Source of the DNA: a virus
Reading direction: 5' to 3' (one strand)
Virus record (IMG/VR): IMGVR_UViG_3300011116_001253
Location: 1 to 64,000 of that record
DNA: 64,000 nucleotides
The notes beneath the pieces were generated by a model. That model had not been told where the DNA came from and did not search any database. It saw only the letters and a list, made by a program, of their open reading frames with translations. The position numbers and the translations under genes were made by a program. This document shows positions 1 through 64,000 of the stretch, piece after piece. Each line of letters begins with the position of its first letter. Position 1 is the first letter of the stretch.

Positions 1-1089
1 AAAGAGGTTATAGGTTTTAAAGAATTAGATCCAACATCTCTACAACCTGCTGTTGAAAAGGTTGGTGAAAATGAACATCAACAATTCTGGATCCAATATC
101 CTAAGAATCCACAAATGACGAGAAAGCTAACTAACGAGCAGATCATTTATATTTCATATGCTAAAGGAAATAGCATTTCAAGGGTTAGCTATATAGAGCG
201 CTTAGTTAGATCGTATAACATATTAAGAATCATGGAAAATTCCAGAGTTATCTGGAACGTGATGAATGCTTCTTATAGACTCAAGTTTGTAATTCCAACA
301 GGAACACAATCACAACAGAAATCACTACAAACATTAGGCCAACTAATGTCTCATTATAAGGAGGAAATAAACATTAATGATTCATCTGGTGAATTGACTA
401 TAAATGGTAAACCAAAGGTTCAGTTTTATAAAAACTATTTATTTCCTGAAATGAATGGCCAATCACCACAAATTTCATCGCTGAATCCATCTGGTCCAGA
501 TTTTAATATAATGGACAATGTTGTTTATTTTTACAACAAATTAAAAATGGACTCTAAGCTTCCTTATGCTAGATTTGCAGCTAGAAGTTCAGGACCTTCA
601 AACTATAAGATAAGTATAGATGCTTTAGAACGTGATGAAATTCGTTTTGAAAAGTTTCTTAGAAGACTCAGATCTATTTTTCAAGAAATACTTGTCAAAC
701 CCCTTTACATTCAAATGTGCTTGGATTTTCCTGAATTATCTAGAGATAGAAGCTTTAAAGTCAATTTAGGATTAAATTTTCATAGAGAAAGTGAATTTGA
801 AGAAATGGTACAGCTTTCAAATTACACCAAAAGAAGTGATTTTATTAAAGGACTAGGAGAACTCAAGGTGAAGCTTGGAGAAGAAGAAAAACCTTATTTT
901 GACAATGATTTTCTAATACAGAGATTTTTAGGACTAACTCCGGATCAGATCAGAATGAATGATGAGTATAAAAAGAAGGAAGAAAAGCAATCCGCAAAAC
1001 CTTCAGAACCCGCACCAGCAGGTGAGACGACTCCAGAAGCACCAGCAGCAGAAGCACCGGAAGGTGGAGAGCCTGAAGTTACCTTATAA
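1..1089 (+). CDS. 20: Portal protein, gp20-like (C-terminal part, 5' truncated)
   Basis: The reading frame is open from the first base, so the start lies before the window. The product is the C-terminal half of a T4 gp20-type portal, the dodecameric head vertex through which DNA is packaged and ejected. Seen: VVYFYNKLKMDSKLPYARF, then DEIRFEKFLRRLRSIF, then DNDFLIQRFLGLTPDQI. These line up with the conserved T4 portal blocks (VEYFQQKLYKSLNVP, ...FQKFIDRLR..., ...ILRMTDEEI). The last 45 residues are a low-complexity Glu/Pro/Ala tail (EAPAAEAPEGGEPE), longer than in T4. In T4 the portal is followed by genes 67, 68, 21, 22 and 23. Here nine replication and repair genes intervene before the protease. 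Confidence 0.85.
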   Translation, partial: KEVIGFKELDPTSLQPAVEKVGENEHQQFWIQYPKNPQMTRKLTNEQIIYISYAKGNSISRVSYIERLVRSYNILRIMENSRVIWNVMNASYRLKFVIPTGTQSQQKSLQTLGQLMSHYKEEININDSSGELTINGKPKVQFYKNYLFPEMNGQSPQISSLNPSGPDFNIMDNVVYFYNKLKMDSKLPYARFAARSSGPSNYKISIDALERDEIRFEKFLRRLRSIFQEILVKPLYIQMCLDFPELSRDRSFKVNLGLNFHRESEFEEMVQLSNYTKRSDFIKGLGELKVKLGEEEKPYFDNDFLIQRFLGLTPDQIRMNDEYKKKEEKQSAKPSEPAPAGETTPEAPAAEAPEGGEPEVTL

Positions 1090-1153
1090 TACCAAATTTT
1101 CCTAAACTTTTCATTTTATACTTATTTTAGTTTTTTTCCGCGAAGTATTTAGT

Positions 1154-1161
1154 TACTTTTG
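1154..1161 (+). promoter_or_regulatory. Bacteroidota-type -7 box (TAnnTTTG) before DNA ligase
   Basis: TACTTTTG lies 17 bases upstream of the ligase ATG. It matches the TAnnTTTG -7 element of the Bacteroidota primary sigma factor. The -33 side is only a T-rich run, so this is a partial match. It probably drives the ligase-led replication block with host RNA polymerase. Confidence 0.5.
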
Positions 1162-1177
1162 TAGAAAATAAATTAGA

Positions 1178-2530
1178 ATGATAAACGAGATTAAAATTCT
1201 TTCCCTTCTTGAAGGATTTACAGGTAATGGCTCTCAAAAATTTAAACAAGAGCTCATTAAAACCAGCATAAATCCAAGACTCTCTTACATACTGGATGTG
1301 TGCTTTAATCCTTTTGTAACAACAAAACTTCATAAATTAAAATTTACTGAGATCCCAACGGATTCTTTTAAATACAGAGAATTCTCAGATACTGAATTTT
1401 GGAACGAATTCAATAACTTGATAGAGGATCTCAAGAAAGCACCAGCTGCAAACGATAATCTAAGATTAAGAGCACAAACCCTTTTATCATATAGGACTTC
1501 AGATGATGATCAAGAAGATATTTCAATTAGAAAAAATCTAATGAAAATACTCACTAAAAGAATGAATATAGGTATTGGTTCTAAGCTTATAAATAAAGCG
1601 GTAGGAAGGGAACTTATACCAGATCCCTCGTTAATGCTTGCAACAGACGATCATGAAACGATCGAGAAATGGAAAACTGTTTACTGTGAGGAAAAATACG
1701 ATGGAGTCAGAGTCATAGCGACAATTAAGAGTGGCGAAGTTTCATATTTCACCCGTGCATTTAATCAATTGGACTCTGCATGTTTCCCTCGTATCACTGC
1801 AGATCTTAAGATGTTAATGGCAATTTCTGGAATTACTGGTGATTGGTTTTTCGATGGTGAATTGACAGATCTAAATCGTAAATCTGTTAGTGGTAAAGTA
1901 ACCCAAATTCTAAAAGGAACAGTCGATGAGAAGATAGAGTCAGGAATGCTATTTAATGTTTTTGATTTTGAAGAATTATCTACTTTAGATAGGGGTGTAG
2001 GAGTCACTGATTATGAGACCAGAAGAACTAATCTTGAACTAATATTAGCTAAAGTTCATCCTGATTCACCTGTTAAATTAGCACAGATGTGGAAGCTAAA
2101 TGATGCTTCAGAAGTTCCATCGATCTATAAGAAAATAGTAGAAATTGGAGGAGAGGGAGTTATCTGCAAAGACAATGGAATCTATGAATGTAAAAGATCT
2201 AAAAGCTGGGTGAAGTTCAAGGAAGTTAATGACTGTGATTTAGAAATCACTGGATGGTACCCTGGTGAGGGTAAAAGAGAAGGCTTTATAGGAGGTTTCT
2301 TTATGACTGATTCTAGTAAAACACTTCAGGTTAAAGTTGGTTCAGGATTCACTGATGATGATTTGAAAAATTTAAGCCAAAATCCTGATTCTCTCATTGG
2401 AAAAATTGCAGCTGTACAGTACAATGTTACTATAACCGATAAACACAACAATCTCTCTTTATTCTTACCTCGATTTATTGAGATTAGATCTGACAAAGCT
2501 TTTGCCGATGATTTTTCATCTAAAATATAG
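1178..2530 (+). CDS. 30: ATP-dependent DNA ligase, T4 gp30-like
   Basis: Seals nicks in phage DNA using ATP. The 450-residue length is close to T4 gp30 (487). The nucleotidyl-transfer motif EEKYDGVRVIA is visible, with Lys173 as the predicted AMP-acceptor. Downstream are a GEGVICK block (motif IV type), KSWVKFKEV (motif V: the conserved K-x-K pattern) and an OB-fold-like C-terminus ending LPRFIEIRSDK. The N-terminal ~140 residues form the helical DNA-binding part typical of this family. It is the first gene of the replication block after the portal and has its own host-type promoter box. It ends in TAG, a rare stop here. The shadow frames inside it are not genes. Confidence 0.92.
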   Translation: MINEIKILSLLEGFTGNGSQKFKQELIKTSINPRLSYILDVCFNPFVTTKLHKLKFTEIPTDSFKYREFSDTEFWNEFNNLIEDLKKAPAANDNLRLRAQTLLSYRTSDDDQEDISIRKNLMKILTKRMNIGIGSKLINKAVGRELIPDPSLMLATDDHETIEKWKTVYCEEKYDGVRVIATIKSGEVSYFTRAFNQLDSACFPRITADLKMLMAISGITGDWFFDGELTDLNRKSVSGKVTQILKGTVDEKIESGMLFNVFDFEELSTLDRGVGVTDYETRRTNLELILAKVHPDSPVKLAQMWKLNDASEVPSIYKKIVEIGGEGVICKDNGIYECKRSKSWVKFKEVNDCDLEITGWYPGEGKREGFIGGFFMTDSSKTLQVKVGSGFTDDDLKNLSQNPDSLIGKIAAVQYNVTITDKHNNLSLFLPRFIEIRSDKAFADDFSSKI

Positions 2531-2564
2531 GAAACAATAAATTTTTTCCCACTAAAAATCCAAT

Positions 2565-3509
2565 ATGATACAAGATTTATTGACAGAAAAACTAAGACCT
2601 AAGGAGTTAAGACATATGATTTTACCTCCTAGAATTTCTAAACAATTTGAGAATGGACTTAATCAGAATGTCCTTCTAAGTGGTCCTCCTGGAAGCGGTA
2701 AGACCACTCTGGCCAAAATATTGGCTTCACAACTACCAGACCTTTTTATTAACGTCTCAGACGAAAGCTCTGTTGAAACAATTAGGGTTAAAATAAATGA
2801 TTTTTGTTCTACGCTTTCTATACTTGATGGTAAGTCTTCAAAAAAAGTTGTCATTCTAGATGAGTTTGATGGTGCCTCGGATCAATTTTATAAAGCTCTC
2901 AGAGGAACAATTGAAAAATTTGCTTCGAATACCAGATTCATAGCAACCTGTAATTATATTAATAAAGTTCCTGATGCAATTCAAAGTAGATTTGAAGTCA
3001 TAGATTTTAATCCGGTTAGTTCAGAGGAAGAAGCGGCCTTAAAAACCGAATGGAACCGTAGAATCGGTCTTATATTAGGAAAGGTTGGAATTTCTATAGA
3101 AGAAAATTCTTTAGAAGAGTTTCAAAAAAACTATTATCCTGATTTTAGATCGGCTCTTAATAAAATTCAAGCTTGGATGATTGAGGGAGTTAAGATCGTT
3201 GATTCAGCTAAGATTAATGAACTTGGATGGTCCTATGAAAACCTTTATAATTTGATTCTCACCTCTAAAGATCCTGTTACCAACTACGAAAATATAGTTG
3301 GCGAATATCAGGGAAAAGCTGACGAGGTCATGTCTGCTTTAGGTAGCGAATTTATTGATTGGGTTATAAAAAATAGACCTGATTTAAAGAAAATAATTCC
3401 TGGAGTTATTGTTCTCGTTGCAGATCACCAAGCTCAAAGAATCCAAGTAATAGATCCGATGGTTTCTCTACTTTCTTTAGTTTTCCAAATCCAAAAATTA
3501 GTTGATTGA
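2565..3509 (+). CDS. 44: Sliding-clamp loader large subunit, T4 gp44-like AAA+ ATPase
   Basis: ATPase subunit of the clamp loader that opens the sliding clamp onto primer-template DNA. Seen: Walker A GPPGSGKTT near residue 40, Walker B VVILDEFDGAS near residue 100 (T4 gp44 has a similar DEFD box), sensor-1 ATCNYINKVP, and an arginine-finger segment IQSRFE corresponding to the SRC motif. The length (314) equals the T4 gp44 class (319). The start lies about 35 bases after the ligase stop. The end overlaps the next ATG (TGATG). The partner small subunit is three genes downstream rather than adjacent as in T4. Confidence 0.92.
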   Translation: MIQDLLTEKLRPKELRHMILPPRISKQFENGLNQNVLLSGPPGSGKTTLAKILASQLPDLFINVSDESSVETIRVKINDFCSTLSILDGKSSKKVVILDEFDGASDQFYKALRGTIEKFASNTRFIATCNYINKVPDAIQSRFEVIDFNPVSSEEEAALKTEWNRRIGLILGKVGISIEENSLEEFQKNYYPDFRSALNKIQAWMIEGVKIVDSAKINELGWSYENLYNLILTSKDPVTNYENIVGEYQGKADEVMSALGSEFIDWVIKNRPDLKKIIPGVIVLVADHQAQRIQVIDPMVSLLSLVFQIQKLVD

Positions 3510-4045
3510 TGATCAGTAATCCATATAAAAGATTAATAGTTGTGGGTAAAGGTGGATCCGGAAAGGATTACCTAGTTGGATTGTTAAAAAATGCTGGATA
3601 TCGTTATTGTGTTTCCCATACATCAAGACCAAGACGAGTAAATGAAGTTGATGGGGTTGATTATTATTTCATTGAAAAAAACATTGCCGCTGAAATGACT
3701 CAGAAAGATTTATTTTACGAGTGGGTTGAATTCAATGGATGGTTTTACGGTACCTCAATTGAAGAGTTTAATAGCGCTAATCTTTTTATCATGACTCCAT
3801 CAGGTATAGCTAAACTAAAAAAAGATGACAGAAAAAATTCTTTTATTATTTTTCTCGATATCAATGAAGACATTCTGAGAAGCAGATTGGCGTTAAGAAA
3901 TGATGCAGATAAGATGGATCGAAGAATAGAAGCAGATAAGAAAGATTTTTTTGAATTTACTGATTTCGACCTAAGAGTATCAAATGCAGATTTTACATTG
4001 GAACAGATTTTAATATCTCTGGATTTCCCTCATTTTGTGGTTTAA
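3509..4045 (+). CDS. Guanylate kinase-like nucleotide kinase
   Basis: P-loop kinase predicted to phosphorylate a nucleoside monophosphate (GMP/dGMP type). Seen: an N-terminal P-loop GKGGSGKDYL, followed by SHTSRPRRVNEVDGVDYYF, which is the guanylate-kinase nucleotide-binding signature (TTR-PR--E--G-DY-F). Later come LFYEWVEFNGWFYGTS, matching the substrate loop, and an Arg-rich lid LRSRLALRN. At about 179 residues it is slightly shorter than bacterial Gmk (~205). The ATG at 3509 overlaps the clamp-loader stop and is preferred over a TTG one codon earlier. It would supply dNTP precursors. The exact base specificity cannot be told from sequence alone. Confidence 0.8.
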   Translation: MISNPYKRLIVVGKGGSGKDYLVGLLKNAGYRYCVSHTSRPRRVNEVDGVDYYFIEKNIAAEMTQKDLFYEWVEFNGWFYGTSIEEFNSANLFIMTPSGIAKLKKDDRKNSFIIFLDINEDILRSRLALRNDADKMDRRIEADKKDFFEFTDFDLRVSNADFTLEQILISLDFPHFVV

Positions 4046-4100
4046 ATTAACCATAAGAAATTTTTTCGATTAACGAGACTATAAAATTTAAAAATATAGC

Positions 4101-5249
4101 ATGATTAATATTTTAGTTGATGGTAATTATATTTTCCATAAAACATTCGGTGTTTTTGCCGGATATGGAAGTGTCGATCCCGGTAAAGTTCTAAAAAATA
4201 AATCGGATCAGGCAATGTTTATAAGAAAAGTTGCAACTGATCTAGTAGCTTCACTCAGACTCTTGCCGACGGGTGGGAGATTAATATTTACCTCTGATAG
4301 CAAAAGTTGGAGAAAAGAAATAGAGATAGAAGATGGCGGATATAAATCTGGACGAGTGAAGGATGAGAATGTTGACTGGACGATTTTCTTCGAACTTATG
4401 CAATCATTCGGATCTCATTTAGAAAAAATGGGATTTATCTTTTCCAAGGTTGAAGGAGCGGAAGGCGATGATCTTCTACTTTTTTGGTCAAGGAAATTCA
4501 TCAGTTTGGGCGAGAGTTGTATCATCATAAGTGGAGATAAGGATTTACATCAATTGGTTAAAATGTCTGGTCCTGATGCGTGGACATGTGTTTGGAATAA
4601 TAATTCTAAAAAAAATACTCTACATGCACCTCTCGGATGGAAGAATAATTGGCTGAATGGAGCTAATCACACAGAGGTTTCTATTTTTAATATGGGGTCT
4701 ACAATATCCCCCGAAAAGGAAAGATTGAAAGACTTTATTAAAAAAGTTGAAGTTGAAGAATTAGATTTTTTCCCTTTTGTATTTAATAAAATTCTCATAG
4801 GAGACAAGGGAGACTCAGTTCCTAGTGTTTGGGAATATGAGCAGTCAGGAAAAATCTATAGGTTTACCCAATCTAAAGCTGATAAGATTATGGAGTTATT
4901 TGTTCAGTCTGATTATAAATCATTAGAAATGAGCCAGCTTTCAGAGGATCAAGATTTTTTAAATTGGCTAGCTCCTCTGGTTATAAAACTTTCTAAAGGA
5001 GTTGATAGCACTGAAAATAGAAATAAAGCTAAGAATAACTGGATCAGAAATATGAAGCTTATGTGGCTCGATCCATTAGTTATCCCTGAAAAAATATTCT
5101 TCAACTCAGAACTTGATATTCAAAGGGGTCTTCAATTGGAAAAAAAAGCTGTAACCCTAGATAGAATGAAAATTCTAGATGGTACTGATTGGGTGTCAAG
5201 TAATTATCAACCTAAGGGCTTTGATCCCTTTGAAAACTTTTTGAAATAA
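4101..5249 (+). CDS. rnh: 5'-3' exonuclease / RNase H, FEN family (T4 rnh-like)
   Basis: Predicted flap endonuclease that removes RNA primers from lagging-strand fragments. Seen: an N-terminal ILVDGNYIFHK (first metal-binding Asp), RLIFTSDSKSWRKEI, VEGAEGDDLLLFW (the E-G-D-D acidic cluster) and CIIISGDKDLHQLV (second acidic site). Near residue 235, FNKILIGDKGDSVPSVW is the GDxxD helix-hairpin segment. The length (382) exceeds T4 RNase H (305), with an insert between the GDKDLHQL and GDKGDS blocks. It sits between the guanylate kinase-like gene and the small clamp-loader subunit. Confidence 0.85.
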   Translation: MINILVDGNYIFHKTFGVFAGYGSVDPGKVLKNKSDQAMFIRKVATDLVASLRLLPTGGRLIFTSDSKSWRKEIEIEDGGYKSGRVKDENVDWTIFFELMQSFGSHLEKMGFIFSKVEGAEGDDLLLFWSRKFISLGESCIIISGDKDLHQLVKMSGPDAWTCVWNNNSKKNTLHAPLGWKNNWLNGANHTEVSIFNMGSTISPEKERLKDFIKKVEVEELDFFPFVFNKILIGDKGDSVPSVWEYEQSGKIYRFTQSKADKIMELFVQSDYKSLEMSQLSEDQDFLNWLAPLVIKLSKGVDSTENRNKAKNNWIRNMKLMWLDPLVIPEKIFFNSELDIQRGLQLEKKAVTLDRMKILDGTDWVSSNYQPKGFDPFENFLK

Positions 5250-5253
5250 ACAA

Positions 5254-5685
5254 ATGGAACTTTTTGATATAGTTAAACTTATTTTCAGCAAAAAAGATGC
5301 TGAGTGGAAGAATGTTGGAAAAAACGATAAAACTCGTAATTTTTTTATGATTAATCGTATAATGGCGATCAACTTCCCAATCCAGGCCAATCAGTTCAAC
5401 AAGATTAAGGTTACACCAGCTCCTGTTGTTGATTGGTGGAGAGGTACGCTCAGTCCTAAATATACTAGAACCCCCCAGTGGATTTTTACTAAAACGAAAA
5501 AAAAAGATTCTACGAAAGATAAGGAACAGAAGAAAAATTTTGATGTTGCAGAGGATTTTGTAAGAGATAAATATAGAATATCAAGAAGAGATCTTTTACA
5601 ACTGAAAACTTTCTATCCACAGAAATATGAAAAATGGATACTAAATATTTCTGAACAGATCGGAATCCAAACAAAAAATATATAA
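5254..5685 (+). CDS. 62: Clamp loader small subunit, gp62-like
   Basis: Predicted non-catalytic partner of gp44. This family is poorly conserved, so the call rests on weak motifs plus context. The N-terminal NFFMINRIMAINFPIQANQFN resembles the FIVNR-LS---D----NEMN block of T4-like gp62 proteins. Near the C-terminus, EDFVRDKYRISRRDLLQL resembles their KxxYxxS--DA---L helix. The length (143) is shorter than T4 gp62 (187). It starts 4 bases after RNase H and is in the same operon as gp44. The Lys-rich stretch TKTKKKDSTKDKEQKK is probably a flexible loop. An alternative is an unrelated small replication protein. Confidence 0.6.
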   Translation: MELFDIVKLIFSKKDAEWKNVGKNDKTRNFFMINRIMAINFPIQANQFNKIKVTPAPVVDWWRGTLSPKYTRTPQWIFTKTKKKDSTKDKEQKKNFDVAEDFVRDKYRISRRDLLQLKTFYPQKYEKWILNISEQIGIQTKNI

Positions 5686-5688
5686 ATC

Positions 5689-6255
5689 ATGAAAAAAAAC
5701 AGCTCTGAAATTAAATTGGTAGATAAGGTTATTTCCAGTCTTGATTGGGATTCGATATTCGAAGTGAATAAATGTTTCAAAATTGGTGTTGGTGAGGGTA
5801 CTTCGGTCATTCCAGGAATTAAAAGAAAAGTTTTTGGTGATAATCTAACCAAAAATGACATAAAAGGAGAACTAAAAACCCTTTTGAAATACGTCATAGA
5901 GAATGATATAGCCGAATTATTTTATGGACCCTGGCTTATCTTTTGGACAGATGGAGATTGGGTAAAATTAGACCTAGAAACGGATGATGAAGCTGATGAT
6001 ATACCTGAACATTTTGGCGATTCTAATGGTGAAATAGAAATTGCCTTTGATTCCACCCTAGAAGTTGTTTACTCTCCTCAAAGAATTATAGTTGCAGGAA
6101 ATTCACATCAGCAAGATTTGATCAAAGATGATTCAGATACTTCGAAACTAGAGTCAATGCTTAAAAAAGCACTCCTTTCCGAAAATTATGAAGTTGCTAA
6201 TAAAATAAAAGAATTGTTGGATCTTCAGAATATCGGAGATGGTGGAGATAAATAG
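5689..6255 (+). CDS. Unknown acidic protein with a C-terminal UVR-like helix pair
   Basis: Not recognised as a named family. The 188-residue product is acidic in the middle (ETDDEADDIPEHFGD). It ends with LESMLKKALLSENYEVANKI, which resembles the helical UVR/UvrB-UvrC interaction motif (L--A----YE-A--I---L). It starts 3 bases after gp62 and is followed 4 bases later by the next gene, so it is part of the replication operon. A role in replication or repair is inferred only from context. It ends in TAG. Confidence 0.55.
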   Translation: MKKNSSEIKLVDKVISSLDWDSIFEVNKCFKIGVGEGTSVIPGIKRKVFGDNLTKNDIKGELKTLLKYVIENDIAELFYGPWLIFWTDGDWVKLDLETDDEADDIPEHFGDSNGEIEIAFDSTLEVVYSPQRIIVAGNSHQQDLIKDDSDTSKLESMLKKALLSENYEVANKIKELLDLQNIGDGGDK

Positions 6256-6259
6256 ATAG

Positions 6260-6736
6260 ATGAAACACATAAAATCTATCTATGAATTTGATACTGCCTT
6301 CGGTGACACGTACGGATACGGAGGAGCTAATGGTATTTTAAAAATAAATTATAAGCCTTTTAACGATCTTTCAGTCTCAGTTGGACAAGATCCTAACATC
6401 GATACCACCGTTAAAGGCTCACAATTTCAGGTAGGCGATGTTGTTGTAGCTCAGCCATTAGATTCTAAGAAAAAACTCACCGGAATAATAGTTAGAGCCT
6501 TCAGAGAGCCTGACAATCAAGAGTTTAGATACTTTATCCAGGTTTATAACATAGGTAAAAAAACAGAAAATGTTATCGAAGTAAAAAGTGATTCTATAAA
6601 GTTCGCTGAAGGTGGTGACCACGGTAACATGGAGACTATTTCTAAAGCTAAAAATAATCTTGTTCCTGACAAGAGCTATAATTCTAAAACTGTTTATAAT
6701 GCTTCTGAACTTGGTCTAGAGACTACAGGAGGCTAA
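6260..6736 (+). CDS. Unknown protein, 158 aa, with a SIYEFD leader
   Basis: No family recognised. The N-terminus MKHIKSIYEFDTAFGD loosely resembles the short leaders found on the predicted packaged proteins of this phage and the MKTYQEF leader of T4 internal proteins, but no clear L-x-E cut site follows. Residues ~50-110 (FQVGDVVVAQP...LTGIIVRAF...FRYFIQVYNIGKKTENVIEV) read as a small beta-barrel of the KOW/SH3 type. It may be a structural protein lying at the end of the replication operon. Confidence 0.5.
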   Translation: MKHIKSIYEFDTAFGDTYGYGGANGILKINYKPFNDLSVSVGQDPNIDTTVKGSQFQVGDVVVAQPLDSKKKLTGIIVRAFREPDNQEFRYFIQVYNIGKKTENVIEVKSDSIKFAEGGDHGNMETISKAKNNLVPDKSYNSKTVYNASELGLETTGG

Positions 6737-6779
6737 TTGGAACATTAGTCTTTCCCTGTAATATAAAAAATAAAAGATA

Positions 6780-7676
6780 ATGTTATCAGGGAGCAACTAT
6801 CCACAACTAAGTTATTTAGGTCCACATAGTGAGATTCCAACCGATAATCTCCAAATCAGCACACATCTTGATCTTCTGAGATTAATTTACACCAATCTTT
6901 CTTTAAATTTAAAGATTGATATAATTAACACCTGTATTGATGTTTCTTCGCTATCCTTTAGCTCTAAATTTTTTAAGGATGTAATTGATGAAGAGTCTGA
7001 AGAATTTTCTTCGGTTATAAATAAAATCAACACACTTATTGCAACACACGGGTCCAGAATTTTCTTTTTCATCGGGAAGGATTATTTTTTAGGTACACAG
7101 ATAGAAAGTGTGATAAAATCTACAAATCTACTAATATCAAAGCTTTCAGAGATTATCGAAACTATAGGTGTAAACTACCCCTCTATAATCATTAGAATTG
7201 GATCTGCCTATGGTAATAGAAAAAATACGATGGCAGTTTTTTGTGATAGAGCTAATGCTTTAGGTAAAGCAACATTATCCAGACTGTGTGTGTTAAATGA
7301 CGATAAACCTAGTCTTTTCTCAGTAACAGATCTTCTATCTGGAGTTTATTATAAAACAGGAATTCCAATATGCTTTAGAATATTACCTCATCATTTCAAT
7401 GATGGTGGTTTATCAATCAGAGAAGCACTATTTCTATCAAGTTCAACGTGGAAACCTGGAAGCAAGCCGGTCTTCGTCTATGGAGAATCTTGTTTGACTG
7501 ATGAATATGGATTTCCCATCGATCCGAAAACAACAGAATATCTGAAAAACAGAATACCAACTTTTGGGCTAGATCTTAATGTTATAGTAGACTCTCCTGC
7601 GAAAGAAGATTCTTGTCTCAAATACAAAATGGACTATAAATCTCTTCAGCCGATAGTTTTGAATAGAAAAAATTAA
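6780..7676 (+). CDS. uvsE: UV-damage endonuclease (UVDE/UvsE family)
   Basis: Predicted TIM-barrel endonuclease that nicks DNA 5' of UV photoproducts and abasic sites. Seen: IIIRIGSAYGNRKNTMAVF (the I-IH-GG-YGDK----F block), LSRLCVLNDDKPSLFSVTDL (LENDD metal-binding strand), TGIPICFRILPHHFNDGG (GIP---D--HH; both His present, with Asp replaced by Arg in this copy) and SSTWKPGSKPVFVYGES (TW----G-PK-H-S). At 298 residues it matches the family (~300). Some canonical metal ligands are altered: H-GG reads RIGS, and the -D- before HH is R. Activity may therefore differ from classical UvsE. Confidence 0.75.
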   Translation: MLSGSNYPQLSYLGPHSEIPTDNLQISTHLDLLRLIYTNLSLNLKIDIINTCIDVSSLSFSSKFFKDVIDEESEEFSSVINKINTLIATHGSRIFFFIGKDYFLGTQIESVIKSTNLLISKLSEIIETIGVNYPSIIIRIGSAYGNRKNTMAVFCDRANALGKATLSRLCVLNDDKPSLFSVTDLLSGVYYKTGIPICFRILPHHFNDGGLSIREALFLSSSTWKPGSKPVFVYGESCLTDEYGFPIDPKTTEYLKNRIPTFGLDLNVIVDSPAKEDSCLKYKMDYKSLQPIVLNRKN

Positions 7677-7694
7677 TTTCTCGTTGTAATTTAT

Positions 7695-7702
7695 TACATT
7701 TG
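7695..7702 (+). promoter_or_regulatory. Bacteroidota-type -7 box (TAnnTTTG) before the exonuclease gene
   Basis: TACATTTG lies 14 bases before the ATG at 7716. It is identical to the box before the kinase gene at 20586 and matches TAnnTTTG. No convincing -33 TTTG is present at the usual spacing. Confidence 0.5.
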
Positions 7703-7715
7703 TAAAAAATTAATT

Positions 7716-8423
7716 ATGTTCACTAAAGACCAAATCAAAAAATTTCTTTTTTTAGACGTTGAGACAGCAGGAGCTTATCCTGATCTAATATCTCTCCATG
7801 ATCAAAATCATCGCCTTTGGGAGCTATGGATGAAAAGAGAAAAGTATTACAGGACTGCATACCCAGATTTAGCATCTGCTGAATCGGAGGAAATTTACGT
7901 CAGCAAAGCAGGATTGGAACCTGAATTTTCTAAAATTGTCTGCATTTCGTTTGGCTCCTTTACTGAAGAAGGTGATATGAGATTCATTTCCTTTTACGGA
8001 GAAGATGAAGTTGATAATTTAAACAAAGCTTTTAAAGTTTTAAATAATGCTGCTTCGAAAGGTTGGAAGCTATGTGGACATAATATAAAGGGATTTGATA
8101 TTCCTTGTATTGGAAAAAGAATGATCTATAATCACATAGAACCTCCGATTAATTTGAGAATCTGGGATAAAAAGCCATGGGAAATGCAATTCATGGACAC
8201 CTCTGACATCTTTGCCTTTGGTAGCTGGATTCAACAAAAATACCTTAGCTTAGATCTACTAGCTTGTTCTCTAGGTATACAATCTCCTAAGGGTTTGATG
8301 GATGGTTCGATGGTTCATTCTAGATTCTGGTCAGGAGGAGAGAATGAAACCATCAAAGACTATTGCGAACTTGACGTTAAAACAGTTATGCAGGTTATGG
8401 ATAAGATATGCTTCACTAGTTAG
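7716..8423 (+). CDS. DEDDy 3'-5' exonuclease (PolB-exonuclease-like)
   Basis: Predicted 3'-5' exonuclease with an RNase H-like fold. Seen: Exo I FLFLDVETAG (Asp14, Glu16), Exo II CGHNIKGFDIPC, Exo III YCELDVKTVMQV (Y--x-D, the DEDDy form), and a MDTSDIFAFG strand. This matches the stand-alone 'predicted 3'-5' exonuclease related to the PolB exonuclease domain' group. A charged insertion (residues ~25-65, LHDQNHRLWELWMKREKYY) separates Exo I from the rest. No polymerase domain is attached. It is the last gene of the replication block and stops 22 bases before a strong terminator. It ends in TAG. Confidence 0.82.
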   Translation: MFTKDQIKKFLFLDVETAGAYPDLISLHDQNHRLWELWMKREKYYRTAYPDLASAESEEIYVSKAGLEPEFSKIVCISFGSFTEEGDMRFISFYGEDEVDNLNKAFKVLNNAASKGWKLCGHNIKGFDIPCIGKRMIYNHIEPPINLRIWDKKPWEMQFMDTSDIFAFGSWIQQKYLSLDLLACSLGIQSPKGLMDGSMVHSRFWSGGENETIKDYCELDVKTVMQVMDKICFTS

Positions 8424-8445
8424 CATAGTTACGCTAAAACACATT

Positions 8446-8488
8446 AAAAAAGCTTTTTCTCTGATATATAAGAGAAAAAGCTTTTTTT
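8446..8488 (+). terminator. Rho-independent terminator closing the replication block
   Basis: A perfect 17-bp inverted repeat (8446-8462 and 8471-8487) with an 8-base loop and a run of seven T at the 3' side. It ends one base before the GTG of the next gene. The loop is exactly GATATATA, the late promoter-like motif. Confidence 0.85.
8463..8470 (+). promoter_or_regulatory. Late promoter-like GATATATA in a terminator loop
   Basis: GATATATA followed by AGAGAAAAA, 19 bases before the GTG start of the nucleotidyltransferase gene. It shares the extended form GATATATAARAGAAAAA with the motifs at 22654 and 24572. It is the loop of the 8446-8488 hairpin. Confidence 0.55.
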
Positions 8489-9298
8489 GTGGATAAAGTA
8501 ATCTCATTCAAGAATTTCAAGAATCAAAGTATCCTTTTAGAGAAGAAGATTGGACTTCCTTACAATGATGTGCTCAATCCATCCTTTTGGACTAAAAAAG
8601 AATCAAAAGACGGTGAAGTTGATTGGGTGTTTGATGAAAGGGTAAGAAAAAAACTCATAAGAATATCCAGAGATTTCTTCGAAAATTTCAAAGGAATATT
8701 CAAAACCAAAGACATAATAGACATTCAGCTCACAGGATCTCTAGCAAACTACAACTATACTAATCTATCGGATCTTGATGTTCAAATTATAGTCGATCTA
8801 AAAATTTCTTCCGATGACAACATCAATGCTATAAAAGAAGCTATTGATGGTATCGGATTCAAATGGAATCTTTCTCATAATATAAGTATTCGCGGATATG
8901 AGCTAGAAATGTACATTCAAGAACCAGAAAAACCCCACACAGGATCTGGACTTTTTTCACTTCTTAAAAATAAGTGGATAACTAATCCAGCTTATGATTC
9001 GACTGAAATTGATGAATTGGACGTTGAACAAAAATATAATTCTATTGCTTATCAAATAGAGCAGCTTGAAACTAGACTTGTATCCCTTTCTTCCGTTCCA
9101 AGCGATGCAAAACAACTGTATCAAAGAGCACTGAATCTTAAGAAAAAATTAAATAAGATGAGAAAGGAAAGCTCGTCTGACAAGGGTGAATTTTCTGTTG
9201 GCAACTTAGCCTATAAAAAACTAAGAAGTGAAGGATATATAGAAAAGCTAATTAATTTGATTTCCAAATCATACGACAAAATTTACACAGAAAAATAA
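8489..9298 (+). CDS. Predicted nucleotidyltransferase with capsid-targeting-like leader
   Basis: 269 residues, GTG start; no ATG is possible because the terminator lies immediately upstream. The polymerase-beta-type nucleotidyltransferase signature is clear: LTGSLANYNYTNLSDLDVQI, with Gly83-Ser84 and the metal-binding pair Asp95/Asp97. A likely third acid is in YELEMYI (Glu138 or Glu140). The C-terminal half is helical (QIEQLETRL...LKKKLNKM). The N-terminus VDKVISFKNFKNQSILLE matches the FKDF...LxE leaders of the gene group at 15723-18040, so the protein may be packaged, cut after Glu18 and ejected with DNA. The transferred nucleotide and the target are unknown. It has its own late promoter-like motif. 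Confidence 0.7.
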   Translation: MDKVISFKNFKNQSILLEKKIGLPYNDVLNPSFWTKKESKDGEVDWVFDERVRKKLIRISRDFFENFKGIFKTKDIIDIQLTGSLANYNYTNLSDLDVQIIVDLKISSDDNINAIKEAIDGIGFKWNLSHNISIRGYELEMYIQEPEKPHTGSGLFSLLKNKWITNPAYDSTEIDELDVEQKYNSIAYQIEQLETRLVSLSSVPSDAKQLYQRALNLKKKLNKMRKESSSDKGEFSVGNLAYKKLRSEGYIEKLINLISKSYDKIYTEK

Positions 9299-9304
9299 CC
9301 AACC

Positions 9305-11821
9305 ATGATAATATTCTTAGGAAAAAGTTCAGTTTATAAAATCGATGATGATTTTCCAATCTTTAGAATTCCAGTTGATATGGAAGGAGCTGTTACACAG
9401 TCTCTTTCAGATTTTCAGTGGTGGGCTTATTCTTCTGACTTTCAAAAATGGTTAAAGGAAAATCCTAGAGAGTGGACTGCAGATTCAGAGGATATGAGCA
9501 AATATGGCTCACCAATAGATTTTATAAAAGAGAGTTTAAGAACAGAGTATCAGAGCATCGATGGATCTGTTTTAAACTTCAATGATTTCCAATCTTCGGA
9601 TATTTATGAAGCAGAGAATAGTGAAGCCTCTGCATCTCAAGCTACAAAATTTCACTACTCTTATAATACTTTACTTAGTGAGGGCAAAATAGAGAAAGAA
9701 TTTATAGTCGCTAACCAGAAGGATGGGTCTGAAAAAGCTATCTTTTTAACTTATGATGACCCAGAAACTAAGACTGAAAGATTCGAGACTTTAGATGCTT
9801 ACAAAATAACAGCTCTACCTGTTTCGGCTGATTCCAAAATGGCTTTATTTAGAATGTCTGAATCCATAATGGGAGGACCAATTCCTGACGATGAAACCAA
9901 CGATGGACTAATGAAGAGAGTCGCTGACACAACTTTTAAGGTAGCCGCTGTATCTGGTGTTGGACTAGGAATTTATTATATGATCGTAGGCGCTGGATCA
10001 GCTTTTACTGCAATGAGAGCTCGTAAAATTCTAAGAGGATTGAGACCTCAAAGCACAACCCCCACTCCTCCATCTAAACTTTTAACTTGGCTGGGTAACA
10101 CTAAAAACTCAGCTAAAGGGTTTATAAATAAAAGGGTAAATCCTTTGAGAGGGATTAAAAAAACAGCGGAGGTTTGGAAAGGTGTTGGTCAGGCTTTGAG
10201 CAGAGGCGTCAGTGGAAGTTATAAAGCTGTTAGTAAAGGTAAAGCTGGAGCTACCACCGCATTAAAAGCATTCGCCAAAGGAACTAGCAGAGGACTTTCT
10301 AAGATAGGTTCTAAAGCTGCTGTAGATTGGATTCCATTTGTTGGCTGGACCTTAGCCGCTATAGATGTTGTTGGATCGACATGGAATTGGTTCAGTGGTA
10401 AACAAGCTCCAAGATTTGGTGAAGTTGAAGATTTTGCTAAAGATAAATTCAATCCAAAATCGATTCCTGTTGGTGTTCCAATTACTATTTGCTGGTCTCA
10501 AGAAGCAGGTGGAACCTGGGGTACTGTTGTAAACTTTCTTGCTAATAATGACACTAGGACCACAATGGAATTAGTGAAGGTTTCAGATATAAATGGAAAA
10601 TCAATTTTTATAATCACACAGATAAATTCTAAAGAATTGGGTAAGCAAATAGCTGAACATGAATTGACCCTTATTTCTTTCAATAGCTCTGAAACAGTAG
10701 AAACTGGACTAATAGATAATGATGATCTCGATTTCGAAATTTTACCAATAGATGGATTAGATAAGATAGCCAGTATTTTTAATTTCAAAGGGGTCTGTGA
10801 TTGGAATGAAGCCTTTACAACTTACGAATCCTCTTCTGATAAACTCTTCTATGCAGATCCTGAAGCTCCTAAGAAATATGATTTCCACTTTGATGATTCG
10901 GATGGAGAAATTATAAATGTTTCTGGTGATTTGATGGATGATGATTCTCTTTCAAAATTATCTGATACTGATCTAAATAAATTCATGTTGGGTTCTTTTA
11001 CAAGTGAAAAAAATGAAAGTCTAGAATCCGACCTTGATTGGAATAGAAATATTCTAGAATCTGACAATCTTTTAGATTTTGAAAGTTTCGTTTCCAATGC
11101 AATCATAAACGAGGATGACGAGGCTTCAACAGAAGCAGATCAAAATTACGATCTAAAACCTTCCCAAAAAAGAGGACCTGCTAAAGTTGCAATCTATAAA
11201 GTAACTGAACGAGAGTATGCAAATCCTGAGTTTAGAGGTAAATACGAAACCGGTGACTTCAAAATTTTTGTAATCGATTCAGAAGATTGGAATGATGCAG
11301 ATGGTGAAAAGATTGATGTAGAAGTTAATACTTCAGAAGTTTTAGAAGACACTATCAAAGGTATTTATACTTATCGATCAGAGGGAAAGGAAGTTAAAAA
11401 GGATGAAGAAAAACCAAAGTCTGAAGAAGGAGAGACCAAGCAGCAAGGAGCAGAAAAGGAAGAGAAAGGTAAAAAGTTACCTGATGACTATTACATCATT
11501 GCAAACCCAGATGATATTTCAATTAAACAGAAAGAAAGATCTACAACAATCAGAGACGCAAATTTCTCAGGAGGACTTAATTTATTCGATAAGTTTTTAA
11601 CTCCTAGACAGAAAGAGATATTGGGCGTAGATAAGTGGAAGACAATAACCTTTGCAAAAGAATTCTACGATAAGAGAGGAGATGTTATAGAGGTTAAGTT
11701 GAAGAATAAATATGCACCATTCGGAGAGAAGAGTAAGAAGTATAGAGTTATTGATGGTGAATCGTTTGAGATAGCTAAGAAATTTGTTGAGGAAACAAGA
11801 GACAGAATTAAATATGAATAA
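9305..11821 (+). CDS. Large virion-type protein with membrane-active segments
   Basis: 838 residues, family not recognised. One predicted membrane segment lies near residues 213-235 (VAAVSGVGLGIYYMIVGAGS). A Gly/Ala/Lys-rich region (KAVSKGKAGATTALKAFAKG) leads to a second hydrophobic segment (WIPFVGWTLAAIDVVGS, ~residues 343-360). The pattern recalls pore-forming or ejection proteins. Near residue 95 an internal LNFNDFQSSDIYEAE resembles the packaged-protein leaders. The central region is acidic (DDDSLSKLSDTDLNKF). A Glu/Lys-rich linker (residues ~695-725) precedes a C-terminal domain. Its place in the late head unit, before the protease, suggests an internal or ejected head protein. Confidence 0.6.
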   Translation: MIIFLGKSSVYKIDDDFPIFRIPVDMEGAVTQSLSDFQWWAYSSDFQKWLKENPREWTADSEDMSKYGSPIDFIKESLRTEYQSIDGSVLNFNDFQSSDIYEAENSEASASQATKFHYSYNTLLSEGKIEKEFIVANQKDGSEKAIFLTYDDPETKTERFETLDAYKITALPVSADSKMALFRMSESIMGGPIPDDETNDGLMKRVADTTFKVAAVSGVGLGIYYMIVGAGSAFTAMRARKILRGLRPQSTTPTPPSKLLTWLGNTKNSAKGFINKRVNPLRGIKKTAEVWKGVGQALSRGVSGSYKAVSKGKAGATTALKAFAKGTSRGLSKIGSKAAVDWIPFVGWTLAAIDVVGSTWNWFSGKQAPRFGEVEDFAKDKFNPKSIPVGVPITICWSQEAGGTWGTVVNFLANNDTRTTMELVKVSDINGKSIFIITQINSKELGKQIAEHELTLISFNSSETVETGLIDNDDLDFEILPIDGLDKIASIFNFKGVCDWNEAFTTYESSSDKLFYADPEAPKKYDFHFDDSDGEIINVSGDLMDDDSLSKLSDTDLNKFMLGSFTSEKNESLESDLDWNRNILESDNLLDFESFVSNAIINEDDEASTEADQNYDLKPSQKRGPAKVAIYKVTEREYANPEFRGKYETGDFKIFVIDSEDWNDADGEKIDVEVNTSEVLEDTIKGIYTYRSEGKEVKKDEEKPKSEEGETKQQGAEKEEKGKKLPDDYYIIANPDDISIKQKERSTTIRDANFSGGLNLFDKFLTPRQKEILGVDKWKTITFAKEFYDKRGDVIEVKLKNKYAPFGEKSKKYRVIDGESFEIAKKFVEETRDRIKYE

Positions 11822-11845
11822 TCGAAAAAAATTAAAAATTGATTC

Positions 11846-11853
11846 GATATATA
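11846..11853 (+). promoter_or_regulatory. Late promoter-like GATATATA before protease-scaffold
   Basis: GATATATAAGAAATAA lies 25 bases before the ATG at 11878. It would drive the protease-scaffold and major capsid genes up to the terminator at 15610. Confidence 0.6.
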
Positions 11854-11877
11854 AGAAATAACAAAAAGTAGTAAAAA

Positions 11878-13842
11878 ATGCCATTGCCACAACTACAATC
11901 AATTAATGAAGATTATGTTTTCATTTTAGAAAAACAAAATTCTATTCTAGAAGCAAAGAGATCTGATTCTGATGATTATGTCTTAGAAGGTATTGCTGCT
12001 GTTTTCGGACAAGAAAACAATAACAATAGAATCTACGAAGAAAAAGAATATCTCCCACACTTAGAATACCTTAAAGAAAAAATCTCACAAAACAGATTGG
12101 TTGGTGAGTTAGATCATCCTGAGAAGTTTGATGTGTCTTTAAAGAACATCTCACACATCATAACCCATCTTGATTTTGATAGAGGTGATAGATTACTAAA
12201 GATAAAAGTAAGATTGCTCGACACACCAGCAGGAAAAATAGCAAAGAGCCTAGTAGATGCAGGTGTTCCACTTTCAATTTCATCTAGAGCAGCTGGATCG
12301 GTTGGACCTGATAAAAAGGTTCAAATTAAAAAAATCTTTACTTATGATTTAGTAGCAGATCCAGGTTTTAAGGATGCACAACTTGAAAGAGTGTATGAAA
12401 GTCAAGGGTTTACAACTATCCAGATCGAAGAAATGAAAAAAAATAGCATTTTAAACGGTCTAGAGTGTCTAAATGAATCATTAGGTATCGAAAATGAATC
12501 GACGTTAAAGATATATAAAGTCGAAAACGATCTAGAATTTCAAAAAATCGTAAATAAATCAGATAATAAAAATAAAACAGCCATTATGGAGAATAATGAA
12601 TTTGTTACTGCAGAGGAACTAAATAAGTATTCAATTTTCCTTAAAAAGGAAATGGACTCTTTGAAATCAGCCATCTCAGAAGTAAAGGAACAAAAAGCAT
12701 CTTTGACTGAATCAGAGGAAGCTAACAGATCAAATCAAGCGCTCGAAGAAAGAGTTGCTAAGTTGGAAAAATATTCAGAGTATTTAGCAGAGAATTTAGA
12801 GAATGCTGTTAAGTATGGTGAGTACTTAGCAGAAAACTTAGATAATTCTATCAACTACAGTAAATATCTAGCTGAAAATTTAGATAAGAATATTTCATAT
12901 TCTAAATATTTAGCTGAAAATGTTGACAAGTCTATTACATATTCAGAATATGTTGCAGAAAGCGTTGATAAGAACATCGAATATTCTAAATATTTAGCTG
13001 AAAAGTTAGATCAAAATATACAGTATTCTGAATACTTAGCAGAAAATGTAGATCACTCAATTAACTATTCTGAATATCTAGCAGAAAATCTCGATAAAGG
13101 TATTGCTTACACTGAATATGTAGCTGAAAAGTTAAACGATGGTATCGAATATTCAGAATATCTTGCTGAAAATGTTAATAAAGGAATTCAGTATTCAGAG
13201 TATCTAGCTGAAAATATCAACAAAGGAGTTGATTTCACTGAAAATCTTTCAGAAAAGCTTAATAAATCTATTTCTTATAGTGAATATATAGCTGAATCAG
13301 TTTCTAATAAATTGCCAGCTGATCCTAGTACAGTATTAAGAGAAAGTGTGAATACATCTGCAGTTGCAGGTCTAAATGAATCTGGCTTCGCTGGAAATTA
13401 TGAAGATCTAACATCAAGGATTGATTCACTCATTGAATCGGTTAAAACCCAAAAAACCGAGTCTAATATCACCGAGGCTATGAAAACCGTAGCACCAGCC
13501 AAAACACAAAAGGCAGAAGAAGTTCTTAACGAGAACGAAAACATCAACAAAACAGGACTCAAATTTATCGATGAGATGCCTGAAGATTATGCTCCAGTTT
13601 GGGAATCTTTAAATGAAGGACAAAAGCAATCAATCATTGCTCAATCAAACTTCTACAGATTAGATACACCTTACCAGATCAAAAATTTCTGGCAAACACG
13701 TCAATTAGGTTCTAAATCTGTTGGAGTACAGAAACTCGACGAGAACGAAAACGTTGCTCAAACTACAAAAACACAAGCTTATGGTTCAGATTATATGAAC
13801 TATATAGCTAGTACGTTAGAGCAAAAGTTCCAAAGACGATAA
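11878..13842 (+). CDS. 21: Prohead protease (gp21-like) fused to a coiled-coil scaffold
   Basis: Residues 1-~195 are a T4 gp21-type serine protease. GELDHPE carries the catalytic His80, VPLSISSRAAGSV carries the Ser (Ser136 is the likely nucleophile), and DLVADPGF supplies the family's acidic strand. Residues ~237-654 look like scaffold (gp22-like): a helical start, thirteen 14-residue repeats (residues ~298-479), then a Gln/Glu-rich tail with several L-N-E sequences (GLNE|S, VLNE|N, SLNE|G) that the protease could cut. T4 keeps protease and scaffold in separate genes; here they are one 654-residue frame. An internal ATG at 12586 (MENNEFVTAEEL) after an A-rich leader could make scaffold alone. 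Self-cleavage near SILE|AKR is plausible. Confidence 0.85.
   Translation: MPLPQLQSINEDYVFILEKQNSILEAKRSDSDDYVLEGIAAVFGQENNNNRIYEEKEYLPHLEYLKEKISQNRLVGELDHPEKFDVSLKNISHIITHLDFDRGDRLLKIKVRLLDTPAGKIAKSLVDAGVPLSISSRAAGSVGPDKKVQIKKIFTYDLVADPGFKDAQLERVYESQGFTTIQIEEMKKNSILNGLECLNESLGIENESTLKIYKVENDLEFQKIVNKSDNKNKTAIMENNEFVTAEELNKYSIFLKKEMDSLKSAISEVKEQKASLTESEEANRSNQALEERVAKLEKYSEYLAENLENAVKYGEYLAENLDNSINYSKYLAENLDKNISYSKYLAENVDKSITYSEYVAESVDKNIEYSKYLAEKLDQNIQYSEYLAENVDHSINYSEYLAENLDKGIAYTEYVAEKLNDGIEYSEYLAENVNKGIQYSEYLAENINKGVDFTENLSEKLNKSISYSEYIAESVSNKLPADPSTVLRESVNTSAVAGLNESGFAGNYEDLTSRIDSLIESVKTQKTESNITEAMKTVAPAKTQKAEEVLNENENINKTGLKFIDEMPEDYAPVWESLNEGQKQSIIAQSNFYRLDTPYQIKNFWQTRQLGSKSVGVQKLDENENVAQTTKTQAYGSDYMNYIASTLEQKFQRR
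12769..13314 (+). repeat. Thirteen tandem 42-bp repeats encoding a 14-residue unit
   Basis: Consensus unit x-Y-S-E-Y-L-A-E-N-L-D-K-x-I, repeated 13 times without gaps in the scaffold part of the protease fusion. Fourteen residues equal two heptads, so a continuous coiled coil or helical rod is expected. Codons differ between units, so the repeat is maintained at protein level. Units 12 and 13 are the most divergent. Confidence 0.92.
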
Positions 13843-13867
13843 AAAATAAAAAAAATAATCACAAATC

Positions 13868-15589
13868 ATGAAATTGATTAACGAAAATGAAATCTATGAA
13901 ACCTGGTCTCCGATTATCGAGAGCAAAGCTGGTATCACAGATGAAAGCAAAAAAGGATGGTTGACTAAATATTGTCACTATCACTCATTAAACGAATCTG
14001 CCGGTGCATATAACTCTTTAGGAGTTGTTAACGGTATGGGTACTGTAGCGCCACCTGCATTCCCTGGAGCTTCTTATCCTGGAGGTGCATATTCAAGTGG
14101 TGCTAACGCTGGTTTCTATAACAACACTTGGCAAGGTTCAGGCGATAAATTCCCTTCACTTCTTCCATTAGCTATTCAAGTAGCTGCGAAGACTATCGGT
14201 TTTGATATCGTTCCTGTTATCCCTATGTCTGGTCCAACTGGTATCTTATCTTACTTAGATTATGTATACGCAGGTGGTAAAATTGGAGCTGCTTCTGCAA
14301 GCTCAGCTGCTGATCAGTTAGCTTCTGCTCCTTCAATGATTAAATTCCCAGTTTACCAATCAGCATCTGGAACAGGTGTTACTGGTGCTACTGCTGGAAC
14401 TTTCTCTGTTGGTGCTACTGCTTCTATTGGTAACACTTTACTTTTAGAATTCGTAGGTTTATCAAGAATTGACGGATTCCCTATCTTCGAAATCACGGGT
14501 ATCGCTGCAAGTTTTAACGTTGCTTCTTATATTAACGGTACTCCTGCACAAGTAGTTACTGGAAGTGGTGGTTCTGGTTTCTATACTGGTGCTTCTACTG
14601 TTAACTATTCTGCACAGTTAGTTAAAGCTTTAGAAGATCACATCCAAGGATTCTCTGGTGCTGGTTTCAACAACGACCAACAATGGCAAGGTCCTTACGT
14701 AGATGGTACTAGGACTTACAACCCTATGTTAAGAGGAGTAGCTGAATCTACCTACTACAACTCAATGGGTCTTTCGACTTTCACTAAGTTCGTAGAAGCT
14801 GAAACTTTCCAAGTTGCTGCATCAGTTACAACTGAGCAAATCCAAGATTTAAACAAGCAATTCGGTATTGATGTTATCTCAATGATCGAGAACGCATTAG
14901 TTAACGAGGTTTCTCAAGCAATTAACAAGCACATTCTTGCTAGAACATTTGCTTTAGGTTGGTCTAACCACGTACAATTCAATAACGTAGAAAACCAAAA
15001 CCTTAACTTAAACCTAATTATTGGTGGTGGTTCTGGTACAACTTTAGCTTACGTAAATAAAGAAGATGCTACAAGATCTATGACTATCCCTGCAGGTCCT
15101 GCATCAGGTGGATATGAGAACTTATCAACTTTACAAAGAAGATTATTCTCAAGAATCCTTGCAGCTGCTAACGTGGTAGCTAACAGAGGTAGAAGAGGTC
15201 CTGCTAACTTCATCGTTACTAACGCTGCAGTAGCAAGTGCACTTCAAGATATCTCTCAGTTCACTTTCGCTCCATTCTCTAATACTTTAACTCAAAACAA
15301 TGGTACTTTATACCCTGTAGGTTCACTTGCTGGTATGACTGTATATGTTGATCAAAATATGAACTATAATGATACTAGAGTTTGTGTTGGTAGAAAAGGT
15401 GGTGATGATGAGCCTGGAATTAAATTCATGCCTTATATGATGGCTGAATCTATTCAGACTATCTCTGAAGGTACAATGTCACCTAAGATCGCAGTAAAAT
15501 CTAGATATGCTTTAGTAGAAGCTGGTTTCTTACCAGAGTCTATGTACTTAACATTCTTTGTTAACGTACCAGCTGGTGGATTAGCTTAA
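13868..15589 (+). CDS. 23: Major capsid protein, gp23-like
   Basis: 573 residues, HK97-fold major capsid protein of the T4 type. Conserved blocks: ESTYYNSMGLSTFTKFVEAE, ASVTTEQIQDLNKQFGIDV, ALVNEVSQAINKHIL, RRGPANFIVTNAAVASAL, and the C-terminal PKIAVKSRYALVEAGFLPES. The N-terminal ~38 residues should be removed by the prohead protease; the likely cut is HSLNE|SAGAYNSLG, with another candidate at SPIIE|SKAG. A Gly/Thr/Ala-rich section (TGVTGATAGTFSVGATAS, residues ~172-190) probably lies in the surface insertion domain. Codon choice is more uniform than in neighbours (many GCT, GGT, AAC), as expected for the most abundant virion protein. A terminator follows at 15610. Confidence 0.95.
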   Translation: MKLINENEIYETWSPIIESKAGITDESKKGWLTKYCHYHSLNESAGAYNSLGVVNGMGTVAPPAFPGASYPGGAYSSGANAGFYNNTWQGSGDKFPSLLPLAIQVAAKTIGFDIVPVIPMSGPTGILSYLDYVYAGGKIGAASASSAADQLASAPSMIKFPVYQSASGTGVTGATAGTFSVGATASIGNTLLLEFVGLSRIDGFPIFEITGIAASFNVASYINGTPAQVVTGSGGSGFYTGASTVNYSAQLVKALEDHIQGFSGAGFNNDQQWQGPYVDGTRTYNPMLRGVAESTYYNSMGLSTFTKFVEAETFQVAASVTTEQIQDLNKQFGIDVISMIENALVNEVSQAINKHILARTFALGWSNHVQFNNVENQNLNLNLIIGGGSGTTLAYVNKEDATRSMTIPAGPASGGYENLSTLQRRLFSRILAAANVVANRGRRGPANFIVTNAAVASALQDISQFTFAPFSNTLTQNNGTLYPVGSLAGMTVYVDQNMNYNDTRVCVGRKGGDDEPGIKFMPYMMAESIQTISEGTMSPKIAVKSRYALVEAGFLPESMYLTFFVNVPAGGLA

Positions 15590-15609
15590 TCTTATAATAA
15601 CATAATAAT

Positions 15610-15639
15610 AAAAGTCCTAGGGAAACCTAGGACTTTTTT
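15610..15639 (+). terminator. Rho-independent terminator after the major capsid gene
   Basis: A perfect 12-bp stem (15610-15621 with 15626-15637), GAAA tetraloop and T run. It insulates the capsid transcript from the following unit, which has its own promoter-like motif at 15692. Confidence 0.9.
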
Positions 15640-15691
15640 ATGTTTGAACCCTAACAATTTAAGTTTATGTAGAATAAAGTTTCTATTTAGG

Positions 15692-15699
15692 GATATATA
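15692..15699 (+). promoter_or_regulatory. Late promoter-like GATATATA before the packaged-protein cluster
   Basis: GATATATAGATAATAAAAATG lies 24 bases upstream of the ATG at 15723 and 53 bases past the capsid terminator. Almost the same spacing is seen before the protease gene. Confidence 0.6.
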
Positions 15700-15722
15700 G
15701 ATAATAAAAATGAACTGTTCCA

Positions 15723-16877
15723 ATGAAAAATTTACCTTCATTTAAAGATTTTAGTAATTATGATTCGCTTTTAGAATCAGCCTCAGCCGAAGAAATGAAT
15801 ATTCTGAATGAACTTGAAACTGCAAACCCTCTGCATACACTGAACGAGGGACAAATTTTAGATTCAATTAAGAATAAACTTTCTAAATTTTTTCTTGGCA
15901 AATTTTCAAAGCTTAGCGTTTTGGACCATGCTAGAAAAGTTTTAGTTGATCTTGAGATCGATCTTATAGAAAAAAGATATGAATACGAGGACTCCGTTTC
16001 TGAGATAGAATCACAAATAGATTCATTAGGAATGGGTGTTGATAAACAGAAATCTCTTGCTCTCAGAAAAGATCGAGATAATAAGATCAAGGAGTTTGAA
16101 AATTACGAAAAGGCTTCAAAACTTAAAATGAAAAAAGCTTTAGAGGTGATAAGAGATATCATAGATGGCGATTCTAGAAAGAGAAAATATTATGAAGCAG
16201 GAAAATCTGAAGATGAAATAGGATTGGCCGAACTTAAATATAAACTGGCTAAAGAAAGATCTGATGACAAGCAGATTAAAAGATATGAAGAAGACATCAG
16301 AAAAGCCAAGGAAGAAGCTGAAGAAAAAGCAAAATCTCTTAAATCTGAAGTTGAAAATAAAGAATCTGCAGAAAAGGACAGAAAAGATAAAGATGTTAAG
16401 CAGGAACAAAAAATTCTAATTGATCCAGAAAAAGAGAAGAAAAAAATATCAAGCAGAAGAGGAAAGGATATTATCGAAAGAAAAAGACAGCTAGAAAACA
16501 GTATAGTTGATCTAAAAGCAGATATGGAAAGAATGCTAAATAGAATAGAAAAGCATTTGAAATCTGGAAAGAAAATCTCAAAATCATATCTGGACACCAG
16601 AAAGATTAAACTTCTTTCGATGGCAACTTCAATAGATTCACAAACAAATCTATTAAAAATCCTAAGAGATCTTGGCAAAACAGAAAGCGAGATAACAAAG
16701 AAATTATCTAAAGAGCATGAGTTCACTAAGTTAACGAATATGATTAATCAGGGGATTTCAGAAGGTGGCGATCTTAAATCTGGATTGAAAAAAGCTATTT
16801 CTTCTGTTTTCGTTGGTCCTGAAGGAACAATAAGCCATGAAAAACTGAAGCAGGCAAAAGAAAAATTGAACAAATAA
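15723..16877 (+). CDS. Predicted packaged coiled-coil protein with LLE leader
   Basis: 384 residues, rich in Lys and Glu, with long helical coiled-coil stretches (residues ~75-150 and ~160-250, EEDIRKAKEEAEEKAKSL). The N-terminus MKNLPSFKDFSNYDSLLE|SASAEE resembles a T4 capsid-targeting sequence, which is removed by the gp21 protease after an L/I-x-E site. A second L-N-E site occurs at residues ~39-41 (HTLNE|GQIL). No enzyme motif is seen. By analogy with the T4 internal proteins it may be packaged with DNA; this is inference from the leader and the late head context. Confidence 0.6.
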   Translation: MKNLPSFKDFSNYDSLLESASAEEMNILNELETANPLHTLNEGQILDSIKNKLSKFFLGKFSKLSVLDHARKVLVDLEIDLIEKRYEYEDSVSEIESQIDSLGMGVDKQKSLALRKDRDNKIKEFENYEKASKLKMKKALEVIRDIIDGDSRKRKYYEAGKSEDEIGLAELKYKLAKERSDDKQIKRYEEDIRKAKEEAEEKAKSLKSEVENKESAEKDRKDKDVKQEQKILIDPEKEKKKISSRRGKDIIERKRQLENSIVDLKADMERMLNRIEKHLKSGKKISKSYLDTRKIKLLSMATSIDSQTNLLKILRDLGKTESEITKKLSKEHEFTKLTNMINQGISEGGDLKSGLKKAISSVFVGPEGTISHEKLKQAKEKLNK

Positions 16878-16878
16878 T

Positions 16879-17796
16879 ATGACTTTGAATTTTAAAGACT
16901 GGGAAAGCCTAAATGAGGCTAATATTTTTGATAAACTCAAGAATTTTTTAAGTGGAGCTTTCGGTGGTGATGTATCTAAATTAGATTCATTGGGAGAAGA
17001 ATATAGATCTGCTGAGATGGATTATGTTGACGAATGGGAATCTATACAGGAAGAAATTGATAAGCTTGAACTGGAAAGATCTCAAACGAAAGCAGATCCA
17101 GCTGAAATTAAAAAAATTGATAGACTCGTTCAGAGAAACAATCAGCTGCTCACTGCTCAGGAAAAAGCTCATGCGAAAAAAACAGATGATATTTTTGCTA
17201 AGGTTAAAAAGATAATCTCTGAAAATAGAAGATTACGAATTTATTGGGAAAGACTCAAAAGTAAAATTGATGTAGAGATTACCCAAGACATGTATGAAAA
17301 GGCCAAAAAATTGGCAGATTCTTCTCTATCTGGTAATCTATACGGTAAATACAAAGATGCTCTTTTGAAATCTAAGCAGAAGGACGAAGAATTCAGGGAG
17401 AAATATGGTAATCTAATGACGAGAGAAATTCAAGTCAGGTCAAAATCATCAAAATATGATGATTTCGATATTGACTCTTCTGAACCCGAAATTAAATTTA
17501 AAACATCTTTCTCTTATCTCGCGAATCTTCCTATTTCTGAATTTTCAAAGGAAATAAAAGACCTGGATAGAAAAGAAGCTAAAAGCCTATTGTCTTATTT
17601 GATAAAAGAAAGAAATGAAAGATATGTTGCAATGGATCTAGAAAAAGATGCTCTTAATAAATTCGTTACTAAAGCATCTGATAAGACAAAAGCAAGAGAT
17701 ATAGCGGAAGATAAGGCAAAAGATATCAGAGCTAAATATATGGGTGAAATAAGAGACCTAAGATCAAAAATCACTTTGACTAGAAAATATGCTTAA
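16879..17796 (+). CDS. Predicted packaged coiled-coil protein with LNE leader
   Basis: 305 residues. The leader MTLNFKDWESLNE|ANIFDK is a close variant of its neighbours' leaders, with the predicted cut after Glu13. The following segment ANIFDKLKNFLSGAFGGDVSKL resembles the equivalent region of the upstream protein (ILDSIKNKLSKFFLGKFSKL), so the two look paralogous. The rest is charged helix (ESIQEEIDKLELERSQ). The ATG is 1 base after the upstream stop, and the end overlaps the next gene by 8 bases, so the genes are translationally linked. Confidence 0.6.
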   Translation: MTLNFKDWESLNEANIFDKLKNFLSGAFGGDVSKLDSLGEEYRSAEMDYVDEWESIQEEIDKLELERSQTKADPAEIKKIDRLVQRNNQLLTAQEKAHAKKTDDIFAKVKKIISENRRLRIYWERLKSKIDVEITQDMYEKAKKLADSSLSGNLYGKYKDALLKSKQKDEEFREKYGNLMTREIQVRSKSSKYDDFDIDSSEPEIKFKTSFSYLANLPISEFSKEIKDLDRKEAKSLLSYLIKERNERYVAMDLEKDALNKFVTKASDKTKARDIAEDKAKDIRAKYMGEIRDLRSKITLTRKYA

Positions 17797-18040
17797 CTTT
17801 AAAGACTTTAAGTTGCAAGAGGCAGAAACCCCTTTAACAACAATACAAAAACTTAAAACTCAAATCTCTGAGAAATTTGATGCTATTACAGTAGCAAAAA
17901 AAGAGAAAAAACCAGGAGACATGAACTCTGAAGTAAACAGCATTATAAAACAATCTGCTCTATATTCAGAGATATCAGCTCTTATGAAGAATCTAGCTAC
18001 TGAAATTAAAGCAAGCGGAAAAAGCGAAAATATATACTAA
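17789..18040 (+). CDS. Small predicted packaged protein with LQE leader
   Basis: 83 residues. The leader MLNFKDFKLQE|AETPLTT is the shortest and cleanest copy of the motif; cleavage after Glu11 would leave a 72-residue basic helical peptide. Size and charge resemble T4 internal proteins IPI-IPIII. It overlaps the end of the upstream gene by 8 bases and is followed after 2 bases by the 827-residue gene. Confidence 0.6.
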   Translation: MLNFKDFKLQEAETPLTTIQKLKTQISEKFDAITVAKKEKKPGDMNSEVNSIIKQSALYSEISALMKNLATEIKASGKSENIY

Positions 18041-18042
18041 TC

Positions 18043-20526
18043 ATGAATAAAAATCCATACATCCATAACCCGGTAGCAAGAATTTTTTTCAATGAATATA
18101 CTGATAAGATATTCGAGAATGAAAACGTTGATGATCTATTGGTTAAAATAGCAGATAATGCTCTTAACTGTTTCAAAATAGTAACATTCGATTTAGCTCC
18201 AAAAAGAGATAGAAACCCAGATGTTATTAGGGTTAAACTATCAGATGTCACTAACTCTAAAACCATCAAAGAGATGACATCAAAGCTTCTTGATTATTCT
18301 GACGATAACGACTTGGGAAACTCTAAGTTTTACGAAGCAAAAAAATTATATTTAGATTCTCTCAAGAAATTTGCTGAAGCATTAAATAGAACCTCAGAGA
18401 TCTCTAAAGCAAAGGATGAAGTTGCGATAAAGCAGTTTAAACTTGCTGCTGAAAAACTCATGAATTCTATAGATAATATAGCAAAACAGGCAAAAGAAGA
18501 GGAGAAAAAAGCCAATGAAAATTTGGATCTATATTTCTTCGATGATCATATCAACGAGTCGATTTTTACTGGATATAAAGATAGATTAAAGGATTTGAAA
18601 AAATTACTTACTAATCTTAAAACTTCATCAGAGGGTAAAGGACAGAAGAACGGATACGGCAAAGACTGGAAAAGCGTTTTCATCGAACTTGATGAAAAAA
18701 GAAAAGCTTTAGACGTAAATGAGGGAGGTGAAAAAAATAGAAAACTTCTAGAAGAACTAGAAAAACAAGTTTCTAAATACCAAACAGAGTTTAATGATGC
18801 TCTGATTAAAACTACAAACAGAGCTCTTCAGAAATTGGAGGCTGATGAGGAAATATACACCACATATTCAGATGTAACAAATCTTGTAAGTCAAGCCTTG
18901 GAGTTCTTAACTAGAGCTAAAACCCAATACTCGATTGCAGTAAAGGACATCAAAGATGAGAATGAGATCAAAGAGACTGAAATTGCTAAAACCCTTTTTC
19001 CTCTTAAAAGAGGAGACACCGATTCTGATAAGAAGATAAAAAACAGTGAATTGATTTTTGCTATTCAAAAAGCATTTGTTGATGGAATACCATCTGCAGG
19101 AAAACTCCTGAAATCAAAAGGTGGTCCAAACGGAAAATATGGACCAGCAACAACTTCTATAGTGGCAACGCTTCAGAAAATCACCGGAAATAAAAATCAG
19201 AATGGTGAATTAGACAGAACCCTTTTAGGTGATATAATTTCTTCGGATTGGGTTTCTGCTGAGAATAAGAAAAAAATCCAATTGGCATTAGAAGTAATTA
19301 AATCAAAAACCAATGAAAATTACAACTATCTTTACACTGAAAAAATATTCGAAGGAAAGATTCAAATAAATCAATCTGAATTTGAATCAGAGTTAGGTAA
19401 AAAATTCGAAGAAATAAAATCAGTATCTGTTGATAGAGCCAAAGGTGAAGATGTCAGTCATAAACCAGGATCTTCTGGAGGAGTTGATAAGTTAGCCAAA
19501 AAACTTAGAGAAATTTATAGCATTAAAGTCGAGGGCGAAAATTTCACTAAGACTGACGGTATGTTAAAATCATCATACACCACACAATTTATAAAAGACT
19601 GGAATTCTGCTTTAGAAAAAGTTTCTTCTGAAGACCCTAAAGATTTTGGATATTTTTTCACTGATGGTGGAATTTATGATATAAATTTAGCATCGACCTC
19701 TTTGAAGAATGCCTGCAATTGGCCAAAGTGGACATCGTTTAGAAAAATAGAAAATCTTTCTGATGAGGATGCCGTAGATTTCTTGACCAACTACCTCAAA
19801 GGGTGGACAACATTTGGAATGGTGAGACCTAGCTTTAGATATGATGGTATTAAAAGCTTACAGAAATTAAACTCTGATAATGATTCTCTGGATCTATCTG
19901 GTCCCTATGAGATGATGGAAGGATCAATCCGTCACAAGGAAATACCTTTTGTTGATTATGATACATTAAAGGGCGATATTTCAAAGGCATTTAATATTAT
20001 TCTACAAAAATCTGAAAAATCACCAGATCTAGGCAAGGAGGAATTTGTTGCACTCAATAATTTTCTGATCATGATTGGTAATTGTGTTACGTTCAACGGT
20101 GAAAAGTTTATAAGCTGTGTTAAATGGATTGATGATAACATAATTGGTGAATCTACTGCAAATAGAATTGTAAAGGACCAGATTTTAGGTGTGAATCTAT
20201 TAGACGATTCTGACACCGGTAAATTATTAGGTTATGAATCATCTAGAATTATCGTTGGTAGTTTTTCAGAGATCACTAAAAAGAACACTGCAAACAAAAG
20301 GAAAAAACAAATGTCTGACACTTTACCTGGTATGAACATTTTGGCTAATATGAAGAAACAAGACGGTGAAGCCAGAGGAATAAAGGGCCTTTTGGCAGAT
20401 ACCTGCTACTATATAGCGGCAGATATTTATCCAAGTATAGAATCACATTTAAAAAGAATGAATGCTAGAACATTCGATCAGATTCCTCAAAAAGCACCTA
20501 ATAAATGTGTGAATATTAACAAATAA
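18043..20526 (+). CDS. Large Lys/Glu-rich virion protein with PG-binding-like segment
   Basis: 827 residues, probably processed. Two near-identical segments, EYTDKIFE|NE (residues 18-27) and LYTEKIFE|GK (430-439), and DDHINE|SIF (~residue 168) look like I-x-E sites of the prohead protease. The N-terminal third is charged and helical. Residues ~320-405 (PLKRGDTDSD, then NGKYGPATTSIVATLQKITG, then GELDRTLL) resemble a peptidoglycan-binding repeat of the PG_binding_1 type. The C-terminal half has no recognised family. Its place after three leader-bearing genes suggests an ejected head protein that could act at the cell wall. A hairpin terminator follows directly. Confidence 0.55.
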   Translation: MNKNPYIHNPVARIFFNEYTDKIFENENVDDLLVKIADNALNCFKIVTFDLAPKRDRNPDVIRVKLSDVTNSKTIKEMTSKLLDYSDDNDLGNSKFYEAKKLYLDSLKKFAEALNRTSEISKAKDEVAIKQFKLAAEKLMNSIDNIAKQAKEEEKKANENLDLYFFDDHINESIFTGYKDRLKDLKKLLTNLKTSSEGKGQKNGYGKDWKSVFIELDEKRKALDVNEGGEKNRKLLEELEKQVSKYQTEFNDALIKTTNRALQKLEADEEIYTTYSDVTNLVSQALEFLTRAKTQYSIAVKDIKDENEIKETEIAKTLFPLKRGDTDSDKKIKNSELIFAIQKAFVDGIPSAGKLLKSKGGPNGKYGPATTSIVATLQKITGNKNQNGELDRTLLGDIISSDWVSAENKKKIQLALEVIKSKTNENYNYLYTEKIFEGKIQINQSEFESELGKKFEEIKSVSVDRAKGEDVSHKPGSSGGVDKLAKKLREIYSIKVEGENFTKTDGMLKSSYTTQFIKDWNSALEKVSSEDPKDFGYFFTDGGIYDINLASTSLKNACNWPKWTSFRKIENLSDEDAVDFLTNYLKGWTTFGMVRPSFRYDGIKSLQKLNSDNDSLDLSGPYEMMEGSIRHKEIPFVDYDTLKGDISKAFNIILQKSEKSPDLGKEEFVALNNFLIMIGNCVTFNGEKFISCVKWIDDNIIGESTANRIVKDQILGVNLLDDSDTGKLLGYESSRIIVGSFSEITKKNTANKRKKQMSDTLPGMNILANMKKQDGEARGIKGLLADTCYYIAADIYPSIESHLKRMNARTFDQIPQKAPNKCVNINK

Positions 20527-20530
20527 ACCT

Positions 20531-20557
20531 AAAGGGATGATTACTCATCCCTTTTTT
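20531..20557 (+). terminator. Rho-independent terminator after the packaged-protein cluster
   Basis: A 10-bp perfect stem AAAGGGATGA / TCATCCCTTT with TTAC loop and a T run. It separates the late head unit from the kinase-asnB cassette. Confidence 0.85.
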
Positions 20558-20585
20558 ATTGATGAAAATTTTAGAATTTTTGTTT

Positions 20586-20593
20586 TACATTTG
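20586..20593 (+). promoter_or_regulatory. Bacteroidota-type -7 box (TAnnTTTG) before the kinase gene
   Basis: TACATTTG lies 39 bases before the ATG at 20632. It is identical to the box at 7695. A TTG at 20559 is about 24 bases upstream, slightly far for a -33 element. A GATATAAA at 20620 resembles the late motif, so the cassette may have both promoter types. Confidence 0.45.
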
Positions 20594-20631
20594 CGTTCTG
20601 AAACAATATTATTCATTTAGATATAAAAAAT

Positions 20632-21201
20632 ATGATATACGTTTTTGAAGGTCCTCGAAACAGCGGTAAAACATTCTTATCTAACCATATTGCAAAGAAA
20701 AAATCTATTGAAAGATTCCAATTTCAATTTGCCGATTATTTTAAAAGATTAGGTCTTGAAAGCCAAAACAGCAAAGAAGCTCATGCTTTCTCGATGGGTA
20801 AAGAGCTTATGATTCTTCAACTTTTCAAAGATGTCCAATTCAACAAGTGCTTAATACACGACAGAGGTATGCTTACTGTTTTAGCTTGGGGCTTAATGGA
20901 AAATAGAATATCAGAGCAGGAAATGGTGGATCAGGTGAAAATGCTAAAGAATTTTAATATTATGAGTGGTGCAACTATCATTTTTATAACGGGTGATAAT
21001 CCCAATAAAAGCGAAAGGAATAAAGATGATTGGGATAGAATAGATGGCGATAGCAGAGAACTTGAATCCTACGAGAAAGTCATATCTGAATTCGAAGAAC
21101 ATCAAATCTGTAAAATTTTACGTTTCACTAATAATTATGATCAGGACACTCTAAAATCGTTCGATGATCTGTTTGATAGTATTGTTTGTGAACCAATTTA
21201 A
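20632..21201 (+). CDS. P-loop (deoxy)nucleotide kinase-like protein
   Basis: 189 residues. The N-terminal YVFEGPRNSGKTFLSNHI is a P-loop of the thymidylate-kinase/deoxynucleoside-kinase superfamily. CLIHDRGMLTVLAW supplies the DR-x motif used for substrate binding. TIIFITGDNP is the strand before a lid region containing Lys and Arg (NKSERNKDDWDR). It most likely phosphorylates a nucleoside or nucleoside monophosphate; the substrate cannot be assigned. It is followed 17 bases later by asnB, with which it forms a two-gene cassette between terminator-bounded late units. Confidence 0.65.
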   Translation: MIYVFEGPRNSGKTFLSNHIAKKKSIERFQFQFADYFKRLGLESQNSKEAHAFSMGKELMILQLFKDVQFNKCLIHDRGMLTVLAWGLMENRISEQEMVDQVKMLKNFNIMSGATIIFITGDNPNKSERNKDDWDRIDGDSRELESYEKVISEFEEHQICKILRFTNNYDQDTLKSFDDLFDSIVCEPI

Positions 21202-21205
21202 CAAA

Positions 21206-21211
21206 AAGGAG
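21206..21211 (+). promoter_or_regulatory. Shine-Dalgarno sequence of asnB
   Basis: AAGGAG seven bases before the ATG at 21219. A strong SD is unusual in this window, where most leaders are A-rich without SD. The other clear case is AGAGGA before the Nudix gene at 26905. Confidence 0.6.
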
Positions 21212-21218
21212 TAATAAA

Positions 21219-22619
21219 ATGTGTGGAATATTATTAACAAGTAAAGCTCAGAAAAATGCGAGCGTATTAGATTCTATAAAACATAGAGGTATTGAAAGGT
21301 GTGAACTTGAAGTAGATCAAATAACGCTATGTCATCATAGATTACCTATACAAACATCGGATGGAGATGAATGGGCTCAGCCTAAAGAACTCAGCCCTGG
21401 TATCTATATGATGTTTAATGGCGAAATATTTAACTATGATAAAAACAGATTTTCCTCAGATACCGAATATCTTTGTCAACTGTTCGGAAGTCTTAAAGGA
21501 CTTAATGTTGAATTTTTTACCGCAATGTATCAATCTCATATACAAACGTGGGATGGATTTTGGGCCATTGTTTTTTATGATTCTAAAAGCGGTGACATTT
21601 TAGCTTTCACTGATCCGTTGGGAAAAAAGTGCTTATATTACAACGATCTTGGTGAAATATGTTCAGAAATTAAAGGATTAAGAGGACCGATTGATGAGAT
21701 TGATGAAATTTACATAAGCTCGGTTAGGAAATGGGGATATAATAAAGACAATAGAACTCCTTATAAAAGTATTAAAAGGATTTTACCCAACACATTTCAT
21801 TTCTATAATATAGCATCCCCACAGTTTATGAAAACCTACGGTCCTTATTATAGAACCTGGGAATCACCGATTAGAGAATTGGATGGAGCATCATACGAAG
21901 AACATCTGGAGTGGCTCTGGGATAAAATGTTTGAAAGTGTTAAAAATAGATTAGTTTCAAAGAATTACCCAATATCTCTTCTAGTTTCTGGAGGATTGGA
22001 TTCATCGATAATTGCTGCAATCCTTAAAGAAATGGAAGCTCAGGTTACATGGTTTTCGATTGAGAACGGAGAAACCCCATTTGTCACCGATTTAGGAGCT
22101 CATTTAGACACGCAAATTAATTTTCTAGAGTATGATATGGATTCTAGTAAAAATGCTGCTATATACAAGCTATGGAATGAAACACCAGTGGATTTAGGCT
22201 CAGTCATTCCCCAATATCACTTGTTCGAAGCGGTCAAAAGAAAAACCGGTTACAGAATAGTTTTAAGTGGGGATGGATCTGATGAATTATTCGGAGGCTA
22301 TTCGAGAATCCATGAATATGATTCACAGAAGTCTGATGTTTTCGAAGAATTAACATTCTATCATCTACCAAGACTGGATAAGATGTCAATGGCTCACACA
22401 CTCGAGCTTAGAAATCCTTTTTTAAATCTAGACATTGTGAGATTTGCACTTCACTTACCTATCGAATGGAGAACCGATAAGAAAATACTCAAAGATACAT
22501 TTGGACCTCTTCTTCCAGATTCTATAGTGAATCGTAAAAAGGAGGCACTTAAGAATCCAGAGATAAAAGAGGATAAAATTAAATATAGACAGAAAATTGT
22601 AGATCTTTTTCTCTCGTGA
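21219..22619 (+). CDS. asnB: Glutamine-dependent asparagine synthetase-like protein
   Basis: 466 residues with both AsnB domains. The N-terminal class II glutaminase begins MCGI, with Cys2 as nucleophile, and keeps Arg41 (HHRLPIQ), Asn67-Gly68 (FNGEIFNY) and Asp81 (SDTEYL). The synthetase domain has the PP-loop LVSGGLDSS (residues 256-263), SGDGSDELFGGYSR (350-363) and PRLDKMSMAHTLELRNPFL. It is shorter than E. coli AsnB (554), ending soon after the RKKEAL segment. All catalytic residues appear intact, so it should convert Asp, Gln and ATP to Asn, or amidate a related substrate. Phage copies are uncommon. An alternative is a role in modified-base or surface-glycan synthesis, as for other AsnB-like amidotransferases. 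Confidence 0.85.
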   Translation: MCGILLTSKAQKNASVLDSIKHRGIERCELEVDQITLCHHRLPIQTSDGDEWAQPKELSPGIYMMFNGEIFNYDKNRFSSDTEYLCQLFGSLKGLNVEFFTAMYQSHIQTWDGFWAIVFYDSKSGDILAFTDPLGKKCLYYNDLGEICSEIKGLRGPIDEIDEIYISSVRKWGYNKDNRTPYKSIKRILPNTFHFYNIASPQFMKTYGPYYRTWESPIRELDGASYEEHLEWLWDKMFESVKNRLVSKNYPISLLVSGGLDSSIIAAILKEMEAQVTWFSIENGETPFVTDLGAHLDTQINFLEYDMDSSKNAAIYKLWNETPVDLGSVIPQYHLFEAVKRKTGYRIVLSGDGSDELFGGYSRIHEYDSQKSDVFEELTFYHLPRLDKMSMAHTLELRNPFLNLDIVRFALHLPIEWRTDKKILKDTFGPLLPDSIVNRKKEALKNPEIKEDKIKYRQKIVDLFLS

Positions 22620-22653
22620 TAGCAATCCATTTCAGGATATGTACAGGTTTGTG

Positions 22654-22661
22654 GATATATA
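22654..22661 (+). promoter_or_regulatory. Late promoter-like GATATATA before the 222-aa gene
   Basis: GATATATAAAAGAAAAATTTTC lies 17 bases before the ATG at 22678. The stretch is almost identical to the one at 24572 (GATATATAAAAGAAAAAATT...). Confidence 0.6.
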
Positions 22662-22677
22662 AAAGAAAAATTTTCAA

Positions 22678-23346
22678 ATGCCTAGAATTATAAAGGATTT
22701 AAAATCATTCAACAATAACGAAAAACTCAATGAAGACTTTAGCTGGGGAAATCTAATCTCTGGAGCTTTAAATTTAGGAGGCGAAGGTTTACGTAAAACC
22801 ATTAAAGAAAAAATTGCAGCTTCAATAATGGAAAAATTTGGGATTAGAGATAATTCAATTTTTTCAGGTCTTGTTCAGGAAGTTGTTGATGCAATACCAG
22901 TAAAAGATTATCCAGAAATAATTATGGGTGAAAAAGCTAATGTTGAATATCTAGCTCCATTCATGGTCCAGGCAATTGGAGAATTTATTCAAAGAAAAGG
23001 TTTAGATACTTTAGCAGATTCTTTAGGATTGGATCCGAGAGGTTGGTTATATAGTACTCTTGTCAATAGCTTCCAGACAGACAAAGGAAAGGAGACACTT
23101 AAGAACATGTTCGTTGAAGCATTTGGTGGTAAAGAAGCAAAGGGATCTGTAGCTAGAGATGTAATAAGCGGTTTACCTGATAGGGATAAGGCAAAAATTT
23201 CTGACAGTGTTAAACAAAGAATCTCTACACTATATGGTAAAAAAGTAGAAATGGAGCCAGCTAAAGATTCTAAAGGAATTGGTGACTATGCTTCTGATTT
23301 CTGGCATTCTTTACTAGGTGACAAAGAATCTAAAAAAACATTTTAA
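22678..23346 (+). CDS. Unknown late protein with LNE leader
   Basis: 222 residues. The N-terminus MPRIIKDLKSFNNNEKLNE|DFSWGN fits the predicted capsid-targeting leader class, with a cut after Glu19. The mature part begins with a Gly/Leu-rich segment (NLISGALNLGGEGL), followed by helical stretches with conserved-looking Gly-Leu turns (LDPRGWLYSTLVNSF). No family is recognised. It is probably a packaged or head-associated protein made late under its own GATATATA motif, and it is followed 2 bases later by the next gene. Confidence 0.55.
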   Translation: MPRIIKDLKSFNNNEKLNEDFSWGNLISGALNLGGEGLRKTIKEKIAASIMEKFGIRDNSIFSGLVQEVVDAIPVKDYPEIIMGEKANVEYLAPFMVQAIGEFIQRKGLDTLADSLGLDPRGWLYSTLVNSFQTDKGKETLKNMFVEAFGGKEAKGSVARDVISGLPDRDKAKISDSVKQRISTLYGKKVEMEPAKDSKGIGDYASDFWHSLLGDKESKKTF

Positions 23347-23348
23347 AT

Positions 23349-23693
23349 ATGAATATTAACAACGTTTCACAGAGAGAAATCTTAGATTTCGATAACTTTC
23401 GCAAAAAGGTTCATGATAATAACTATAAGCCTCTTTCACCGGCTAATCAATCAGAAGGAGGATTGGAGAAATCGGGATTGCATGATATAAAAAGAGAACC
23501 TGCCTACGATTATGCAGGATATGCTGATTCTGTATTCGCAGGACAATCCAAAGTGGATGTACCTGGTGTTAGAATTAAAATTGGTGATTCAAGTGGTATG
23601 TCAGATGCTTCTGCTGTCGGAACCAGTTTCGTATCTAATACAAGCGAATCTGAAGAAATTTCTAATGTTTTAAAAAGGTTATCCGATTTCTAA
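23349..23693 (+). CDS. Unknown small late protein, 114 aa
   Basis: Not recognised. The N-terminus contains REILDFDNFRKKV, a variant of the FKDF leader motif without an obvious L-x-E cut. The middle is Ser/Gly/Asp-rich (YDYAGYADSVFAGQSKVDV) and the end is short helix (EISNVLKRLSDF). It lies 2 bases downstream of the 222-residue gene and just before a two-way terminator. Confidence 0.5.
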   Translation: MNINNVSQREILDFDNFRKKVHDNNYKPLSPANQSEGGLEKSGLHDIKREPAYDYAGYADSVFAGQSKVDVPGVRIKIGDSSGMSDASAVGTSFVSNTSESEEISNVLKRLSDF

Positions 23694-23709
23694 AAAAAAC
23701 TACATAAAC

Positions 23710-23742
23710 AAAAAGCCAATCAAATATTTGATTGGCTTTTTT
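23710..23742. terminator. Bidirectional terminator between convergent genes
   Basis: Near-perfect palindrome AAAAAGCCAATCAAA / TTTGATTGGCTTTTT. T runs are present on both strands, so it can end the plus-strand unit and the minus-strand gene at 23741-24472. Confidence 0.88.
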
Positions 23743-24472
23743 ATTGACAAATTTGTTCGATGAATTTATCTTTTGCAACTTTGTAGATTTCTGAATCCTC
23801 GTTGAAGTTCTCGTATATTTCTACAACATAAAAATTAGGGGAATATTTAACTTCTCGTGGCTGGATTTCCTCTAGAATCTCGTGATAAATGTACTCGTAA
23901 TTAAGAGAGAAGAAAGTATTTTTCAAATGAATTTTTTTCATAATTGAAATTTCTTTTTGACCATCCGGTGTCTCCATCTTGACGTTCAATTTGAAAAAAA
24001 AATTTGACAGTTTATCAGTAATCATATTTCTAATTATCACTATCCCCGAATTATCCTTAGCATTCGGATCTGTGAATTTTGATTGAATTCTGAAAATTTT
24101 AATCTTGGATTCTTCTTCTTTCATTATATCTAGACAAATCTCCGAGTATTCATATAGAGTTTGAAGGGATTCCTCAACTATTTCCATAATTTGCATCTTC
24201 TCATCCTCTTGCAATTCATCATAGTTGAATTTTTCTATAATAGTTTTTTCCTCATTGGAAATATTTTTTATCAGAGAGGCATCCAATTTTCTCTGATTTT
24301 TGAAAGAATTGAGAAACCTTACAATTTGTGAAATTTCTTTGATGACAGTGTAGCATGTCTTGGTGTCGAGATTTTTGCTAAGTTTTTTGAGATAATCTAG
24401 CAAAACGTATTCCTTGTATTCTTGGTCTCTGGGCTCCTCTATAAACCAAATAGGGCTGAGTTTATTTCTCAT
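23741..24472 (-). CDS. Unknown helical protein on the minus strand, 243 aa
   Basis: One of two convincing minus-strand loci. The protein is charged, with long helices (KNISNEEKTIIEKFNYDELQ, then EKMQIMEIVEESLQTLYEYS), and ends with a beta-rich segment (REVKYSPNFYVVEIYENF). No family is recognised. Its stop codon lies in the palindromic terminator shared with the convergent gene. Upstream on its own strand is AATATATATAG, similar to the late motif but without the leading G. A regulatory or host-takeover role is possible, with no direct evidence. Confidence 0.6.
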   Translation of the reverse strand: MRNKLSPIWFIEEPRDQEYKEYVLLDYLKKLSKNLDTKTCYTVIKEISQIVRFLNSFKNQRKLDASLIKNISNEEKTIIEKFNYDELQEDEKMQIMEIVEESLQTLYEYSEICLDIMKEEESKIKIFRIQSKFTDPNAKDNSGIVIIRNMITDKLSNFFFKLNVKMETPDGQKEISIMKKIHLKNTFFSLNYEYIYHEILEEIQPREVKYSPNFYVVEIYENFNEDSEIYKVAKDKFIEQICQ

Positions 24473-24571
24473 ATTTAAAACATTAATTTGTTTCGACTAT
24501 ATATATTTAACCAGCAATTAATAGTATACTTCTGATTAGTAATTATACGGTATAATATCATCCAAAATAAA

Positions 24572-24579
24572 GATATATA
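24572..24579 (+). promoter_or_regulatory. Late promoter-like GATATATA before the 146-aa gene
   Basis: The motif lies 19 bases before the ATG at 24598, with the same downstream leader (AAAGAAAAA) as the copy at 22654. It is the first motif of the unit running to about 36875. Confidence 0.6.
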
Positions 24580-24597
24580 AAAGAAAAAATTTTCTGT

Positions 24598-25038
24598 ATG
24601 AGCAGAATATACGATTATAACCAGTTTTCTCAAAAAAAGAATAGAGTAGGTGGAGATTTTACTTTCGGCCAGGAAATGAAATATGTTGATATTGATCTTT
24701 TCAATAGACCAAAAGAATGGGATGACATTTACGACGTAAAAGCTTTTCTTGAATATTCGGTCGACATTGAAGTTAGAAAATCAGGAATCGAAGGACTCCA
24801 ATTTCGAATAAATTCAGTTGAATTAGAAATCAAGATAGATGACTATCCAAATTCACCGAAAGAATTTGACTTTGACCTAGTCCCTGGAAAGACCATTGAT
24901 TACGACCAATTAGTGGCAAATCCTTTGGACTACATGATACCAACATATCCTTCAAATCTAGAAATAAATATGAATGGCAGTCCAGAGCCAACTAAGTGGA
25001 AGATAGAAGTAAAATTTGGAACCGATGTACATTCTTAA
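24598..25038 (+). CDS. Unknown late protein, 146 aa
   Basis: Not recognised. The N-terminus MSRIYDYNQFSQKKN weakly resembles the leader class; no L-x-E cut follows. The body is mostly beta-strand with acidic character (EIKIDDYPNSPKEFDFDLVP). It is the first gene of a long late unit and overlaps the next start by 14 bases. Confidence 0.5.
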   Translation: MSRIYDYNQFSQKKNRVGGDFTFGQEMKYVDIDLFNRPKEWDDIYDVKAFLEYSVDIEVRKSGIEGLQFRINSVELEIKIDDYPNSPKEFDFDLVPGKTIDYDQLVANPLDYMIPTYPSNLEINMNGSPEPTKWKIEVKFGTDVHS

Positions 25039-25942
25039 TAATAAAGTACTTTGTTTTTCAGCTTTTCTGAATAATCTATCTGAATCCAATTCTTATTCTA
25101 TACCTGGAGTTAATCTGAATTCTGATGGAATGTATAGAATTGAGGTTTCCGAAATTGATGCAGAGAAAGAAAATTCTGATCCTAATGGAATTTTCATTTC
25201 GGTTGACTCTAATAATGTGTCATTATTTTTTATTGATGGACGTGGTAAAAAATCTGAAGAAATCTTAATACCTAAAGAATCTTTAGAAATTGTAGACGAA
25301 GATCCAAATAAAAAATACATTAATTTTCTTCCCTATGGTTCATGGATTTCTAAATCTCAAAATTTAGATATGATTGAAGATTTCATAGAGGATTATGGAG
25401 ATTCTATAGAATCCGATAGAAATTCAGGACCCGATAGGGATGTTCAAAATGCAAAAGATGATGTTGAAATAATGTTAGATATCTTCGATGTAACAAACCC
25501 GATAAAAAAATTCAATAAAATTTCGGATGATTTGTGGAATGCAGAATTAGAAGATGGAAGAATTGTAGAAATATTCAAGAAAAATCCAGATGATCTTATG
25601 TCAGTTTTCAAAATATTCAAAACCAAAGATCACTCAAAACCAGTTTTAACTATTAAAAAAACAGACTCTGCTCCTAAAACGATTTTTAATTTGGATGGCT
25701 TGGATAAGGTTGAAATCGGTGATATTCTATTGGGATATAGAAATCAAAATCCATACATAAGATATCTGGCTAAAAAAAGTTTGGGCTCTGAAACATCTGA
25801 AGATCAATCCGATCTTTATAACTATTTTTTAGAAAAGAATAAGAAAGAAAATAAGGACCATCAGGAACTTCGTAACATAATAAAACTGTTATCTGATTTT
25901 GTCAATCCAGAAGAATTAAATTCAATATCGCTTACTTTTTAA
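25025..25942 (+). CDS. Unknown acidic late protein, 305 aa
   Basis: No family recognised. The ATG at 25025 is chosen over a TTG at 25016; the start lies inside the upstream gene, so the two are probably translationally coupled. The N-terminal MYILNNKVLCFSAFLNNLSE is followed by a small beta-domain (MYRIEVSEIDAEKE...IFISVDSNNVSLFF). Next come an acidic helical linker (~residues 115-155) and a second beta-domain (LWNAELEDGRIVEIFKK). The C-terminal helix is LRNIIKLLSDFVNPEEL. Confidence 0.5.
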   Translation: MYILNNKVLCFSAFLNNLSESNSYSIPGVNLNSDGMYRIEVSEIDAEKENSDPNGIFISVDSNNVSLFFIDGRGKKSEEILIPKESLEIVDEDPNKKYINFLPYGSWISKSQNLDMIEDFIEDYGDSIESDRNSGPDRDVQNAKDDVEIMLDIFDVTNPIKKFNKISDDLWNAELEDGRIVEIFKKNPDDLMSVFKIFKTKDHSKPVLTIKKTDSAPKTIFNLDGLDKVEIGDILLGYRNQNPYIRYLAKKSLGSETSEDQSDLYNYFLEKNKKENKDHQELRNIIKLLSDFVNPEELNSISLTF

Positions 25943-25984
25943 AATAAAGCGAAACAATTTACTTACCTAACTAGTACAATTTTC

Positions 25985-26254
25985 ATGGAATTACCTGAAG
26001 ATTTTGTGCTCGAATATTCTCAAACACTCAAATTAAGTAATCGGGATGGCTTTACTGTCCTTGAATTTATAAGACATCCTGACAAGGACCTTGATAATAT
26101 CATAGAATTTTGGAAATATGATAAAAGGAAAAAAGATAAAGGAAAATCCAGCTGGATAATCGAAAAAGATCTTAAAACTTTACTCAATATGTATTTATCT
26201 TCTTTTCCCGTCATTGAGGTGGAAACAAAAAAGAAGAATGTAAATAAAAAATAA
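25985..26254 (+). CDS. Unknown small protein, 89 aa
   Basis: A short charged protein with a beta-hairpin-like start (FVLEYSQTLKLSNRDGFTVL) and a basic C-terminus (ETKKKNVNKK). Not recognised. It lies 42 bases after the previous gene and 4 bases before the next, all in one direction. Confidence 0.45.
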   Translation: MELPEDFVLEYSQTLKLSNRDGFTVLEFIRHPDKDLDNIIEFWKYDKRKKDKGKSSWIIEKDLKTLLNMYLSSFPVIEVETKKKNVNKK

Positions 26255-26258
26255 AACT

Positions 26259-26912
26259 ATGGGAAATTGGTCTGATTTTTCTTGGTTGAAGTGGCCTAAT
26301 TGGCTGGATAAAAAAAATAAACAAATGGAGATTATTGAAAAAAATGTACACGAAGCTCGTGTTTTTTACTCGGCTTTCAATTTTGAATGGATAAAAGGTG
26401 AAAATGCAACAATGCCTGAAAAATTTAAAGACGTCATATTAAATGGTGATTTGATGTTTATAGAATTTCAAAGTGGCAAAAGAATAAATGTCGATTTAAT
26501 TTCTGAATTTATGCTAATGTTGCCAACACCACCAGCTCAGCCTCAACCGATTCCAGTTAAGCCTTTAGAAACTCCAAGTCAAGGTTTTGCTGTAACCTCC
26601 ATCCAATATGAAGATTCTAAAAGTGCTAACAGTGAATCTCCGATATATAAGCTGCTCAAGAAGCAGAAGAAAAACATGGTTGAAATATCGATTAAACTAA
26701 AGCTTAATCTTCCTCCACGCGATCTTTACGGTGTGTTATCTGGATCTTTTGATGAAGCGGAAAAAGAAATAATTGATTTCGTTTTAGATGGTGTTGATAT
26801 TGATAGCATAAAATCTTCTTTAGCAGAATCTATAAAAAAAACTTATTACTCTGAACAGCCTAATCTAACAGAGGGACAAAAAAAGAATCAAAAAAGAGGA
26901 ACAAATGGATAA
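26259..26912 (+). CDS. Unknown late protein with Pro-rich linker, 217 aa
   Basis: Two regions joined by a Pro/Gln linker (PTPPAQPQPIPVKPLETP, ~residues 88-106). The N-terminus is Trp-rich (WSDFSWLKWPNWLDKK). The second region contains KNMVEISIKLKLNLPPRDLY and a helical segment (DEAEKEIIDFVLDGVDIDSI). Not recognised. It overlaps the start of the Nudix gene by 8 bases, and that gene's SD lies within its coding sequence. Confidence 0.45.
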   Translation: MGNWSDFSWLKWPNWLDKKNKQMEIIEKNVHEARVFYSAFNFEWIKGENATMPEKFKDVILNGDLMFIEFQSGKRINVDLISEFMLMLPTPPAQPQPIPVKPLETPSQGFAVTSIQYEDSKSANSESPIYKLLKKQKKNMVEISIKLKLNLPPRDLYGVLSGSFDEAEKEIIDFVLDGVDIDSIKSSLAESIKKTYYSEQPNLTEGQKKNQKRGTNG

Positions 26913-27492
26913 ATCACAGGATAAAGTATTATACTCTACACCAACTTTCGATGTTATAGAGAGAGAAGGTTTTACAGGAATAAAATCTACAGTTGAACCT
27001 GTAGTAATTTTACCTTACATTTCAGACGATCAGGGTCTACCGTTAATGTTAGGTGTTTTAAAAGAGAGAAATCCCTACAGAGATGGTGGATATTCAATCG
27101 CACCAATTACAGGAACAAGCGATGAAGAAGATCCAGATTATCTCTCAACTGCAAAAAGAGAGTTAAAAGAGGAATCAGGATATGAAATTGATGATAATTC
27201 AAAATGGTTTTTTCTTGGTACTGTAACTGCGACGAAGATGGTTGATTGTGAACACCCTTGTTTTGCAGTTGATGTCACTGGTATCGAAAAGGGAGAAGCT
27301 ACGACCGATGGATCAGAACAAGAGAAACTCTCTAAATTTGTATTCATACCTGCGAATGATGTTGTTAAATCTAAAGATGTCTTTATCCCTGCTCTATTTC
27401 TTAAGCTTTTTAAATTTGTTGTTGGTATGGATCTTTATAACAGAGAAGACTCAGTATTCAGCAGTCCAAAAGGTTTTAACACAGAAATTTAA
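26905..27492 (+). CDS. Nudix hydrolase
   Basis: 195 residues, predicted to hydrolyse a nucleoside diphosphate linked to another group (for example ADP-ribose, a dinucleoside polyphosphate or a nucleotide sugar). The Nudix box is clear in its catalytic half: AKRELKEESGYEI (REx2EExG). The preceding Gly-x5-Glu part is loosened (ITGTSDEEDPDYLST). Strands before and after (PLMLGVLKERNPYRDGGYSI and WFFLGTVTATKM) fit ADP-ribose pyrophosphatase-like members. An AGAGGA SD sits 4 bases before the ATG. T4 has NudE; this copy is larger, and its substrate cannot be assigned. Confidence 0.8.
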   Translation: MDKSQDKVLYSTPTFDVIEREGFTGIKSTVEPVVILPYISDDQGLPLMLGVLKERNPYRDGGYSIAPITGTSDEEDPDYLSTAKRELKEESGYEIDDNSKWFFLGTVTATKMVDCEHPCFAVDVTGIEKGEATTDGSEQEKLSKFVFIPANDVVKSKDVFIPALFLKLFKFVVGMDLYNREDSVFSSPKGFNTEI

Positions 27493-27497
27493 TTATT

Positions 27498-27773
27498 ATG
27501 CAAAACAGAAGAGAAAGAAGAAAATTGCTTAAAAAATTCGGACTTTTAGAGATTGATAAGAAGAGAAGTTCGATTGACCGTCTAGAAGAGGGAAAGGAAA
27601 GACACCGTCTGAATTTGCAAGAAATGAAAAATTCAGAGGTTAAAAAATCTGTCCCAGATGGTGATAATGCTAAGGAAAACGATTTTTTCATCTACCGTAA
27701 CCTTGAAAACAACTATGATAATCTACAGTCTTTTTTCCTTAATAAAGATTGGGATGAACACGAAAATGACTAA
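27498..27773 (+). CDS. Unknown small basic/acidic protein, 91 aa
   Basis: Begins with a strongly basic helix (MQNRRERRKLLKKFGLLEID) and ends acidic (NKDWDEHEND). Not recognised. It lies 5 bases after the Nudix gene and 9 bases before the next. The basic N-terminus could bind nucleic acid or a virion partner; this is only a charge-based guess. Confidence 0.45.
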   Translation: MQNRRERRKLLKKFGLLEIDKKRSSIDRLEEGKERHRLNLQEMKNSEVKKSVPDGDNAKENDFFIYRNLENNYDNLQSFFLNKDWDEHEND

Positions 27774-27782
27774 GAAATTTAC

Positions 27783-28112
27783 ATGAGTCAGAAATTCGTT
27801 GTGAACTTTTACATATCCAAACATTCTCCAAAAGAGGTTAAAAAAAGGACAAATATAGATTCTAACTACTATATCATCGATATTAGTAAAATAATTCGAG
27901 ATATGGGTTACGAAATACAAAATCTCAGTCCTGAATCAGAATTTGTCATAAATCACTCCATTCAAAGCAAAATCATACAAGGAATATATAGTACGAAGTG
28001 TGATAGTATACTTGTATGTTATAGGAGCATGTCCCCAGATTTTATAAAAAATTTGGAAGATTTTTTAGACGAGTTTCCAGAAGACATTGAATATACCATC
28101 CACAGACTTTAA
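27783..28112 (+). CDS. Unknown small protein, 109 aa
   Basis: Compact alpha/beta pattern: FVVNFYISKHS, then YYIIDISKIIRDMGYEIQNL, then SILVCYRSMSPDFIKNLEDF, ending EYTIHRL. No family recognised. It lies between the Nudix/small-gene group and the first large tail gene. Confidence 0.45.
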   Translation: MSQKFVVNFYISKHSPKEVKKRTNIDSNYYIIDISKIIRDMGYEIQNLSPESEFVINHSIQSKIIQGIYSTKCDSILVCYRSMSPDFIKNLEDFLDEFPEDIEYTIHRL

Positions 28113-28127
28113 AAAGTGGAAGTATAA

Positions 28128-29978
28128 ATGTACGATAAAGCAGCACTAGGTTTACAGGAAGAAGCCAGATTACAGGGTAGGGTTAATGGGATTGTTTCCC
28201 AATATAGCAACATCGGATCGAGCAACCCTACTAAAGGACCAACAGCGAGAAGCCTATTCTACGAAGCTGGAAAAAGGATTCCTGGTAAATATGGACAATT
28301 TCTTTTTTATGCCCTAGGCAGTAGCGAGAATAACTTCATAGACGCATATTATAGATCAGAAAATGGTGAATATAATATACAAACATCATCAGTAAAATCA
28401 AAAAATCCAACAGCTTCCTTTCTAGTTTCAGAAACTGTAAAACTCCAAGCCAGAGCCAGTGATACTGGAATTTTAAGCGGTCTTTTTTCAAGATTTGAAG
28501 GTGACGTTATCGGTGGACTTTCTGCTCCATATTACTGGAAAGATTTTCTTTACTGTAAATATTATGGAACTATTCCTAATAATTACATGATTACTTTACG
28601 CAGATTCCCTAGTCCAGTTTTAGATAATTTATCAAGCCCGAAGAAATTAGATAAAAATTCGGATGGATATTATACAGAGGGAGTAATGAGACCTGTTGCT
28701 CAAGCCGTCACATGGTTTGGTGGTAATAGTGGTAATTCACTAAATGACCTTATTTCATTTTCTACCGGAATCCAATGGGAGTCTAAATCCCAAGAGGCCA
28801 TAAAAACACAAGAAGCTTATAGTAAAGGCTTCCTTCAAGATGGTTTAGTTGGTGATATTAAGCAAGGATTAAGTAAAATAAGTGATTTAGCATCTAATGT
28901 ATATGATATTGGAGAAATAATTATAGAAGCAGCAATAGCTGCTACTGACCCTAGTGAAACCCTAACTAAATCAAGAAGAGTAGCATCTTTGAGGGATAAG
29001 GCAAAGAATTTAGGAGAAGCTGGTGGTCTAATGAGCGAGTATATTTGGACCTCTGTTGATGTTGTTAAAAATACTTACGTTAGAGGAATAGGATTACCTT
29101 TCGATTGGAAGGATATAGTAGTTGTTTTTGATTATGAATTAACATCTGTCGGTGAAGTTAACACCAAAGCTGCTATGCTTGACATCTTGGGAAATATATT
29201 ATCAATTGGAACAAACTATGGTGTTTTTCTAACTCCTGATACTAGATATCATTCAGCTTTACCTGCAATAAGATTCCCAGGCGGGGATGCTGGCTTGGAG
29301 CTGTATTATAGAAATCCTGTAGGATGGTTATCTAAATATGGCGATGAAATTACCAAAATTGTAGAAAAGGCATCATCATCTGCTGATGAAGGAAACGGTA
29401 CACAAGGACAAGCGGAAACCCAACAATTTAGAAAATCCATAGACCAGATCGCAAAAGACGGTAGTAAATCGGATAACGAATCTTCAAATTTCTTTAAGCA
29501 ATTTTTAGCTAGTGATGAGGTCAGTAGACTTTTCAAATTTCAACAAACTGCAAGTTTTATTGAAAATTACCAAATGCCTTTAAGCTTCTTGACTGGAGCC
29601 CCAATTGGAGAATGGCATCTCACTATAGGAAACCCTTGTAATCCGATTGCAATGATAGGAAATCTAATTTGCAGTAATGTGAAGATTGATTTCACTGAAG
29701 CTTTAGGACCTGATGATTTTCCAACTGGAGTAAAAGCAACATTTACTCTACAACATGCCAGAGATAGAGAAAGAGGCGAGATTGAAAGCATTTTCAATAG
29801 AGGAGATGGAAGATTATATCATTCTGCTCAAGAAACTTCATCGAATCAGCAGAGTTTCAGCTCATTTGCTGATACTGCGGGTAACGTTTTGAGTTATGAC
29901 TCACCAGGATCTTTACAGGATGGATTCTGGAATTCACAGCTGGACAGTATACCAGATCAGCTAGGACCAAATAATTAA
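28128..29978 (+). CDS. Baseplate or tail-tube-associated structural protein, 616 aa
   Basis: First gene of the hub cluster. The C-terminal part contains GEWHLTIGNPCNPIAMIGNL, then VKIDFTEALGPDDFPTGVKA and ARDRERGEIESIFNRGDGRL. The 'W-hTIGNP--P-------hhC--v-h-f---hG-DDFP' pattern belongs to contractile-tail baseplate proteins I associate with tube-initiation roles. I cannot match it to one T4 gene number. The middle has a Gly/Ala helix region (IGEIIIEAAIAATDPSETL). The following genes are a LysM-type gp53 protein and the gp27-like hub, consistent with a baseplate place. Confidence 0.55.
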   Translation: MYDKAALGLQEEARLQGRVNGIVSQYSNIGSSNPTKGPTARSLFYEAGKRIPGKYGQFLFYALGSSENNFIDAYYRSENGEYNIQTSSVKSKNPTASFLVSETVKLQARASDTGILSGLFSRFEGDVIGGLSAPYYWKDFLYCKYYGTIPNNYMITLRRFPSPVLDNLSSPKKLDKNSDGYYTEGVMRPVAQAVTWFGGNSGNSLNDLISFSTGIQWESKSQEAIKTQEAYSKGFLQDGLVGDIKQGLSKISDLASNVYDIGEIIIEAAIAATDPSETLTKSRRVASLRDKAKNLGEAGGLMSEYIWTSVDVVKNTYVRGIGLPFDWKDIVVVFDYELTSVGEVNTKAAMLDILGNILSIGTNYGVFLTPDTRYHSALPAIRFPGGDAGLELYYRNPVGWLSKYGDEITKIVEKASSSADEGNGTQGQAETQQFRKSIDQIAKDGSKSDNESSNFFKQFLASDEVSRLFKFQQTASFIENYQMPLSFLTGAPIGEWHLTIGNPCNPIAMIGNLICSNVKIDFTEALGPDDFPTGVKATFTLQHARDRERGEIESIFNRGDGRLYHSAQETSSNQQSFSSFADTAGNVLSYDSPGSLQDGFWNSQLDSIPDQLGPNN

Positions 29979-29984
29979 AAATTC

Positions 29985-30572
29985 ATGTCACTATTAATAG
30001 ATACCATATCAGAAAATAAGAAGGTATTCAATCCCAGTCCTAATCTAAATTCATCTCAAAATTATGGAGTTTGGGATTTGACGCAACCGTCAATTACGTA
30101 CGAAGGAGTTAATGTAAAAATCCAATCCCTTTTCACCGTGACCGAATATTTACAAATGAGACCTGATTTAATCGCCCAAATAAAACTTTCGGATCAAGGA
30201 AAAATGGGAAGCCTTTTGAAATTTAATTCGATCAGTAATCCATTTTCTCTGGACCAGGGACAGCTTTTAGCTATTCCTACGGCAACAACGATTGATGATA
30301 GCTTCAGACAAAAGAAATTGAAACAACAAGCAGGAACATCAAATACTAACACAAATCCTTCTAATAGTTTTAAGAAAAATCAAGAACAGAAGAAGTTTAA
30401 GGTCAGCGAAGGAAGAAAAAAGTTTCTGGAAGAAAAAGTCAAGAACAAACCTGGTTTGATACTTCCTCCTAATATGCTTCAACCAGGTGAGGCTACAATA
30501 CAAAGAGAAAATGGGTTTTTAATTTTTGCACCTAATGCAGGTGGAGGAGGAACTAATTCACCTACATCATAA
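29985..30572 (+). CDS. LysM-like baseplate wedge protein (gp53-type)
   Basis: 195 residues (T4 gp53 is 196). The central region TVTEYLQMRPDLIAQIKLSD followed by LLKFNSISNPFSLDQGQLLA and IP fits the LysM-like 'yg--w--hh-hN-I--P--h--G--L-IP' pattern found in gp53 and related baseplate wedge proteins. The C-terminal third is Asn/Lys/Gly-rich and low in complexity. It lies directly before the gp27-like hub. gp53 is the best guess; a LysM chaperone-type tail protein is the alternative. Confidence 0.55.
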   Translation: MSLLIDTISENKKVFNPSPNLNSSQNYGVWDLTQPSITYEGVNVKIQSLFTVTEYLQMRPDLIAQIKLSDQGKMGSLLKFNSISNPFSLDQGQLLAIPTATTIDDSFRQKKLKQQAGTSNTNTNPSNSFKKNQEQKKFKVSEGRKKFLEEKVKNKPGLILPPNMLQPGEATIQRENGFLIFAPNAGGGGTNSPTS

Positions 30573-30583
30573 TTTTTTAAACT

Positions 30584-32143
30584 ATGGAAAGAGATTCTAT
30601 TATAGTTTCTGTACTTGCAAATAATACAATTAAGCTCGATGAACAAATTCAAGTTGACAGAGCCAATGGTTCACAGAATCAAGAAGATTTAAGAAATGCA
30701 AATGAGGTTTCAGCTCAAGTAACTGGATTGAATGTTCCTTATATAACAATTAACGGATATTCCGTAACTAATTTTTTGACCAAATTTTCTTTGGATCTAT
30801 CTGGATTTCTTCCAGTTACAAGATTTTCTTTTGTAGCTGCAAAAAACGTTTTCATTACAGCAAATTATCCGAAGGACGGAGATCTGGTATCTTTGTATAT
30901 GAGATCACCTGGTGAAATTTATAAACCAATCAGGATGGATTTCAACATATTAAATGTTCATAGTGATGTTTCAAGTAGATATTCAGATAGTGGTTCAGAT
31001 CCTGAAGGCTTGGGTATAAATTTGAGATTCAGCATTATCGCAGAATGTCGAATTCCTGGACTATATACACATAGAATAAAATCTTTCCCCGTAACTAGCT
31101 CTTTCGATACTTTATTACAAGCTGCTCAAGAAATTAACTTAGGATTTGCATCGAATGAAAAATCTTTGCAGGACACTATGACGTGGATATGTCCCAATTA
31201 CTCTTATTTTGATTTTTTACAGGAGGTTTCGATAAGAGCTTTTAAAGATGATCAGGTAAGCTTTTTTGATTGCTGGATTGATCCTTATTATAATTTTAAT
31301 TTCATAAATTTAGGCAATCAGTTTTCATTCGAAACAGATCCTCAACAGGAGGTTATGTTCATACCAGGTTACACCAACAAAGGTCTTAAGCCGGATTCAG
31401 CACTTCCTGGTGTTAATCCAGCTGATCCAATTCAAACCAAATTGGTTTTGACAAATTTCTTTGGTTCTTCCCAGCTTCCATTTTTCATAAATGGTTTTAC
31501 TTTAACATCTAGAGCTGGTAATAACGTTAACTCTATGGGATATATTACTGAAATCTCTTTTTATGATGAAAATTTAGCGAAAGAAGACCCAACACAAAAA
31601 CTTATTAAATATGATATAGAATCATTCACAACAGAAAATGTTGGAACAGGAGCAGTTCTACAAAAGGGAAGAGCGAGAGATAATGAATATAAACAGGAAA
31701 GAAGAAGGGAATGGCTTGGAGTTTTAAATTCACAGGTTTCACCTAATGATGGGGTTCATCCTAATTATCTACATGCGAAATCTCAAAACCTTTTAAATAT
31801 GAACGACTGTACCAAACTCACTCTGGAGGTTGAACTTGATAATTATTTTCCTGGAATTTACAGAGGAATGGTTATACCTGTAGCAATCTATATTTTTGAC
31901 AACGGGATACGAAAGCAAAATGCAGGTAACATTGCCAATTCGGAAGCAAACACTGGATCTGAACCAACAAAAGATATATTTTTATCTGGTAATTATGTTG
32001 TGATGAGCATGAGCGTCGACTGGTCTTTCAGTTCTGGTGGGGTGAAACAGCATCTAACTTTGGCTAAAAGAACTTGGTATCTCAATTCGTCAGGATCGAT
32101 TCCGAAGGCTTATCCAATCTCAGTTAAAAATAACAAATTTTAA
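30584..32143 (+). CDS. 27: Baseplate hub protein, gp27/VgrG-like
   Basis: 519 residues. The N-terminal beta-domain (VPYITINGYSVTNFLTKFSL, then PKDGDLVSLYMRS) and the block WICPNYSYFDFLQEVSIRAF...FDCWIDPYYNFNFINLG match the hub fold shared by T4 gp27, gpD and the VgrG N-terminus (a 'W--p---y--Fh--i---a-----s-f--w-D--y-h-f-n' pattern). The C-terminus returns to beta-strands (NYVVMSMSVDWSFSSGGV). The trimeric hub would link the tail tube to the spike encoded two genes downstream. It overlaps no neighbour; 11 bases follow the LysM gene. Confidence 0.72.
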   Translation: MERDSIIVSVLANNTIKLDEQIQVDRANGSQNQEDLRNANEVSAQVTGLNVPYITINGYSVTNFLTKFSLDLSGFLPVTRFSFVAAKNVFITANYPKDGDLVSLYMRSPGEIYKPIRMDFNILNVHSDVSSRYSDSGSDPEGLGINLRFSIIAECRIPGLYTHRIKSFPVTSSFDTLLQAAQEINLGFASNEKSLQDTMTWICPNYSYFDFLQEVSIRAFKDDQVSFFDCWIDPYYNFNFINLGNQFSFETDPQQEVMFIPGYTNKGLKPDSALPGVNPADPIQTKLVLTNFFGSSQLPFFINGFTLTSRAGNNVNSMGYITEISFYDENLAKEDPTQKLIKYDIESFTTENVGTGAVLQKGRARDNEYKQERRREWLGVLNSQVSPNDGVHPNYLHAKSQNLLNMNDCTKLTLEVELDNYFPGIYRGMVIPVAIYIFDNGIRKQNAGNIANSEANTGSEPTKDIFLSGNYVVMSMSVDWSFSSGGVKQHLTLAKRTWYLNSSGSIPKAYPISVKNNKF

Positions 32144-32180
32144 TCCTTTAGGATAAATAATAAAAATAACCAATAAGAAA

Positions 32181-34469
32181 TTGCTTGCTATAGACCAACA
32201 ACGAAGTTTATTCCTAAAAGGCTTTAAACTTTCAAACCAAGGAAAATATGAGGACCCAACATATTTAGGATTCAAAGTAGTTTTTGACTTCGGAGTTTTG
32301 CCGGTTAGAGCTGATGATGGACTTGCACCAAGTCCATTATTTAAAGTTGATAATTATGTTGATCAACAATTTTTTCCACTTAATCCTTTTGCACAACCAC
32401 AGTATTCATATAAGACCGGACCTAATATAGCTTACTATTCAGCAGCAGGATTTCTAAGAGAAAGAGAGCAAAAATTCCCAAGAGGTGGTAAGAGATCTGA
32501 TATGTTATATCAGTTCAGAAATCTTCTGAACGATCTGGTTACAAATTCACCTTGGTTTTTCCAATCGATTGATGGGTTGGATGAGTTAGAAAAAGTAACA
32601 AGACCTGGATTTCCTTCTTCAACTGATGAAAGCTTCAATCCGCAGAGAACAGCTGACAAAGTCCTCACTTTTAATACACTTGAATCTTTAAATTTAAGAA
32701 TGACTGCACTGGCAGATCTTTATAATCAGGCTACTTTTGATTATGATAACATGAGAGAATTGTTACCTAGAAATTTAAGGAGATTTACTATGTTTATCTT
32801 TGTTCAAGAGATAAGAAATTTTTTCAAAACATCTAGGCTTATTGGATCATCTGCTGCACTAACAACCATTAATAATTTAGCAGATTTACTAGGATCTGGA
32901 AATAATCCAGGAAGTAATTTAGGAGCGGCAACAAGTGTTGCCAATCAATTTGGCCAAGAGTTTGGCCAGGCATCTTCTGGTGGCGGTGGAAGTCTATCAT
33001 CATTCGTTGGTAATGTTTTTAATAACTCAGGTGCTGATAATGATTATTCTATATTCACAAATCAACAAGATCAGAGTGGGATTAAACCTATGCTAATCTA
33101 CGAGTGCAGAAATTGTGAATTTGATTTTAGCGATAGTACACCAATACCTAGCTCGATAAATGTTGGAGCTGATTCCGCCAATCCGGTAGGACAAAGTTTT
33201 AAAATAATAGTTGGTAAAGTTAGAAAAAAAAGCCAATATCCAAATATCAGACAGGATGGAAAGCCTTTGATTTTAGGAGAAAGTTGGGACGCTGCAAGAT
33301 CTTCAGTTCAAGTAAATCCTCAAGACACCAACGACCTCCTTTCTATTGGAGAAGAGCTGTTAACCAATTTTATTAGTAATTCATTGAATGATCTGATAAA
33401 TGAAGGTGTAACTAATTATGTTTTACCTGCTCTTGCCGGTGCTGATAAATTAGCTTTAGGAAACGTATATAGTTTTGATCCTGGTCAAGTTTTATCTAGA
33501 TTATCTTTTAATAGTGCCCAGAATTTTCTAAATCAGTTAGGTAATGCAACAGCATCATCTTTACCTAATCCACAAACATTAGGACAAGGTGGTCCTCCAG
33601 AAAGAGCTTACGTGAAGCCTAGTGGTGATGCTTATGTAACAGTACCAGGAAGAGATCTTGGTGTTCCCGACAGAGTTTATGGAAAACCAGTCGGTGATGT
33701 TTATGTTGACGTCCCAGGCAAAGATCTTGGTGTTCCGGGAAGGGTTTATCCTGCTCCTGGAGGTGATGTTTATGCTGACGTACCAGGAAAGGATTTAGGA
33801 GTTCCTGACAGAGTTTATGTTAAACCTTCAGGCGATGTTTATACTGACGTACCAGGAAAGGATTTAGGAGTTCCTGATAGGGTTTATGTTAAACCTTCAG
33901 GAGATGCTTATCCAAATGTACCAGGCAAAGATCTAGGAGTTCCTGACCGTGTCTATCCTGAAATTTCCGAAGATGCTTATAATAATGTCCCGGGTAATGA
34001 TCTTGGTGTTCCTGACAGAGTATACGGTAAACCAGGTGGAGATGTTTATTCTAAAGTTCCTGGTTCAGATTTAGGTTCTCCTGAAAGAAATTATAATAAG
34101 CCACAGGGGAAAGTTTATCCTGATTCGCAGCCATCACCAAAGCTGGGTGAATCTCAGGTTTATCCTGATTTCGTTCCGTCGCCTATTATCGACATTTCTT
34201 CGCAAAAAGTTTATGTCGATGCACCAAAAGTTTCTTATAATGGAGAGCTTAGAGATGAATCAAATACCTTTACAACCAAACCTGGAAGTGTGTATAAACC
34301 TCAAAAACCATTCACTGGACAAAGTAAAGGAGACATCGGTAAAGTTTATCCCCAAACAACTGGAGATTTTATTGTTGAAAAACCTCTAAATTTAGGAAAT
34401 CTCAAGCCTTCTGACAAATATAATATAAGTTTAGGACAAAATAATCCTGATCCAAATCAGTTCGAATAA
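32181..34469 (+). CDS. Tube-initiator-like baseplate protein with 23-residue repeats
   Basis: 762 residues from TTG at 32181. There is no ATG for the first ~100 codons, and the frame is open back to 32157 with only ATA codons as other starts. The N-terminal LFLKGFKLSNQGKYEDPTYL and the block LLPRNLRRFTMFIFVQEIRN...PMLIYECRNCEFDFSDS match the tail-tube-like domain of T4-type tube or initiator proteins (gp19/gp48/gp54 fold). A Gly/Asn/Gln-rich linker (~residues 245-290) splits that domain. Residues ~474-657 are eight Pro-rich 23-residue repeats (x-RVY-KP-GD-Y--VPGKDLGVP). A further degenerate VYP-rich tail follows. The start codon is uncertain. Confidence 0.62.
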   Translation: MLAIDQQRSLFLKGFKLSNQGKYEDPTYLGFKVVFDFGVLPVRADDGLAPSPLFKVDNYVDQQFFPLNPFAQPQYSYKTGPNIAYYSAAGFLREREQKFPRGGKRSDMLYQFRNLLNDLVTNSPWFFQSIDGLDELEKVTRPGFPSSTDESFNPQRTADKVLTFNTLESLNLRMTALADLYNQATFDYDNMRELLPRNLRRFTMFIFVQEIRNFFKTSRLIGSSAALTTINNLADLLGSGNNPGSNLGAATSVANQFGQEFGQASSGGGGSLSSFVGNVFNNSGADNDYSIFTNQQDQSGIKPMLIYECRNCEFDFSDSTPIPSSINVGADSANPVGQSFKIIVGKVRKKSQYPNIRQDGKPLILGESWDAARSSVQVNPQDTNDLLSIGEELLTNFISNSLNDLINEGVTNYVLPALAGADKLALGNVYSFDPGQVLSRLSFNSAQNFLNQLGNATASSLPNPQTLGQGGPPERAYVKPSGDAYVTVPGRDLGVPDRVYGKPVGDVYVDVPGKDLGVPGRVYPAPGGDVYADVPGKDLGVPDRVYVKPSGDVYTDVPGKDLGVPDRVYVKPSGDAYPNVPGKDLGVPDRVYPEISEDAYNNVPGNDLGVPDRVYGKPGGDVYSKVPGSDLGSPERNYNKPQGKVYPDSQPSPKLGESQVYPDFVPSPIIDISSQKVYVDAPKVSYNGELRDESNTFTTKPGSVYKPQKPFTGQSKGDIGKVYPQTTGDFIVEKPLNLGNLKPSDKYNISLGQNNPDPNQFE
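33600..34151 (+). repeat. Eight tandem 69-bp repeats (23-residue Pro/Gly unit)
   Basis: Unit D-R-V-Y-x-K-P-x-G-D-x-Y-x-x-V-P-G-K-D-L-G-V-P, seven good copies plus a degenerate eighth. Units 4 (33807-33875) and 5 (33876-33944) are nearly identical in DNA, pointing to recent duplication. The unit is extended and Pro-rich, so a stiff linker or beta-structured stalk is likely. Confidence 0.92.
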
Positions 34470-34471
34470 CT

Positions 34472-35173
34472 ATGTCAAGTGAAAAAACCTATCTCGGAAA
34501 AATAGTAGATAATAGGGATCCTCTTTATCAGGGACGCGCTAGAATTAATGTTTTTGGTTTCTTTGATGATATTCCGACCGAAGATTTACCTTGGGCCGAA
34601 CAAATCTCTGGTTTGTCTTTTGGTGGAAATTTCGGAGGAGGAAACATTTCAATTCCTAGAATAGGAAGTATCGTGGCTGTTAATTTTGCAGAGGATAATT
34701 ATTACAAAATGAACTACCACTACGTCAAAGAGATCGCCCATGATCTTTTGGCCGAACTCAAGGAAGAAAATTCATATGAAGGTACTCAATCTTTAATTTA
34801 TGATTCTGAAGCCCAACCTGGTACCTTAAAAATGATCTATACACGTAAGAATGGACTTGTTTTTCAGCTTGGTGATGCTACGATTCAACTCGACACTCAA
34901 AATTCAGGAACCGACAAAGAAAAACTTCGTGTGAAAATTAAAATGAATGACGATGAGATAAGAATGGAGAAAAGCGGAGGTAAGCAAAAAGTAATTATTA
35001 AATCTGATAATATCGAGCTGGGAGAAGAAGCTATCGAAAAAATCATTTTGGGAAGCTCATTCCTCAGTCTTTTCAACAGCCACACACATCCAACTGGTGT
35101 TGGCCCGTCTGGAGTTCCTGTTGTTCCAATGACAGATATTCAACATCTAAGCCAAGTTTCAAAAACCAAATAA
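34472..35173 (+). CDS. 5: Baseplate spike protein, gp5-like OB fold and needle
   Basis: 233 residues. The N-terminal TYLGKIVDNRDPLYQGRARI...LPWAEQI...IPRIGSIVAVNF is the OB-fold of gp5/gpV-type spike proteins. The middle is beta-strand-repetitive (LRVKIKMNDDEIRMEKSGGK, VIIKSDNIELGEEA), as in the trimeric beta-helix. The end has FNSHTHPTGVGPSGVPVVPM, the 'S-H-H' and 'P--P' tail common in spike proteins. The T4 gp5 lysozyme domain is absent, which explains the short length (T4 gp5 is 575). It sits 2 bases after and 1 base before its neighbours. Confidence 0.8.
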   Translation: MSSEKTYLGKIVDNRDPLYQGRARINVFGFFDDIPTEDLPWAEQISGLSFGGNFGGGNISIPRIGSIVAVNFAEDNYYKMNYHYVKEIAHDLLAELKEENSYEGTQSLIYDSEAQPGTLKMIYTRKNGLVFQLGDATIQLDTQNSGTDKEKLRVKIKMNDDEIRMEKSGGKQKVIIKSDNIELGEEAIEKIILGSSFLSLFNSHTHPTGVGPSGVPVVPMTDIQHLSQVSKTK

Positions 35174-35174
35174 T

Positions 35175-36875
35175 ATGCCTGCAAATTGGAATTCTTTTGT
35201 CTCTAATGTTTCATCAAAGCTAGACAATCAATCTTTTGATGGTAGCTACGATCCAGCTGGTGAAAATGTAAATGATTTTTCAACCTATCTTGCACAGCAG
35301 TATATCGAGGCAACAGTTAATAAAGCTCAGACCCCTTATGGAAACACGCATCAAAAAGGTGACGATAGAATCTTAATTAATTCCTTTACCGAAGCTTTTA
35401 AAAAGCTTCAAACCCAAACTTCTCCAACATTGGATGAAAAAAAGAAGGATCCTAATTACAGATCATTGAATGAGTCTCCAAAGGAACAGGATGCACAGTC
35501 GAGCCAAGATCAGTTCTATTTAGATTTTTTGGCTTGGACTGAAGACAATTCAACAACAATCGGTGATTTTGTTTATTCTTATTTTTTCACGCAGTTTCCG
35601 AATTTTCCATTAACGCAGGATCAGCAGGTTATAGAAATAGCGAAAAGAATAATTAATAGATTTGATGGTAGTTCTGATTATTTACAATGGATATACACTC
35701 TAAAATTACAGAATGATGAACTTTCAGATCTTTCTAATCGGGTATACGATAAAATAATTGAATTGATAAAGGGAATCACTCAAAAAGAAATTGCTGTTGG
35801 AGATGATGTTCAAGGGGTAGCTGTATATCCGCTGCTTTCTAACGGTGTTGAAAACACATTTCAAAGATCTAATGGAGCAGGAGATATAGTAAGAGGCAAG
35901 GTTGTGTCAATCGAACAAACTAATGGATTACCTATATACAGGGTTTCTACAAAATTTCAGGGAAGATTAATACAAAGAACACTCAGAAATGAATCAATTC
36001 AGAAAAAAATAAACGTTGATGATTTTAAAAATGTCAAAGATTTAAACCTGAGTCGAAAAATTTTACAAGAAACCAGGGTTAATGATCCTGAAAGAATTCC
36101 GACTTACGTGACCGGTAAATTTATAACAAGATTCACATACGATCCAAACACTGATAAAAATTTATTTACTCGTATAATCTCTAAAGCTTTATCTTATAGT
36201 GGAGACACTCTTAATTCCTTTCAGACTTCTTCTGATCAGGCTTTAAGCATTTCGAATATTATTTATAGTAAAGAAATACAAAATTTCTTAACTGGAAATT
36301 TCACAAATATAAGTTTTACTGGTTCTTCCTTGCTAAATCCAAATTATCTCAAGAGTGATTCTGGTAAAAATGATTACACAAGTATTAAAGGACTTCTTTC
36401 TGAAGTCTCAAATAAAAAAATATCTAACTACACTTTGGAATCTGCAGTTTACCTAAATCTCAAAAGAAGGTATCTAGATTTTTTAACTGCACAAGAAAAA
36501 AAACCAATAGAGAATATAGATCAAGAGGATCCATATCAAATAATGGCAGATGGCGTTATAAAATATTGGGCTAGTTGTTTAGATAAGCCATTTTCAAGTT
36601 CACCTCCTATACCACCTTGTACCATAACTCCTCCCTCTAATGGAGTTTATTTGGGCATTTATTACGGATCTACTAGAAATCTTTCGGATAACATCAGACG
36701 ATCTTTCAATAACGGTAAGAATTTAAATGATGTAAAAGCTGGGTCTTTAGTTGCTAATGCCTTAGCTTATTCTTTTCAACAACAACTATCAGAAATGAAG
36801 TTCATATATTTTGGTGGAATACCAACATCAAACGGTCCAGTGCCGATGACTGGATTTGTTTCTATAGTATTTTAA
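35175..36875 (+). CDS. Unknown baseplate-cluster structural protein, 566 aa
   Basis: Starts 1 base after the spike gene. Features: STYLAQQYIEATVNKAQTPY near residue 35, a helical section (QVIEIAKRIINRFDGSSDYL), a small beta-barrel (ENTFQRSNGAGDIVRGKVVS), and a Gly/Pro-rich C-terminus with PVPMTGFVSIVF. Not assigned to a family. Its place between spike and wedge genes supports a baseplate role. Confidence 0.5.
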   Translation: MPANWNSFVSNVSSKLDNQSFDGSYDPAGENVNDFSTYLAQQYIEATVNKAQTPYGNTHQKGDDRILINSFTEAFKKLQTQTSPTLDEKKKDPNYRSLNESPKEQDAQSSQDQFYLDFLAWTEDNSTTIGDFVYSYFFTQFPNFPLTQDQQVIEIAKRIINRFDGSSDYLQWIYTLKLQNDELSDLSNRVYDKIIELIKGITQKEIAVGDDVQGVAVYPLLSNGVENTFQRSNGAGDIVRGKVVSIEQTNGLPIYRVSTKFQGRLIQRTLRNESIQKKINVDDFKNVKDLNLSRKILQETRVNDPERIPTYVTGKFITRFTYDPNTDKNLFTRIISKALSYSGDTLNSFQTSSDQALSISNIIYSKEIQNFLTGNFTNISFTGSSLLNPNYLKSDSGKNDYTSIKGLLSEVSNKKISNYTLESAVYLNLKRRYLDFLTAQEKKPIENIDQEDPYQIMADGVIKYWASCLDKPFSSSPPIPPCTITPPSNGVYLGIYYGSTRNLSDNIRRSFNNGKNLNDVKAGSLVANALAYSFQQQLSEMKFIYFGGIPTSNGPVPMTGFVSIVF

Positions 36876-36907
36876 AAAATTCTCCATAAATAAGGAACTT
36901 AATGGTG

Positions 36908-36915
36908 GATATATA
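36908..36915 (+). promoter_or_regulatory. Late promoter-like GATATATA before the S1-like gene
   Basis: GTGGATATATAGTAAG lies 33 bases before the ATG at 36948. The preceding GTG is also found at the 22654 copy (GTGGATATATA). It gives the S1-amidoligase pair its own transcript start. Confidence 0.58.
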
Positions 36916-36947
36916 GTAAGATTCTTAACTTCTTAAACACAAAAAAT

Positions 36948-38135
36948 ATGACTCACTTTTCGAGAGAAAACGAAACAAACTTAATTGATTTTGACTGGAA
37001 CATCCAGAACGGGAACAAACCTAACAGAAAACTAAAAAGAGTTCCTGGTGGATTCAAGGTGTACTGCCATGAACCATATGCACAAGGACTTCTTGATTTA
37101 TTTAATTCTTATTTTTCAGGAAACACGCAGATTGACGAGCATGGAAAAGACCTCATCGAAGGAATGGTTTATCCTTGTAAAATCGTTGTTTTGAGAGAGG
37201 ATGAGGCTTTAGCTCAGACCTCAACAGGACAAAGCATCTATATAGATTTGAAAAAAGAAAAGAAGGACGCTGAAAAATTGGATATTAGTGGTCTTTCATT
37301 TAATATAGGAGATGTTGTACAGGCTAGAGTGAGACTTTCTGGATCTAATTATTATGGTTCGGTGATAGAGTATTACATGCACAGCTTAAGATTGGAACTT
37401 TTTGAACAAATCAAAAAGGAATCTAACGCTTATTTGATTAAAATAGAAAGTATCAACAAAGGAGGATATATTGTTGATTTATCTGGTATAAAATGCTTCC
37501 TTCCAGGTTCACTTGCAGCTGCTAATAGAATAACAGATTTTGAGTCTTATATAGGAAAACAGCTTCATGTTATGATGGAAGGATATGTCGAAGCCAAAGA
37601 CATTTTCATAGTTTCTTACAAAAAATACCTTAACAAGATTATGGAATCTAAGATCCAAGAATTGGATCTAACCAAAAAATATAAAGGTTTTGTAACAGGT
37701 ACAAGTGAATTCGGAGTCTTCGTTGAATGGGAAGAGGTTTACACTGGTTTAATCCACAAAACAGAATTCTTAGAAGAATCAGAATTGACAACTATACATC
37801 CTGGCGATGAGATTGAATTTTATGTCAAAGAGATAAAAGACAATAATCGTTTAACACTTACTCTAGAGAAACCCCTTGAAAGAAATGTTATTATACAGGA
37901 TCTAGAAAATCAAATCAAAGAAGGATCTGAAGATCCAATCGAAGCAAGAATAAAACACAGAAGAAAAAATGGGATCTTAATAGAGCTATCTAACTTAGGT
38001 TTAATGGCTTTAGTCCCTCAGGATAAAATTGGAAAGAGAGATCGAAATCTAAAACCTGGGGATGATCTGCTAGTAGTAGTTTATGAAGTCGAACCATCTA
38101 GCGGAAAAATTTACGCTAGAACCTTCAATGACTGA
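36948..38135 (+). CDS. Multi-domain S1 RNA-binding protein (ribosomal S1-like)
   Basis: 395 residues with three or four tandem OB/S1 domains. The clearest is residues ~240-308: KYKGFVTGTSEFGVFVEW, then YTGLIHKTEFLEES, HPGDEIEFYVKEIK and NRLTLTLEK. This is the canonical S1 pattern (G-V-----FG-FV---G--GLhH-S-------G--h---V--id---R--LS-K). Others lie at ~62-145, ~150-225 (SINKGGYIVDLSGIKCFLPGS) and ~325-393 (RRKNGILIELSNLGLMALVP). Bacterial S1 has four to six such domains and recruits mRNA to the 30S subunit. A phage copy could favour late phage mRNAs or bind phage RNA. Its stop overlaps the amidoligase start (ATGACTGA). Confidence 0.82.
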   Translation: MTHFSRENETNLIDFDWNIQNGNKPNRKLKRVPGGFKVYCHEPYAQGLLDLFNSYFSGNTQIDEHGKDLIEGMVYPCKIVVLREDEALAQTSTGQSIYIDLKKEKKDAEKLDISGLSFNIGDVVQARVRLSGSNYYGSVIEYYMHSLRLELFEQIKKESNAYLIKIESINKGGYIVDLSGIKCFLPGSLAAANRITDFESYIGKQLHVMMEGYVEAKDIFIVSYKKYLNKIMESKIQELDLTKKYKGFVTGTSEFGVFVEWEEVYTGLIHKTEFLEESELTTIHPGDEIEFYVKEIKDNNRLTLTLEKPLERNVIIQDLENQIKEGSEDPIEARIKHRRKNGILIELSNLGLMALVPQDKIGKRDRNLKPGDDLLVVVYEVEPSSGKIYARTFND

Positions 38136-39534
38136 TAATAGAAATCATTTTGATAAGCTTCATGCCCTTTCATCTGCTATAATAGGATTCGAATTTGAGT
38201 TCTATACTAACATGATGAAGGGCAAGGTAGCAGAATCACTTTCCAAACTTCTTAATAAAAAAGTACAGGTATCTGAAAAATATCATTCTAAATTACCTGT
38301 AGATTCTAACACTTTTAAATTGGAGCCTGATTATTCGGGTGGTAATAATATGATGGAATTCATCACAGGACCACTCCCGTATAATGAGGCTATGCCTATT
38401 TTAATCAAAACCCTAAATTGGATTGACGAAAATGGGTGGACTAATGATAGGTGTGCTTTCCAGTTTTCTGTCAGCTTCGATAAGTTCAGAAAAGATGTTA
38501 AAGATAAAATTGAGAATTTAGATAGACTCAAATTTATATTAGGTTTAGATGAGGGCTTGATTTATTCTAAGTTTGGCAATAGAAATAAAAACGTATATGC
38601 CAAATCTATAAAAAGAGTAGTTCCTAGAAATAGATTTTCGGTAGTTGAGAATTTAAGTACTATAGATCCTAAAATGTTCAAGATTCCGGAAGACAAATAC
38701 TATGGGGTCAACTTCACAAAAGCACCAAAAGGTTATCTTGAATTTAGATATTTAGGTAATAGAGACTACCAAAAAAAGACAAAGGATATCAGAGAGGTTA
38801 TAGATTATGTTATACTCTATCTCTATGATTTACTCAGCCACCGTATAGCAGGATACACAAAAGAAGATCTGAAAAAGCTACAGGAGCTTATGAATCAATA
38901 CACCAAAGTGGTTAGATCTTTCAGCAATCCTGAATTATTTTTTCAAAACTATCCAGATTTTCATGTCTTTGTTGATTTAAAAGGTTGGGATGAAAATATT
39001 AAAACATATTTCCCATCGATCAGAGATAAAATCTTTGATATAATAGTTGAAGGTAATGTGAAGTCTTGCTATTTTAATTATGATACAACTACAGGAAGAT
39101 ATCAGATAAAAGAAGCTAGAAGTAGAGAAGCTTTCATATTGGAAGATTTAGATCTAATTTCATGTGATATTAAAAACGGTATAATCAAAAATTGTAACAT
39201 TTACAGCTGTGATATTAAAAAATCCTCACTAGAGGATTGTAATGTTGTCAACGATACAACTATTAAATCTTCAAAGATTAAAAATACTATTTTACAATTT
39301 AAGAATGAGGTAGAAGATAGCTTTATCGATTGTGAGGGTAAGAATATAAATTGTAAGATAGTTGGCGGAGTTTTTAGAGCCGGTAATGTTGGAGAATTGG
39401 CCGAAATAAGCAAAGAAACACTCAAAGTTAAAGGATGGGAAGATTTTAGAAAACAGAGATTTGTTACCGATAGTAGATTAAAGAATTCGAATGATAAATA
39501 CAATATTTCTAAATTCGGAAACATGAATTTTTAA
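38128..39534 (+). CDS. Amidoligase-like enzyme with C-terminal beta-helix-type repeats
   Basis: 468 residues from the ATG at 38128, which overlaps the S1 stop; an upstream in-frame ATG at 38083 lies inside S1. Residues ~18-120 fit the putative amidoligase family (COOH-NH2 ligases): IIGFEFEFYTN (Glu22/Glu24), TFKLEPDYS, MMEFITGPLPYNEAM (E--TGP) and CAFQFSVSFDKF, where the family usually has C-G-H-H-h-s. A conserved-type Arg lies in YLEFRYLGNRDYQ (~residue 207). Residues ~340-430 contain short irregular repeats (SCDIKNGIIKNCNIYSCDIK, SSLEDCNVVNDTTIKSSKIK) typical of a right-handed beta-helix or pentapeptide fold. It may conjugate an amine or peptide to a carboxyl on a protein or cell-wall component; the target is unknown. 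Confidence 0.62.
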   Translation: MTDNRNHFDKLHALSSAIIGFEFEFYTNMMKGKVAESLSKLLNKKVQVSEKYHSKLPVDSNTFKLEPDYSGGNNMMEFITGPLPYNEAMPILIKTLNWIDENGWTNDRCAFQFSVSFDKFRKDVKDKIENLDRLKFILGLDEGLIYSKFGNRNKNVYAKSIKRVVPRNRFSVVENLSTIDPKMFKIPEDKYYGVNFTKAPKGYLEFRYLGNRDYQKKTKDIREVIDYVILYLYDLLSHRIAGYTKEDLKKLQELMNQYTKVVRSFSNPELFFQNYPDFHVFVDLKGWDENIKTYFPSIRDKIFDIIVEGNVKSCYFNYDTTTGRYQIKEARSREAFILEDLDLISCDIKNGIIKNCNIYSCDIKKSSLEDCNVVNDTTIKSSKIKNTILQFKNEVEDSFIDCEGKNINCKIVGGVFRAGNVGELAEISKETLKVKGWEDFRKQRFVTDSRLKNSNDKYNISKFGNMNF

Positions 39535-39549
39535 AATAACAACCATAAA

Positions 39550-40326
39550 ATGACAGAACAGGAGCTTATACAAGAAATAGAAGATGCTTTATCATTCAGC
39601 TGTGCTCTCCCATATAATCTTAATGAAGATGAGGTAAAAAGGATCATCAAAAGAGCAAGAGCTTGGTTTCTTGATAATTATCAATATGCTGTTGAAGATA
39701 GGGTTTTTGTTTTAGCAAATCAGATTTTTCGACATCCTGAATTTAAACAGACTCGACAAATTAAACTTCCTGAATCTATAGTTAGTGTTTACGAGGTAAG
39801 AGAAGTTGGAGGATATGGGATTTCAGGTAATCCCGATAGAGATTTCAGTGATTCTAAATTATTAGGATCCGAATTATTACTCTCTCCTTTTGTTGGCGAC
39901 AATCTGGTTTATAGAACTGTTATGTATTCATATTTCGATCTTGCCAAAGCATATCTTTTGAATACTTTTGCTTTCAAGTGGAATAAAAATAGTAAAAAGC
40001 TAACTATATTGGGTAGAGATCCAGGAAGATCAGGAAAGGGTCAATTAGCACAAGGATTTGGCGTCGGTGGAACAGATGTTTATATCAGATGCTTCGTAGC
40101 TTTAAACGATGATGATCTTTTTGCTGATGAACTTTTTATAAGATATTGCATAGCAAAGTCTAAAATTGCTCTTGCTAATATGCTTTCTGTATTTACTTAT
40201 AATCTTCCAGGAGGTGTCCAGGTAAACTCTGCAGACATAAGATCAACAGGCGAGACAGAGTTACAAGAAGTTATGGACATGATAAACGGGGAAAACACTC
40301 CCTCTTATTTCCTTCAATGGAATTAA
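39550..40326 (+). CDS. Structural protein, possibly neck or connector, 258 aa
   Basis: Begins with a helical segment (TEQELIQEIEDALSFSCALP, DEDEVKRII-like). The C-terminal part is FADELFIRYCIAKSKIALAN...YNLPGGVQVNSADIRSTGET. The 'LPGG--hN---I---G--E---h' ending occurs in virion proteins near T4-like neck and baseplate genes, but I cannot attach a gene number. It directly precedes the gp25 unit. Confidence 0.5.
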   Translation: MTEQELIQEIEDALSFSCALPYNLNEDEVKRIIKRARAWFLDNYQYAVEDRVFVLANQIFRHPEFKQTRQIKLPESIVSVYEVREVGGYGISGNPDRDFSDSKLLGSELLLSPFVGDNLVYRTVMYSYFDLAKAYLLNTFAFKWNKNSKKLTILGRDPGRSGKGQLAQGFGVGGTDVYIRCFVALNDDDLFADELFIRYCIAKSKIALANMLSVFTYNLPGGVQVNSADIRSTGETELQEVMDMINGENTPSYFLQWN

Positions 40327-40422
40327 AAAATATACACCGTCTATTTTCATCAAAATCTGGAACTACCACAGTAATTCTATTCGTATTTCTGAATAGCATC
40401 ACACTCACTTTTTTACTTGTAA

Positions 40423-40455
40423 ATAAACTGTCGATATATAATATCAACAGTTTAT
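40423..40455 (+). promoter_or_regulatory. Hairpin spanning the promoter motif and the gp25 start codon
   Basis: Inverted repeat ATAAACTGT (40423-40431) / ACAGTTTAT (40447-40455), extended inward by GATAT / ATATC with one mismatch and a 3-base loop. The right arm contains the first two bases of the gp25 ATG. There is no T run, so it is not a terminator; it could affect translation if transcription starts upstream. Confidence 0.55.
40433..40440 (+). promoter_or_regulatory. Late promoter-like GATATATA before gp25
   Basis: Fourteen bases before the ATG at 40454, the shortest spacing of the set. It lies inside the hairpin described at 40423-40455. Confidence 0.55.
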
Positions 40456-40825
40456 GAGAGAGATTTATAACAGAGATCCTTTAGATCCAAACTACAACCC
40501 CTTTCAGATTGAAACCACAGATCCAATTGAAATTTGTGTTGGTCAATTGAAAATGATGCTTTTTTCGAATAAAGGTGAAGTTCTAGGTGATCCCAGATTT
40601 GGTCTTAATCTTGAAGATCTTATTTTTAATCTAGAACTTTCAGAAACAAGTATTAGAAACGAATTGGATATATTTCTCAAAACTTACATTCCTCTCTTTC
40701 AAAAACTTGGTGGAACCTATACCTTGAAATTTTTCGCAGGAACACAGAGAGATATAGCAACTCTGGATTTTGCCATTCCTTCAGATGGCGGTCTAAGCCC
40801 GGTTGTAACCTTAAGAATAACTTAA
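40454..40825 (+). CDS. 25: Baseplate wedge protein, gp25-like
   Basis: 123 residues (T4 gp25 is 132), GPW/gp25 family. Seen: DPIEICVGQLKMMLFSNKGE, then VLGDPRFGLNLEDLIFNLEL, the family's 'GE-----FG--h---hFe' core, and a C-terminal beta-strand set ending VVTLRI. It joins gp6 and gp53 in the wedge. It is the first gene of the wedge operon, followed 9 bases later by the gp6-like gene. Confidence 0.85.
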   Translation: MREIYNRDPLDPNYNPFQIETTDPIEICVGQLKMMLFSNKGEVLGDPRFGLNLEDLIFNLELSETSIRNELDIFLKTYIPLFQKLGGTYTLKFFAGTQRDIATLDFAIPSDGGLSPVVTLRIT

Positions 40826-40834
40826 TTTACTAGA

Positions 40835-41707
40835 ATGAATATTTTTAAAAAGAACAATATCCTAATAAATGGCTTGCTAAATGATACTTTCACTTTTTTG
40901 CAGGATACCTATAATCAGACTACAGCCATGTTCACTGTAGCTTCTGCATGGGGACAAATTCTTTTTGTTTTGCAGAATCTATCTCAAATGATTCTCTATT
41001 TCATCGAGGATTCCATTACAGAATTGAATATAGAACAAGCTTCACGTGATTCATCTATACGAAGTTTAGCCAGAATAGCAGGATATGATCCAGGTAGAGC
41101 TTCTACTGCTCAAGGAGAGATAATTCTATCGTGGAACAGGAGAGAATCTGATGTCGGTGGAGGTTCAGTTATAGTGAACAATAAAGCTCAGATAAGATGT
41201 GAACAAAACGGTAAGGTTTATTCAATGATATTCGGATCTTCTCGTGTAACAATCCCTCTAGCTTCAAGTACATCCCCACTTAGAGTGAAAATTGCTCAGG
41301 GGGACTTTCAAACTGCTATTGTTACAGGTACTGGATTAGCTCTACAGAGCTTTAATTTGCCCTCTGCTAGTGCTGCTTTTTTAGATCAGTATTATGTTGA
41401 TGTTTATGTTAATGAAGAAAAATGGAACAGGTACGATTCACTCTATGACATTCCTTTGAATGGAAAGGGATTTTTAGTGAGAACTGGGATACAGGAAGGT
41501 CTTGACGTTTATTTTGGTAACTCTAATTTTGGTATGGTTCCTCAAAGAGGTTCTAGAATAAGAATCGAGTATCTGCAAACATCTGGCCTCTCAGGAAATG
41601 CTGTTTCAACAAAGGATACTCCGTTAACCTATAGATTTGTTTCTACTGGAACAGATTTATTTGGAAGTGAAGTTAATCTTAATAATTATCTAATTGGTGC
41701 TAATTAG
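40835..41707 (+). CDS. 6: Baseplate wedge gp6-like, N-terminal portion (ends at in-frame TAG)
   Basis: 290 residues up to TAG at 41705. The N-terminal ITELNIEQASRDSSIRSLAR...GYDPGRASTAQGEI matches the gp6/baseplate-J 'E--LdtA--r-sv--lA---GY-p-s---a' block. VYVNEEKWNRYDSLYDIPLN and VYFGNSNFGMVPQRGSRIRI, then YLQTSGLSGNA, match its 'W----s--d------y-h-----h--FGdG--G--P--G--h-h-Y--t-G--GN'. The frame continues past TAG without shift into the next ORF, which carries the remaining gp6/J blocks. The two probably derive from one ~576-codon gene (T4 gp6 is 660). Confidence 0.8.
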   Translation: MNIFKKNNILINGLLNDTFTFLQDTYNQTTAMFTVASAWGQILFVLQNLSQMILYFIEDSITELNIEQASRDSSIRSLARIAGYDPGRASTAQGEIILSWNRRESDVGGGSVIVNNKAQIRCEQNGKVYSMIFGSSRVTIPLASSTSPLRVKIAQGDFQTAIVTGTGLALQSFNLPSASAAFLDQYYVDVYVNEEKWNRYDSLYDIPLNGKGFLVRTGIQEGLDVYFGNSNFGMVPQRGSRIRIEYLQTSGLSGNAVSTKDTPLTYRFVSTGTDLFGSEVNLNNYLIGAN

Positions 41708-42565
41708 ATAGACCCTTCTTTCGGTTCTAATCCTGAACCTTTAAGTTTAGTCAGATTGGTTGCTCCAAAGACATATAGATCATATGTGTTTGCTAACGCT
41801 ACTAACTATGAGATTTTTCTTAATAAGTTGGGAATATTTTCTCAGGTTCAAGCATTCTCGACTTTCGACGATGATTATTTGAATGATGATAATGTTATCT
41901 ATATCTATTTAGTTCCTGATGTTACTCTTAACATTAGTTCGAATGAGGACTATTTTAGCATACCTGTTTCTAACTTTTTATTAACCGAACAACAAAGATT
42001 AAGTGTTTTAAATTTAATTGAAGATTCTGGATCTATGATTGCTACAACTGTTGTTAAAATAGTTGAACCTGTTATTACACGATATATTGCAAATGTTATT
42101 ATTACAATGTTTGAAGGGTTTGATCCTGAAACAATTCGTCAACAAATTAGGAATAAAGTATCAGATTATATGTTAAATTTAAAAAGAAGAGATTTTATAC
42201 CTAAGTCCGATATGATTGCTATTATAGAATCAGTTGAAGGCGTTGATTCAGTCTCATTCTTTTTTGTTAGCCAAAAGAATGAAGCAAATCAAATTTTGCT
42301 TAAATCTTTAAACAACGTTTCTGATGCACAGAGAAGTCAACAAATAGGACTTAATTCATTTGGTGATATAGTGATTGGAAGAAATGAATTGGTTATACTT
42401 AGAGGAGGTTGGACTGATAGAAATGGAGTGGTTTACACAGATTCTATAACTTCAGGAAAACCAGGACCACTAAATATCAATATTTCGAATATCGTCCAAA
42501 AAGGATATAATTCTGGTTTAAATGCGGATCTCAAAAAACAAATCATAGCTTCAACAACAGTATAA
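41708..42565 (+). CDS. 6: Baseplate wedge gp6-like, C-terminal portion (after in-frame TAG)
   Basis: Open in the same frame directly after TAG. The first codons read IDPSFGSNPEPLSLVRLVAP, the baseplate-J 'G-----E-h---R--AP' block, so this part is likely translated. The next block TYRSYVFANATNYEIFLNKL fits '---nRAVT--DY---h'. The first conventional start is TTG at 41756, which would remove that conserved block; the other option is the ATA at 41708 or readthrough of the TAG. Later FEGFDPETIRQQIRNKVSDY and MIAIIESVEGVDSVSFFF are typical of gp6/J C-termini. It ends in TAATG overlap with the next gene. Confidence 0.72.
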   Translation: MDPSFGSNPEPLSLVRLVAPKTYRSYVFANATNYEIFLNKLGIFSQVQAFSTFDDDYLNDDNVIYIYLVPDVTLNISSNEDYFSIPVSNFLLTEQQRLSVLNLIEDSGSMIATTVVKIVEPVITRYIANVIITMFEGFDPETIRQQIRNKVSDYMLNLKRRDFIPKSDMIAIIESVEGVDSVSFFFVSQKNEANQILLKSLNNVSDAQRSQQIGLNSFGDIVIGRNELVILRGGWTDRNGVVYTDSITSGKPGPLNINISNIVQKGYNSGLNADLKKQIIASTTV

Positions 42566-43095
42566 TGGAAAATTTTTCACCCTTTTTCCCGGATCCTGAA
42601 AGTGGAATAAGTTACACGGCGGCTGGTATAAAGCCTAAGACTAATAACACTACTTTCTATCAGACCAACGATGTTTATGATACTGAGTCTCAAGCTTTGG
42701 ATCGATCTTATAATTTGGGCTGTTCTGGATACAGAAGAATTTTAGTTAGTTCTCAGGGTCAATATAAATATTCACCTTGTTCTGATGTTAATGTCTATAA
42801 GAGTCTAATGAAAATAATGCCTAAGATTCCTGTTGAAAGAAGATATTATGATTATGATCCAACTGAAAATCCTTATGATGTGAGGGATAGTTTAAATGAT
42901 AATCTTTATAATGGATTTGATTATAAAAATCAAATTCTAAAGAGAAGTTTATCTGGTGTTATTTTTAAGGATCCAATTAAGGCTGGTATTCTTCATTATT
43001 TCAATAGAGTTGTCTTTGGGCTTATCGAAACAACAAAGCAGATAAAGAATTATGTGAATTACACAGTTAAAAACAATAACAGAAGAGTATTTTAA
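42565..43095 (+). CDS. Unknown baseplate-cluster protein, 176 aa
   Basis: Starts by TAATG overlap with the gp6-like gene and ends 3 bases before the 1394-residue gene. It is Tyr/Asn/Asp-rich (RRYYDYDPTENPYDVRDSLN), with repeated Cys (NLGCSGYRRIL, YSPCSDVNVY) and a C-terminal helical segment (HYFNRVVFGLIETTKQIKNY). Not recognised. The wedge location suggests a small baseplate component. Confidence 0.5.
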   Translation: MENFSPFFPDPESGISYTAAGIKPKTNNTTFYQTNDVYDTESQALDRSYNLGCSGYRRILVSSQGQYKYSPCSDVNVYKSLMKIMPKIPVERRYYDYDPTENPYDVRDSLNDNLYNGFDYKNQILKRSLSGVIFKDPIKAGILHYFNRVVFGLIETTKQIKNYVNYTVKNNNRRVF

Positions 43096-43098
43096 ACC

Positions 43099-46000
43099 AT
43101 GTCAAATTTTTTTTATAGAAGATTAGAATTTTTCGATAAGGCTGGAAGCCCTTTGAATTTTGATTATATTGGTCCGACAGGTCCAACCCAATTGGATTCT
43201 AAATTCACATTCTTGACTGGGGTAACAGCTTCTGCTTCGGGTTACTCGTCAGTTAGCCAATTTGATAACGATCCTGGTTACATTGATCTCAATTCTATAG
43301 ATAACAATAGCTATAATATCACAGATTGGGTTTCCGAAGTAAATAGCTTTCTTCTAAATGGTGCAGAAGTTTTTCTAAACGGCCGAGTTGCTGGTCAGAA
43401 TCAATTCACTGGAAAAATTGAATCTATAATAAATTCTAATAATATATTCACTGTTAATTTCTATCAGGATAGCATACAAGGACAGAGATTGATTAGCACT
43501 GATAATCAGATTTTCTTCACTACCTCATATAAATACAGACCAGGCGGGTACTGGAAAGGGAATATTTATTTTGATCCTGTTTCATCAGGACTTTACGAAA
43601 ACCAACAAATTTTCATAATCCAAAACTTCGATGTTTCTGGAAGCAGACCTTATGGTATCCCCCACACTGGAGCTACTGGAGCTACTGCAGGGAAATGGAG
43701 AACCAGATGGTATAATGATAACTATGGAAATACTGATGTTTCTGAAATAATTTTCACATACAAAATACATGAAGATTTATCAGGAGGTGACGGTCAACCC
43801 CTTATAGTCTCATACCCAAATGTGGTTTATCCAGTTGACGTCTCGTCAGGGGATAGCCTAATTTCTGGAGGTTATATTTCTACAAATTCTGTTAATGAGT
43901 CTGCACTTTCTATTAATGTTGGTTTAAATGCAACGGATCTTGCAGCAAACATTTATGAGAGAAAGCTAATTATAGAAGATATTAGCTCTGATTCAGCTGA
44001 TCCTATAAAAGTTGTAGAGATAGATTTTTATGGAGAAATTATAGGAGAAGATGAGAGATTTTCTGTTATGCTTCAGAATATCGGAAGAGCTTTCTATCCA
44101 AGTGATTCTATAATACTAAGAGATCATGATCCAGCAGAGCCTCTTCCTAATTACATAGAAATAAACGAGAAGAGAAAAGAACTTCTATTAGCAGGTGAAG
44201 AAATATTCCCTTATGCTGGAAGTTACAAAGGCTTGATTAGTGCCATAAAATTCTTTGGTTACCAGGATTTAAGAATCAAAGAATATTGGTTGAATCTCGA
44301 GTATCAAAACTTGAAATTAGAATCACCTTTACAACAGAATTCTCAGTTTCTAAATCAGATAACTAGACAGCAGTCTAATGGATATAGTCAATCATATCAA
44401 ATTGGTGATGTGTTGAATAATCCAAATTCTGGTAAATATAAAATGGTTCAAACCTATGGACCTGACACTGAAGGTAACTATGTTTTAGATGTTTCAAGTC
44501 AAGACACATTAGTTCCAAGTAGAACCTATAAGAAAACATCTCTTTTTGGTCTTTTTTATGATATTAATAAAAACAGTGGAACTGTTGATGATTACGGATA
44601 TCCAGAGGTTGTCGATGCTTTTCAGTTTACTCAAGAGGAAGTTTTAATTAAGCTTTTTGCACTTAAAGAAAGATTAAAGCGAGATTATCTCCCTTTGAAT
44701 GCTAGAATAGTTGATATAACAGGAGAAGGTCTATACTTCAACGTATATAATACAAAATCTTGGACTGATGTCATGGAGAGACCTGATATAGAATCAGGAA
44801 TATACGCTGAGATCAGATCAAATCCAGATTTTGGATTTCTTGAAGATCTTAGAAATTTTTATATACGTCCATCTTCAACAGGTATACAAACACCTTCTGA
44901 TTATTATGACTCTTTCACTATTGAAGCTGCAGTAGCGGGAGGAACGGGTACAGCTTTCTTTTTTTCTGGAATCCCTGCGACTGGTCCAAATCCAATGTTA
45001 AAGATCACAGCTGGAAAAACGTACAATTTTAATTTTTTGACTGATGGATTTGATTTATTTTTGACGACAGATCCAAATCTAACTCAAATTGATCCTGTAG
45101 GTGTAGTTAATAATGGTGCTACTTCTGGAGGCCCAAATTTAATTTGGTATGTTAATCCTTTGCAAACATCTCCTGTTTATTATTACTCGTCCAATAATAA
45201 AAGCCTTTTAACAGGAAGTATTGATGTTTTGCCTGCTGAAATATCAGATTTAGATAATATCACTAATCCTCTTTCAAGTCAGCAATTCTTTAGCCCCGCA
45301 CAGAATGAATCCCTAATTACTTCAATTAGTAATTTCTATGATTTAAAACAGCAGGGCGAGATAGTGAGTTTGGGTGATAGTAATTATGATCCACCATCTT
45401 TTATAGATCCAATCACAGGTCAGCCCTACCAGGTTCCACTTGGTATGCCGATTATACTAGAGCTTATTACAGATGTCTGGACATGGGATGAATTGAATAT
45501 AAATTGGTCTGGACTTTTGATACCTGTTTTTAGAATAGGAGATAGAGTAAAACAAAAATCTACTGGTTATTTCGGAACAGTTACTGGTGTCAGTTATTCA
45601 ACAGGAATCTACACCGTGTTACTGGATGATTCGAGTGTTATTATTGTTGATGAATCTGATCTGTTTTCGAGTATACAAAACTACTCACTATTGACTTGGA
45701 AGAATATTAATTTTTCTAACCTTGTTGAAATTGAATGGGTAGTTAACAAGCCAGCAACTCAAACAGGGTCTCCTTATAATTACCAATTTAGGGGTTCGAT
45801 TGTTGATTTCTATAAAATGGCTCACTTTGTGCCTTATACTGGAATCTATCAGATCACTTGTAATATTTATGATGCCTTTAATGCAAAAACAGTTGTAATA
45901 AAAAACCAAGCAATCACGGTCAATCCAAAGATAATTGATATAGATGCTTGGACAAGATTCAGAGAAGTTGAAAGTTATCAATGGACGAATGTTCAAAAAT

Positions 46001-47283
46001 CTTGGGAAGATTATAATTCTATATGGGAATATCCTGCAGAGGGTAAAACCTTACAACAAGTTGAAAAAGAGATTCCAAGTGAAATCCTAAATTTTGCTGC
46101 TTACGGTAATAAATCCGAAGAAGGACAGGATGTTTACGTTAAGGTAGCAATAGATCCTATCGGTGCTACTGGATTTATAAATCTAACACAATCCACCTAT
46201 ACAATCACTGAGATCTCTTCAAATTTAATTATACCTGGACAATACGCTTTTGCTAAAATCTATACTTCAAATCCACATAATCTAACCAATGGACAGGAAG
46301 TAAGCATTTTCAACACCATACCCCAAATATCAGGAAGATGGAGAGCTATTGTTGAAGATGGTCAAACGTCAGAATTTACAATTCCTCTTACAATTGATCC
46401 TAGCTGGAATAACGTTTTGGTCATATCATCACCCACACGCTTGGCGGTAGATGGTTCATTTTTCACCAATCAATATCTAACACCATCTGGATCCATCGAG
46501 GTTTATGTTGGTGACAGATTGATAGGCTCTTCTGAGGCAGGAGATAACCTATACACTTCAGCTAACTCGATCGTATCTTCTATTAATTCTCTAAGAACAT
46601 TTCCTGATTATTTTGCTTCGTGTACTTTACCTACTTCGGATCCTGTTACTATTTTAATAAGTGCTCCTGATGAATTGGGATCAGATCAGAATGGGGTTTC
46701 TTTAACTTATAACGTGGAAGGATCTCTATCAGTCCAGTCATCATCTATAGGACTGTCGGGTGGAAGCAGTTTAACAGAGGCTTACGTTTATTATAGTGAA
46801 TCTAATGACACATACCCAAATGCAAATCTTAAATATTGGGGAACTAAGAATTTAGACTGGAATATATTCACTGAAAATTCTTGGGATGATGCCTACGCTC
46901 ACTCTTGGTTTGATTTTGAGTTTAATAATGATTGGCTCGGAGGATTTGAATTACATAATTTAAATCCTGGAGACTTCATAAAATTGAGTACTGGGAATGA
47001 ATTTTTTCCATTTCCTATTGGAGCCACAATCCAACCTGGAGTATCTAGCTTAACCGTACAAGAACTTGCTGATCAGTTAAATGATTCTATGGATCCTAAT
47101 ATAACTAATTTCTATTATAGACCGATCCCGAATGAGAGCGGTGGTCTTACTGTCGATTCACCTCCAATTAATCTCGAAATATTTAATACCTCAATACCTG
47201 CTTCAATCTATTCTACGCCAATCTCTTTAGCTGGTTCTGGTACAGGATTAGAAGCTGATTTTACTTATACCATTTATCCTTAA
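43099..47283 (+). CDS. Large baseplate wedge protein (gp7-like), with Ig/PKD-like region
   Basis: 1394 residues (T4 gp7 is 1032). Around residues 365-400, LLLAGEEIFPYAGSYKGLIS...KFFGYQDLRIKEYW resembles the conserved centre of gp7-type wedge proteins in T4-like phages (Y-GS----h-A--ffGY-Dh---Eyw). FALKERLKRDYLPLNARIVD follows. Residues ~870-955 (VEIEWVVNKPATQTGSPYNY...YQITCNIYDAFNAKTVVIK) read as a PKD/Ig-like beta-sandwich. The C-terminal ~300 residues are beta-rich. Short collagen-like pieces occur (IGPTGPT, HTGATGATAG). It follows gp6 as in T4 order (6, 7). Confidence 0.55.
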   Translation: MSNFFYRRLEFFDKAGSPLNFDYIGPTGPTQLDSKFTFLTGVTASASGYSSVSQFDNDPGYIDLNSIDNNSYNITDWVSEVNSFLLNGAEVFLNGRVAGQNQFTGKIESIINSNNIFTVNFYQDSIQGQRLISTDNQIFFTTSYKYRPGGYWKGNIYFDPVSSGLYENQQIFIIQNFDVSGSRPYGIPHTGATGATAGKWRTRWYNDNYGNTDVSEIIFTYKIHEDLSGGDGQPLIVSYPNVVYPVDVSSGDSLISGGYISTNSVNESALSINVGLNATDLAANIYERKLIIEDISSDSADPIKVVEIDFYGEIIGEDERFSVMLQNIGRAFYPSDSIILRDHDPAEPLPNYIEINEKRKELLLAGEEIFPYAGSYKGLISAIKFFGYQDLRIKEYWLNLEYQNLKLESPLQQNSQFLNQITRQQSNGYSQSYQIGDVLNNPNSGKYKMVQTYGPDTEGNYVLDVSSQDTLVPSRTYKKTSLFGLFYDINKNSGTVDDYGYPEVVDAFQFTQEEVLIKLFALKERLKRDYLPLNARIVDITGEGLYFNVYNTKSWTDVMERPDIESGIYAEIRSNPDFGFLEDLRNFYIRPSSTGIQTPSDYYDSFTIEAAVAGGTGTAFFFSGIPATGPNPMLKITAGKTYNFNFLTDGFDLFLTTDPNLTQIDPVGVVNNGATSGGPNLIWYVNPLQTSPVYYYSSNNKSLLTGSIDVLPAEISDLDNITNPLSSQQFFSPAQNESLITSISNFYDLKQQGEIVSLGDSNYDPPSFIDPITGQPYQVPLGMPIILELITDVWTWDELNINWSGLLIPVFRIGDRVKQKSTGYFGTVTGVSYSTGIYTVLLDDSSVIIVDESDLFSSIQNYSLLTWKNINFSNLVEIEWVVNKPATQTGSPYNYQFRGSIVDFYKMAHFVPYTGIYQITCNIYDAFNAKTVVIKNQAITVNPKIIDIDAWTRFREVESYQWTNVQKSWEDYNSIWEYPAEGKTLQQVEKEIPSEILNFAAYGNKSEEGQDVYVKVAIDPIGATGFINLTQSTYTITEISSNLIIPGQYAFAKIYTSNPHNLTNGQEVSIFNTIPQISGRWRAIVEDGQTSEFTIPLTIDPSWNNVLVISSPTRLAVDGSFFTNQYLTPSGSIEVYVGDRLIGSSEAGDNLYTSANSIVSSINSLRTFPDYFASCTLPTSDPVTILISAPDELGSDQNGVSLTYNVEGSLSVQSSSIGLSGGSSLTEAYVYYSESNDTYPNANLKYWGTKNLDWNIFTENSWDDAYAHSWFDFEFNNDWLGGFELHNLNPGDFIKLSTGNEFFPFPIGATIQPGVSSLTVQELADQLNDSMDPNITNFYYRPIPNESGGLTVDSPPINLEIFNTSIPASIYSTPISLAGSGTGLEADFTYTIYP

Positions 47284-47320
47284 AATTGTTTAGCATAGAA
47301 AGAAACTTTCTTTGGTCCAG

Positions 47321-47354
47321 ATTAGTTTAACTAGATATATAAATTCAAACTAAT
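47321..47354 (+). promoter_or_regulatory. Inverted repeat flanking the late promoter motif
   Basis: ATTAGTTT (47321-47328) and AAACTAAT (47347-47354) form an 8-bp perfect inverted repeat with the GATATATA motif in the intervening 18 bases. The arrangement parallels 8446-8488 and 40423-40455. Confidence 0.5.
47334..47341 (+). promoter_or_regulatory. Late promoter-like GATATATA before the 606-aa fibre gene
   Basis: The motif is 22 bases upstream of the ATG at 47363 and inside the inverted repeat 47321-47354. A nearer out-of-frame ATG at 47353 is disregarded. Confidence 0.57.
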
Positions 47355-47362
47355 GTTTGTGA

Positions 47363-49183
47363 ATGTCTCTGCAAATACAACAAGGTGATTACATATTTTA
47401 TCAGGATACCTCAGTAGGTGGTCCTCCTGTTATTTGGAATTGGAACTTTCCAGGTGGAACCCCAACAGGGAGTTCCAATCAAAACCAAATAGTCAGATAC
47501 CTGTCTCCTTATGTTCCAGGATATAATGCTTCTTTGTACGTCGAAGATTCTTTTGGCGTTTTTTCCTCTAAAACGGTAAGTAATGCTATCTCTGTTACAT
47601 CTGAGAATCTATCCTCGGTTGCACTTTTATGTGCATATCCTGTTCCTCCCACGGTAGATCCTTCATTATTTCAAGAGGGTGTTGTGGCTTTAGGTCAAGA
47701 ACTTATTTTTTCTGCTACAGGTCCGACTGCTAATCTTTCTTACTATTCTTGGAATCTAGCTGGAACAGGAGGATTTACTGGAACATCACCAGATCAACCA
47801 CTAAAAGTTCAAAGCTGGCTAGATCTCACTGGATCTGAGTTTGGTAGTTTATATCAGATTGGTCCGGGTACGCCTTCAACTTTGACTTATTTTTCGACCC
47901 TTGATAATAGCGTTCTCGTATATTCGGGCGCTCTCTATTTGAAAGCCGGACTTCCAGAAATTTTTAATTTTTTGAGCGGAACTGGAACATTCTCATCTCC
48001 AACAGGAGGTTATATACAGACAACCAAAACAGATGTAGCAACAACATCTACAAATTTAGGTGGTGGTGGATACATCTTTAAATTCGATCAACCACTTGGT
48101 CCAACCGCCGCAATAGAGAATTCTTATTCTAGTAGAGTTGAAGGAGAACTGGTTGATTTTTGGTCTTGCAGCTGGGATTTTGCATTTCCCGATACCAATA
48201 AACCAGGAGCATTATTAAATATGCAATATTTAGCTTCCTTAGGAGGCTTTCAAGCACTTGGTGTTATTGAAAATGGCTGGGAAAGTCTAACGAGATATAC
48301 TGAAGGAAATTATATGTTCTCTGGTGATCTAGCAAACTATTTTAATTCAACTTTTTACCTCGGTGATGTTTCTAATGATACTAATATAAATGGATTTGGA
48401 AATGTTGGTAACAGTGCACTTCAGCAACTCTTTTTTAATGATGCTTATTATGCCTCGCAGAGCTCTGTTAGTTTATCCTCGAGAACTGTTTCTAAAACAC
48501 CAGCTGGACTTCTTTTGTCCTTGGATGGAGGATTAGGCAGTGGACATGTCTTGCAATGTCTCCCTTCACCAGGATTGGCAGGATATAATGTTAGAATATC
48601 TCTATGGATTCAGTTCAGTTATGATGGAACTTATAACGGAAATTCTTATTTTTCCGACATTATCGAAATCGATCTTCCTGAACCTGGTAATAGTCCGGAT
48701 GGAACATTATATTTAGTTCAGGATACTCTGGATCATGGTGGAACCGGTATAGCTAGCTACATAAATAGTGCTTTAGCATCGGCTCAATATGGTCCATATT
48801 CTAACAATATAGAGGCTTTTTCAAGTCCAGATTACTGTTGGAGACCTGCTGATAATGCTTTAACTATTGGAGTTGATTCTCAAGGACTTAAATTGGTGAT
48901 CAAAGATAATTATGTTCCAAATATACTTGGTACTTATGGTCCTGGATACATAAGCTACGTTGATATCTATGGAAATCATGACACATGGGATTCTCCATAT
49001 AACCAATATCCAATAGCAGGATTGGCTGGTAATCCATACCCAATACCAGGACCTGATGTTGAAGGTAATTGGCTTTCATTCTATTCCAGCAGAATTGGTA
49101 ATCCTTATGGATTGAGCAATCCTAGTGAACTTCCTTTCAGAGGATTCAGGTTTAAAGGATATGGTGCATTATTTAATCCGTAA
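47363..49183 (+). CDS. Tail fibre/adhesin-type protein with N-terminal PKD-like domain
   Basis: 606 residues, beta-rich, low in Lys, rich in Gly/Ser/Tyr/Asn. Residues 1-~80 are PKD-like: GDYIFYQDTSVGGPPVIWNW, FPGGTPTGSSNQ, ASLYVEDSFGVFSSKTV (W-f-gg-----------Y---G-y-v-l-v---G). A second similar strand set begins near residue 105 (LGQELIFSATGPTANLSYYS). The middle looks like a lectin-like jelly roll (VEGELVDFWSCSWDFAFPDT). It is probably a receptor-binding or fibre component; no enzymatic residues are seen. Confidence 0.5.
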   Translation: MSLQIQQGDYIFYQDTSVGGPPVIWNWNFPGGTPTGSSNQNQIVRYLSPYVPGYNASLYVEDSFGVFSSKTVSNAISVTSENLSSVALLCAYPVPPTVDPSLFQEGVVALGQELIFSATGPTANLSYYSWNLAGTGGFTGTSPDQPLKVQSWLDLTGSEFGSLYQIGPGTPSTLTYFSTLDNSVLVYSGALYLKAGLPEIFNFLSGTGTFSSPTGGYIQTTKTDVATTSTNLGGGGYIFKFDQPLGPTAAIENSYSSRVEGELVDFWSCSWDFAFPDTNKPGALLNMQYLASLGGFQALGVIENGWESLTRYTEGNYMFSGDLANYFNSTFYLGDVSNDTNINGFGNVGNSALQQLFFNDAYYASQSSVSLSSRTVSKTPAGLLLSLDGGLGSGHVLQCLPSPGLAGYNVRISLWIQFSYDGTYNGNSYFSDIIEIDLPEPGNSPDGTLYLVQDTLDHGGTGIASYINSALASAQYGPYSNNIEAFSSPDYCWRPADNALTIGVDSQGLKLVIKDNYVPNILGTYGPGYISYVDIYGNHDTWDSPYNQYPIAGLAGNPYPIPGPDVEGNWLSFYSSRIGNPYGLSNPSELPFRGFRFKGYGALFNP

Positions 49184-49201
49184 TCATAAAAATTAACAAA
49201 A

Positions 49202-52200
49202 ATGCCTAATAGTACACTATACATAAACGATATTTCATTAGATAAAGAACTTTTTGTTTGGGCCAGTGGCCAAGACCTAAGAAAATATAACGGAACCTCG
49301 TGGGAATATTATAACAGCCTGAATTCAGCTGTTCCTCAAGCTTCTCCCTATTACTTAGATACCCGCAGTATTTCAATTGATAGTGAAAATAAGGCTTGGG
49401 TTGGGGCTGCACAAGGTCCAACCTCAGGATATAATGAGGTTGCTGTTTTTTGGGTGAATACTAAAAACGTTTCTGAGGGTGACTCCTGGAATTTCTCTGA
49501 CCTAGGTAGCTTTAATAAGCCACAAGAAATTTCACTGATTTATTCTTGTCCTTTTGGTGATGACGTATTGGCTTTTTCTACGCCATTGAATGGTGTTGGT
49601 GGAACTGGTGCTACATCTTATACCAATTTCTTTGGTGTCACGGGAGGAAGACTTTTTCAATACTTAAAAGAAACAGATCAATGGAATGAAACTGTATCTG
49701 ACTATACTTGGCCTCACATATATTCAATAACAACAAAGGGTAATGGTGGTAACGAATACTATTACTATCTAGGAACTAGTGAGGGTCTGATGGTTATCCC
49801 TCAAGGAATTCTGAGCACAGTAGAATTAACTAACGGTGAAAAGTACATACAACAGGCAACGGTCTATAACACACATACTTCTGGTATAATCTCTGACAAA
49901 ATATATTGTTTATCATTCGATGAGAATGGAAATCTATGGATAGGAACAGATTTGGGTCTATCTTTCTTTGATGGAACGAAATTTTGGAACTATGCTCTTG
50001 ATGGACCTGTAACTGCTATACATTCTAGAGACAATGGACACGTTTTCTACGCAAAGGGAGATGGCGAATTATTACAGGGAACCGGCATCTGGCACTTCAA
50101 TGGATCGACACACAGTCAAATAAATTCATCCAATTCAAATTTACAAAACAACCAAGTTTTAAATCTTGAAATATTAGAGCATAATATAGTAGAAGGATCT
50201 AGAGTGCTTCATGAAAATTCCTTTTGGGTTTTAGAGTATAATTACTTATCATCTTTAGATTATGATTTACCACATGTTTATGCTTCTTCTAAGTATGCAG
50301 GTGCAACAGGATGGAATTTTACCTACTTTACTCCAACTGGAGGTGCACCGGAGCTTCCTAAAATTAATAAATACACCTGGACATATCCAGAATGGCTAGT
50401 TTATAACCAAGAGTATTTAGCTGAGAAACACCCTGGATTAGATCCAAGAAATTTATTCTTGACAACCAAATTATCTGAAATTGCGAACGGAAAGGCTGGG
50501 GAACAAGCTTATTGGAACAATTGGCCTTTACCTGTTTATTCGGATTCAATAGAGATTGATAAAATACAAGCACCTGCCTGGGACGGAGAGATCCAAATCT
50601 ATAACGGAACCCAATCGAATATAAATGTAACATCTTCAACGGTTCAAGAATTTCAGGGCTCTGTGAAATATTATGTTGCTGGAAATTTGAGTTCTCCTGT
50701 TCAAGGTAACAGTGTCACAGCCCAATTTGGATATTACTCCGACGGAACACCAGCAACTTTAACCGCATTCAATCCATCGATCAACGCTAATTTAAGCTCG
50801 TATACTGACACTTTTAGTCAAGGTAATACTTCTTTTATAGTTTGCTATTCTGAAGCAGGTATGGTTGATGCAATACTGCCGTTTAAAGGAAATAGCACTG
50901 AGATTCAGAGCTTATGTTCTAGTTGGGATGGAAATTACATTTATGCAGGGGGAACTTTCAATAAGTTTATCGAGATTGGAGATTTCTTATGGAGCTCATC
51001 TGAAAATATTTTAGGTCCAACTGGACCAACCGGAGCACCAGTTGGTGTAACGAATAATCAATTTTTTATTAATGGGCCTACTTCTTCTTATCCTTGGATC
51101 TATCCATATTCATCTTCAACCTCTGGAACTTATTCTTGGAATGTAACTCCGAATCTGGGTGATAATATTAATGTTAGCTCAGGTAAGGGCGATTTGGGAT
51201 TTCTTGGTTATAGTGCGGGAGCTACAGGCACATGGCAAACATTAAATAGACTATATTTAAATTACACCGATAATTTTGTAAGCTCCAGATTAACTTTCCT
51301 CAATAACGTTTTAACTGGATCAACCATCAGGATAAATCTGAATTCAGATCAGGCTTATTATAGAGTCGATGGTTCATCGAATAATTCAGGCTCAAGTATA
51401 ACTTTTTGGTTAACGTATCAGAGCGGAGATACTGGAAATGTTTCTACATATAATCCCGGAGCCAGCTTAAGCGCAGAATTTTTATATCACTATTCTAACA
51501 CTTTCCCTTATACCCGTTATCAGAACTCTTTACAAAGTAACTCTTCAGCATTCTTCGTTGCCAAAATTGGCCGGGATCTCGGTAACATCTCCACTTTTTC
51601 AGGATTGACTGGGGGTTATCAAACATCAGTGAGAAAATCTTATAGAATTAATAACTTCAGACATTTTCCTGTTATTGGAAATTATAATACTGCAACACAG
51701 AATATAAACATAGATGTATCAAAGTATTACTTGAACATCGGTATTTCAAATAATTCTGGTACTAATCTATACTCGACACTAAAAAACAAATGGGATAGAA
51801 CCGACGATTTCCCTGATGCCTCATCTAGTTTTGGTAGTTCTACATCATCTCATTTTATCTCATACGTCAAATTAACAACTGATGATCTCTCTCTGATAGA
51901 TGCAAAAACTAGTCAATCTACTGATTTTATTTATTTGAATGAGCTTCAATCTTCAGACAGTGAGAACAGTGTGCTTCTAACTGGAGTCTCAGATAGTGAT
52001 TTTTCGATGTTAGATTTGAATATGAATAATCCAATTGGAGCTTCAAGTTCATATCCATTTTTTCTAATGTCAAACCAAGGGATGACTGGAATAACAGGCT
52101 CATTTATAGATATAGGTGGAACCTCATCTTTTTCTAATTTAAAAAAGATCTCTTGTGATAAAGACGATAAGTCACATTACTTCATTTCCACAATTACTGG

Positions 52201-53200
52201 AGATTATGGACAGGGATTAACCGGATATTACTTTGGTAGTGAATATGTTCTAGGATCAACTGGTCAGAATTATTTTCTAACCGCAAAGATAACAGAGCAG
52301 GCACAAGTTTTAGATCTGTTCACCAATCCGACTGGAGTTCTCGATCGAGATATGCAAATTTTATCTTTTGAAAATTTGAACTCCGAACAGAATTTCATAA
52401 CATATCAAATAGGAACTACAGGCTTGACTGGATTTAATATCGGATTGCTTAAAATAAATATGGATGGAAAGAATCTGGACTCTGATAACTTTGGAGAGTT
52501 TGACGGACCAGTATCGACAATTTCGGATTCAAATTCTAATGTGTTTATATCCGGTGCAAACTGGGCAGGATTAACGGGAGGAACCGCTTATATTAACATT
52601 GGAGCTACATCCGGATTTAGTCTTTTGTCTAAACAGTTTGTTCCACAATTGGGTATTAACTTAGGTAACATTATTTCTAGACCTGGATCAGGAGCATGGA
52701 CTTGGTGCGATGTACATTCAACAGATAAATATTTGGAAATTCCAATTCTATCAACGGTTATATTCAATAACTATAACTCAAACATATACGGAAAGCAGAA
52801 TAATACTTGGATTCTAAGCGACTCTCGTTCGGGAAGAGAAATTTTAAATGTTAAATCAACTCCTTATTTTATTTTCACTTTTACTGAATCTGGTTACTTC
52901 ACCCTATATAATAAAGTGGAAGATGCTGCAGGAAATATCTACGAAATATCTAAGCCAGGTTTTATTCATATAGTAGATCATAAAGCAGAAAAAAAAGCGG
53001 ATGATCAAAAACCTGATTTTGTTGATTCTAATGATTATGGATATCCTCAGGTTCCTTTTTCTACTAGAAATTACCAAGTGGGGAGATTAAATAAAGATCT
53101 AATTGCACAAGAGACTCGGATCTTGGAAGAAAATAGCACCCAGTTTGGATCGGGTGTAGTTATTCCTGGAAATCCTGATGCTACTTTCATACCCGAATAA
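49202..53200 (+). CDS. Giant fibre protein with beta-propeller and PKD-like C-terminus
   Basis: 1332 residues. The N-terminal ~330 residues hold propeller blades of the 'NLWIGT--GL--FDG--W--Y' type, best at ~residue 240 (ENGNLWIGTDLGLSFFDGTK), with others at ~65 (KAWVGAAQG) and ~195 (YYYYLGTSEGLMVI). These Reg_prop-like repeats usually build a six- or seven-bladed propeller. The centre is Ser/Thr/Gly/Asn-rich, with a collagen-like GPTGPTGAP. Near the C-terminus, ILNVKSTPYFIFTFTESGYF and LYNKVEDAAGN form a PKD-like strand set. It is likely a host-surface-binding structure. A two-way terminator follows the stop immediately. Confidence 0.55.
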   Translation: MPNSTLYINDISLDKELFVWASGQDLRKYNGTSWEYYNSLNSAVPQASPYYLDTRSISIDSENKAWVGAAQGPTSGYNEVAVFWVNTKNVSEGDSWNFSDLGSFNKPQEISLIYSCPFGDDVLAFSTPLNGVGGTGATSYTNFFGVTGGRLFQYLKETDQWNETVSDYTWPHIYSITTKGNGGNEYYYYLGTSEGLMVIPQGILSTVELTNGEKYIQQATVYNTHTSGIISDKIYCLSFDENGNLWIGTDLGLSFFDGTKFWNYALDGPVTAIHSRDNGHVFYAKGDGELLQGTGIWHFNGSTHSQINSSNSNLQNNQVLNLEILEHNIVEGSRVLHENSFWVLEYNYLSSLDYDLPHVYASSKYAGATGWNFTYFTPTGGAPELPKINKYTWTYPEWLVYNQEYLAEKHPGLDPRNLFLTTKLSEIANGKAGEQAYWNNWPLPVYSDSIEIDKIQAPAWDGEIQIYNGTQSNINVTSSTVQEFQGSVKYYVAGNLSSPVQGNSVTAQFGYYSDGTPATLTAFNPSINANLSSYTDTFSQGNTSFIVCYSEAGMVDAILPFKGNSTEIQSLCSSWDGNYIYAGGTFNKFIEIGDFLWSSSENILGPTGPTGAPVGVTNNQFFINGPTSSYPWIYPYSSSTSGTYSWNVTPNLGDNINVSSGKGDLGFLGYSAGATGTWQTLNRLYLNYTDNFVSSRLTFLNNVLTGSTIRINLNSDQAYYRVDGSSNNSGSSITFWLTYQSGDTGNVSTYNPGASLSAEFLYHYSNTFPYTRYQNSLQSNSSAFFVAKIGRDLGNISTFSGLTGGYQTSVRKSYRINNFRHFPVIGNYNTATQNINIDVSKYYLNIGISNNSGTNLYSTLKNKWDRTDDFPDASSSFGSSTSSHFISYVKLTTDDLSLIDAKTSQSTDFIYLNELQSSDSENSVLLTGVSDSDFSMLDLNMNNPIGASSSYPFFLMSNQGMTGITGSFIDIGGTSSFSNLKKISCDKDDKSHYFISTITGDYGQGLTGYYFGSEYVLGSTGQNYFLTAKITEQAQVLDLFTNPTGVLDRDMQILSFENLNSEQNFITYQIGTTGLTGFNIGLLKINMDGKNLDSDNFGEFDGPVSTISDSNSNVFISGANWAGLTGGTAYINIGATSGFSLLSKQFVPQLGINLGNIISRPGSGAWTWCDVHSTDKYLEIPILSTVIFNNYNSNIYGKQNNTWILSDSRSGREILNVKSTPYFIFTFTESGYFTLYNKVEDAAGNIYEISKPGFIHIVDHKAEKKADDQKPDFVDSNDYGYPQVPFSTRNYQVGRLNKDLIAQETRILEENSTQFGSGVVIPGNPDATFIPE

Positions 53201-53232
53201 AAAAGGCTAAATTACTGTAATTTAGCCTTTTT
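53199..53232. terminator. Bidirectional terminator between the fibre gene and phoH
   Basis: 15-16 bp stem (AAAAAGGCTAAATTA / TAATTTAGCCTTTTT), CTG loop, with T runs on both strands. It starts in the stop codon of the 1332-residue gene and precedes the end of the minus-strand phoH gene. Confidence 0.88.
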
Positions 53233-53238
53233 GTATTT

Positions 53239-54006
53239 CTATTCTTTTCCTGATTTTGGGTTTTTTTGTTCCCATTCATCAAAGGTTTCTTCTATTATTT
53301 TTACTATAGGATCCCTAACTATATCCGATACTGAAAGATTCATGGTACCTATATCTTGCTTGTTTTCGAAAAGTTTTACAACAAGTTCTAAAGCTGACAT
53401 TTTAGAATTTTTAATATCGATCTGTTTCGTGTCCCCTGTTATAATCATTTTGGTGTCCGTTCCGATTCTAGTCATAGCAGACCTCATATTTTTTTGAGTT
53501 ATGTTCTGTGCCTCGTCTACTATGATGATTGCATTGTCTATAGATCTACCTCTGATATAGGCTAAAGGTAATACCTCTATATAGCCCTGATCTAGCATCA
53601 ATTGAGTTAAAGCTTCTCCTATTAGTTTGTGAAAATTGTCCAGAAAAGAGATTGTAAATGGATACATTTTCTCTTTCAAATCCCCTTTTAAAAATCCAAC
53701 CTCTTCACCCTCTAGAACCGTTACACTTTTTACCAGAATTATCTTTTTAAATCTTTGGTCTGTCTTTAGCAATTTGAGTGCTTGAGCACATGCTAGATAG
53801 GTTTTACCCGTCCCTGCTGGTCCTGCTGCAATAGTGATTTTGTTTTCATTTATTAGATTTATGAGTTTTTTCTGGTTTTCATTCTTAAACTTATAATCTA
53901 GTTTGAGTTTTTGTGGATCGAATCTAGATCCGTGTTGATTTGGGTTTCCTGAGTAAAATGTTTCGTAAAACTCTTCGTCTGTGATTTTCTTTTTTCTACT
54001 TGTCAT
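53239..54006 (-). CDS. phoH: PhoH-like ATPase
   Basis: 255 residues, PhoH family. Seen: Walker A AAGPAGTGKTYLACAQAL (residues ~61-78), IILVKSVTVLEGEEVGFLKG (PhoH block, 'R----------G-LPG'), and PLAYIRGRSIDNAIIIVDEA, where the Walker B IIVDEAQN is preceded by the family's hallmark (aYhRGRT--). TKMIITGDTKQID is the sensor motif. phoH occurs widely in phages and its role is unresolved (an RNA helicase or RNase-associated ATPase is suspected). It stands alone on the minus strand among giant fibre genes, with a small ORF just upstream. Confidence 0.9.
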   Translation of the reverse strand: MTSRKKKITDEEFYETFYSGNPNQHGSRFDPQKLKLDYKFKNENQKKLINLINENKITIAAGPAGTGKTYLACAQALKLLKTDQRFKKIILVKSVTVLEGEEVGFLKGDLKEKMYPFTISFLDNFHKLIGEALTQLMLDQGYIEVLPLAYIRGRSIDNAIIIVDEAQNITQKNMRSAMTRIGTDTKMIITGDTKQIDIKNSKMSALELVVKLFENKQDIGTMNLSVSDIVRDPIVKIIEETFDEWEQKNPKSGKE

Positions 54007-54024
54007 AGAGGTTTTTTATTTTAT

Positions 54025-54186
54025 TTAGTGACAAAACACCACAACTCCTGGTATTTTGCTTTTTTTTTGCTTTAATAAATGGGAATGTAATTTTTCTGGA
54101 TTTTTCTGGGAATAAAATCCACCTTTTTGACTTAAATGAATGGCTCCGATATAGATATTACTCAGTTTGGTTTTTTTAGCTGTCAT
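54025..54186 (-). CDS. Small protein upstream of phoH, 53 aa
   Basis: A short frame on the phoH strand, ending 18 bases before the phoH ATG. It starts MTAKKTKLSNIYIGAIHLSQ and continues with a basic middle (HSHLLKQKKSKIP) and a hydrophobic end (GVVVFCH). There is no plus-strand gene here to make it a shadow, and it occupies most of the gap between phoH and the divergent late gene. Not recognised. Coding status rests only on position, length and a clean ATG. Confidence 0.4.
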   Translation of the reverse strand: MTAKKTKLSNIYIGAIHLSQKGGFYSQKNPEKLHSHLLKQKKSKIPGVVVFCH

Positions 54187-54209
54187 ATTTAAGTGTTGTC
54201 GGAGACAGT

Positions 54210-54217
54210 GATATATA
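54210..54217 (+). promoter_or_regulatory. Late promoter-like GATATATA, divergent region
   Basis: AGTGATATATATTTCACT has short inverted arms AGTGA / TCACT. The motif is 32 bases before the ATG at 54249. The complementary strand reads AATATATATC toward the phoH-side ORF, so the site could serve both directions. Confidence 0.5.
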
Positions 54218-54248
54218 TTTCACTTAAAAAAGAAATAAAAGATAAAAA

Positions 54249-55157
54249 ATGGCAACAGTAAACATTTCGGAAATTTTAGGATCAGATTCAATTTCTGGGT
54301 CTAGAACAACTATCAATTCCAACTTCTTAATTTTACAAAACTGGATAAACGGTTATATTACAGTATTTGGAGTTGACAGTGTCAATGGAATTTTAGATTT
54401 AACCGGAGCATCAACGGGAAAAGTTGCTGCTAAAATTGGTTCTTTCGATTCAATCTCGGTACCAACAACAGGTGTGGCTAAAGCCACTGTTAGTAATTCT
54501 GGAGCTGCATCTTTCGTTGATGTACAAACAACTACACTAACAGCATCAGGATCAGTTACATTGAATGGAAATATTACGCTTGGAGCATCTTCAACTTTAG
54601 TGGTTGGTGGAACTGCAAGTTATAATGGATCTTTATCCATCAATGGATTATTAAAGCTCGGTCCAGCAGGTCATATAGTTAGCTCTAACAGCGTTTCTGC
54701 TGGAACTACTGGAACTGCTTTTCCTGCAAACACTTCAGGAATCGGTGGTGGCGGACGTTTAACATCTGTGAATGCTCCTTATGCTATTACTGGATTAGAG
54801 GATGTAATTTACGCCAATTGCGGTCCGACAGGATTTTACCTTAAAGTTGTTGATGGCACATCTGCAGTAGGAGCTACACTTCCTAATATACCTCAAGGAA
54901 CTAGAATAACAATAGTAAACACATCTGCTGCGACAGGTTATATCTATACTGGAATAACAGGCACAAGCAGTACATATTACACTGGATTTAACACCAGCTC
55001 AAGTTATGGTGGATATTCTTCTACTGGAATAGTTGTTAGCCAGAATAAATCGTACAGATCTTCTATCACATTACAGTGGGAACCTAGAGTTGGTCAAGGA
55101 CAAGCAACTCAGAATGGTTCTTGGATCGTCTTGGGATCTAGCAATGTTAGTGTTTAA
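54249..55157 (+). CDS. Tail/fibre structural protein, 302 aa
   Basis: Ser/Thr/Gly/Ala-rich. A repetitive beta pattern lies in residues ~75-150 (TTTLTASGSVTLNGNITLGA, then TLVVGGTASYNGSLSINGLL), as expected for a trimeric beta-helical shaft. A compact C-terminal domain has PNIPQGTRITIVNTSAATGY and ITLQWEPR...NGSWIVLGSS. No named family. It opens a late unit with two larger structural genes behind it. Confidence 0.5.
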   Translation: MATVNISEILGSDSISGSRTTINSNFLILQNWINGYITVFGVDSVNGILDLTGASTGKVAAKIGSFDSISVPTTGVAKATVSNSGAASFVDVQTTTLTASGSVTLNGNITLGASSTLVVGGTASYNGSLSINGLLKLGPAGHIVSSNSVSAGTTGTAFPANTSGIGGGGRLTSVNAPYAITGLEDVIYANCGPTGFYLKVVDGTSAVGATLPNIPQGTRITIVNTSAATGYIYTGITGTSSTYYTGFNTSSSYGGYSSTGIVVSQNKSYRSSITLQWEPRVGQGQATQNGSWIVLGSSNVSV

Positions 55158-55181
55158 TATTGAAAATAATTTATAAATTAG

Positions 55182-57383
55182 ATGGCAAAAACTCCATTTA
55201 TAAGACCTTTGCAAACTCAGGGTGGAACGTTCTACACTTTCTCTTCAGCTGCTGAGGATCTTTCGTTTACCTTTAATAATTCTGTTGATAAATTTAGATT
55301 TTCGAAATTTGCACTTCTAAACATACCGAACATCGATAACAGTGCTTCAACCGATACAAATTTAATCAGATTAAATGGTCCAGACAGTGCTTTTTTAGAT
55401 TGGGCTAATTCAACAGGTCAAATTATAACAGGCGATGGAAATATCGATTTTTCACAGAGCTTCCAGAGCTATTGTTTAAATTTTGAATCAACTGTTACTG
55501 GTACTGATGGATATGATTCAACTCTAAAGCAAAATATCTCAGAGAGAGTTTTCTTCAAGTGGCTTAAAGAAATAGGTGCAATTCGATGGAGAGCTTCAAA
55601 TTCCACTGAAGTTTCACCAGCTTTAGATCAAAATACAGTGACTGTTGTTAACGATCTTCCAATAACACAAAAAAGGTATGTTGAAGGCGATGCCAGTCCA
55701 GGGACTACTGGTTCATATGGCATGACAGGAGCAACGTATAATAGAGTGGTACAGTATATCGGGAATCTAGACATCGTTAATTCGGTTAAAAATTCAACAA
55801 ACGCTTATTCTGAAGTTTATGTTTACATTCCAACAAAGGATGGAAACACTCCTTATGTTTTGTTTAAAAATGTAGTAGACGTTAACTATTATCCTGATTA
55901 CCAATGGACAAATAATCCTTCTAATCCGTTAAATGACGAGTATTTATTTGGGAGAAATTACACTGACTCAAATCCTAGCGGATTGACAACACTTGCAATC
56001 TTTGATGATGATGTTTTAGGCCAACCTGTTGCTTCTTACTATGACACCGGAACATTAGGTGCAACAGCAGCAGGAAATTGGTATTCACCTAGAGATACTG
56101 CTAACACATATTTTAGTGAAGATATTTTTACGGATCCTTCGAATTATATTCTAACTAAGACCGCTAATTCTAACACTTTAAACTATGTTAGAAGTAAATT
56201 AGATTCTATAGGGATAGATTTCAATCCTAATTCTTACCAGGGGATATTAACCAATCCGAATATAACAACTCTAGAAGAGTTTAACGCAACAGCAGATGCA
56301 GCAGATTTCTCTTTCAACTGTGTTTTAATATACTATGATGTGTATGATCCGGCAGAGCCAACCAACACAGCTACTAACTTATATGGTGTTTTATTTCTTG
56401 ATGATGTAATCAATTCAGGAGGCGAAGTTTATATCCCTAGATTGAATAAGTATCGTCCTAACCCTGTGACTAAGTTGAATGGTAATTCTTATGGATTAAA
56501 GCTGAATCTAAAATTTGATACTGATATAGATCAAACTGGTGTTGAACAGGCTATCAATGATTATTCTCCATTCTCTCTTTCGATGTTTATGGACTCGCTT
56601 AACGTTCTTCAAGATGCAAGTTCAACCTTGAATAACGCTTCATCGGAATTCATAGATCTAAGCAACAGAGTTACTGCTATAGAAAACATAACATTATCTT
56701 CTTCGACTGCTCTGAATTTAGATAAGAGAATTTTATCTCTAGAAAAAACTCTTGCAGCTAATCAGGCTTTATTTAGTAACACCCAATCTATCATGCAATT
56801 GATTGGACAGAATTATGATTTAGTTAGAGCTATTTTAAATAACCAAACAAATGTTCAGATTTCTTATGATCTAGATCTTATAAAACAAGGACCTGGTATA
56901 ACTGTTGATAGAACAGTACCCAATGAGGTTGGTATTATTAACTCTAATCAAGATTTCAATATTGGTGACAATCAAGGATATGGTACATTAACTCAAGACG
57001 GAAATAATAAAATTCCACTCGTTAGATATTCTAACTATTTCAAACATGTGAATGGAGGAATTCCACTAACACTCACTGGAGATTTGACTATTAGACTTGA
57101 TGATTCTGCGATCACATGGAAAAAAGGACAAAGATTTAGATTTTCTTTTGGAGATCCTATTTATCCTGGATTTTTTATAATCACTTTCTTAACAAATTCT
57201 TTAGGTTTATATCCTCTGAATAATCCTAGTGGAACTAGCTATTCGACAGTTATAACTGCATTGGATAATGCAAATCTTGCTGACTATGATTATAAACCTG
57301 TTTTAGATATCGTATGTATAGATGAGAATTCCCTTAAATTCCAAGTGGATATCGTTGGAAAAAGTTTGACAAATAATCAATAA
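55182..57383 (+). CDS. Virion structural protein, 733 aa
   Basis: The N-terminus has a beta-domain (RPLQTQGGTFYTFSSAAEDL, SFTFNNSVDKFRFSKFALLN). The centre contains Tyr/Asn-rich strands (VYVYIPTKDGNTPYVLFKNV). Residues ~465-565 form a coiled coil (FIDLSNRVTAIENITLSSST, LDKRILSLEKTLAANQALF). The C-terminus is a small beta-domain (LTIRLDDSAITWKKGQRFRF). The architecture suggests a trimeric baseplate or fibre-attachment protein. No T4 equivalent can be named. Confidence 0.5.
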   Translation: MAKTPFIRPLQTQGGTFYTFSSAAEDLSFTFNNSVDKFRFSKFALLNIPNIDNSASTDTNLIRLNGPDSAFLDWANSTGQIITGDGNIDFSQSFQSYCLNFESTVTGTDGYDSTLKQNISERVFFKWLKEIGAIRWRASNSTEVSPALDQNTVTVVNDLPITQKRYVEGDASPGTTGSYGMTGATYNRVVQYIGNLDIVNSVKNSTNAYSEVYVYIPTKDGNTPYVLFKNVVDVNYYPDYQWTNNPSNPLNDEYLFGRNYTDSNPSGLTTLAIFDDDVLGQPVASYYDTGTLGATAAGNWYSPRDTANTYFSEDIFTDPSNYILTKTANSNTLNYVRSKLDSIGIDFNPNSYQGILTNPNITTLEEFNATADAADFSFNCVLIYYDVYDPAEPTNTATNLYGVLFLDDVINSGGEVYIPRLNKYRPNPVTKLNGNSYGLKLNLKFDTDIDQTGVEQAINDYSPFSLSMFMDSLNVLQDASSTLNNASSEFIDLSNRVTAIENITLSSSTALNLDKRILSLEKTLAANQALFSNTQSIMQLIGQNYDLVRAILNNQTNVQISYDLDLIKQGPGITVDRTVPNEVGIINSNQDFNIGDNQGYGTLTQDGNNKIPLVRYSNYFKHVNGGIPLTLTGDLTIRLDDSAITWKKGQRFRFSFGDPIYPGFFIITFLTNSLGLYPLNNPSGTSYSTVITALDNANLADYDYKPVLDIVCIDENSLKFQVDIVGKSLTNNQ

Positions 57384-57398
57384 TAATAAAAGAAGAAA

Positions 57399-60300
57399 AT
57401 GGCAGGAACACAAAATTCGATTAGTTCATTAGTAGCACAGTTTCTAAGACTTCAAAAGAACTCTTTGGAAATTATGAACGGCCTAAATGAGGTAGCCGTT
57501 TCTACTAATGAAACGGTCTCAATTGAAGTTTTAGATGAACAAGGATTACCTAAAACGGTAAACATACCTTCTTATGGATATATCAGAGGTGAGATCCAGA
57601 GAATAGATAACAACATAAAGTCTTTAGCAGGAATAGGTGAATCATTCTCAACTGTTAGAAATCCCGATGGAACATATTCTCAGGTTTTTAAATCTGAACC
57701 ACTAAAGGAACCAAAAAGACTAACAAACTTATCAGTACCTAGTACTTTTGCTGTTAAGGATAATTGGTTTTTTGAAAGTTTTCTGAGTCCTCTTCTTTAT
57801 ATAAACGTAGATGTAACTGGACAGATACCTGAGGTTTCTGATCGAATAGTAGTAAAAAGAATCATTGCAAACACCACAACGGATCAACAGAAATTTTACT
57901 TCGATCAAAATCTAAAGGGAAGAAATGATTTATCTTATAATGAGTTTATAACTATTCTAGAAGATCAAGGTATAAACTATTTTACTGACGAGTCTATCGA
58001 GCAACTACCTTTAAGAACAATTAGATATGTTGGCTCTTTTTCAGTACTTTCATATTATGACGATGTTGTTAATTTAATAGACGCTAACGGTACTCCGTAT
58101 CAAGAAACAAGAAGAAATTACAAATTAAATACTCTCAATTACACAGATACTTTGAGTAATGTTGTTGATGGCAGATCACTTTCAGTTGGTGATAAAATAT
58201 CAACACAGGACGGTTCACAATACCAAGTTACTTCTGTTGATATCGGCCAGGCTTCTATACAGGCAAAGCTTGTTTCTGGATTTCAGCCTATTCTTCTTGG
58301 TGCTAACACCCTTCAAATTTCATCTACAGATTTTGGACCTAGATATGTCCAGGTTAATGTTGGATTTGATGAGAGACAAGGTGTTTTCTTCAAAGCAATA
58401 GATGACAACTTTAACATTGTAGCAGCAGTATGGTCTACTGGTATAATTTTCTGGAGCAGCGAGCTGAGAACTAAAAATCAAAATGGTGAAGTTGTTACCC
58501 TTGAAAATTATTATTTAACAGAAGTTGCAGATTTAGGAAAAATATTCTTAGGTGCGGCCAAGGAAAAAAAAGTTCCTGCCATAGAAGGAATCAAGCCTGA
58601 TGCTCCTTTGATAACTCAAGACAGTTTTAAAGTAGTTCAGGTGAATAAGCAGATAACAGATTCAGTTCCTATTACAGTTATCACTGATAAGCTTGCTGCT
58701 AAAACAGCTTTACAGAGTGAAATTCAGTCCTTAGATAGTGCTATTAATCAATCAAGATTACAGCTTAACACCGGATTGGCTTCAACCAACCAGGGATCTG
58801 TTACTTTAACTAACATATCTGATAGTCCTATACTGGGTGCAAATTTAACACCAAATTCTTCAGTATCCCAAAGAAATACACCAATTGGAATAAACACAGA
58901 ATCAGTTAAGGCAAATCTGAATAGTCTGATCGATCAAAGAGTTAAGAAAGTTGAACTCTATGGTTCTCTTGTTTCTGAGGTTAAAACTTTAACTCAAGAT
59001 GTACCACAAATAGTAACACCTCCAAAATATAGAGTTAGAGGATTTTGGCCTTTCCCTACACCTAAAATTAGTGCAGCTAATGGAGCTCAAGAAGTAATCC
59101 AATTTTCGGTTAGATATAGATATTTGAGTGACAGCGGTGCTGCTCAACCTTCTCAACAGATTGATTTCACAGATAATAACGGAAGCAAAAAAAATGCAGC
59201 CTTTTCGAACTGGACCGAATATAAAACTGACATAAGAAAAAAAGTTTACGATACTACAACAGGAACTTATATTTGGGCTCCAGAGGATACATCAAATGCA
59301 AATGTTCAGAATGTTAATCAATTAGATTTATCGATTACAAAAGGAGAAAAATTAGAAATTCAGATAGCAGCAATTTCAGAAGCAGGATGGCCAGAGAATC
59401 CGATAACATCAGATTATTCAGATTCTGTTATCGTAACATTCCCTGATAATCTAAGTGTGAATGGAATTGCCCCAGCTTTACAAACTAATCTAGAAGATTC
59501 TGCAGTAGTTAAGGTTCAGAGTAATTTAAATGCACAAGGACTTCCAATACATTTATCACAGCAGTTTGTATCTGGTGATAAAACTTATTTTCACGATTCT
59601 GTTGGTGTAGCTAGTGGATTCTACACTAACACTGGAGCGGTTATAAATCTTTTTGATAAACTAACTGACCTTCAGAATCAGATAACACAGCTTAAAGCTC
59701 AAATTGAACAAGCAAAAGGTATATTGGAGGTTTATATTGTCGATAATAACAATAACAAGATCAAAGTTTCGAGAGGCTCTACCGTTAAACTGAATGCAGG
59801 TTTTTTCAATCAGATTTTCACAAATCCTTTGACTGCCGATGCCGGAAAAATAGCATCTGTTACATATAGCATTCAATTATATAACCCTAAGGCTTCGCCT
59901 GTTGAATTGGCATCTACAGTACCGGGTGGACTTCAAACTAAAGTCCCATCAGATCTTAGTACAATTAATGGTTATTCGACTAATTTAAGATATGGCGATG
60001 GACCTATCTCATTGACATCGGTTGTATCTACAGACGTTACAACATCAACTGATTTTATACAAGCACCACCTTATGCTTCGTGTTCTGCATTTTCTCAGTT
60101 CGTATATCCAAGATACAGAAATGTTGGATTTAATCAGGTCCTGTATAACAATAATCAGAATGATCTATCTCAATATTTTACAAATTCATATAGTAACTCT
60201 TATACTTATAATGGTCAATCTTCTACACAACAGGTTAACTTTGGTGTTGCTGGAATATACCCTCAAAATGGACAAATATTTACACCGTATGATCCAACCT

Positions 60301-61043
60301 TGTATGCAGATTACCTAACAGTAACAGGAGGAACAGCAGCTGCAGTGTGGAACGGTACATTTGCAGCAGTAACTGGAGGTACAGCAAACGGAAGTGGATA
60401 TTTATCTGAATTCTGTATACACACATCCCATCCTTATTTGACTTCTATCGGATCAACATATTCATACACGAATTATGCAAACCTTGTAAAGCCTTTTAAT
60501 GCAAGTAGTGTGTCTTATGCTCCATTCAGACACACCCAAACTTTCTGGGGTGACACAAGTCTATCTGTTTATTGGGTTCAACAATCTTTTAGAAGCGTAA
60601 CTCAAACTTTCCCTACTGGAGCAACTGCTTCTAGAAATGATAGAATGTATCCTGATAAATTAGGATTTTCTTCTAATGATGAATACCTAATCGGTAAATT
60701 TTCATGTGGAGCTTATCTATATCTTGGACCTGTTACTTTGAACGCAGTACAAGTCCCAGGAACAACATCCATGAGCATTAAATATCTGGGAGATGGAGAT
60801 CAAAATGCAATTAATGTTCCATTGATATTCCAATTTAGGCCTGTTGATAAACTAGGTTATATTGGGGGATGGAGAAAATCAGGCAATCTATCTAATATAA
60901 CTTACACTAAGAAGATGGGTATAGATATTCAGGTTAAGGGCGAGGATATATTTTCTTTTGATGTTCAAGTAACAGGATCTTACCAAAATGATACTTTGGT
61001 TGCACCTAATTTCGATAGTGGAGTTAAATCTCTTAATTTTTAA
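57399..61043 (+). CDS. Large virion structural protein with coiled coils, 1214 aa
   Basis: The N-terminal helical segment SSLVAQFLRLQKNSLEIMNG precedes beta-domains (VSIEVLDEQGLPKTVNIPSY). Coiled coils are predicted near residues ~435-460 (KTALQSEIQSLDSAINQSRL) and ~750-780 (LFDKLTDLQNQITQLKAQIE). A fibronectin-like section (KYRVRGFWPFPTPKISAANG, VIQFSVRYRYLSDSGAAQPS) lies between. The C-terminal ~250 residues are aromatic and Asn-rich (YGDGPISLTS, then QFVYPRYRNVGFNQVLYNNN). Probably a baseplate-peripheral or long-fibre component. Confidence 0.5.
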   Translation: MAGTQNSISSLVAQFLRLQKNSLEIMNGLNEVAVSTNETVSIEVLDEQGLPKTVNIPSYGYIRGEIQRIDNNIKSLAGIGESFSTVRNPDGTYSQVFKSEPLKEPKRLTNLSVPSTFAVKDNWFFESFLSPLLYINVDVTGQIPEVSDRIVVKRIIANTTTDQQKFYFDQNLKGRNDLSYNEFITILEDQGINYFTDESIEQLPLRTIRYVGSFSVLSYYDDVVNLIDANGTPYQETRRNYKLNTLNYTDTLSNVVDGRSLSVGDKISTQDGSQYQVTSVDIGQASIQAKLVSGFQPILLGANTLQISSTDFGPRYVQVNVGFDERQGVFFKAIDDNFNIVAAVWSTGIIFWSSELRTKNQNGEVVTLENYYLTEVADLGKIFLGAAKEKKVPAIEGIKPDAPLITQDSFKVVQVNKQITDSVPITVITDKLAAKTALQSEIQSLDSAINQSRLQLNTGLASTNQGSVTLTNISDSPILGANLTPNSSVSQRNTPIGINTESVKANLNSLIDQRVKKVELYGSLVSEVKTLTQDVPQIVTPPKYRVRGFWPFPTPKISAANGAQEVIQFSVRYRYLSDSGAAQPSQQIDFTDNNGSKKNAAFSNWTEYKTDIRKKVYDTTTGTYIWAPEDTSNANVQNVNQLDLSITKGEKLEIQIAAISEAGWPENPITSDYSDSVIVTFPDNLSVNGIAPALQTNLEDSAVVKVQSNLNAQGLPIHLSQQFVSGDKTYFHDSVGVASGFYTNTGAVINLFDKLTDLQNQITQLKAQIEQAKGILEVYIVDNNNNKIKVSRGSTVKLNAGFFNQIFTNPLTADAGKIASVTYSIQLYNPKASPVELASTVPGGLQTKVPSDLSTINGYSTNLRYGDGPISLTSVVSTDVTTSTDFIQAPPYASCSAFSQFVYPRYRNVGFNQVLYNNNQNDLSQYFTNSYSNSYTYNGQSSTQQVNFGVAGIYPQNGQIFTPYDPTLYADYLTVTGGTAAAVWNGTFAAVTGGTANGSGYLSEFCIHTSHPYLTSIGSTYSYTNYANLVKPFNASSVSYAPFRHTQTFWGDTSLSVYWVQQSFRSVTQTFPTGATASRNDRMYPDKLGFSSNDEYLIGKFSCGAYLYLGPVTLNAVQVPGTTSMSIKYLGDGDQNAINVPLIFQFRPVDKLGYIGGWRKSGNLSNITYTKKMGIDIQVKGEDIFSFDVQVTGSYQNDTLVAPNFDSGVKSLNF

Positions 61044-61068
61044 TAAAATAAAATCTGGATCTTAATAT

Positions 61069-64000
61069 ATGTCTCAATCTAAGCTTTTTGATTATAATTC
61101 TTCCTTTGCTGTAACAAGAACGAATCCTAAGCTTGCCGGAAATTTCAAAATAACGGTGGATTCTTCCGGTGGGGTTTGGCTTAATTCTCAGAATGTTAAT
61201 CAAATACTGTCTCAAGATAAGTATAAAAAATTTAACATATCTGGTGACAATACCTACGCTTCCGATATTAACAAATTTTTCGATGACGGAAAACTCTCCT
61301 CTGACATCATATTCCAAGTTGGTAAATTTACTAATGGTGAAAATCAATCCGCTCATCAATTCTCTGAACAGTATGATTTCTTCTATGCTAGTGGAGCTCA
61401 AGCTCTTATAGATAAAAATTACGGCGAGGATTTTAGCTATTTTGCTCCTCTCTGGGTCAAAAATGAGATACCCGATTTTTTTGTAATCTTTAAAGTATCG
61501 GATCCTCTTGACTACCCTTATTCAAAGAATGTCACAAACATTCAAGATAACTTGAATTATATCGTTATTCAGGACAATACGTCAGCAGAGAACTTCCAAA
61601 TATCTTATGGTAAAGATTCTGCTGGAAATGATTTATATTTCAGTAGCGGTCAAGTTTTCAAAGGAAAACTTAATGTCCCGAGCTATCAAATAGTTAGTGG
61701 AAACGGGAAGGTTGCAGTTTATGATGAACTTTATTATTTACCAGAGGTACAAGATGTAAGATCAACCTTCAATGATAAAATCTTAAATAAAGCAACAGCA
61801 ATAAAAACCTTTGATTTAAGAGAGAATACCAAAATTGGAAAATACATAAGATCAATTTTCAATAATCCTGGTTTTTCAAAATCCCCTTTAGAGGTAAATT
61901 GGGGTTATGACTCGTATAGTTACTTTAAAGGTGCAAGTATCACTGAAGGCGTTTATACTAAAAAAGGTGAGCTCTTAAATGACTATTTTTCAACTTCCGC
62001 TTCAGATGGCATGATTGATCTCGAAGATTATCTCACCTCCGGATTTTCAAGAAATGGTATTATTTGTCCAAATCTTTTGAATCTAGAATTCTTATTTAAT
62101 GACGATGAATCAGATCTCTATACTATAAACAGATATCTAGGATTCTATGTCTCTAGAAATGATGTTGCTCAGTTCCGAATGAATGGTCAATTTTTCTATG
62201 AATTTAGAAATCTTGAAGGCAATGAGAATTTACCCAAGCCAACAAGAAATGATTTTGGGTATTATTACAATAACTACACTAGCATTATTGGTGCAACTTC
62301 GGGTATTAGATTATTTTATGAAAACGCTTCTGGTTTTTTACCTGGCTCGGACAGCGTAAATATTTTAGATCATGAAAAACTATTTTACGTCACAGATAAA
62401 AATGACAATTTTTATAGTTTAAAAAGATCTGAAGATTATGTAGCTGCCGGTGTAACTGGTCCTCAGTATTCTTATGGACCTTATAATTATAGCACTGAAA
62501 AATTTTCGGCAACAGGATCTACTGGTGCTACTGCTGGATCTTTAGTGATACAGAACACACAAATTGATATTGATTCTTTTACAGGTACTGAACAAAAAAT
62601 TGCAACTGTACCCGGAAAAAGATCAAATTCTGCAGGACGAGGTTATATCGACATTAAATTTTTAAACACTTATAATCAAGCTCAACCATTAACTTTAAAA
62701 TTGTATTGGCCTAATGGATCTCAGAAAGAAGGATCTAGAAATTACGATATAATTAAAAGTGGTGACTTTTCATCTATTTTAATTTGGACTGCAGGATCAT
62801 ATTATTCCACTGGTAATTCCTACTATTTTAATGCTTCTACAGGATCTACATCGGATATTGCTAGCGCTTTGGCTTCTGTGATCAAAGATCTAGATCAAAT
62901 AACGATAAATAGTGGACAGAATGAAGGATCCTCAATTATCTGTGTAAAAAACGCAGGAGAATTTTCAAATTCAGCTTATTCACTTTCTATCTTTGATAAT
63001 TATGATCTTTTCCAATCAGGTTATAAAGGAATTTGGAATAATACATCTACGTATTCGATAGGTGACATAGTGAGTTATATGGGATACTACTATGAAGCAC
63101 AATCATCTATTATTCCTCCAACTGGGGGAATGACGACTTCTCCTGATAATGATTCTTCTTGGTCCTTTTATTATACTTTTTCCACCCCAGGATTGATTGA
63201 AATAAATGATATTGATGCCTCTCTTTTAAACGAAAATGTTAATTTTGTTGGTGGTACAAAGACAAGTAATACTAGAATTGTGTTTTCGGCAGAAAGAAAG
63301 GATCAGGTACAAATTGGAAATTACATAAAAACTGAACAAGGGTATTCTAGAATAAATAGTGTTACTAGATATGTCGATGATCCTAAGTTAGATGCTAATA
63401 ATCAGGTAATAGGTTTTAATAATTTCAGCTATTTACTAGTTGCAAACGTTGATGAAAATAATAGTATTATTGCATTAGGTTCAGATCAATCTTTCAATGT
63501 CTATAAGTACGCACAATCTTCTTTAGGAGTTTTTACTTTCTTTGATGTTAAAGAATTTGATTTTGATTTTTGGAGCTCAAATTATAATTATACACCCAAT
63601 CCTGAAACTTATAAATATTTCCAAATCCAAGCTAACACTGAAGGCGTAATAGAACCTAACATTCCTTACTTTGTAGGTAGAGGCCAAATCAATTATGCTG
63701 GAAATATTTACAACCAGGGAAATTTGTTTTTCGGAGCCACCGGATACACTGCATTCACAATATCAGATCCAAGTCTCAATACACCTTTTGACCGGATTTT
63801 ACAATCAGAATCGAATTTTGTAACTTCACAACAAGCTTCAGTGTCAGCAAACGTTGTTGTTTTTCCAGCACAGTATTCTAATGTGACTTATAATCAAAGT
63901 ACTAATTCATATGAAAATATCGGATACCAATCAGATCTAGAGGCATTTAATGGATTTATAGGAATCCAAGGAATATTATTGGATCCTCCGAATTCTAATC
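61069..64000 (+). CDS. Giant tail fibre/adhesin, 3' truncated, with CBM5/12-like motif
   Basis: Open from the ATG at 61069 to the window end with no stop in ~977 codons. The start MSQSKLFDYNSSFAVTRTNP is followed by long beta-rich Tyr/Asn/Ser sequence. Residues ~654-677 read GIWNNTSTYSIGDIVSYMGY followed by YYEA, the chitin-binding (CBM5/12) pattern W----Y--GD-V-y-G--Y-a, usually found in phage adhesins and glycan-active enzymes; the expected later Trp is in DSSWSFYY. A collagen-like STGATAG occurs near residue 485. A receptor-binding role is inferred. Confidence 0.65.
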   Translation, partial: MSQSKLFDYNSSFAVTRTNPKLAGNFKITVDSSGGVWLNSQNVNQILSQDKYKKFNISGDNTYASDINKFFDDGKLSSDIIFQVGKFTNGENQSAHQFSEQYDFFYASGAQALIDKNYGEDFSYFAPLWVKNEIPDFFVIFKVSDPLDYPYSKNVTNIQDNLNYIVIQDNTSAENFQISYGKDSAGNDLYFSSGQVFKGKLNVPSYQIVSGNGKVAVYDELYYLPEVQDVRSTFNDKILNKATAIKTFDLRENTKIGKYIRSIFNNPGFSKSPLEVNWGYDSYSYFKGASITEGVYTKKGELLNDYFSTSASDGMIDLEDYLTSGFSRNGIICPNLLNLEFLFNDDESDLYTINRYLGFYVSRNDVAQFRMNGQFFYEFRNLEGNENLPKPTRNDFGYYYNNYTSIIGATSGIRLFYENASGFLPGSDSVNILDHEKLFYVTDKNDNFYSLKRSEDYVAAGVTGPQYSYGPYNYSTEKFSATGSTGATAGSLVIQNTQIDIDSFTGTEQKIATVPGKRSNSAGRGYIDIKFLNTYNQAQPLTLKLYWPNGSQKEGSRNYDIIKSGDFSSILIWTAGSYYSTGNSYYFNASTGSTSDIASALASVIKDLDQITINSGQNEGSSIICVKNAGEFSNSAYSLSIFDNYDLFQSGYKGIWNNTSTYSIGDIVSYMGYYYEAQSSIIPPTGGMTTSPDNDSSWSFYYTFSTPGLIEINDIDASLLNENVNFVGGTKTSNTRIVFSAERKDQVQIGNYIKTEQGYSRINSVTRYVDDPKLDANNQVIGFNNFSYLLVANVDENNSIIALGSDQSFNVYKYAQSSLGVFTFFDVKEFDFDFWSSNYNYTPNPETYKYFQIQANTEGVIEPNIPYFVGRGQINYAGNIYNQGNLFFGATGYTAFTISDPSLNTPFDRILQSESNFVTSQQASVSANVVVFPAQYSNVTYNQSTNSYENIGYQSDLEAFNGFIGIQGILLDPPNSN

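Follow-up and report, generated by a model that had tools for sequence, protein, structure and literature searches.

A two-part N-terminal leader as a probable T4-type capsid-targeting signal across the genomes of related huge phages

Background

Three consecutive genes (15723, 16879 and 17789) directly 3' of the major capsid protein gene in phage record IMGVR_UViG_3300011116_001253 encode proteins that begin with variants of one short leader. This raises the question of whether the leader is a capsid-targeting signal of the kind carried by the internal proteins of T4, as a first-pass annotation had proposed, and how far beyond the head genes it is used. In the T4 internal protein IPIII (MKTYQEFIAE), targeting depends on residues 4 and 7 and processing on residues 8 and 10; Asp at position 10 blocks processing and leaves targeting intact (PMC9026906).

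Methods

The window, which is the whole stretch of DNA analysed, comprises 64 kb of the 67.7 kb record. Coordinates without a prefix are positions in the window, genes are named by their first position, and all window features described lie on the + strand. The comparison took in 47 loci surrounding related capsid genes. The records are metagenomic, genes were called mechanically as the longest non-overlapping ORFs, and counts pooled over orthologues consist of mutually dependent entries.

A first two-block matrix was built from head-module leaders only (aromatic-x-x-aromatic, a gap of 0–13 residues, [LIVM]-x-E) and run at a cut-off score of 12 on the mechanically called ORFs of four related phages (records of 290–482 kb). 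A second matrix was built from 113 families of cargo encoded beyond the head module, which were picked with the first matrix and included no T4 or window sequence. Paired leader scores are given as head-trained matrix/matrix trained outside the head module.

Results

Head module and leaders of the window

The window contains a T4-like head module made up of part of a portal gene (115), a protease-scaffold gene (11878-13842) and the major capsid protein gene (13868-15589). The match of the portal-like ORF (115-1089) is limited to positions 218-510 of phrog_213 (length 528), and the N-terminal part of the portal lies outside the ORF. The gp21-like protease and the matching capsid protein site (LNE before SAGAY) reported in the first-pass annotation were both recovered: the product of 11878..13842 joins a prohead protease (matching the phrog_207 head maturation protease at residues 21-239, E = 1e-37) to a C-terminal region that resembles a scaffold, and the major capsid protein has a propeptide (13868..13996) with a predicted cut between LNE43 and S, HSLNE followed by S being invariant in all capsid orthologues having that N-terminus. 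A gp21-family protease and a capsid protein with the same predicted cut motif occur together in the leader-bearing phage. Relatives of the capsid protein belong to huge or jumbo phages, some uncultured and the cultured ones growing on Bacteroidota (PTm1, MA9V, MaF61 and PAU; Lak is assigned to Prevotella), and on the basis of these relatives the lineage probably infects Bacteroidota.

Six window genes (15723, 16879, 17789, 8489, 22678 and 25025) encode a common two-part leader consisting of aromatic-x-x-aromatic, a gap of 0-10 residues and [LIV]-x-E. The leader of the 384-aa product of 15723 is MKNLPSFKDFSNYDSLLE (15723..15776; scores 30.4/19.4), kept in 28 orthologues; sequence and orthologues suggest that a further propeptide (15777..15848) follows it, with candidate sites after ILNE30 and TLNE42, and past the third site the body of this protein and the 16879 body are paralogues. 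The 305-aa product of 16879 has the leader MTLNFKDWESLNE ahead of Ala (16879..16917; 33.9/23.5). In this leader sequence, MTLNFKDWESLNEA, the aromatic pair is F5/W8 and the Glu is E13, and M1, L3, F5, W8 and E13 are invariant across 19 orthologues. AlphaFold2 rendered the leader as a low-confidence segment and the body as all-helical (pTM 0.47). Homologues of the 16879 body at loci L027-L034, L040, L046 and L047 have very different N-termini, the homology starting at the predicted cut; a search of a phage collection for relatives of this body found none. The 83-aa product of 17789 begins with MLNFKDFKLQE ahead of Ala (17789..17821; 30.7/21.8; 24 orthologues).

Related leaders had also been reported for the nucleotidyltransferase-like gene 8489 and the 222-aa gene 22678, and both are present. 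The former is MDKVISFKNFKNQSILLE ahead of Lys (8489..8542; 22.5/13.6), which orthologues keep at varying length. The latter is MPRIIKDLKSFNNNEKLNE ahead of Asp (22678..22734; 17.6/18.3), and here the window copy departs from the pattern, the first aromatic being replaced by L (D-L-K-S-F); many orthologues have FDSF or FEDF at this place, followed by the terminal NE. The AlphaFold2 model of 22678 was poor (pLDDT 54). A sixth leader gene, overlooked in the first pass, encodes a 300-aa protein with the leader MYILNNKVLCFSAFLNNLSE ahead of Ser (25025..25084; 19.0/12.7), also found in the G001, G002 and G005 orthologues; the ORF was called from TTG 25016, and ATG 25025 is the likelier start. A PHROGs search with 15723, 16879, 17789 and 22678 gave no match.

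When the window was scored with the outside-head matrix, which had seen none of it in training, 16879, 17789, 15723 and 22678 were the top four genes, and shuffles predict 0.00, 0.00, 0.00 and 0.015 genes at their scores, which upholds the report of leader variants on three consecutive genes. By their own sequence 8489 and 25016 are weaker (0.13 and 0.2 genes expected), and most of their orthologues examined have leaders of varying length. Orthologues in up to 29 loci keep the leaders despite changes in length, and the Glu of [LIV]-x-E almost always ends the leader, with the conserved body directly after it.

Genome-wide search and cargo

At a score of 12, the first matrix identified leaders on 44 of 416, 41 of 424, 38 of 361 and 62 of 688 genes in the four related records, where shuffled N-termini predict 2.0, 2.4, 2.4 and 4.6 and internal chunks of the same proteins gave the same null. 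The profile search across related phages that had been suggested as a check thus added dozens of leader-bearing proteins per genome. By their mature parts the 186 strict matches group into 121 families, of which 27 occur in two or more genomes; the leaders, mostly 10-26 aa long, stand on otherwise unrelated proteins. Outside the head module, the leader was kept in 75-94% of reciprocal-best-match partners, against 4-10% for other genes. Samples of other huge phages also gave an excess (LR756500, 13 against 3.1 expected; LR745206, 11 against 2.1), and none was found in samples of Lak-C1 (1 against 0.8), crAss001 (0 against 0.2) or phiKZ (50 kb; 0 against 0.1).

Most cargo proteins had no match in Pfam or PHROGs. 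Those that did included adenylate kinase, a RimK-like ATP-grasp ligase, CHAP and SLT cell-wall enzymes, a peptidoglycan-binding protein and a GDPD domain. The leader-bearing RimK-type ATP-grasp protein, labelled ribosomal protein S6 glutaminyl transferase in PHROGs, has an extra C-terminal domain (G001:202577-204034, G002:171110-172570 and G005:140786-142243). At G002:38629-48374 (L076 and neighbours), 11 genes for leader-bearing LRR-like proteins stand in tandem, with relatives in G001 and G005.

Retrieval of T4 internal proteins

The aromatic and [LIV]-x-E blocks correspond to the mapped positions 4/7 and 8/10 of T4 IPIII. Over T4 ORFs the first matrix placed ipIII, ipII and ipI at ranks 7, 16 and 1 (Mann-Whitney p = 8e-5), and the second matrix put ipIII, ipII, gp61.1 and ipI, in this order, in the first four places among 273 ORFs. 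By this score gp61.1 falls between ipII and ipI; its gene (L098:18966-19130, NC_000866) encodes 54 aa beginning MKTFKEFIKE, followed by DMVAG; on this sequence gp61.1 is a candidate overlooked internal protein. Gene 61.1 stands beside adfA (61.2), in a possible anti-TA island (PMC9391042).

Leader syntax, the predicted cleavage site and its avoidance in cargo

Aromatic residues spaced i,i+3 were enriched 1.77-fold in N-termini, and other spacings stood at 0.83-1.02. With the aromatic block as sole anchor, [LIVMF]xE came next in 141 of 206 proteins, against 46-51 at control distances, and [LIVMF]xD showed no enrichment after the block; enrichment of Glu and not Asp at the junction indicates selection on the peptide. 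Ser and Ala are the most frequent residues after the leader Glu, at 4-fold over background, and the preferred junction is L/I-N-E followed by S/A.

The same site is scarce in the mature proteins. [LI]xE[SAG] occurs in cargo bodies at 0.68 of the shuffled expectation and in other proteins at 1.37, and the [LI]xD and [LI]xK controls are alike in both groups. The bodies of 15723, 16879, 17789, 8489 and 25016 are depleted of the protease site. The 22678 family is enriched in it (26 against 13.4), and on this pattern 22678 may be a core component degraded in maturation and not delivered cargo, as may some other leader genes. In the protease-scaffold body (11878), [LI]xE is strongly enriched, which is what a core destroyed in maturation should show.

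These counts bear on an alternative in which the tag would be a core-assembly signal on scaffold parts that are mostly destroyed in maturation, as with T4 gp22, gp67 and gp68, and not on retained proteins. Such a role would suit 15723, 16879 and 17789, which adjoin the capsid gene and whose products are helical and rich in Lys and Glu, the three N-terminal sites of 15723, and the site-rich 22678 family. It is opposed by the depletion in the five bodies named above and in the cargo generally, against the strong enrichment in the protease-scaffold, and adenylate kinase and RimK are unlikely scaffolds. We consider this explanation improbable for the leader set as a whole.

A candidate promoter motif common to leader and virion genes

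The motif GATATATA, a late-type promoter candidate, lies before leader genes 8489 (8463..8470), 15723 (15692..15699) and 22678 (22654..22661) and before the protease-scaffold gene (11846..11853), about 20-40 nt (mostly 25-40) upstream. In the window it also precedes several tail-region genes, and it was found before none of the genes of the replication block at 115-8423. Upstream of leader genes that lie outside the head module it was enriched in G001 (p = 1e-8), G002 (p = 2e-4) and G005 (p = 2e-6, Fisher); in G006 the enrichment was not significant (Fisher p = 0.09). GATATATA looks like a late promoter of this lineage, common to leader and virion genes. Two other candidates, TATAAATA and TAnnTTTG, showed no enrichment before leader genes.

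A late-type promoter motif shared with virion genes speaks against a leader that sends proteins elsewhere, such as to a replication compartment or the host envelope, with its Glu left uncleaved. Mixed cargo functions, cell-wall enzymes among them, would agree with that explanation, which we nonetheless judge very unlikely: the same matrix retrieves the proven capsid tags of T4, Glu and not Asp is enriched with S/A next, and the site is avoided in bodies. It is hardly credible that the leader is shared merely through gene duplication, or as a DNA element near the start codon, and has no peptide function, as the tandem paralogue arrays (e.g., the 11 genes in G002) and the paralogous 15723 and 16879 bodies might suggest, given the 121 mature-part families among 186 strict matches, the gap length that differs among orthologues and the Glu-specific junction.

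Repeats of the protease-scaffold and internal leaders of an 838-aa protein

Residues 299-480 of the 11878 product (12772..13317) consist of 13 tandem 14-residue repeats resembling YSEYLAENLDKSI. Twelve of the 13 have aromatic-xx-aromatic-[LIV]-x-E (YxxY[LIV]xE), one has N at the second aromatic, and all 13 have the Glu; full-length protease-scaffold orthologues have 10-15 copies. Similar arrays occur in G006 and LR745206, and a further G006 protein, encoded apart from the protease gene at G006:264056-264997, has five aromatic-xx-aromatic-[LIVM]xE units. The repeat syntax is that of the T4 tag (YQEFIAE). At the residue level the likeness to the phage's own leaders is weak, block A of the repeats scoring -0.3 on average (background -2.8), a level that 32% of background sites also reach, and mimicry of the scaffold is therefore put forward only as a hypothesis.

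An 838-aa protein encoded at 9305-11821 contains two internal leader copies, SVLNFNDFQSSDIYE ahead of Ala (9566..9610; score 23.2) and NLLDFESFVSNAIINE ahead of Asp (11066..11113; score 25.4), both kept in most orthologues. None of 5000 shuffles gave two internal leaders as good. Internal copies are rare in other proteins, so the leader signal is N-terminal with the exception of this protein. It has a hydrophobic stretch around residues 210-240 and no PHROG match, and may serve as a core hub or be a polyprotein.

Comparison with other phages

The huge-phage leaders share with the T4 capsid-targeting sequences of IPI, IPII and IPIII a short N-terminal form, aromatics three apart, a terminal [LI]-x-E, placement on unrelated proteins and a gp21-family protease; in T4 IPI, too, a long gap separates the two blocks. 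They differ in the preference for the L/I-N-E junction followed by S/A, in a gap that is variable as a rule, in the internal copies of the one 838-aa protein, and in a protease fused to a repeat scaffold. Tagged genes number 38-62 per huge-phage genome against three proven in T4, where membership is experimental; in the huge phages it is predicted from sequence.

In phiKZ and SPN3US, a relative of gp21 cleaves many head proteins after a Glu, and the trimmed proteins are delivered together with the DNA (PMC5694885). Such trimming, predicted here, is shared with their inner-head and ejection propeptides, but those have an A-x-E or S-x-E motif, are often more than 100 residues long, and lack a common two-block tag on dozens of proteins. 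Neither the A-x-E/S-x-E motif nor such long propeptides were found in the leaders described here, whose P3 residue was restricted by the search pattern to L, I, V, F or M (and is mostly L/I) and whose length is mostly 10-26 aa.

Sphingomonas phage PAU (L147, L050 and L148) has a leader of its own, MK[ST][LI]xxLYE(xKLNE), on at least 15 genes. Like the huge-phage leaders it occurs in the head module and beyond, and the leader-bearing gp142, gp154 and gp199 are annotated as 'internal capsid protein'; the PAU consensus differs, and the leader matrix finds no excess in PAU. Lak phages have the same capsid type and, in the Lak-C1 sample, lack the leader. A search of open-access papers yielded no description of a leader family of this kind in huge phages of Bacteroidota.

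Discussion

The leaders are, in our assessment, very likely to be T4-type capsid-targeting propeptides used genome-wide. The likeness to T4 signals claimed in the first-pass annotation is supported by the two-block match, the retrieval of T4 internal proteins, the placement of the motif, the avoidance of the site in cargo and the presence of a gp21-family protease. Three of the observations are independent of the leader sequence itself: the site avoidance in cargo bodies, the promoter motif and the invariant site of the capsid protein. Against capsid targeting stand the adenylate kinase and cell-wall enzymes, which are not obvious virion contents, the Lak capsid type without the leader, the promoter result in G006, and the training of the second matrix on picks of the first.

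In the proposed mechanism, the aromatic-x-x-aromatic block and the preceding hydrophobic residue would attach a new protein to the core of the prohead, cleavage after [LIV]-x-E by the fused protease-scaffold would follow during head maturation, and the trimmed mature protein would stay in the head together with the DNA. We infer core docking, cleavage and virion retention of the leader proteins; ejection of the mature proteins into the host is a weaker inference, drawn by analogy with T4. About a tenth of all genes in the lineage are tagged, including enzymes and many small unknown proteins, and the predicted set of virion cargo is accordingly large. A strategy that serves three proteins in T4 is probably applied to roughly a tenth of the genes in these related huge phages.

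A further model is tentative and, on balance, doubtful. The leader would be a detached scaffold repeat, each cargo protein mimicking one unit; the fused protease would destroy the repeats and trim the cargo. The 838-aa protein, as a core hub or polyprotein, would be cut in three, and some 40-60 different proteins per virion would be delivered by one peptide code.

T4 internal proteins include anti-defence factors: IPI acts against GmrSD, and IPIII is required on strain ECOR17 (PMC9391042). The 40-60 leader-defined candidates per genome therefore form a short list of likely first actors in the host, among them the RimK-like ligase, adenylate kinase, cell-wall hydrolases and the LRR-like arrays. 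For huge phages, whose proteins mostly lack a known function, the two-block peptide code would serve as a predictor of virion cargo that needs only sequence, and the list of leaders opens the contents of their heads to direct proteomic test.

Follow-up and report, generated by a model that had tools for sequence, protein, structure and literature searches.

A lone in-frame TAG in the gp6-like baseplate wedge gene of a T4-like phage contig: probably a recent nonsense mutation or an error of the metagenomic consensus

Lak phages reassign the TAG codon to glutamine (code 15), mainly in structural genes, and their genomes carry a tRNA with a CTA anticodon together with release factor 2 (PMC6784885). 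In T4, the ring that keeps the baseplate together is made of gp6 (PMC3004832). In bacterial genes, in-frame stop codons are often under purifying selection and tend to be short-lived in evolutionary terms, and of those initially identified a substantial fraction may be artefactual, as reported by Belinky et al. 2021 (PMC7918605), whose functional argument is built on stops common to at least two species.

The gene considered here lies in a 64,000-nucleotide stretch of viral DNA, the whole of which was analysed and is termed the window. It is homologous to the Lak gp6 gene (about 34% identity) and, as in Lak, the codon concerned is a TAG in a structural gene; however, the gp6 homologue of Lak-B5 holds 11 in-frame TAGs and the gene in the window one (the homologue in LR756500 has none), and neither the window nor the relatives searched yielded the Lak-type tRNA (CTA) and release factor 2 genes. 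Judged from these sequences, the single TAG does not resemble Lak recoding. With T4-type gp6 (phrog_219 and phrog_6) the gene shares the sequence family and the full-length frame, and differs in having one in-frame TAG, no Pfam match and a weak PDB profile match. Like the cases of Belinky et al. it combines a single nonsense codon with a tail under purifying selection, whereas its TAG is shared by none of the relatives read.

The features on which the analysis rests are as follows.
40835 to 42565, plus strand: gp6-like baseplate wedge gene, 576 codons (internal TAG included) and a terminal TAA.
41705 to 41707, plus strand: in-frame TAG, codon 291 of the gene, seen in this contig only.
41708 to 41770, plus strand: conserved block after the stop (IDPSFGSNPEPLSLVRLVAPK), with residues invariant in 18 aligned sequences.
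41756 to 42565, plus strand: mechanical second open reading frame from a TTG, 269 codons.

The frame opens at ATG 40835 and continues through the TAG to the TAA at 42563-42565 without any shift, leaving 285 codons after the TAG, which confirms the proposal of the initial annotation that a single in-frame TAG splits the gene. The read-through frame of 576 codons has the same length as in three relatives with 87-91% protein identity (L001, L002 and L003), which indicates that a single codon was changed without insertion or deletion; a frameshift or insertion is ruled out by the identical 1728-base frames of all four. The assignment to gp6, also made initially, is borne out by matches on both halves and across the stop: the N-terminal half matches phrog_219 (E 1.2e-25), the C-terminal half searched alone matches phrog_6 (E 4.2e-07; PHROG baseplate wedge families), and the read-through protein matches phrog_219 (baseplate wedge subunit, E 2.7e-31) over residues 41-450. 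A Pfam search returned no match up to E 0.1, and the sole match in a PDB profile search with 18 sequences was a gp6 chain (9f4a) at a weak E of 0.11, while a single-sequence PDB search gave chance-level matches only. The AlphaFold model, made with 18 sequences, is of low confidence (mean pLDDT 50.2).

The window is part of a 67,733-base virus record and, over nearly its full length, is collinear with G001, a relative whose record spans 151 kb and whose DNA is about 75-78% identical. The phage is a large T4-like virus, probably with a genome of several hundred kilobases, to judge from the contigs of its relatives, which reach 434,509 bases, so that most of its genome is probably unseen. Across 51 protein alignments of window ORFs no stop was found in G001 (0/51), and of all the window genes gp6 alone is seen to be broken in this comparison. 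Among the other genes of the window, a prohead-protease-like protein (Peptidase_S77 match) contains tandem 42-base repeats at 12861-13242 that encode 14 residues of the YLAEN type, and an asparagine-synthase-like gene (PF00733, E 3.6e-40) is found at 21219-22619 amid phage structural genes.

Relatives of the gene were collected by a tblastn search of IMG/VR with the read-through protein, which gave 51 loci (E up to 1e-3) among 55 matched stretches, and by a second search with an alignment query, from which the best 80 of 119 relatives were taken. Together these make 129 loci, many of them repeating one contig, and 70 distinct gp6 sequences; the relatives are about 59-91% identical to the gp6 of the window. 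Codon 291 is a sense codon at all 51 loci of the first search, three partial loci still covering it, and the alignment that the initial annotation had suggested as a check shows a sense codon throughout (70/70). No distinct relative has an in-frame stop anywhere in the matched gp6 frame and none has a split gp6 (0/70 in both cases), the gene being one uninterrupted open frame in all 70, for three of them over the part of the gene that their sequence covers, and not in the window. Codon 291 specifies any of ten residues (E, V, Q, S, A, G, T, I, N, L), a variety which implies that the site is freely variable and that no special codon is kept there. A close strain was sought in viral_contigs by an exact pattern across codon 291, and none was found, the two matches being unrelated.

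The extension after the TAG is coding, since an open homologous stretch of 285 codons is far beyond chance. The block that directly follows the stop ranks among the conserved parts of gp6, with D293, P294, F296, G297, P300, L305, L308, A310, P311 and K312 invariant in the 18 aligned sequences; together with the PHROG match of the C-terminal half, these residues uphold the earlier claim of a conserved gp6 block at this position. Compared with L002, the part before the stop has a pN of 0.048 and a pS of 0.732, and the part after it a pN of 0.072 and a pS of 0.633; the ratios are rough, as synonymous sites are near saturation. On these comparisons the tail is clearly conserved and shows no decay, so that the stop would be either young or absent. 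Pseudogene decay of the tail was considered and rejected, as the branch counts show no clear relaxation: with L003 as outgroup, 13 amino-acid changes fall on the window branch before the stop and 16 after it, and the differences to L002 number 21 of 290 and 32 of 285, respectively (Fisher p 0.11). At columns with 97% conservation or more, the window has just two private changes, S314Y and G479S; both are in the tail and may give a mild hint of relaxation or of poorer sequence, being too few to weigh.

How often lone nonsense codons occur was estimated from the window genes and the loci of their relatives, in 587 distinct alignments, each 100 residues or longer, that comprise 219,291 residues. 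An in-frame stop is present in 46 of the 587, of which 44 were set aside: 43 fall within roughly the first 15 residues of ORF 38083, ahead of where its protein probably begins, and one is at codon 7 in L001, near the low-complexity end of that contig. The stops that many relatives have in the first 15 codons of ORF 38083-39534 suggest that these codons are probably untranslated, and the conserved protein of this ORF probably starts at ATG 38128. The two internal stops that were kept are both TAA and both lie in homologues of the baseplate-region gene 43099-47283.
L024, 11254 to 11256: isolated TAA in the homologue of gene 43099-47283.
L028, 10167 to 10169: isolated TAA in the homologue of gene 43099-47283.
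Each of the two is confined to one contig and has intact neighbours. L024 and L050, which come from different metagenomes, are 99.98% identical, with 2 differences in 11,319 bases; at both positions L050 has G and L024 has T, and one of the two creates the stop of L024, L050 being intact. L028 has a possible frame change near 8022 and may therefore be poorer sequence. From these cases about 0.19 lone nonsense codons are expected per window of approximately 20,500 codons, with a probability of at least one of about 0.17, a rate that has only two events behind it, each of them a TAA, and that comes from non-independent alignments.

The reading best suited to these observations, with a probability of roughly 0.83, is that the TAG is a solitary nonsense codon and gp6 is intact apart from it, the TAG being either a very recent mutation or one present only in the metagenomic consensus. 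Its support comes from the lack of any such stop in the 70 relatives, from gp6 being the only broken gene and from the two comparable cases in relatives, and among the options initially listed an assembly error or nonsense mutation has thereby become the best fit. According to this reading, the TAG would not be translated through and would be an error or a transient mutation, having arisen very recently on this lineage or existing only in the consensus as a sequencing error. If the TAG is real, translation would end after 290 residues and the second half of the ring protein would be missing; given that gp6 rings the baseplate in T4, this loss would presumably be fatal to the virion if unsuppressed, and the genome carrying the TAG would be defective or a minor variant. 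In the case of an error, gp6 would simply be intact. Two observations count against this reading, namely that the stop is a TAG, the codon that the distant Lak relatives reassign and use mostly in structural genes, and that the tail is under clean purifying selection, as expected under readthrough; the bacterial in-frame stops under purifying selection described by Belinky et al. also weigh against it. This selection fits a very recent or unreal stop and fits readthrough equally.

Functional readthrough or suppression at the TAG, which would yield full-length gp6 and perhaps time or limit its production, is unlikely. It would be brought about by a phage suppressor tRNA encoded elsewhere, by a host suppressor or by near-cognate decoding. 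Besides the conserved extension in the same frame, it draws on the size of the probably unseen part of the genome, on the tRNA matches of some relatives, up to 39, and on the reassignment of TAG in Lak. Against it stands the distribution of the codon, since conserved programmed readthrough should show a stop at codon 291 in independent relatives and such a stop was found in none of the 70. The suppressor tRNA with a CUA anticodon envisaged at the outset did not appear either: ARAGORN found no tRNA anywhere in the 67.7 kb record, window included, and no CTA anticodon is present among the 99 tRNA genes that it identified in relatives, two of which have unresolved anticodons. Any tRNA matches at all are present in 10 of 22 records searched; ARAGORN was run on stretches from seven of these ten (G011, G016 and G020 were left out) which cover most, not all, of the tRNA matches of the seven, and the 99 genes come from the stretches of six. 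The tRNA matches are unevenly spread, with 32 to 39 each in G013, G014, G016, G018 and G020 (343-435 kb) and no or few in the other relatives above 200 kb. The release-factor domain PF00472 was matched in none of the 22 records, whereas the control matched it in 10 of 14 known genomes. As the virus's own record is a fragment, the absence of tRNA and release factor genes there is weak evidence. With no such gene found, and TAG terminating normally elsewhere in the window, the conditional suppression once thought conceivable lost ground.

The RNA downstream of the stop offers little to this explanation.
41766 to 41793, plus strand: weak RNA hairpin beyond the TAG, which L001-L003 lack.
Folding of the 100 bases that follow the TAG gives a z of -2.23, and 13 of 82 windows placed along gp6 fold just as well, so that a readthrough-stimulating RNA structure was rejected: the fold is ordinary for gp6 and the hairpin does not recur in L001-L003. 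A terminator-like match at 41723-41739 lies inside the coding sequence (1 found, 0.2 expected). A narrower version, in which a suppressor tRNA from the unseen genome or the host allows low-level readthrough of a recent TAG in this lineage only, an early reassignment step that limits a late structural protein, is still less probable. Were readthrough shown, the gene would capture the beginnings of a move away from the standard code and toward reassigning TAG, in a phage distantly related to Lak.

It is very improbable that gp6 is made as two polypeptides, with the second initiated at TTG 41756 or at the ATA after the stop. The TTG ORF is open, and the confidence of the low-confidence structural model falls just after residue 290, which may be weakly compatible with a domain border. 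However, the first 48 bases past the stop contain no in-frame ATG, GTG or TTG, so that TTG 41756 is indeed the first conventional start, as was initially pointed out, with no usable start before it. A start there would drop the invariant DPxFGxxP block, and an ORF that begins inside a conserved block is not credible as a separate gene. All relatives read have one uninterrupted gp6 ORF, which leaves a true two-subunit gp6 without support, and nothing was found in favour of initiation at the ATA.

The use of TAG as a terminator bears on the last alternative, a genome-wide reassignment. The 50 hand-listed ORFs (gp6 counted as two) end in TAA in 42 cases, in TAG in 5 including the internal TAG of gp6, and in TGA in 3. 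The other genes ending in TAG are the following.
1178 to 2530: gene ending in TAG.
5689 to 6255: gene ending in TAG.
7716 to 8423: gene ending in TAG.
53239 to 54006, minus strand: PhoH-like gene (PF02562, E 1.3e-64) ending in TAG.
Apart from this last gene, just one other of the 50 ORFs is on the minus strand. The initial annotation had counted three such genes where there are four, and was right that none has a coding extension past its TAG. Their counterparts in G001 end at an identical position or about one codon away at most, from which it follows that TAG is a working terminator and keeps its standard meaning. A genome-wide switch of TAG to an amino acid, as in Lak (code 15), has a negligible probability and is refuted as a whole-genome code for this window: distant Lak gp6 homologues are recoded, but such a code should show many in-frame TAGs and none that terminate, where the window has one in-frame TAG, against 272 CAG and 484 CAA in 19,752 codons, and four terminal ones, and gp6 of the closer relatives is free of in-frame stops.

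Lone nonsense codons turn up in metagenomic phage contigs often enough for one per window to be unsurprising. Given such a base rate, read support or recurrence in relatives would be needed before a decoding mechanism is proposed for a codon of this kind.
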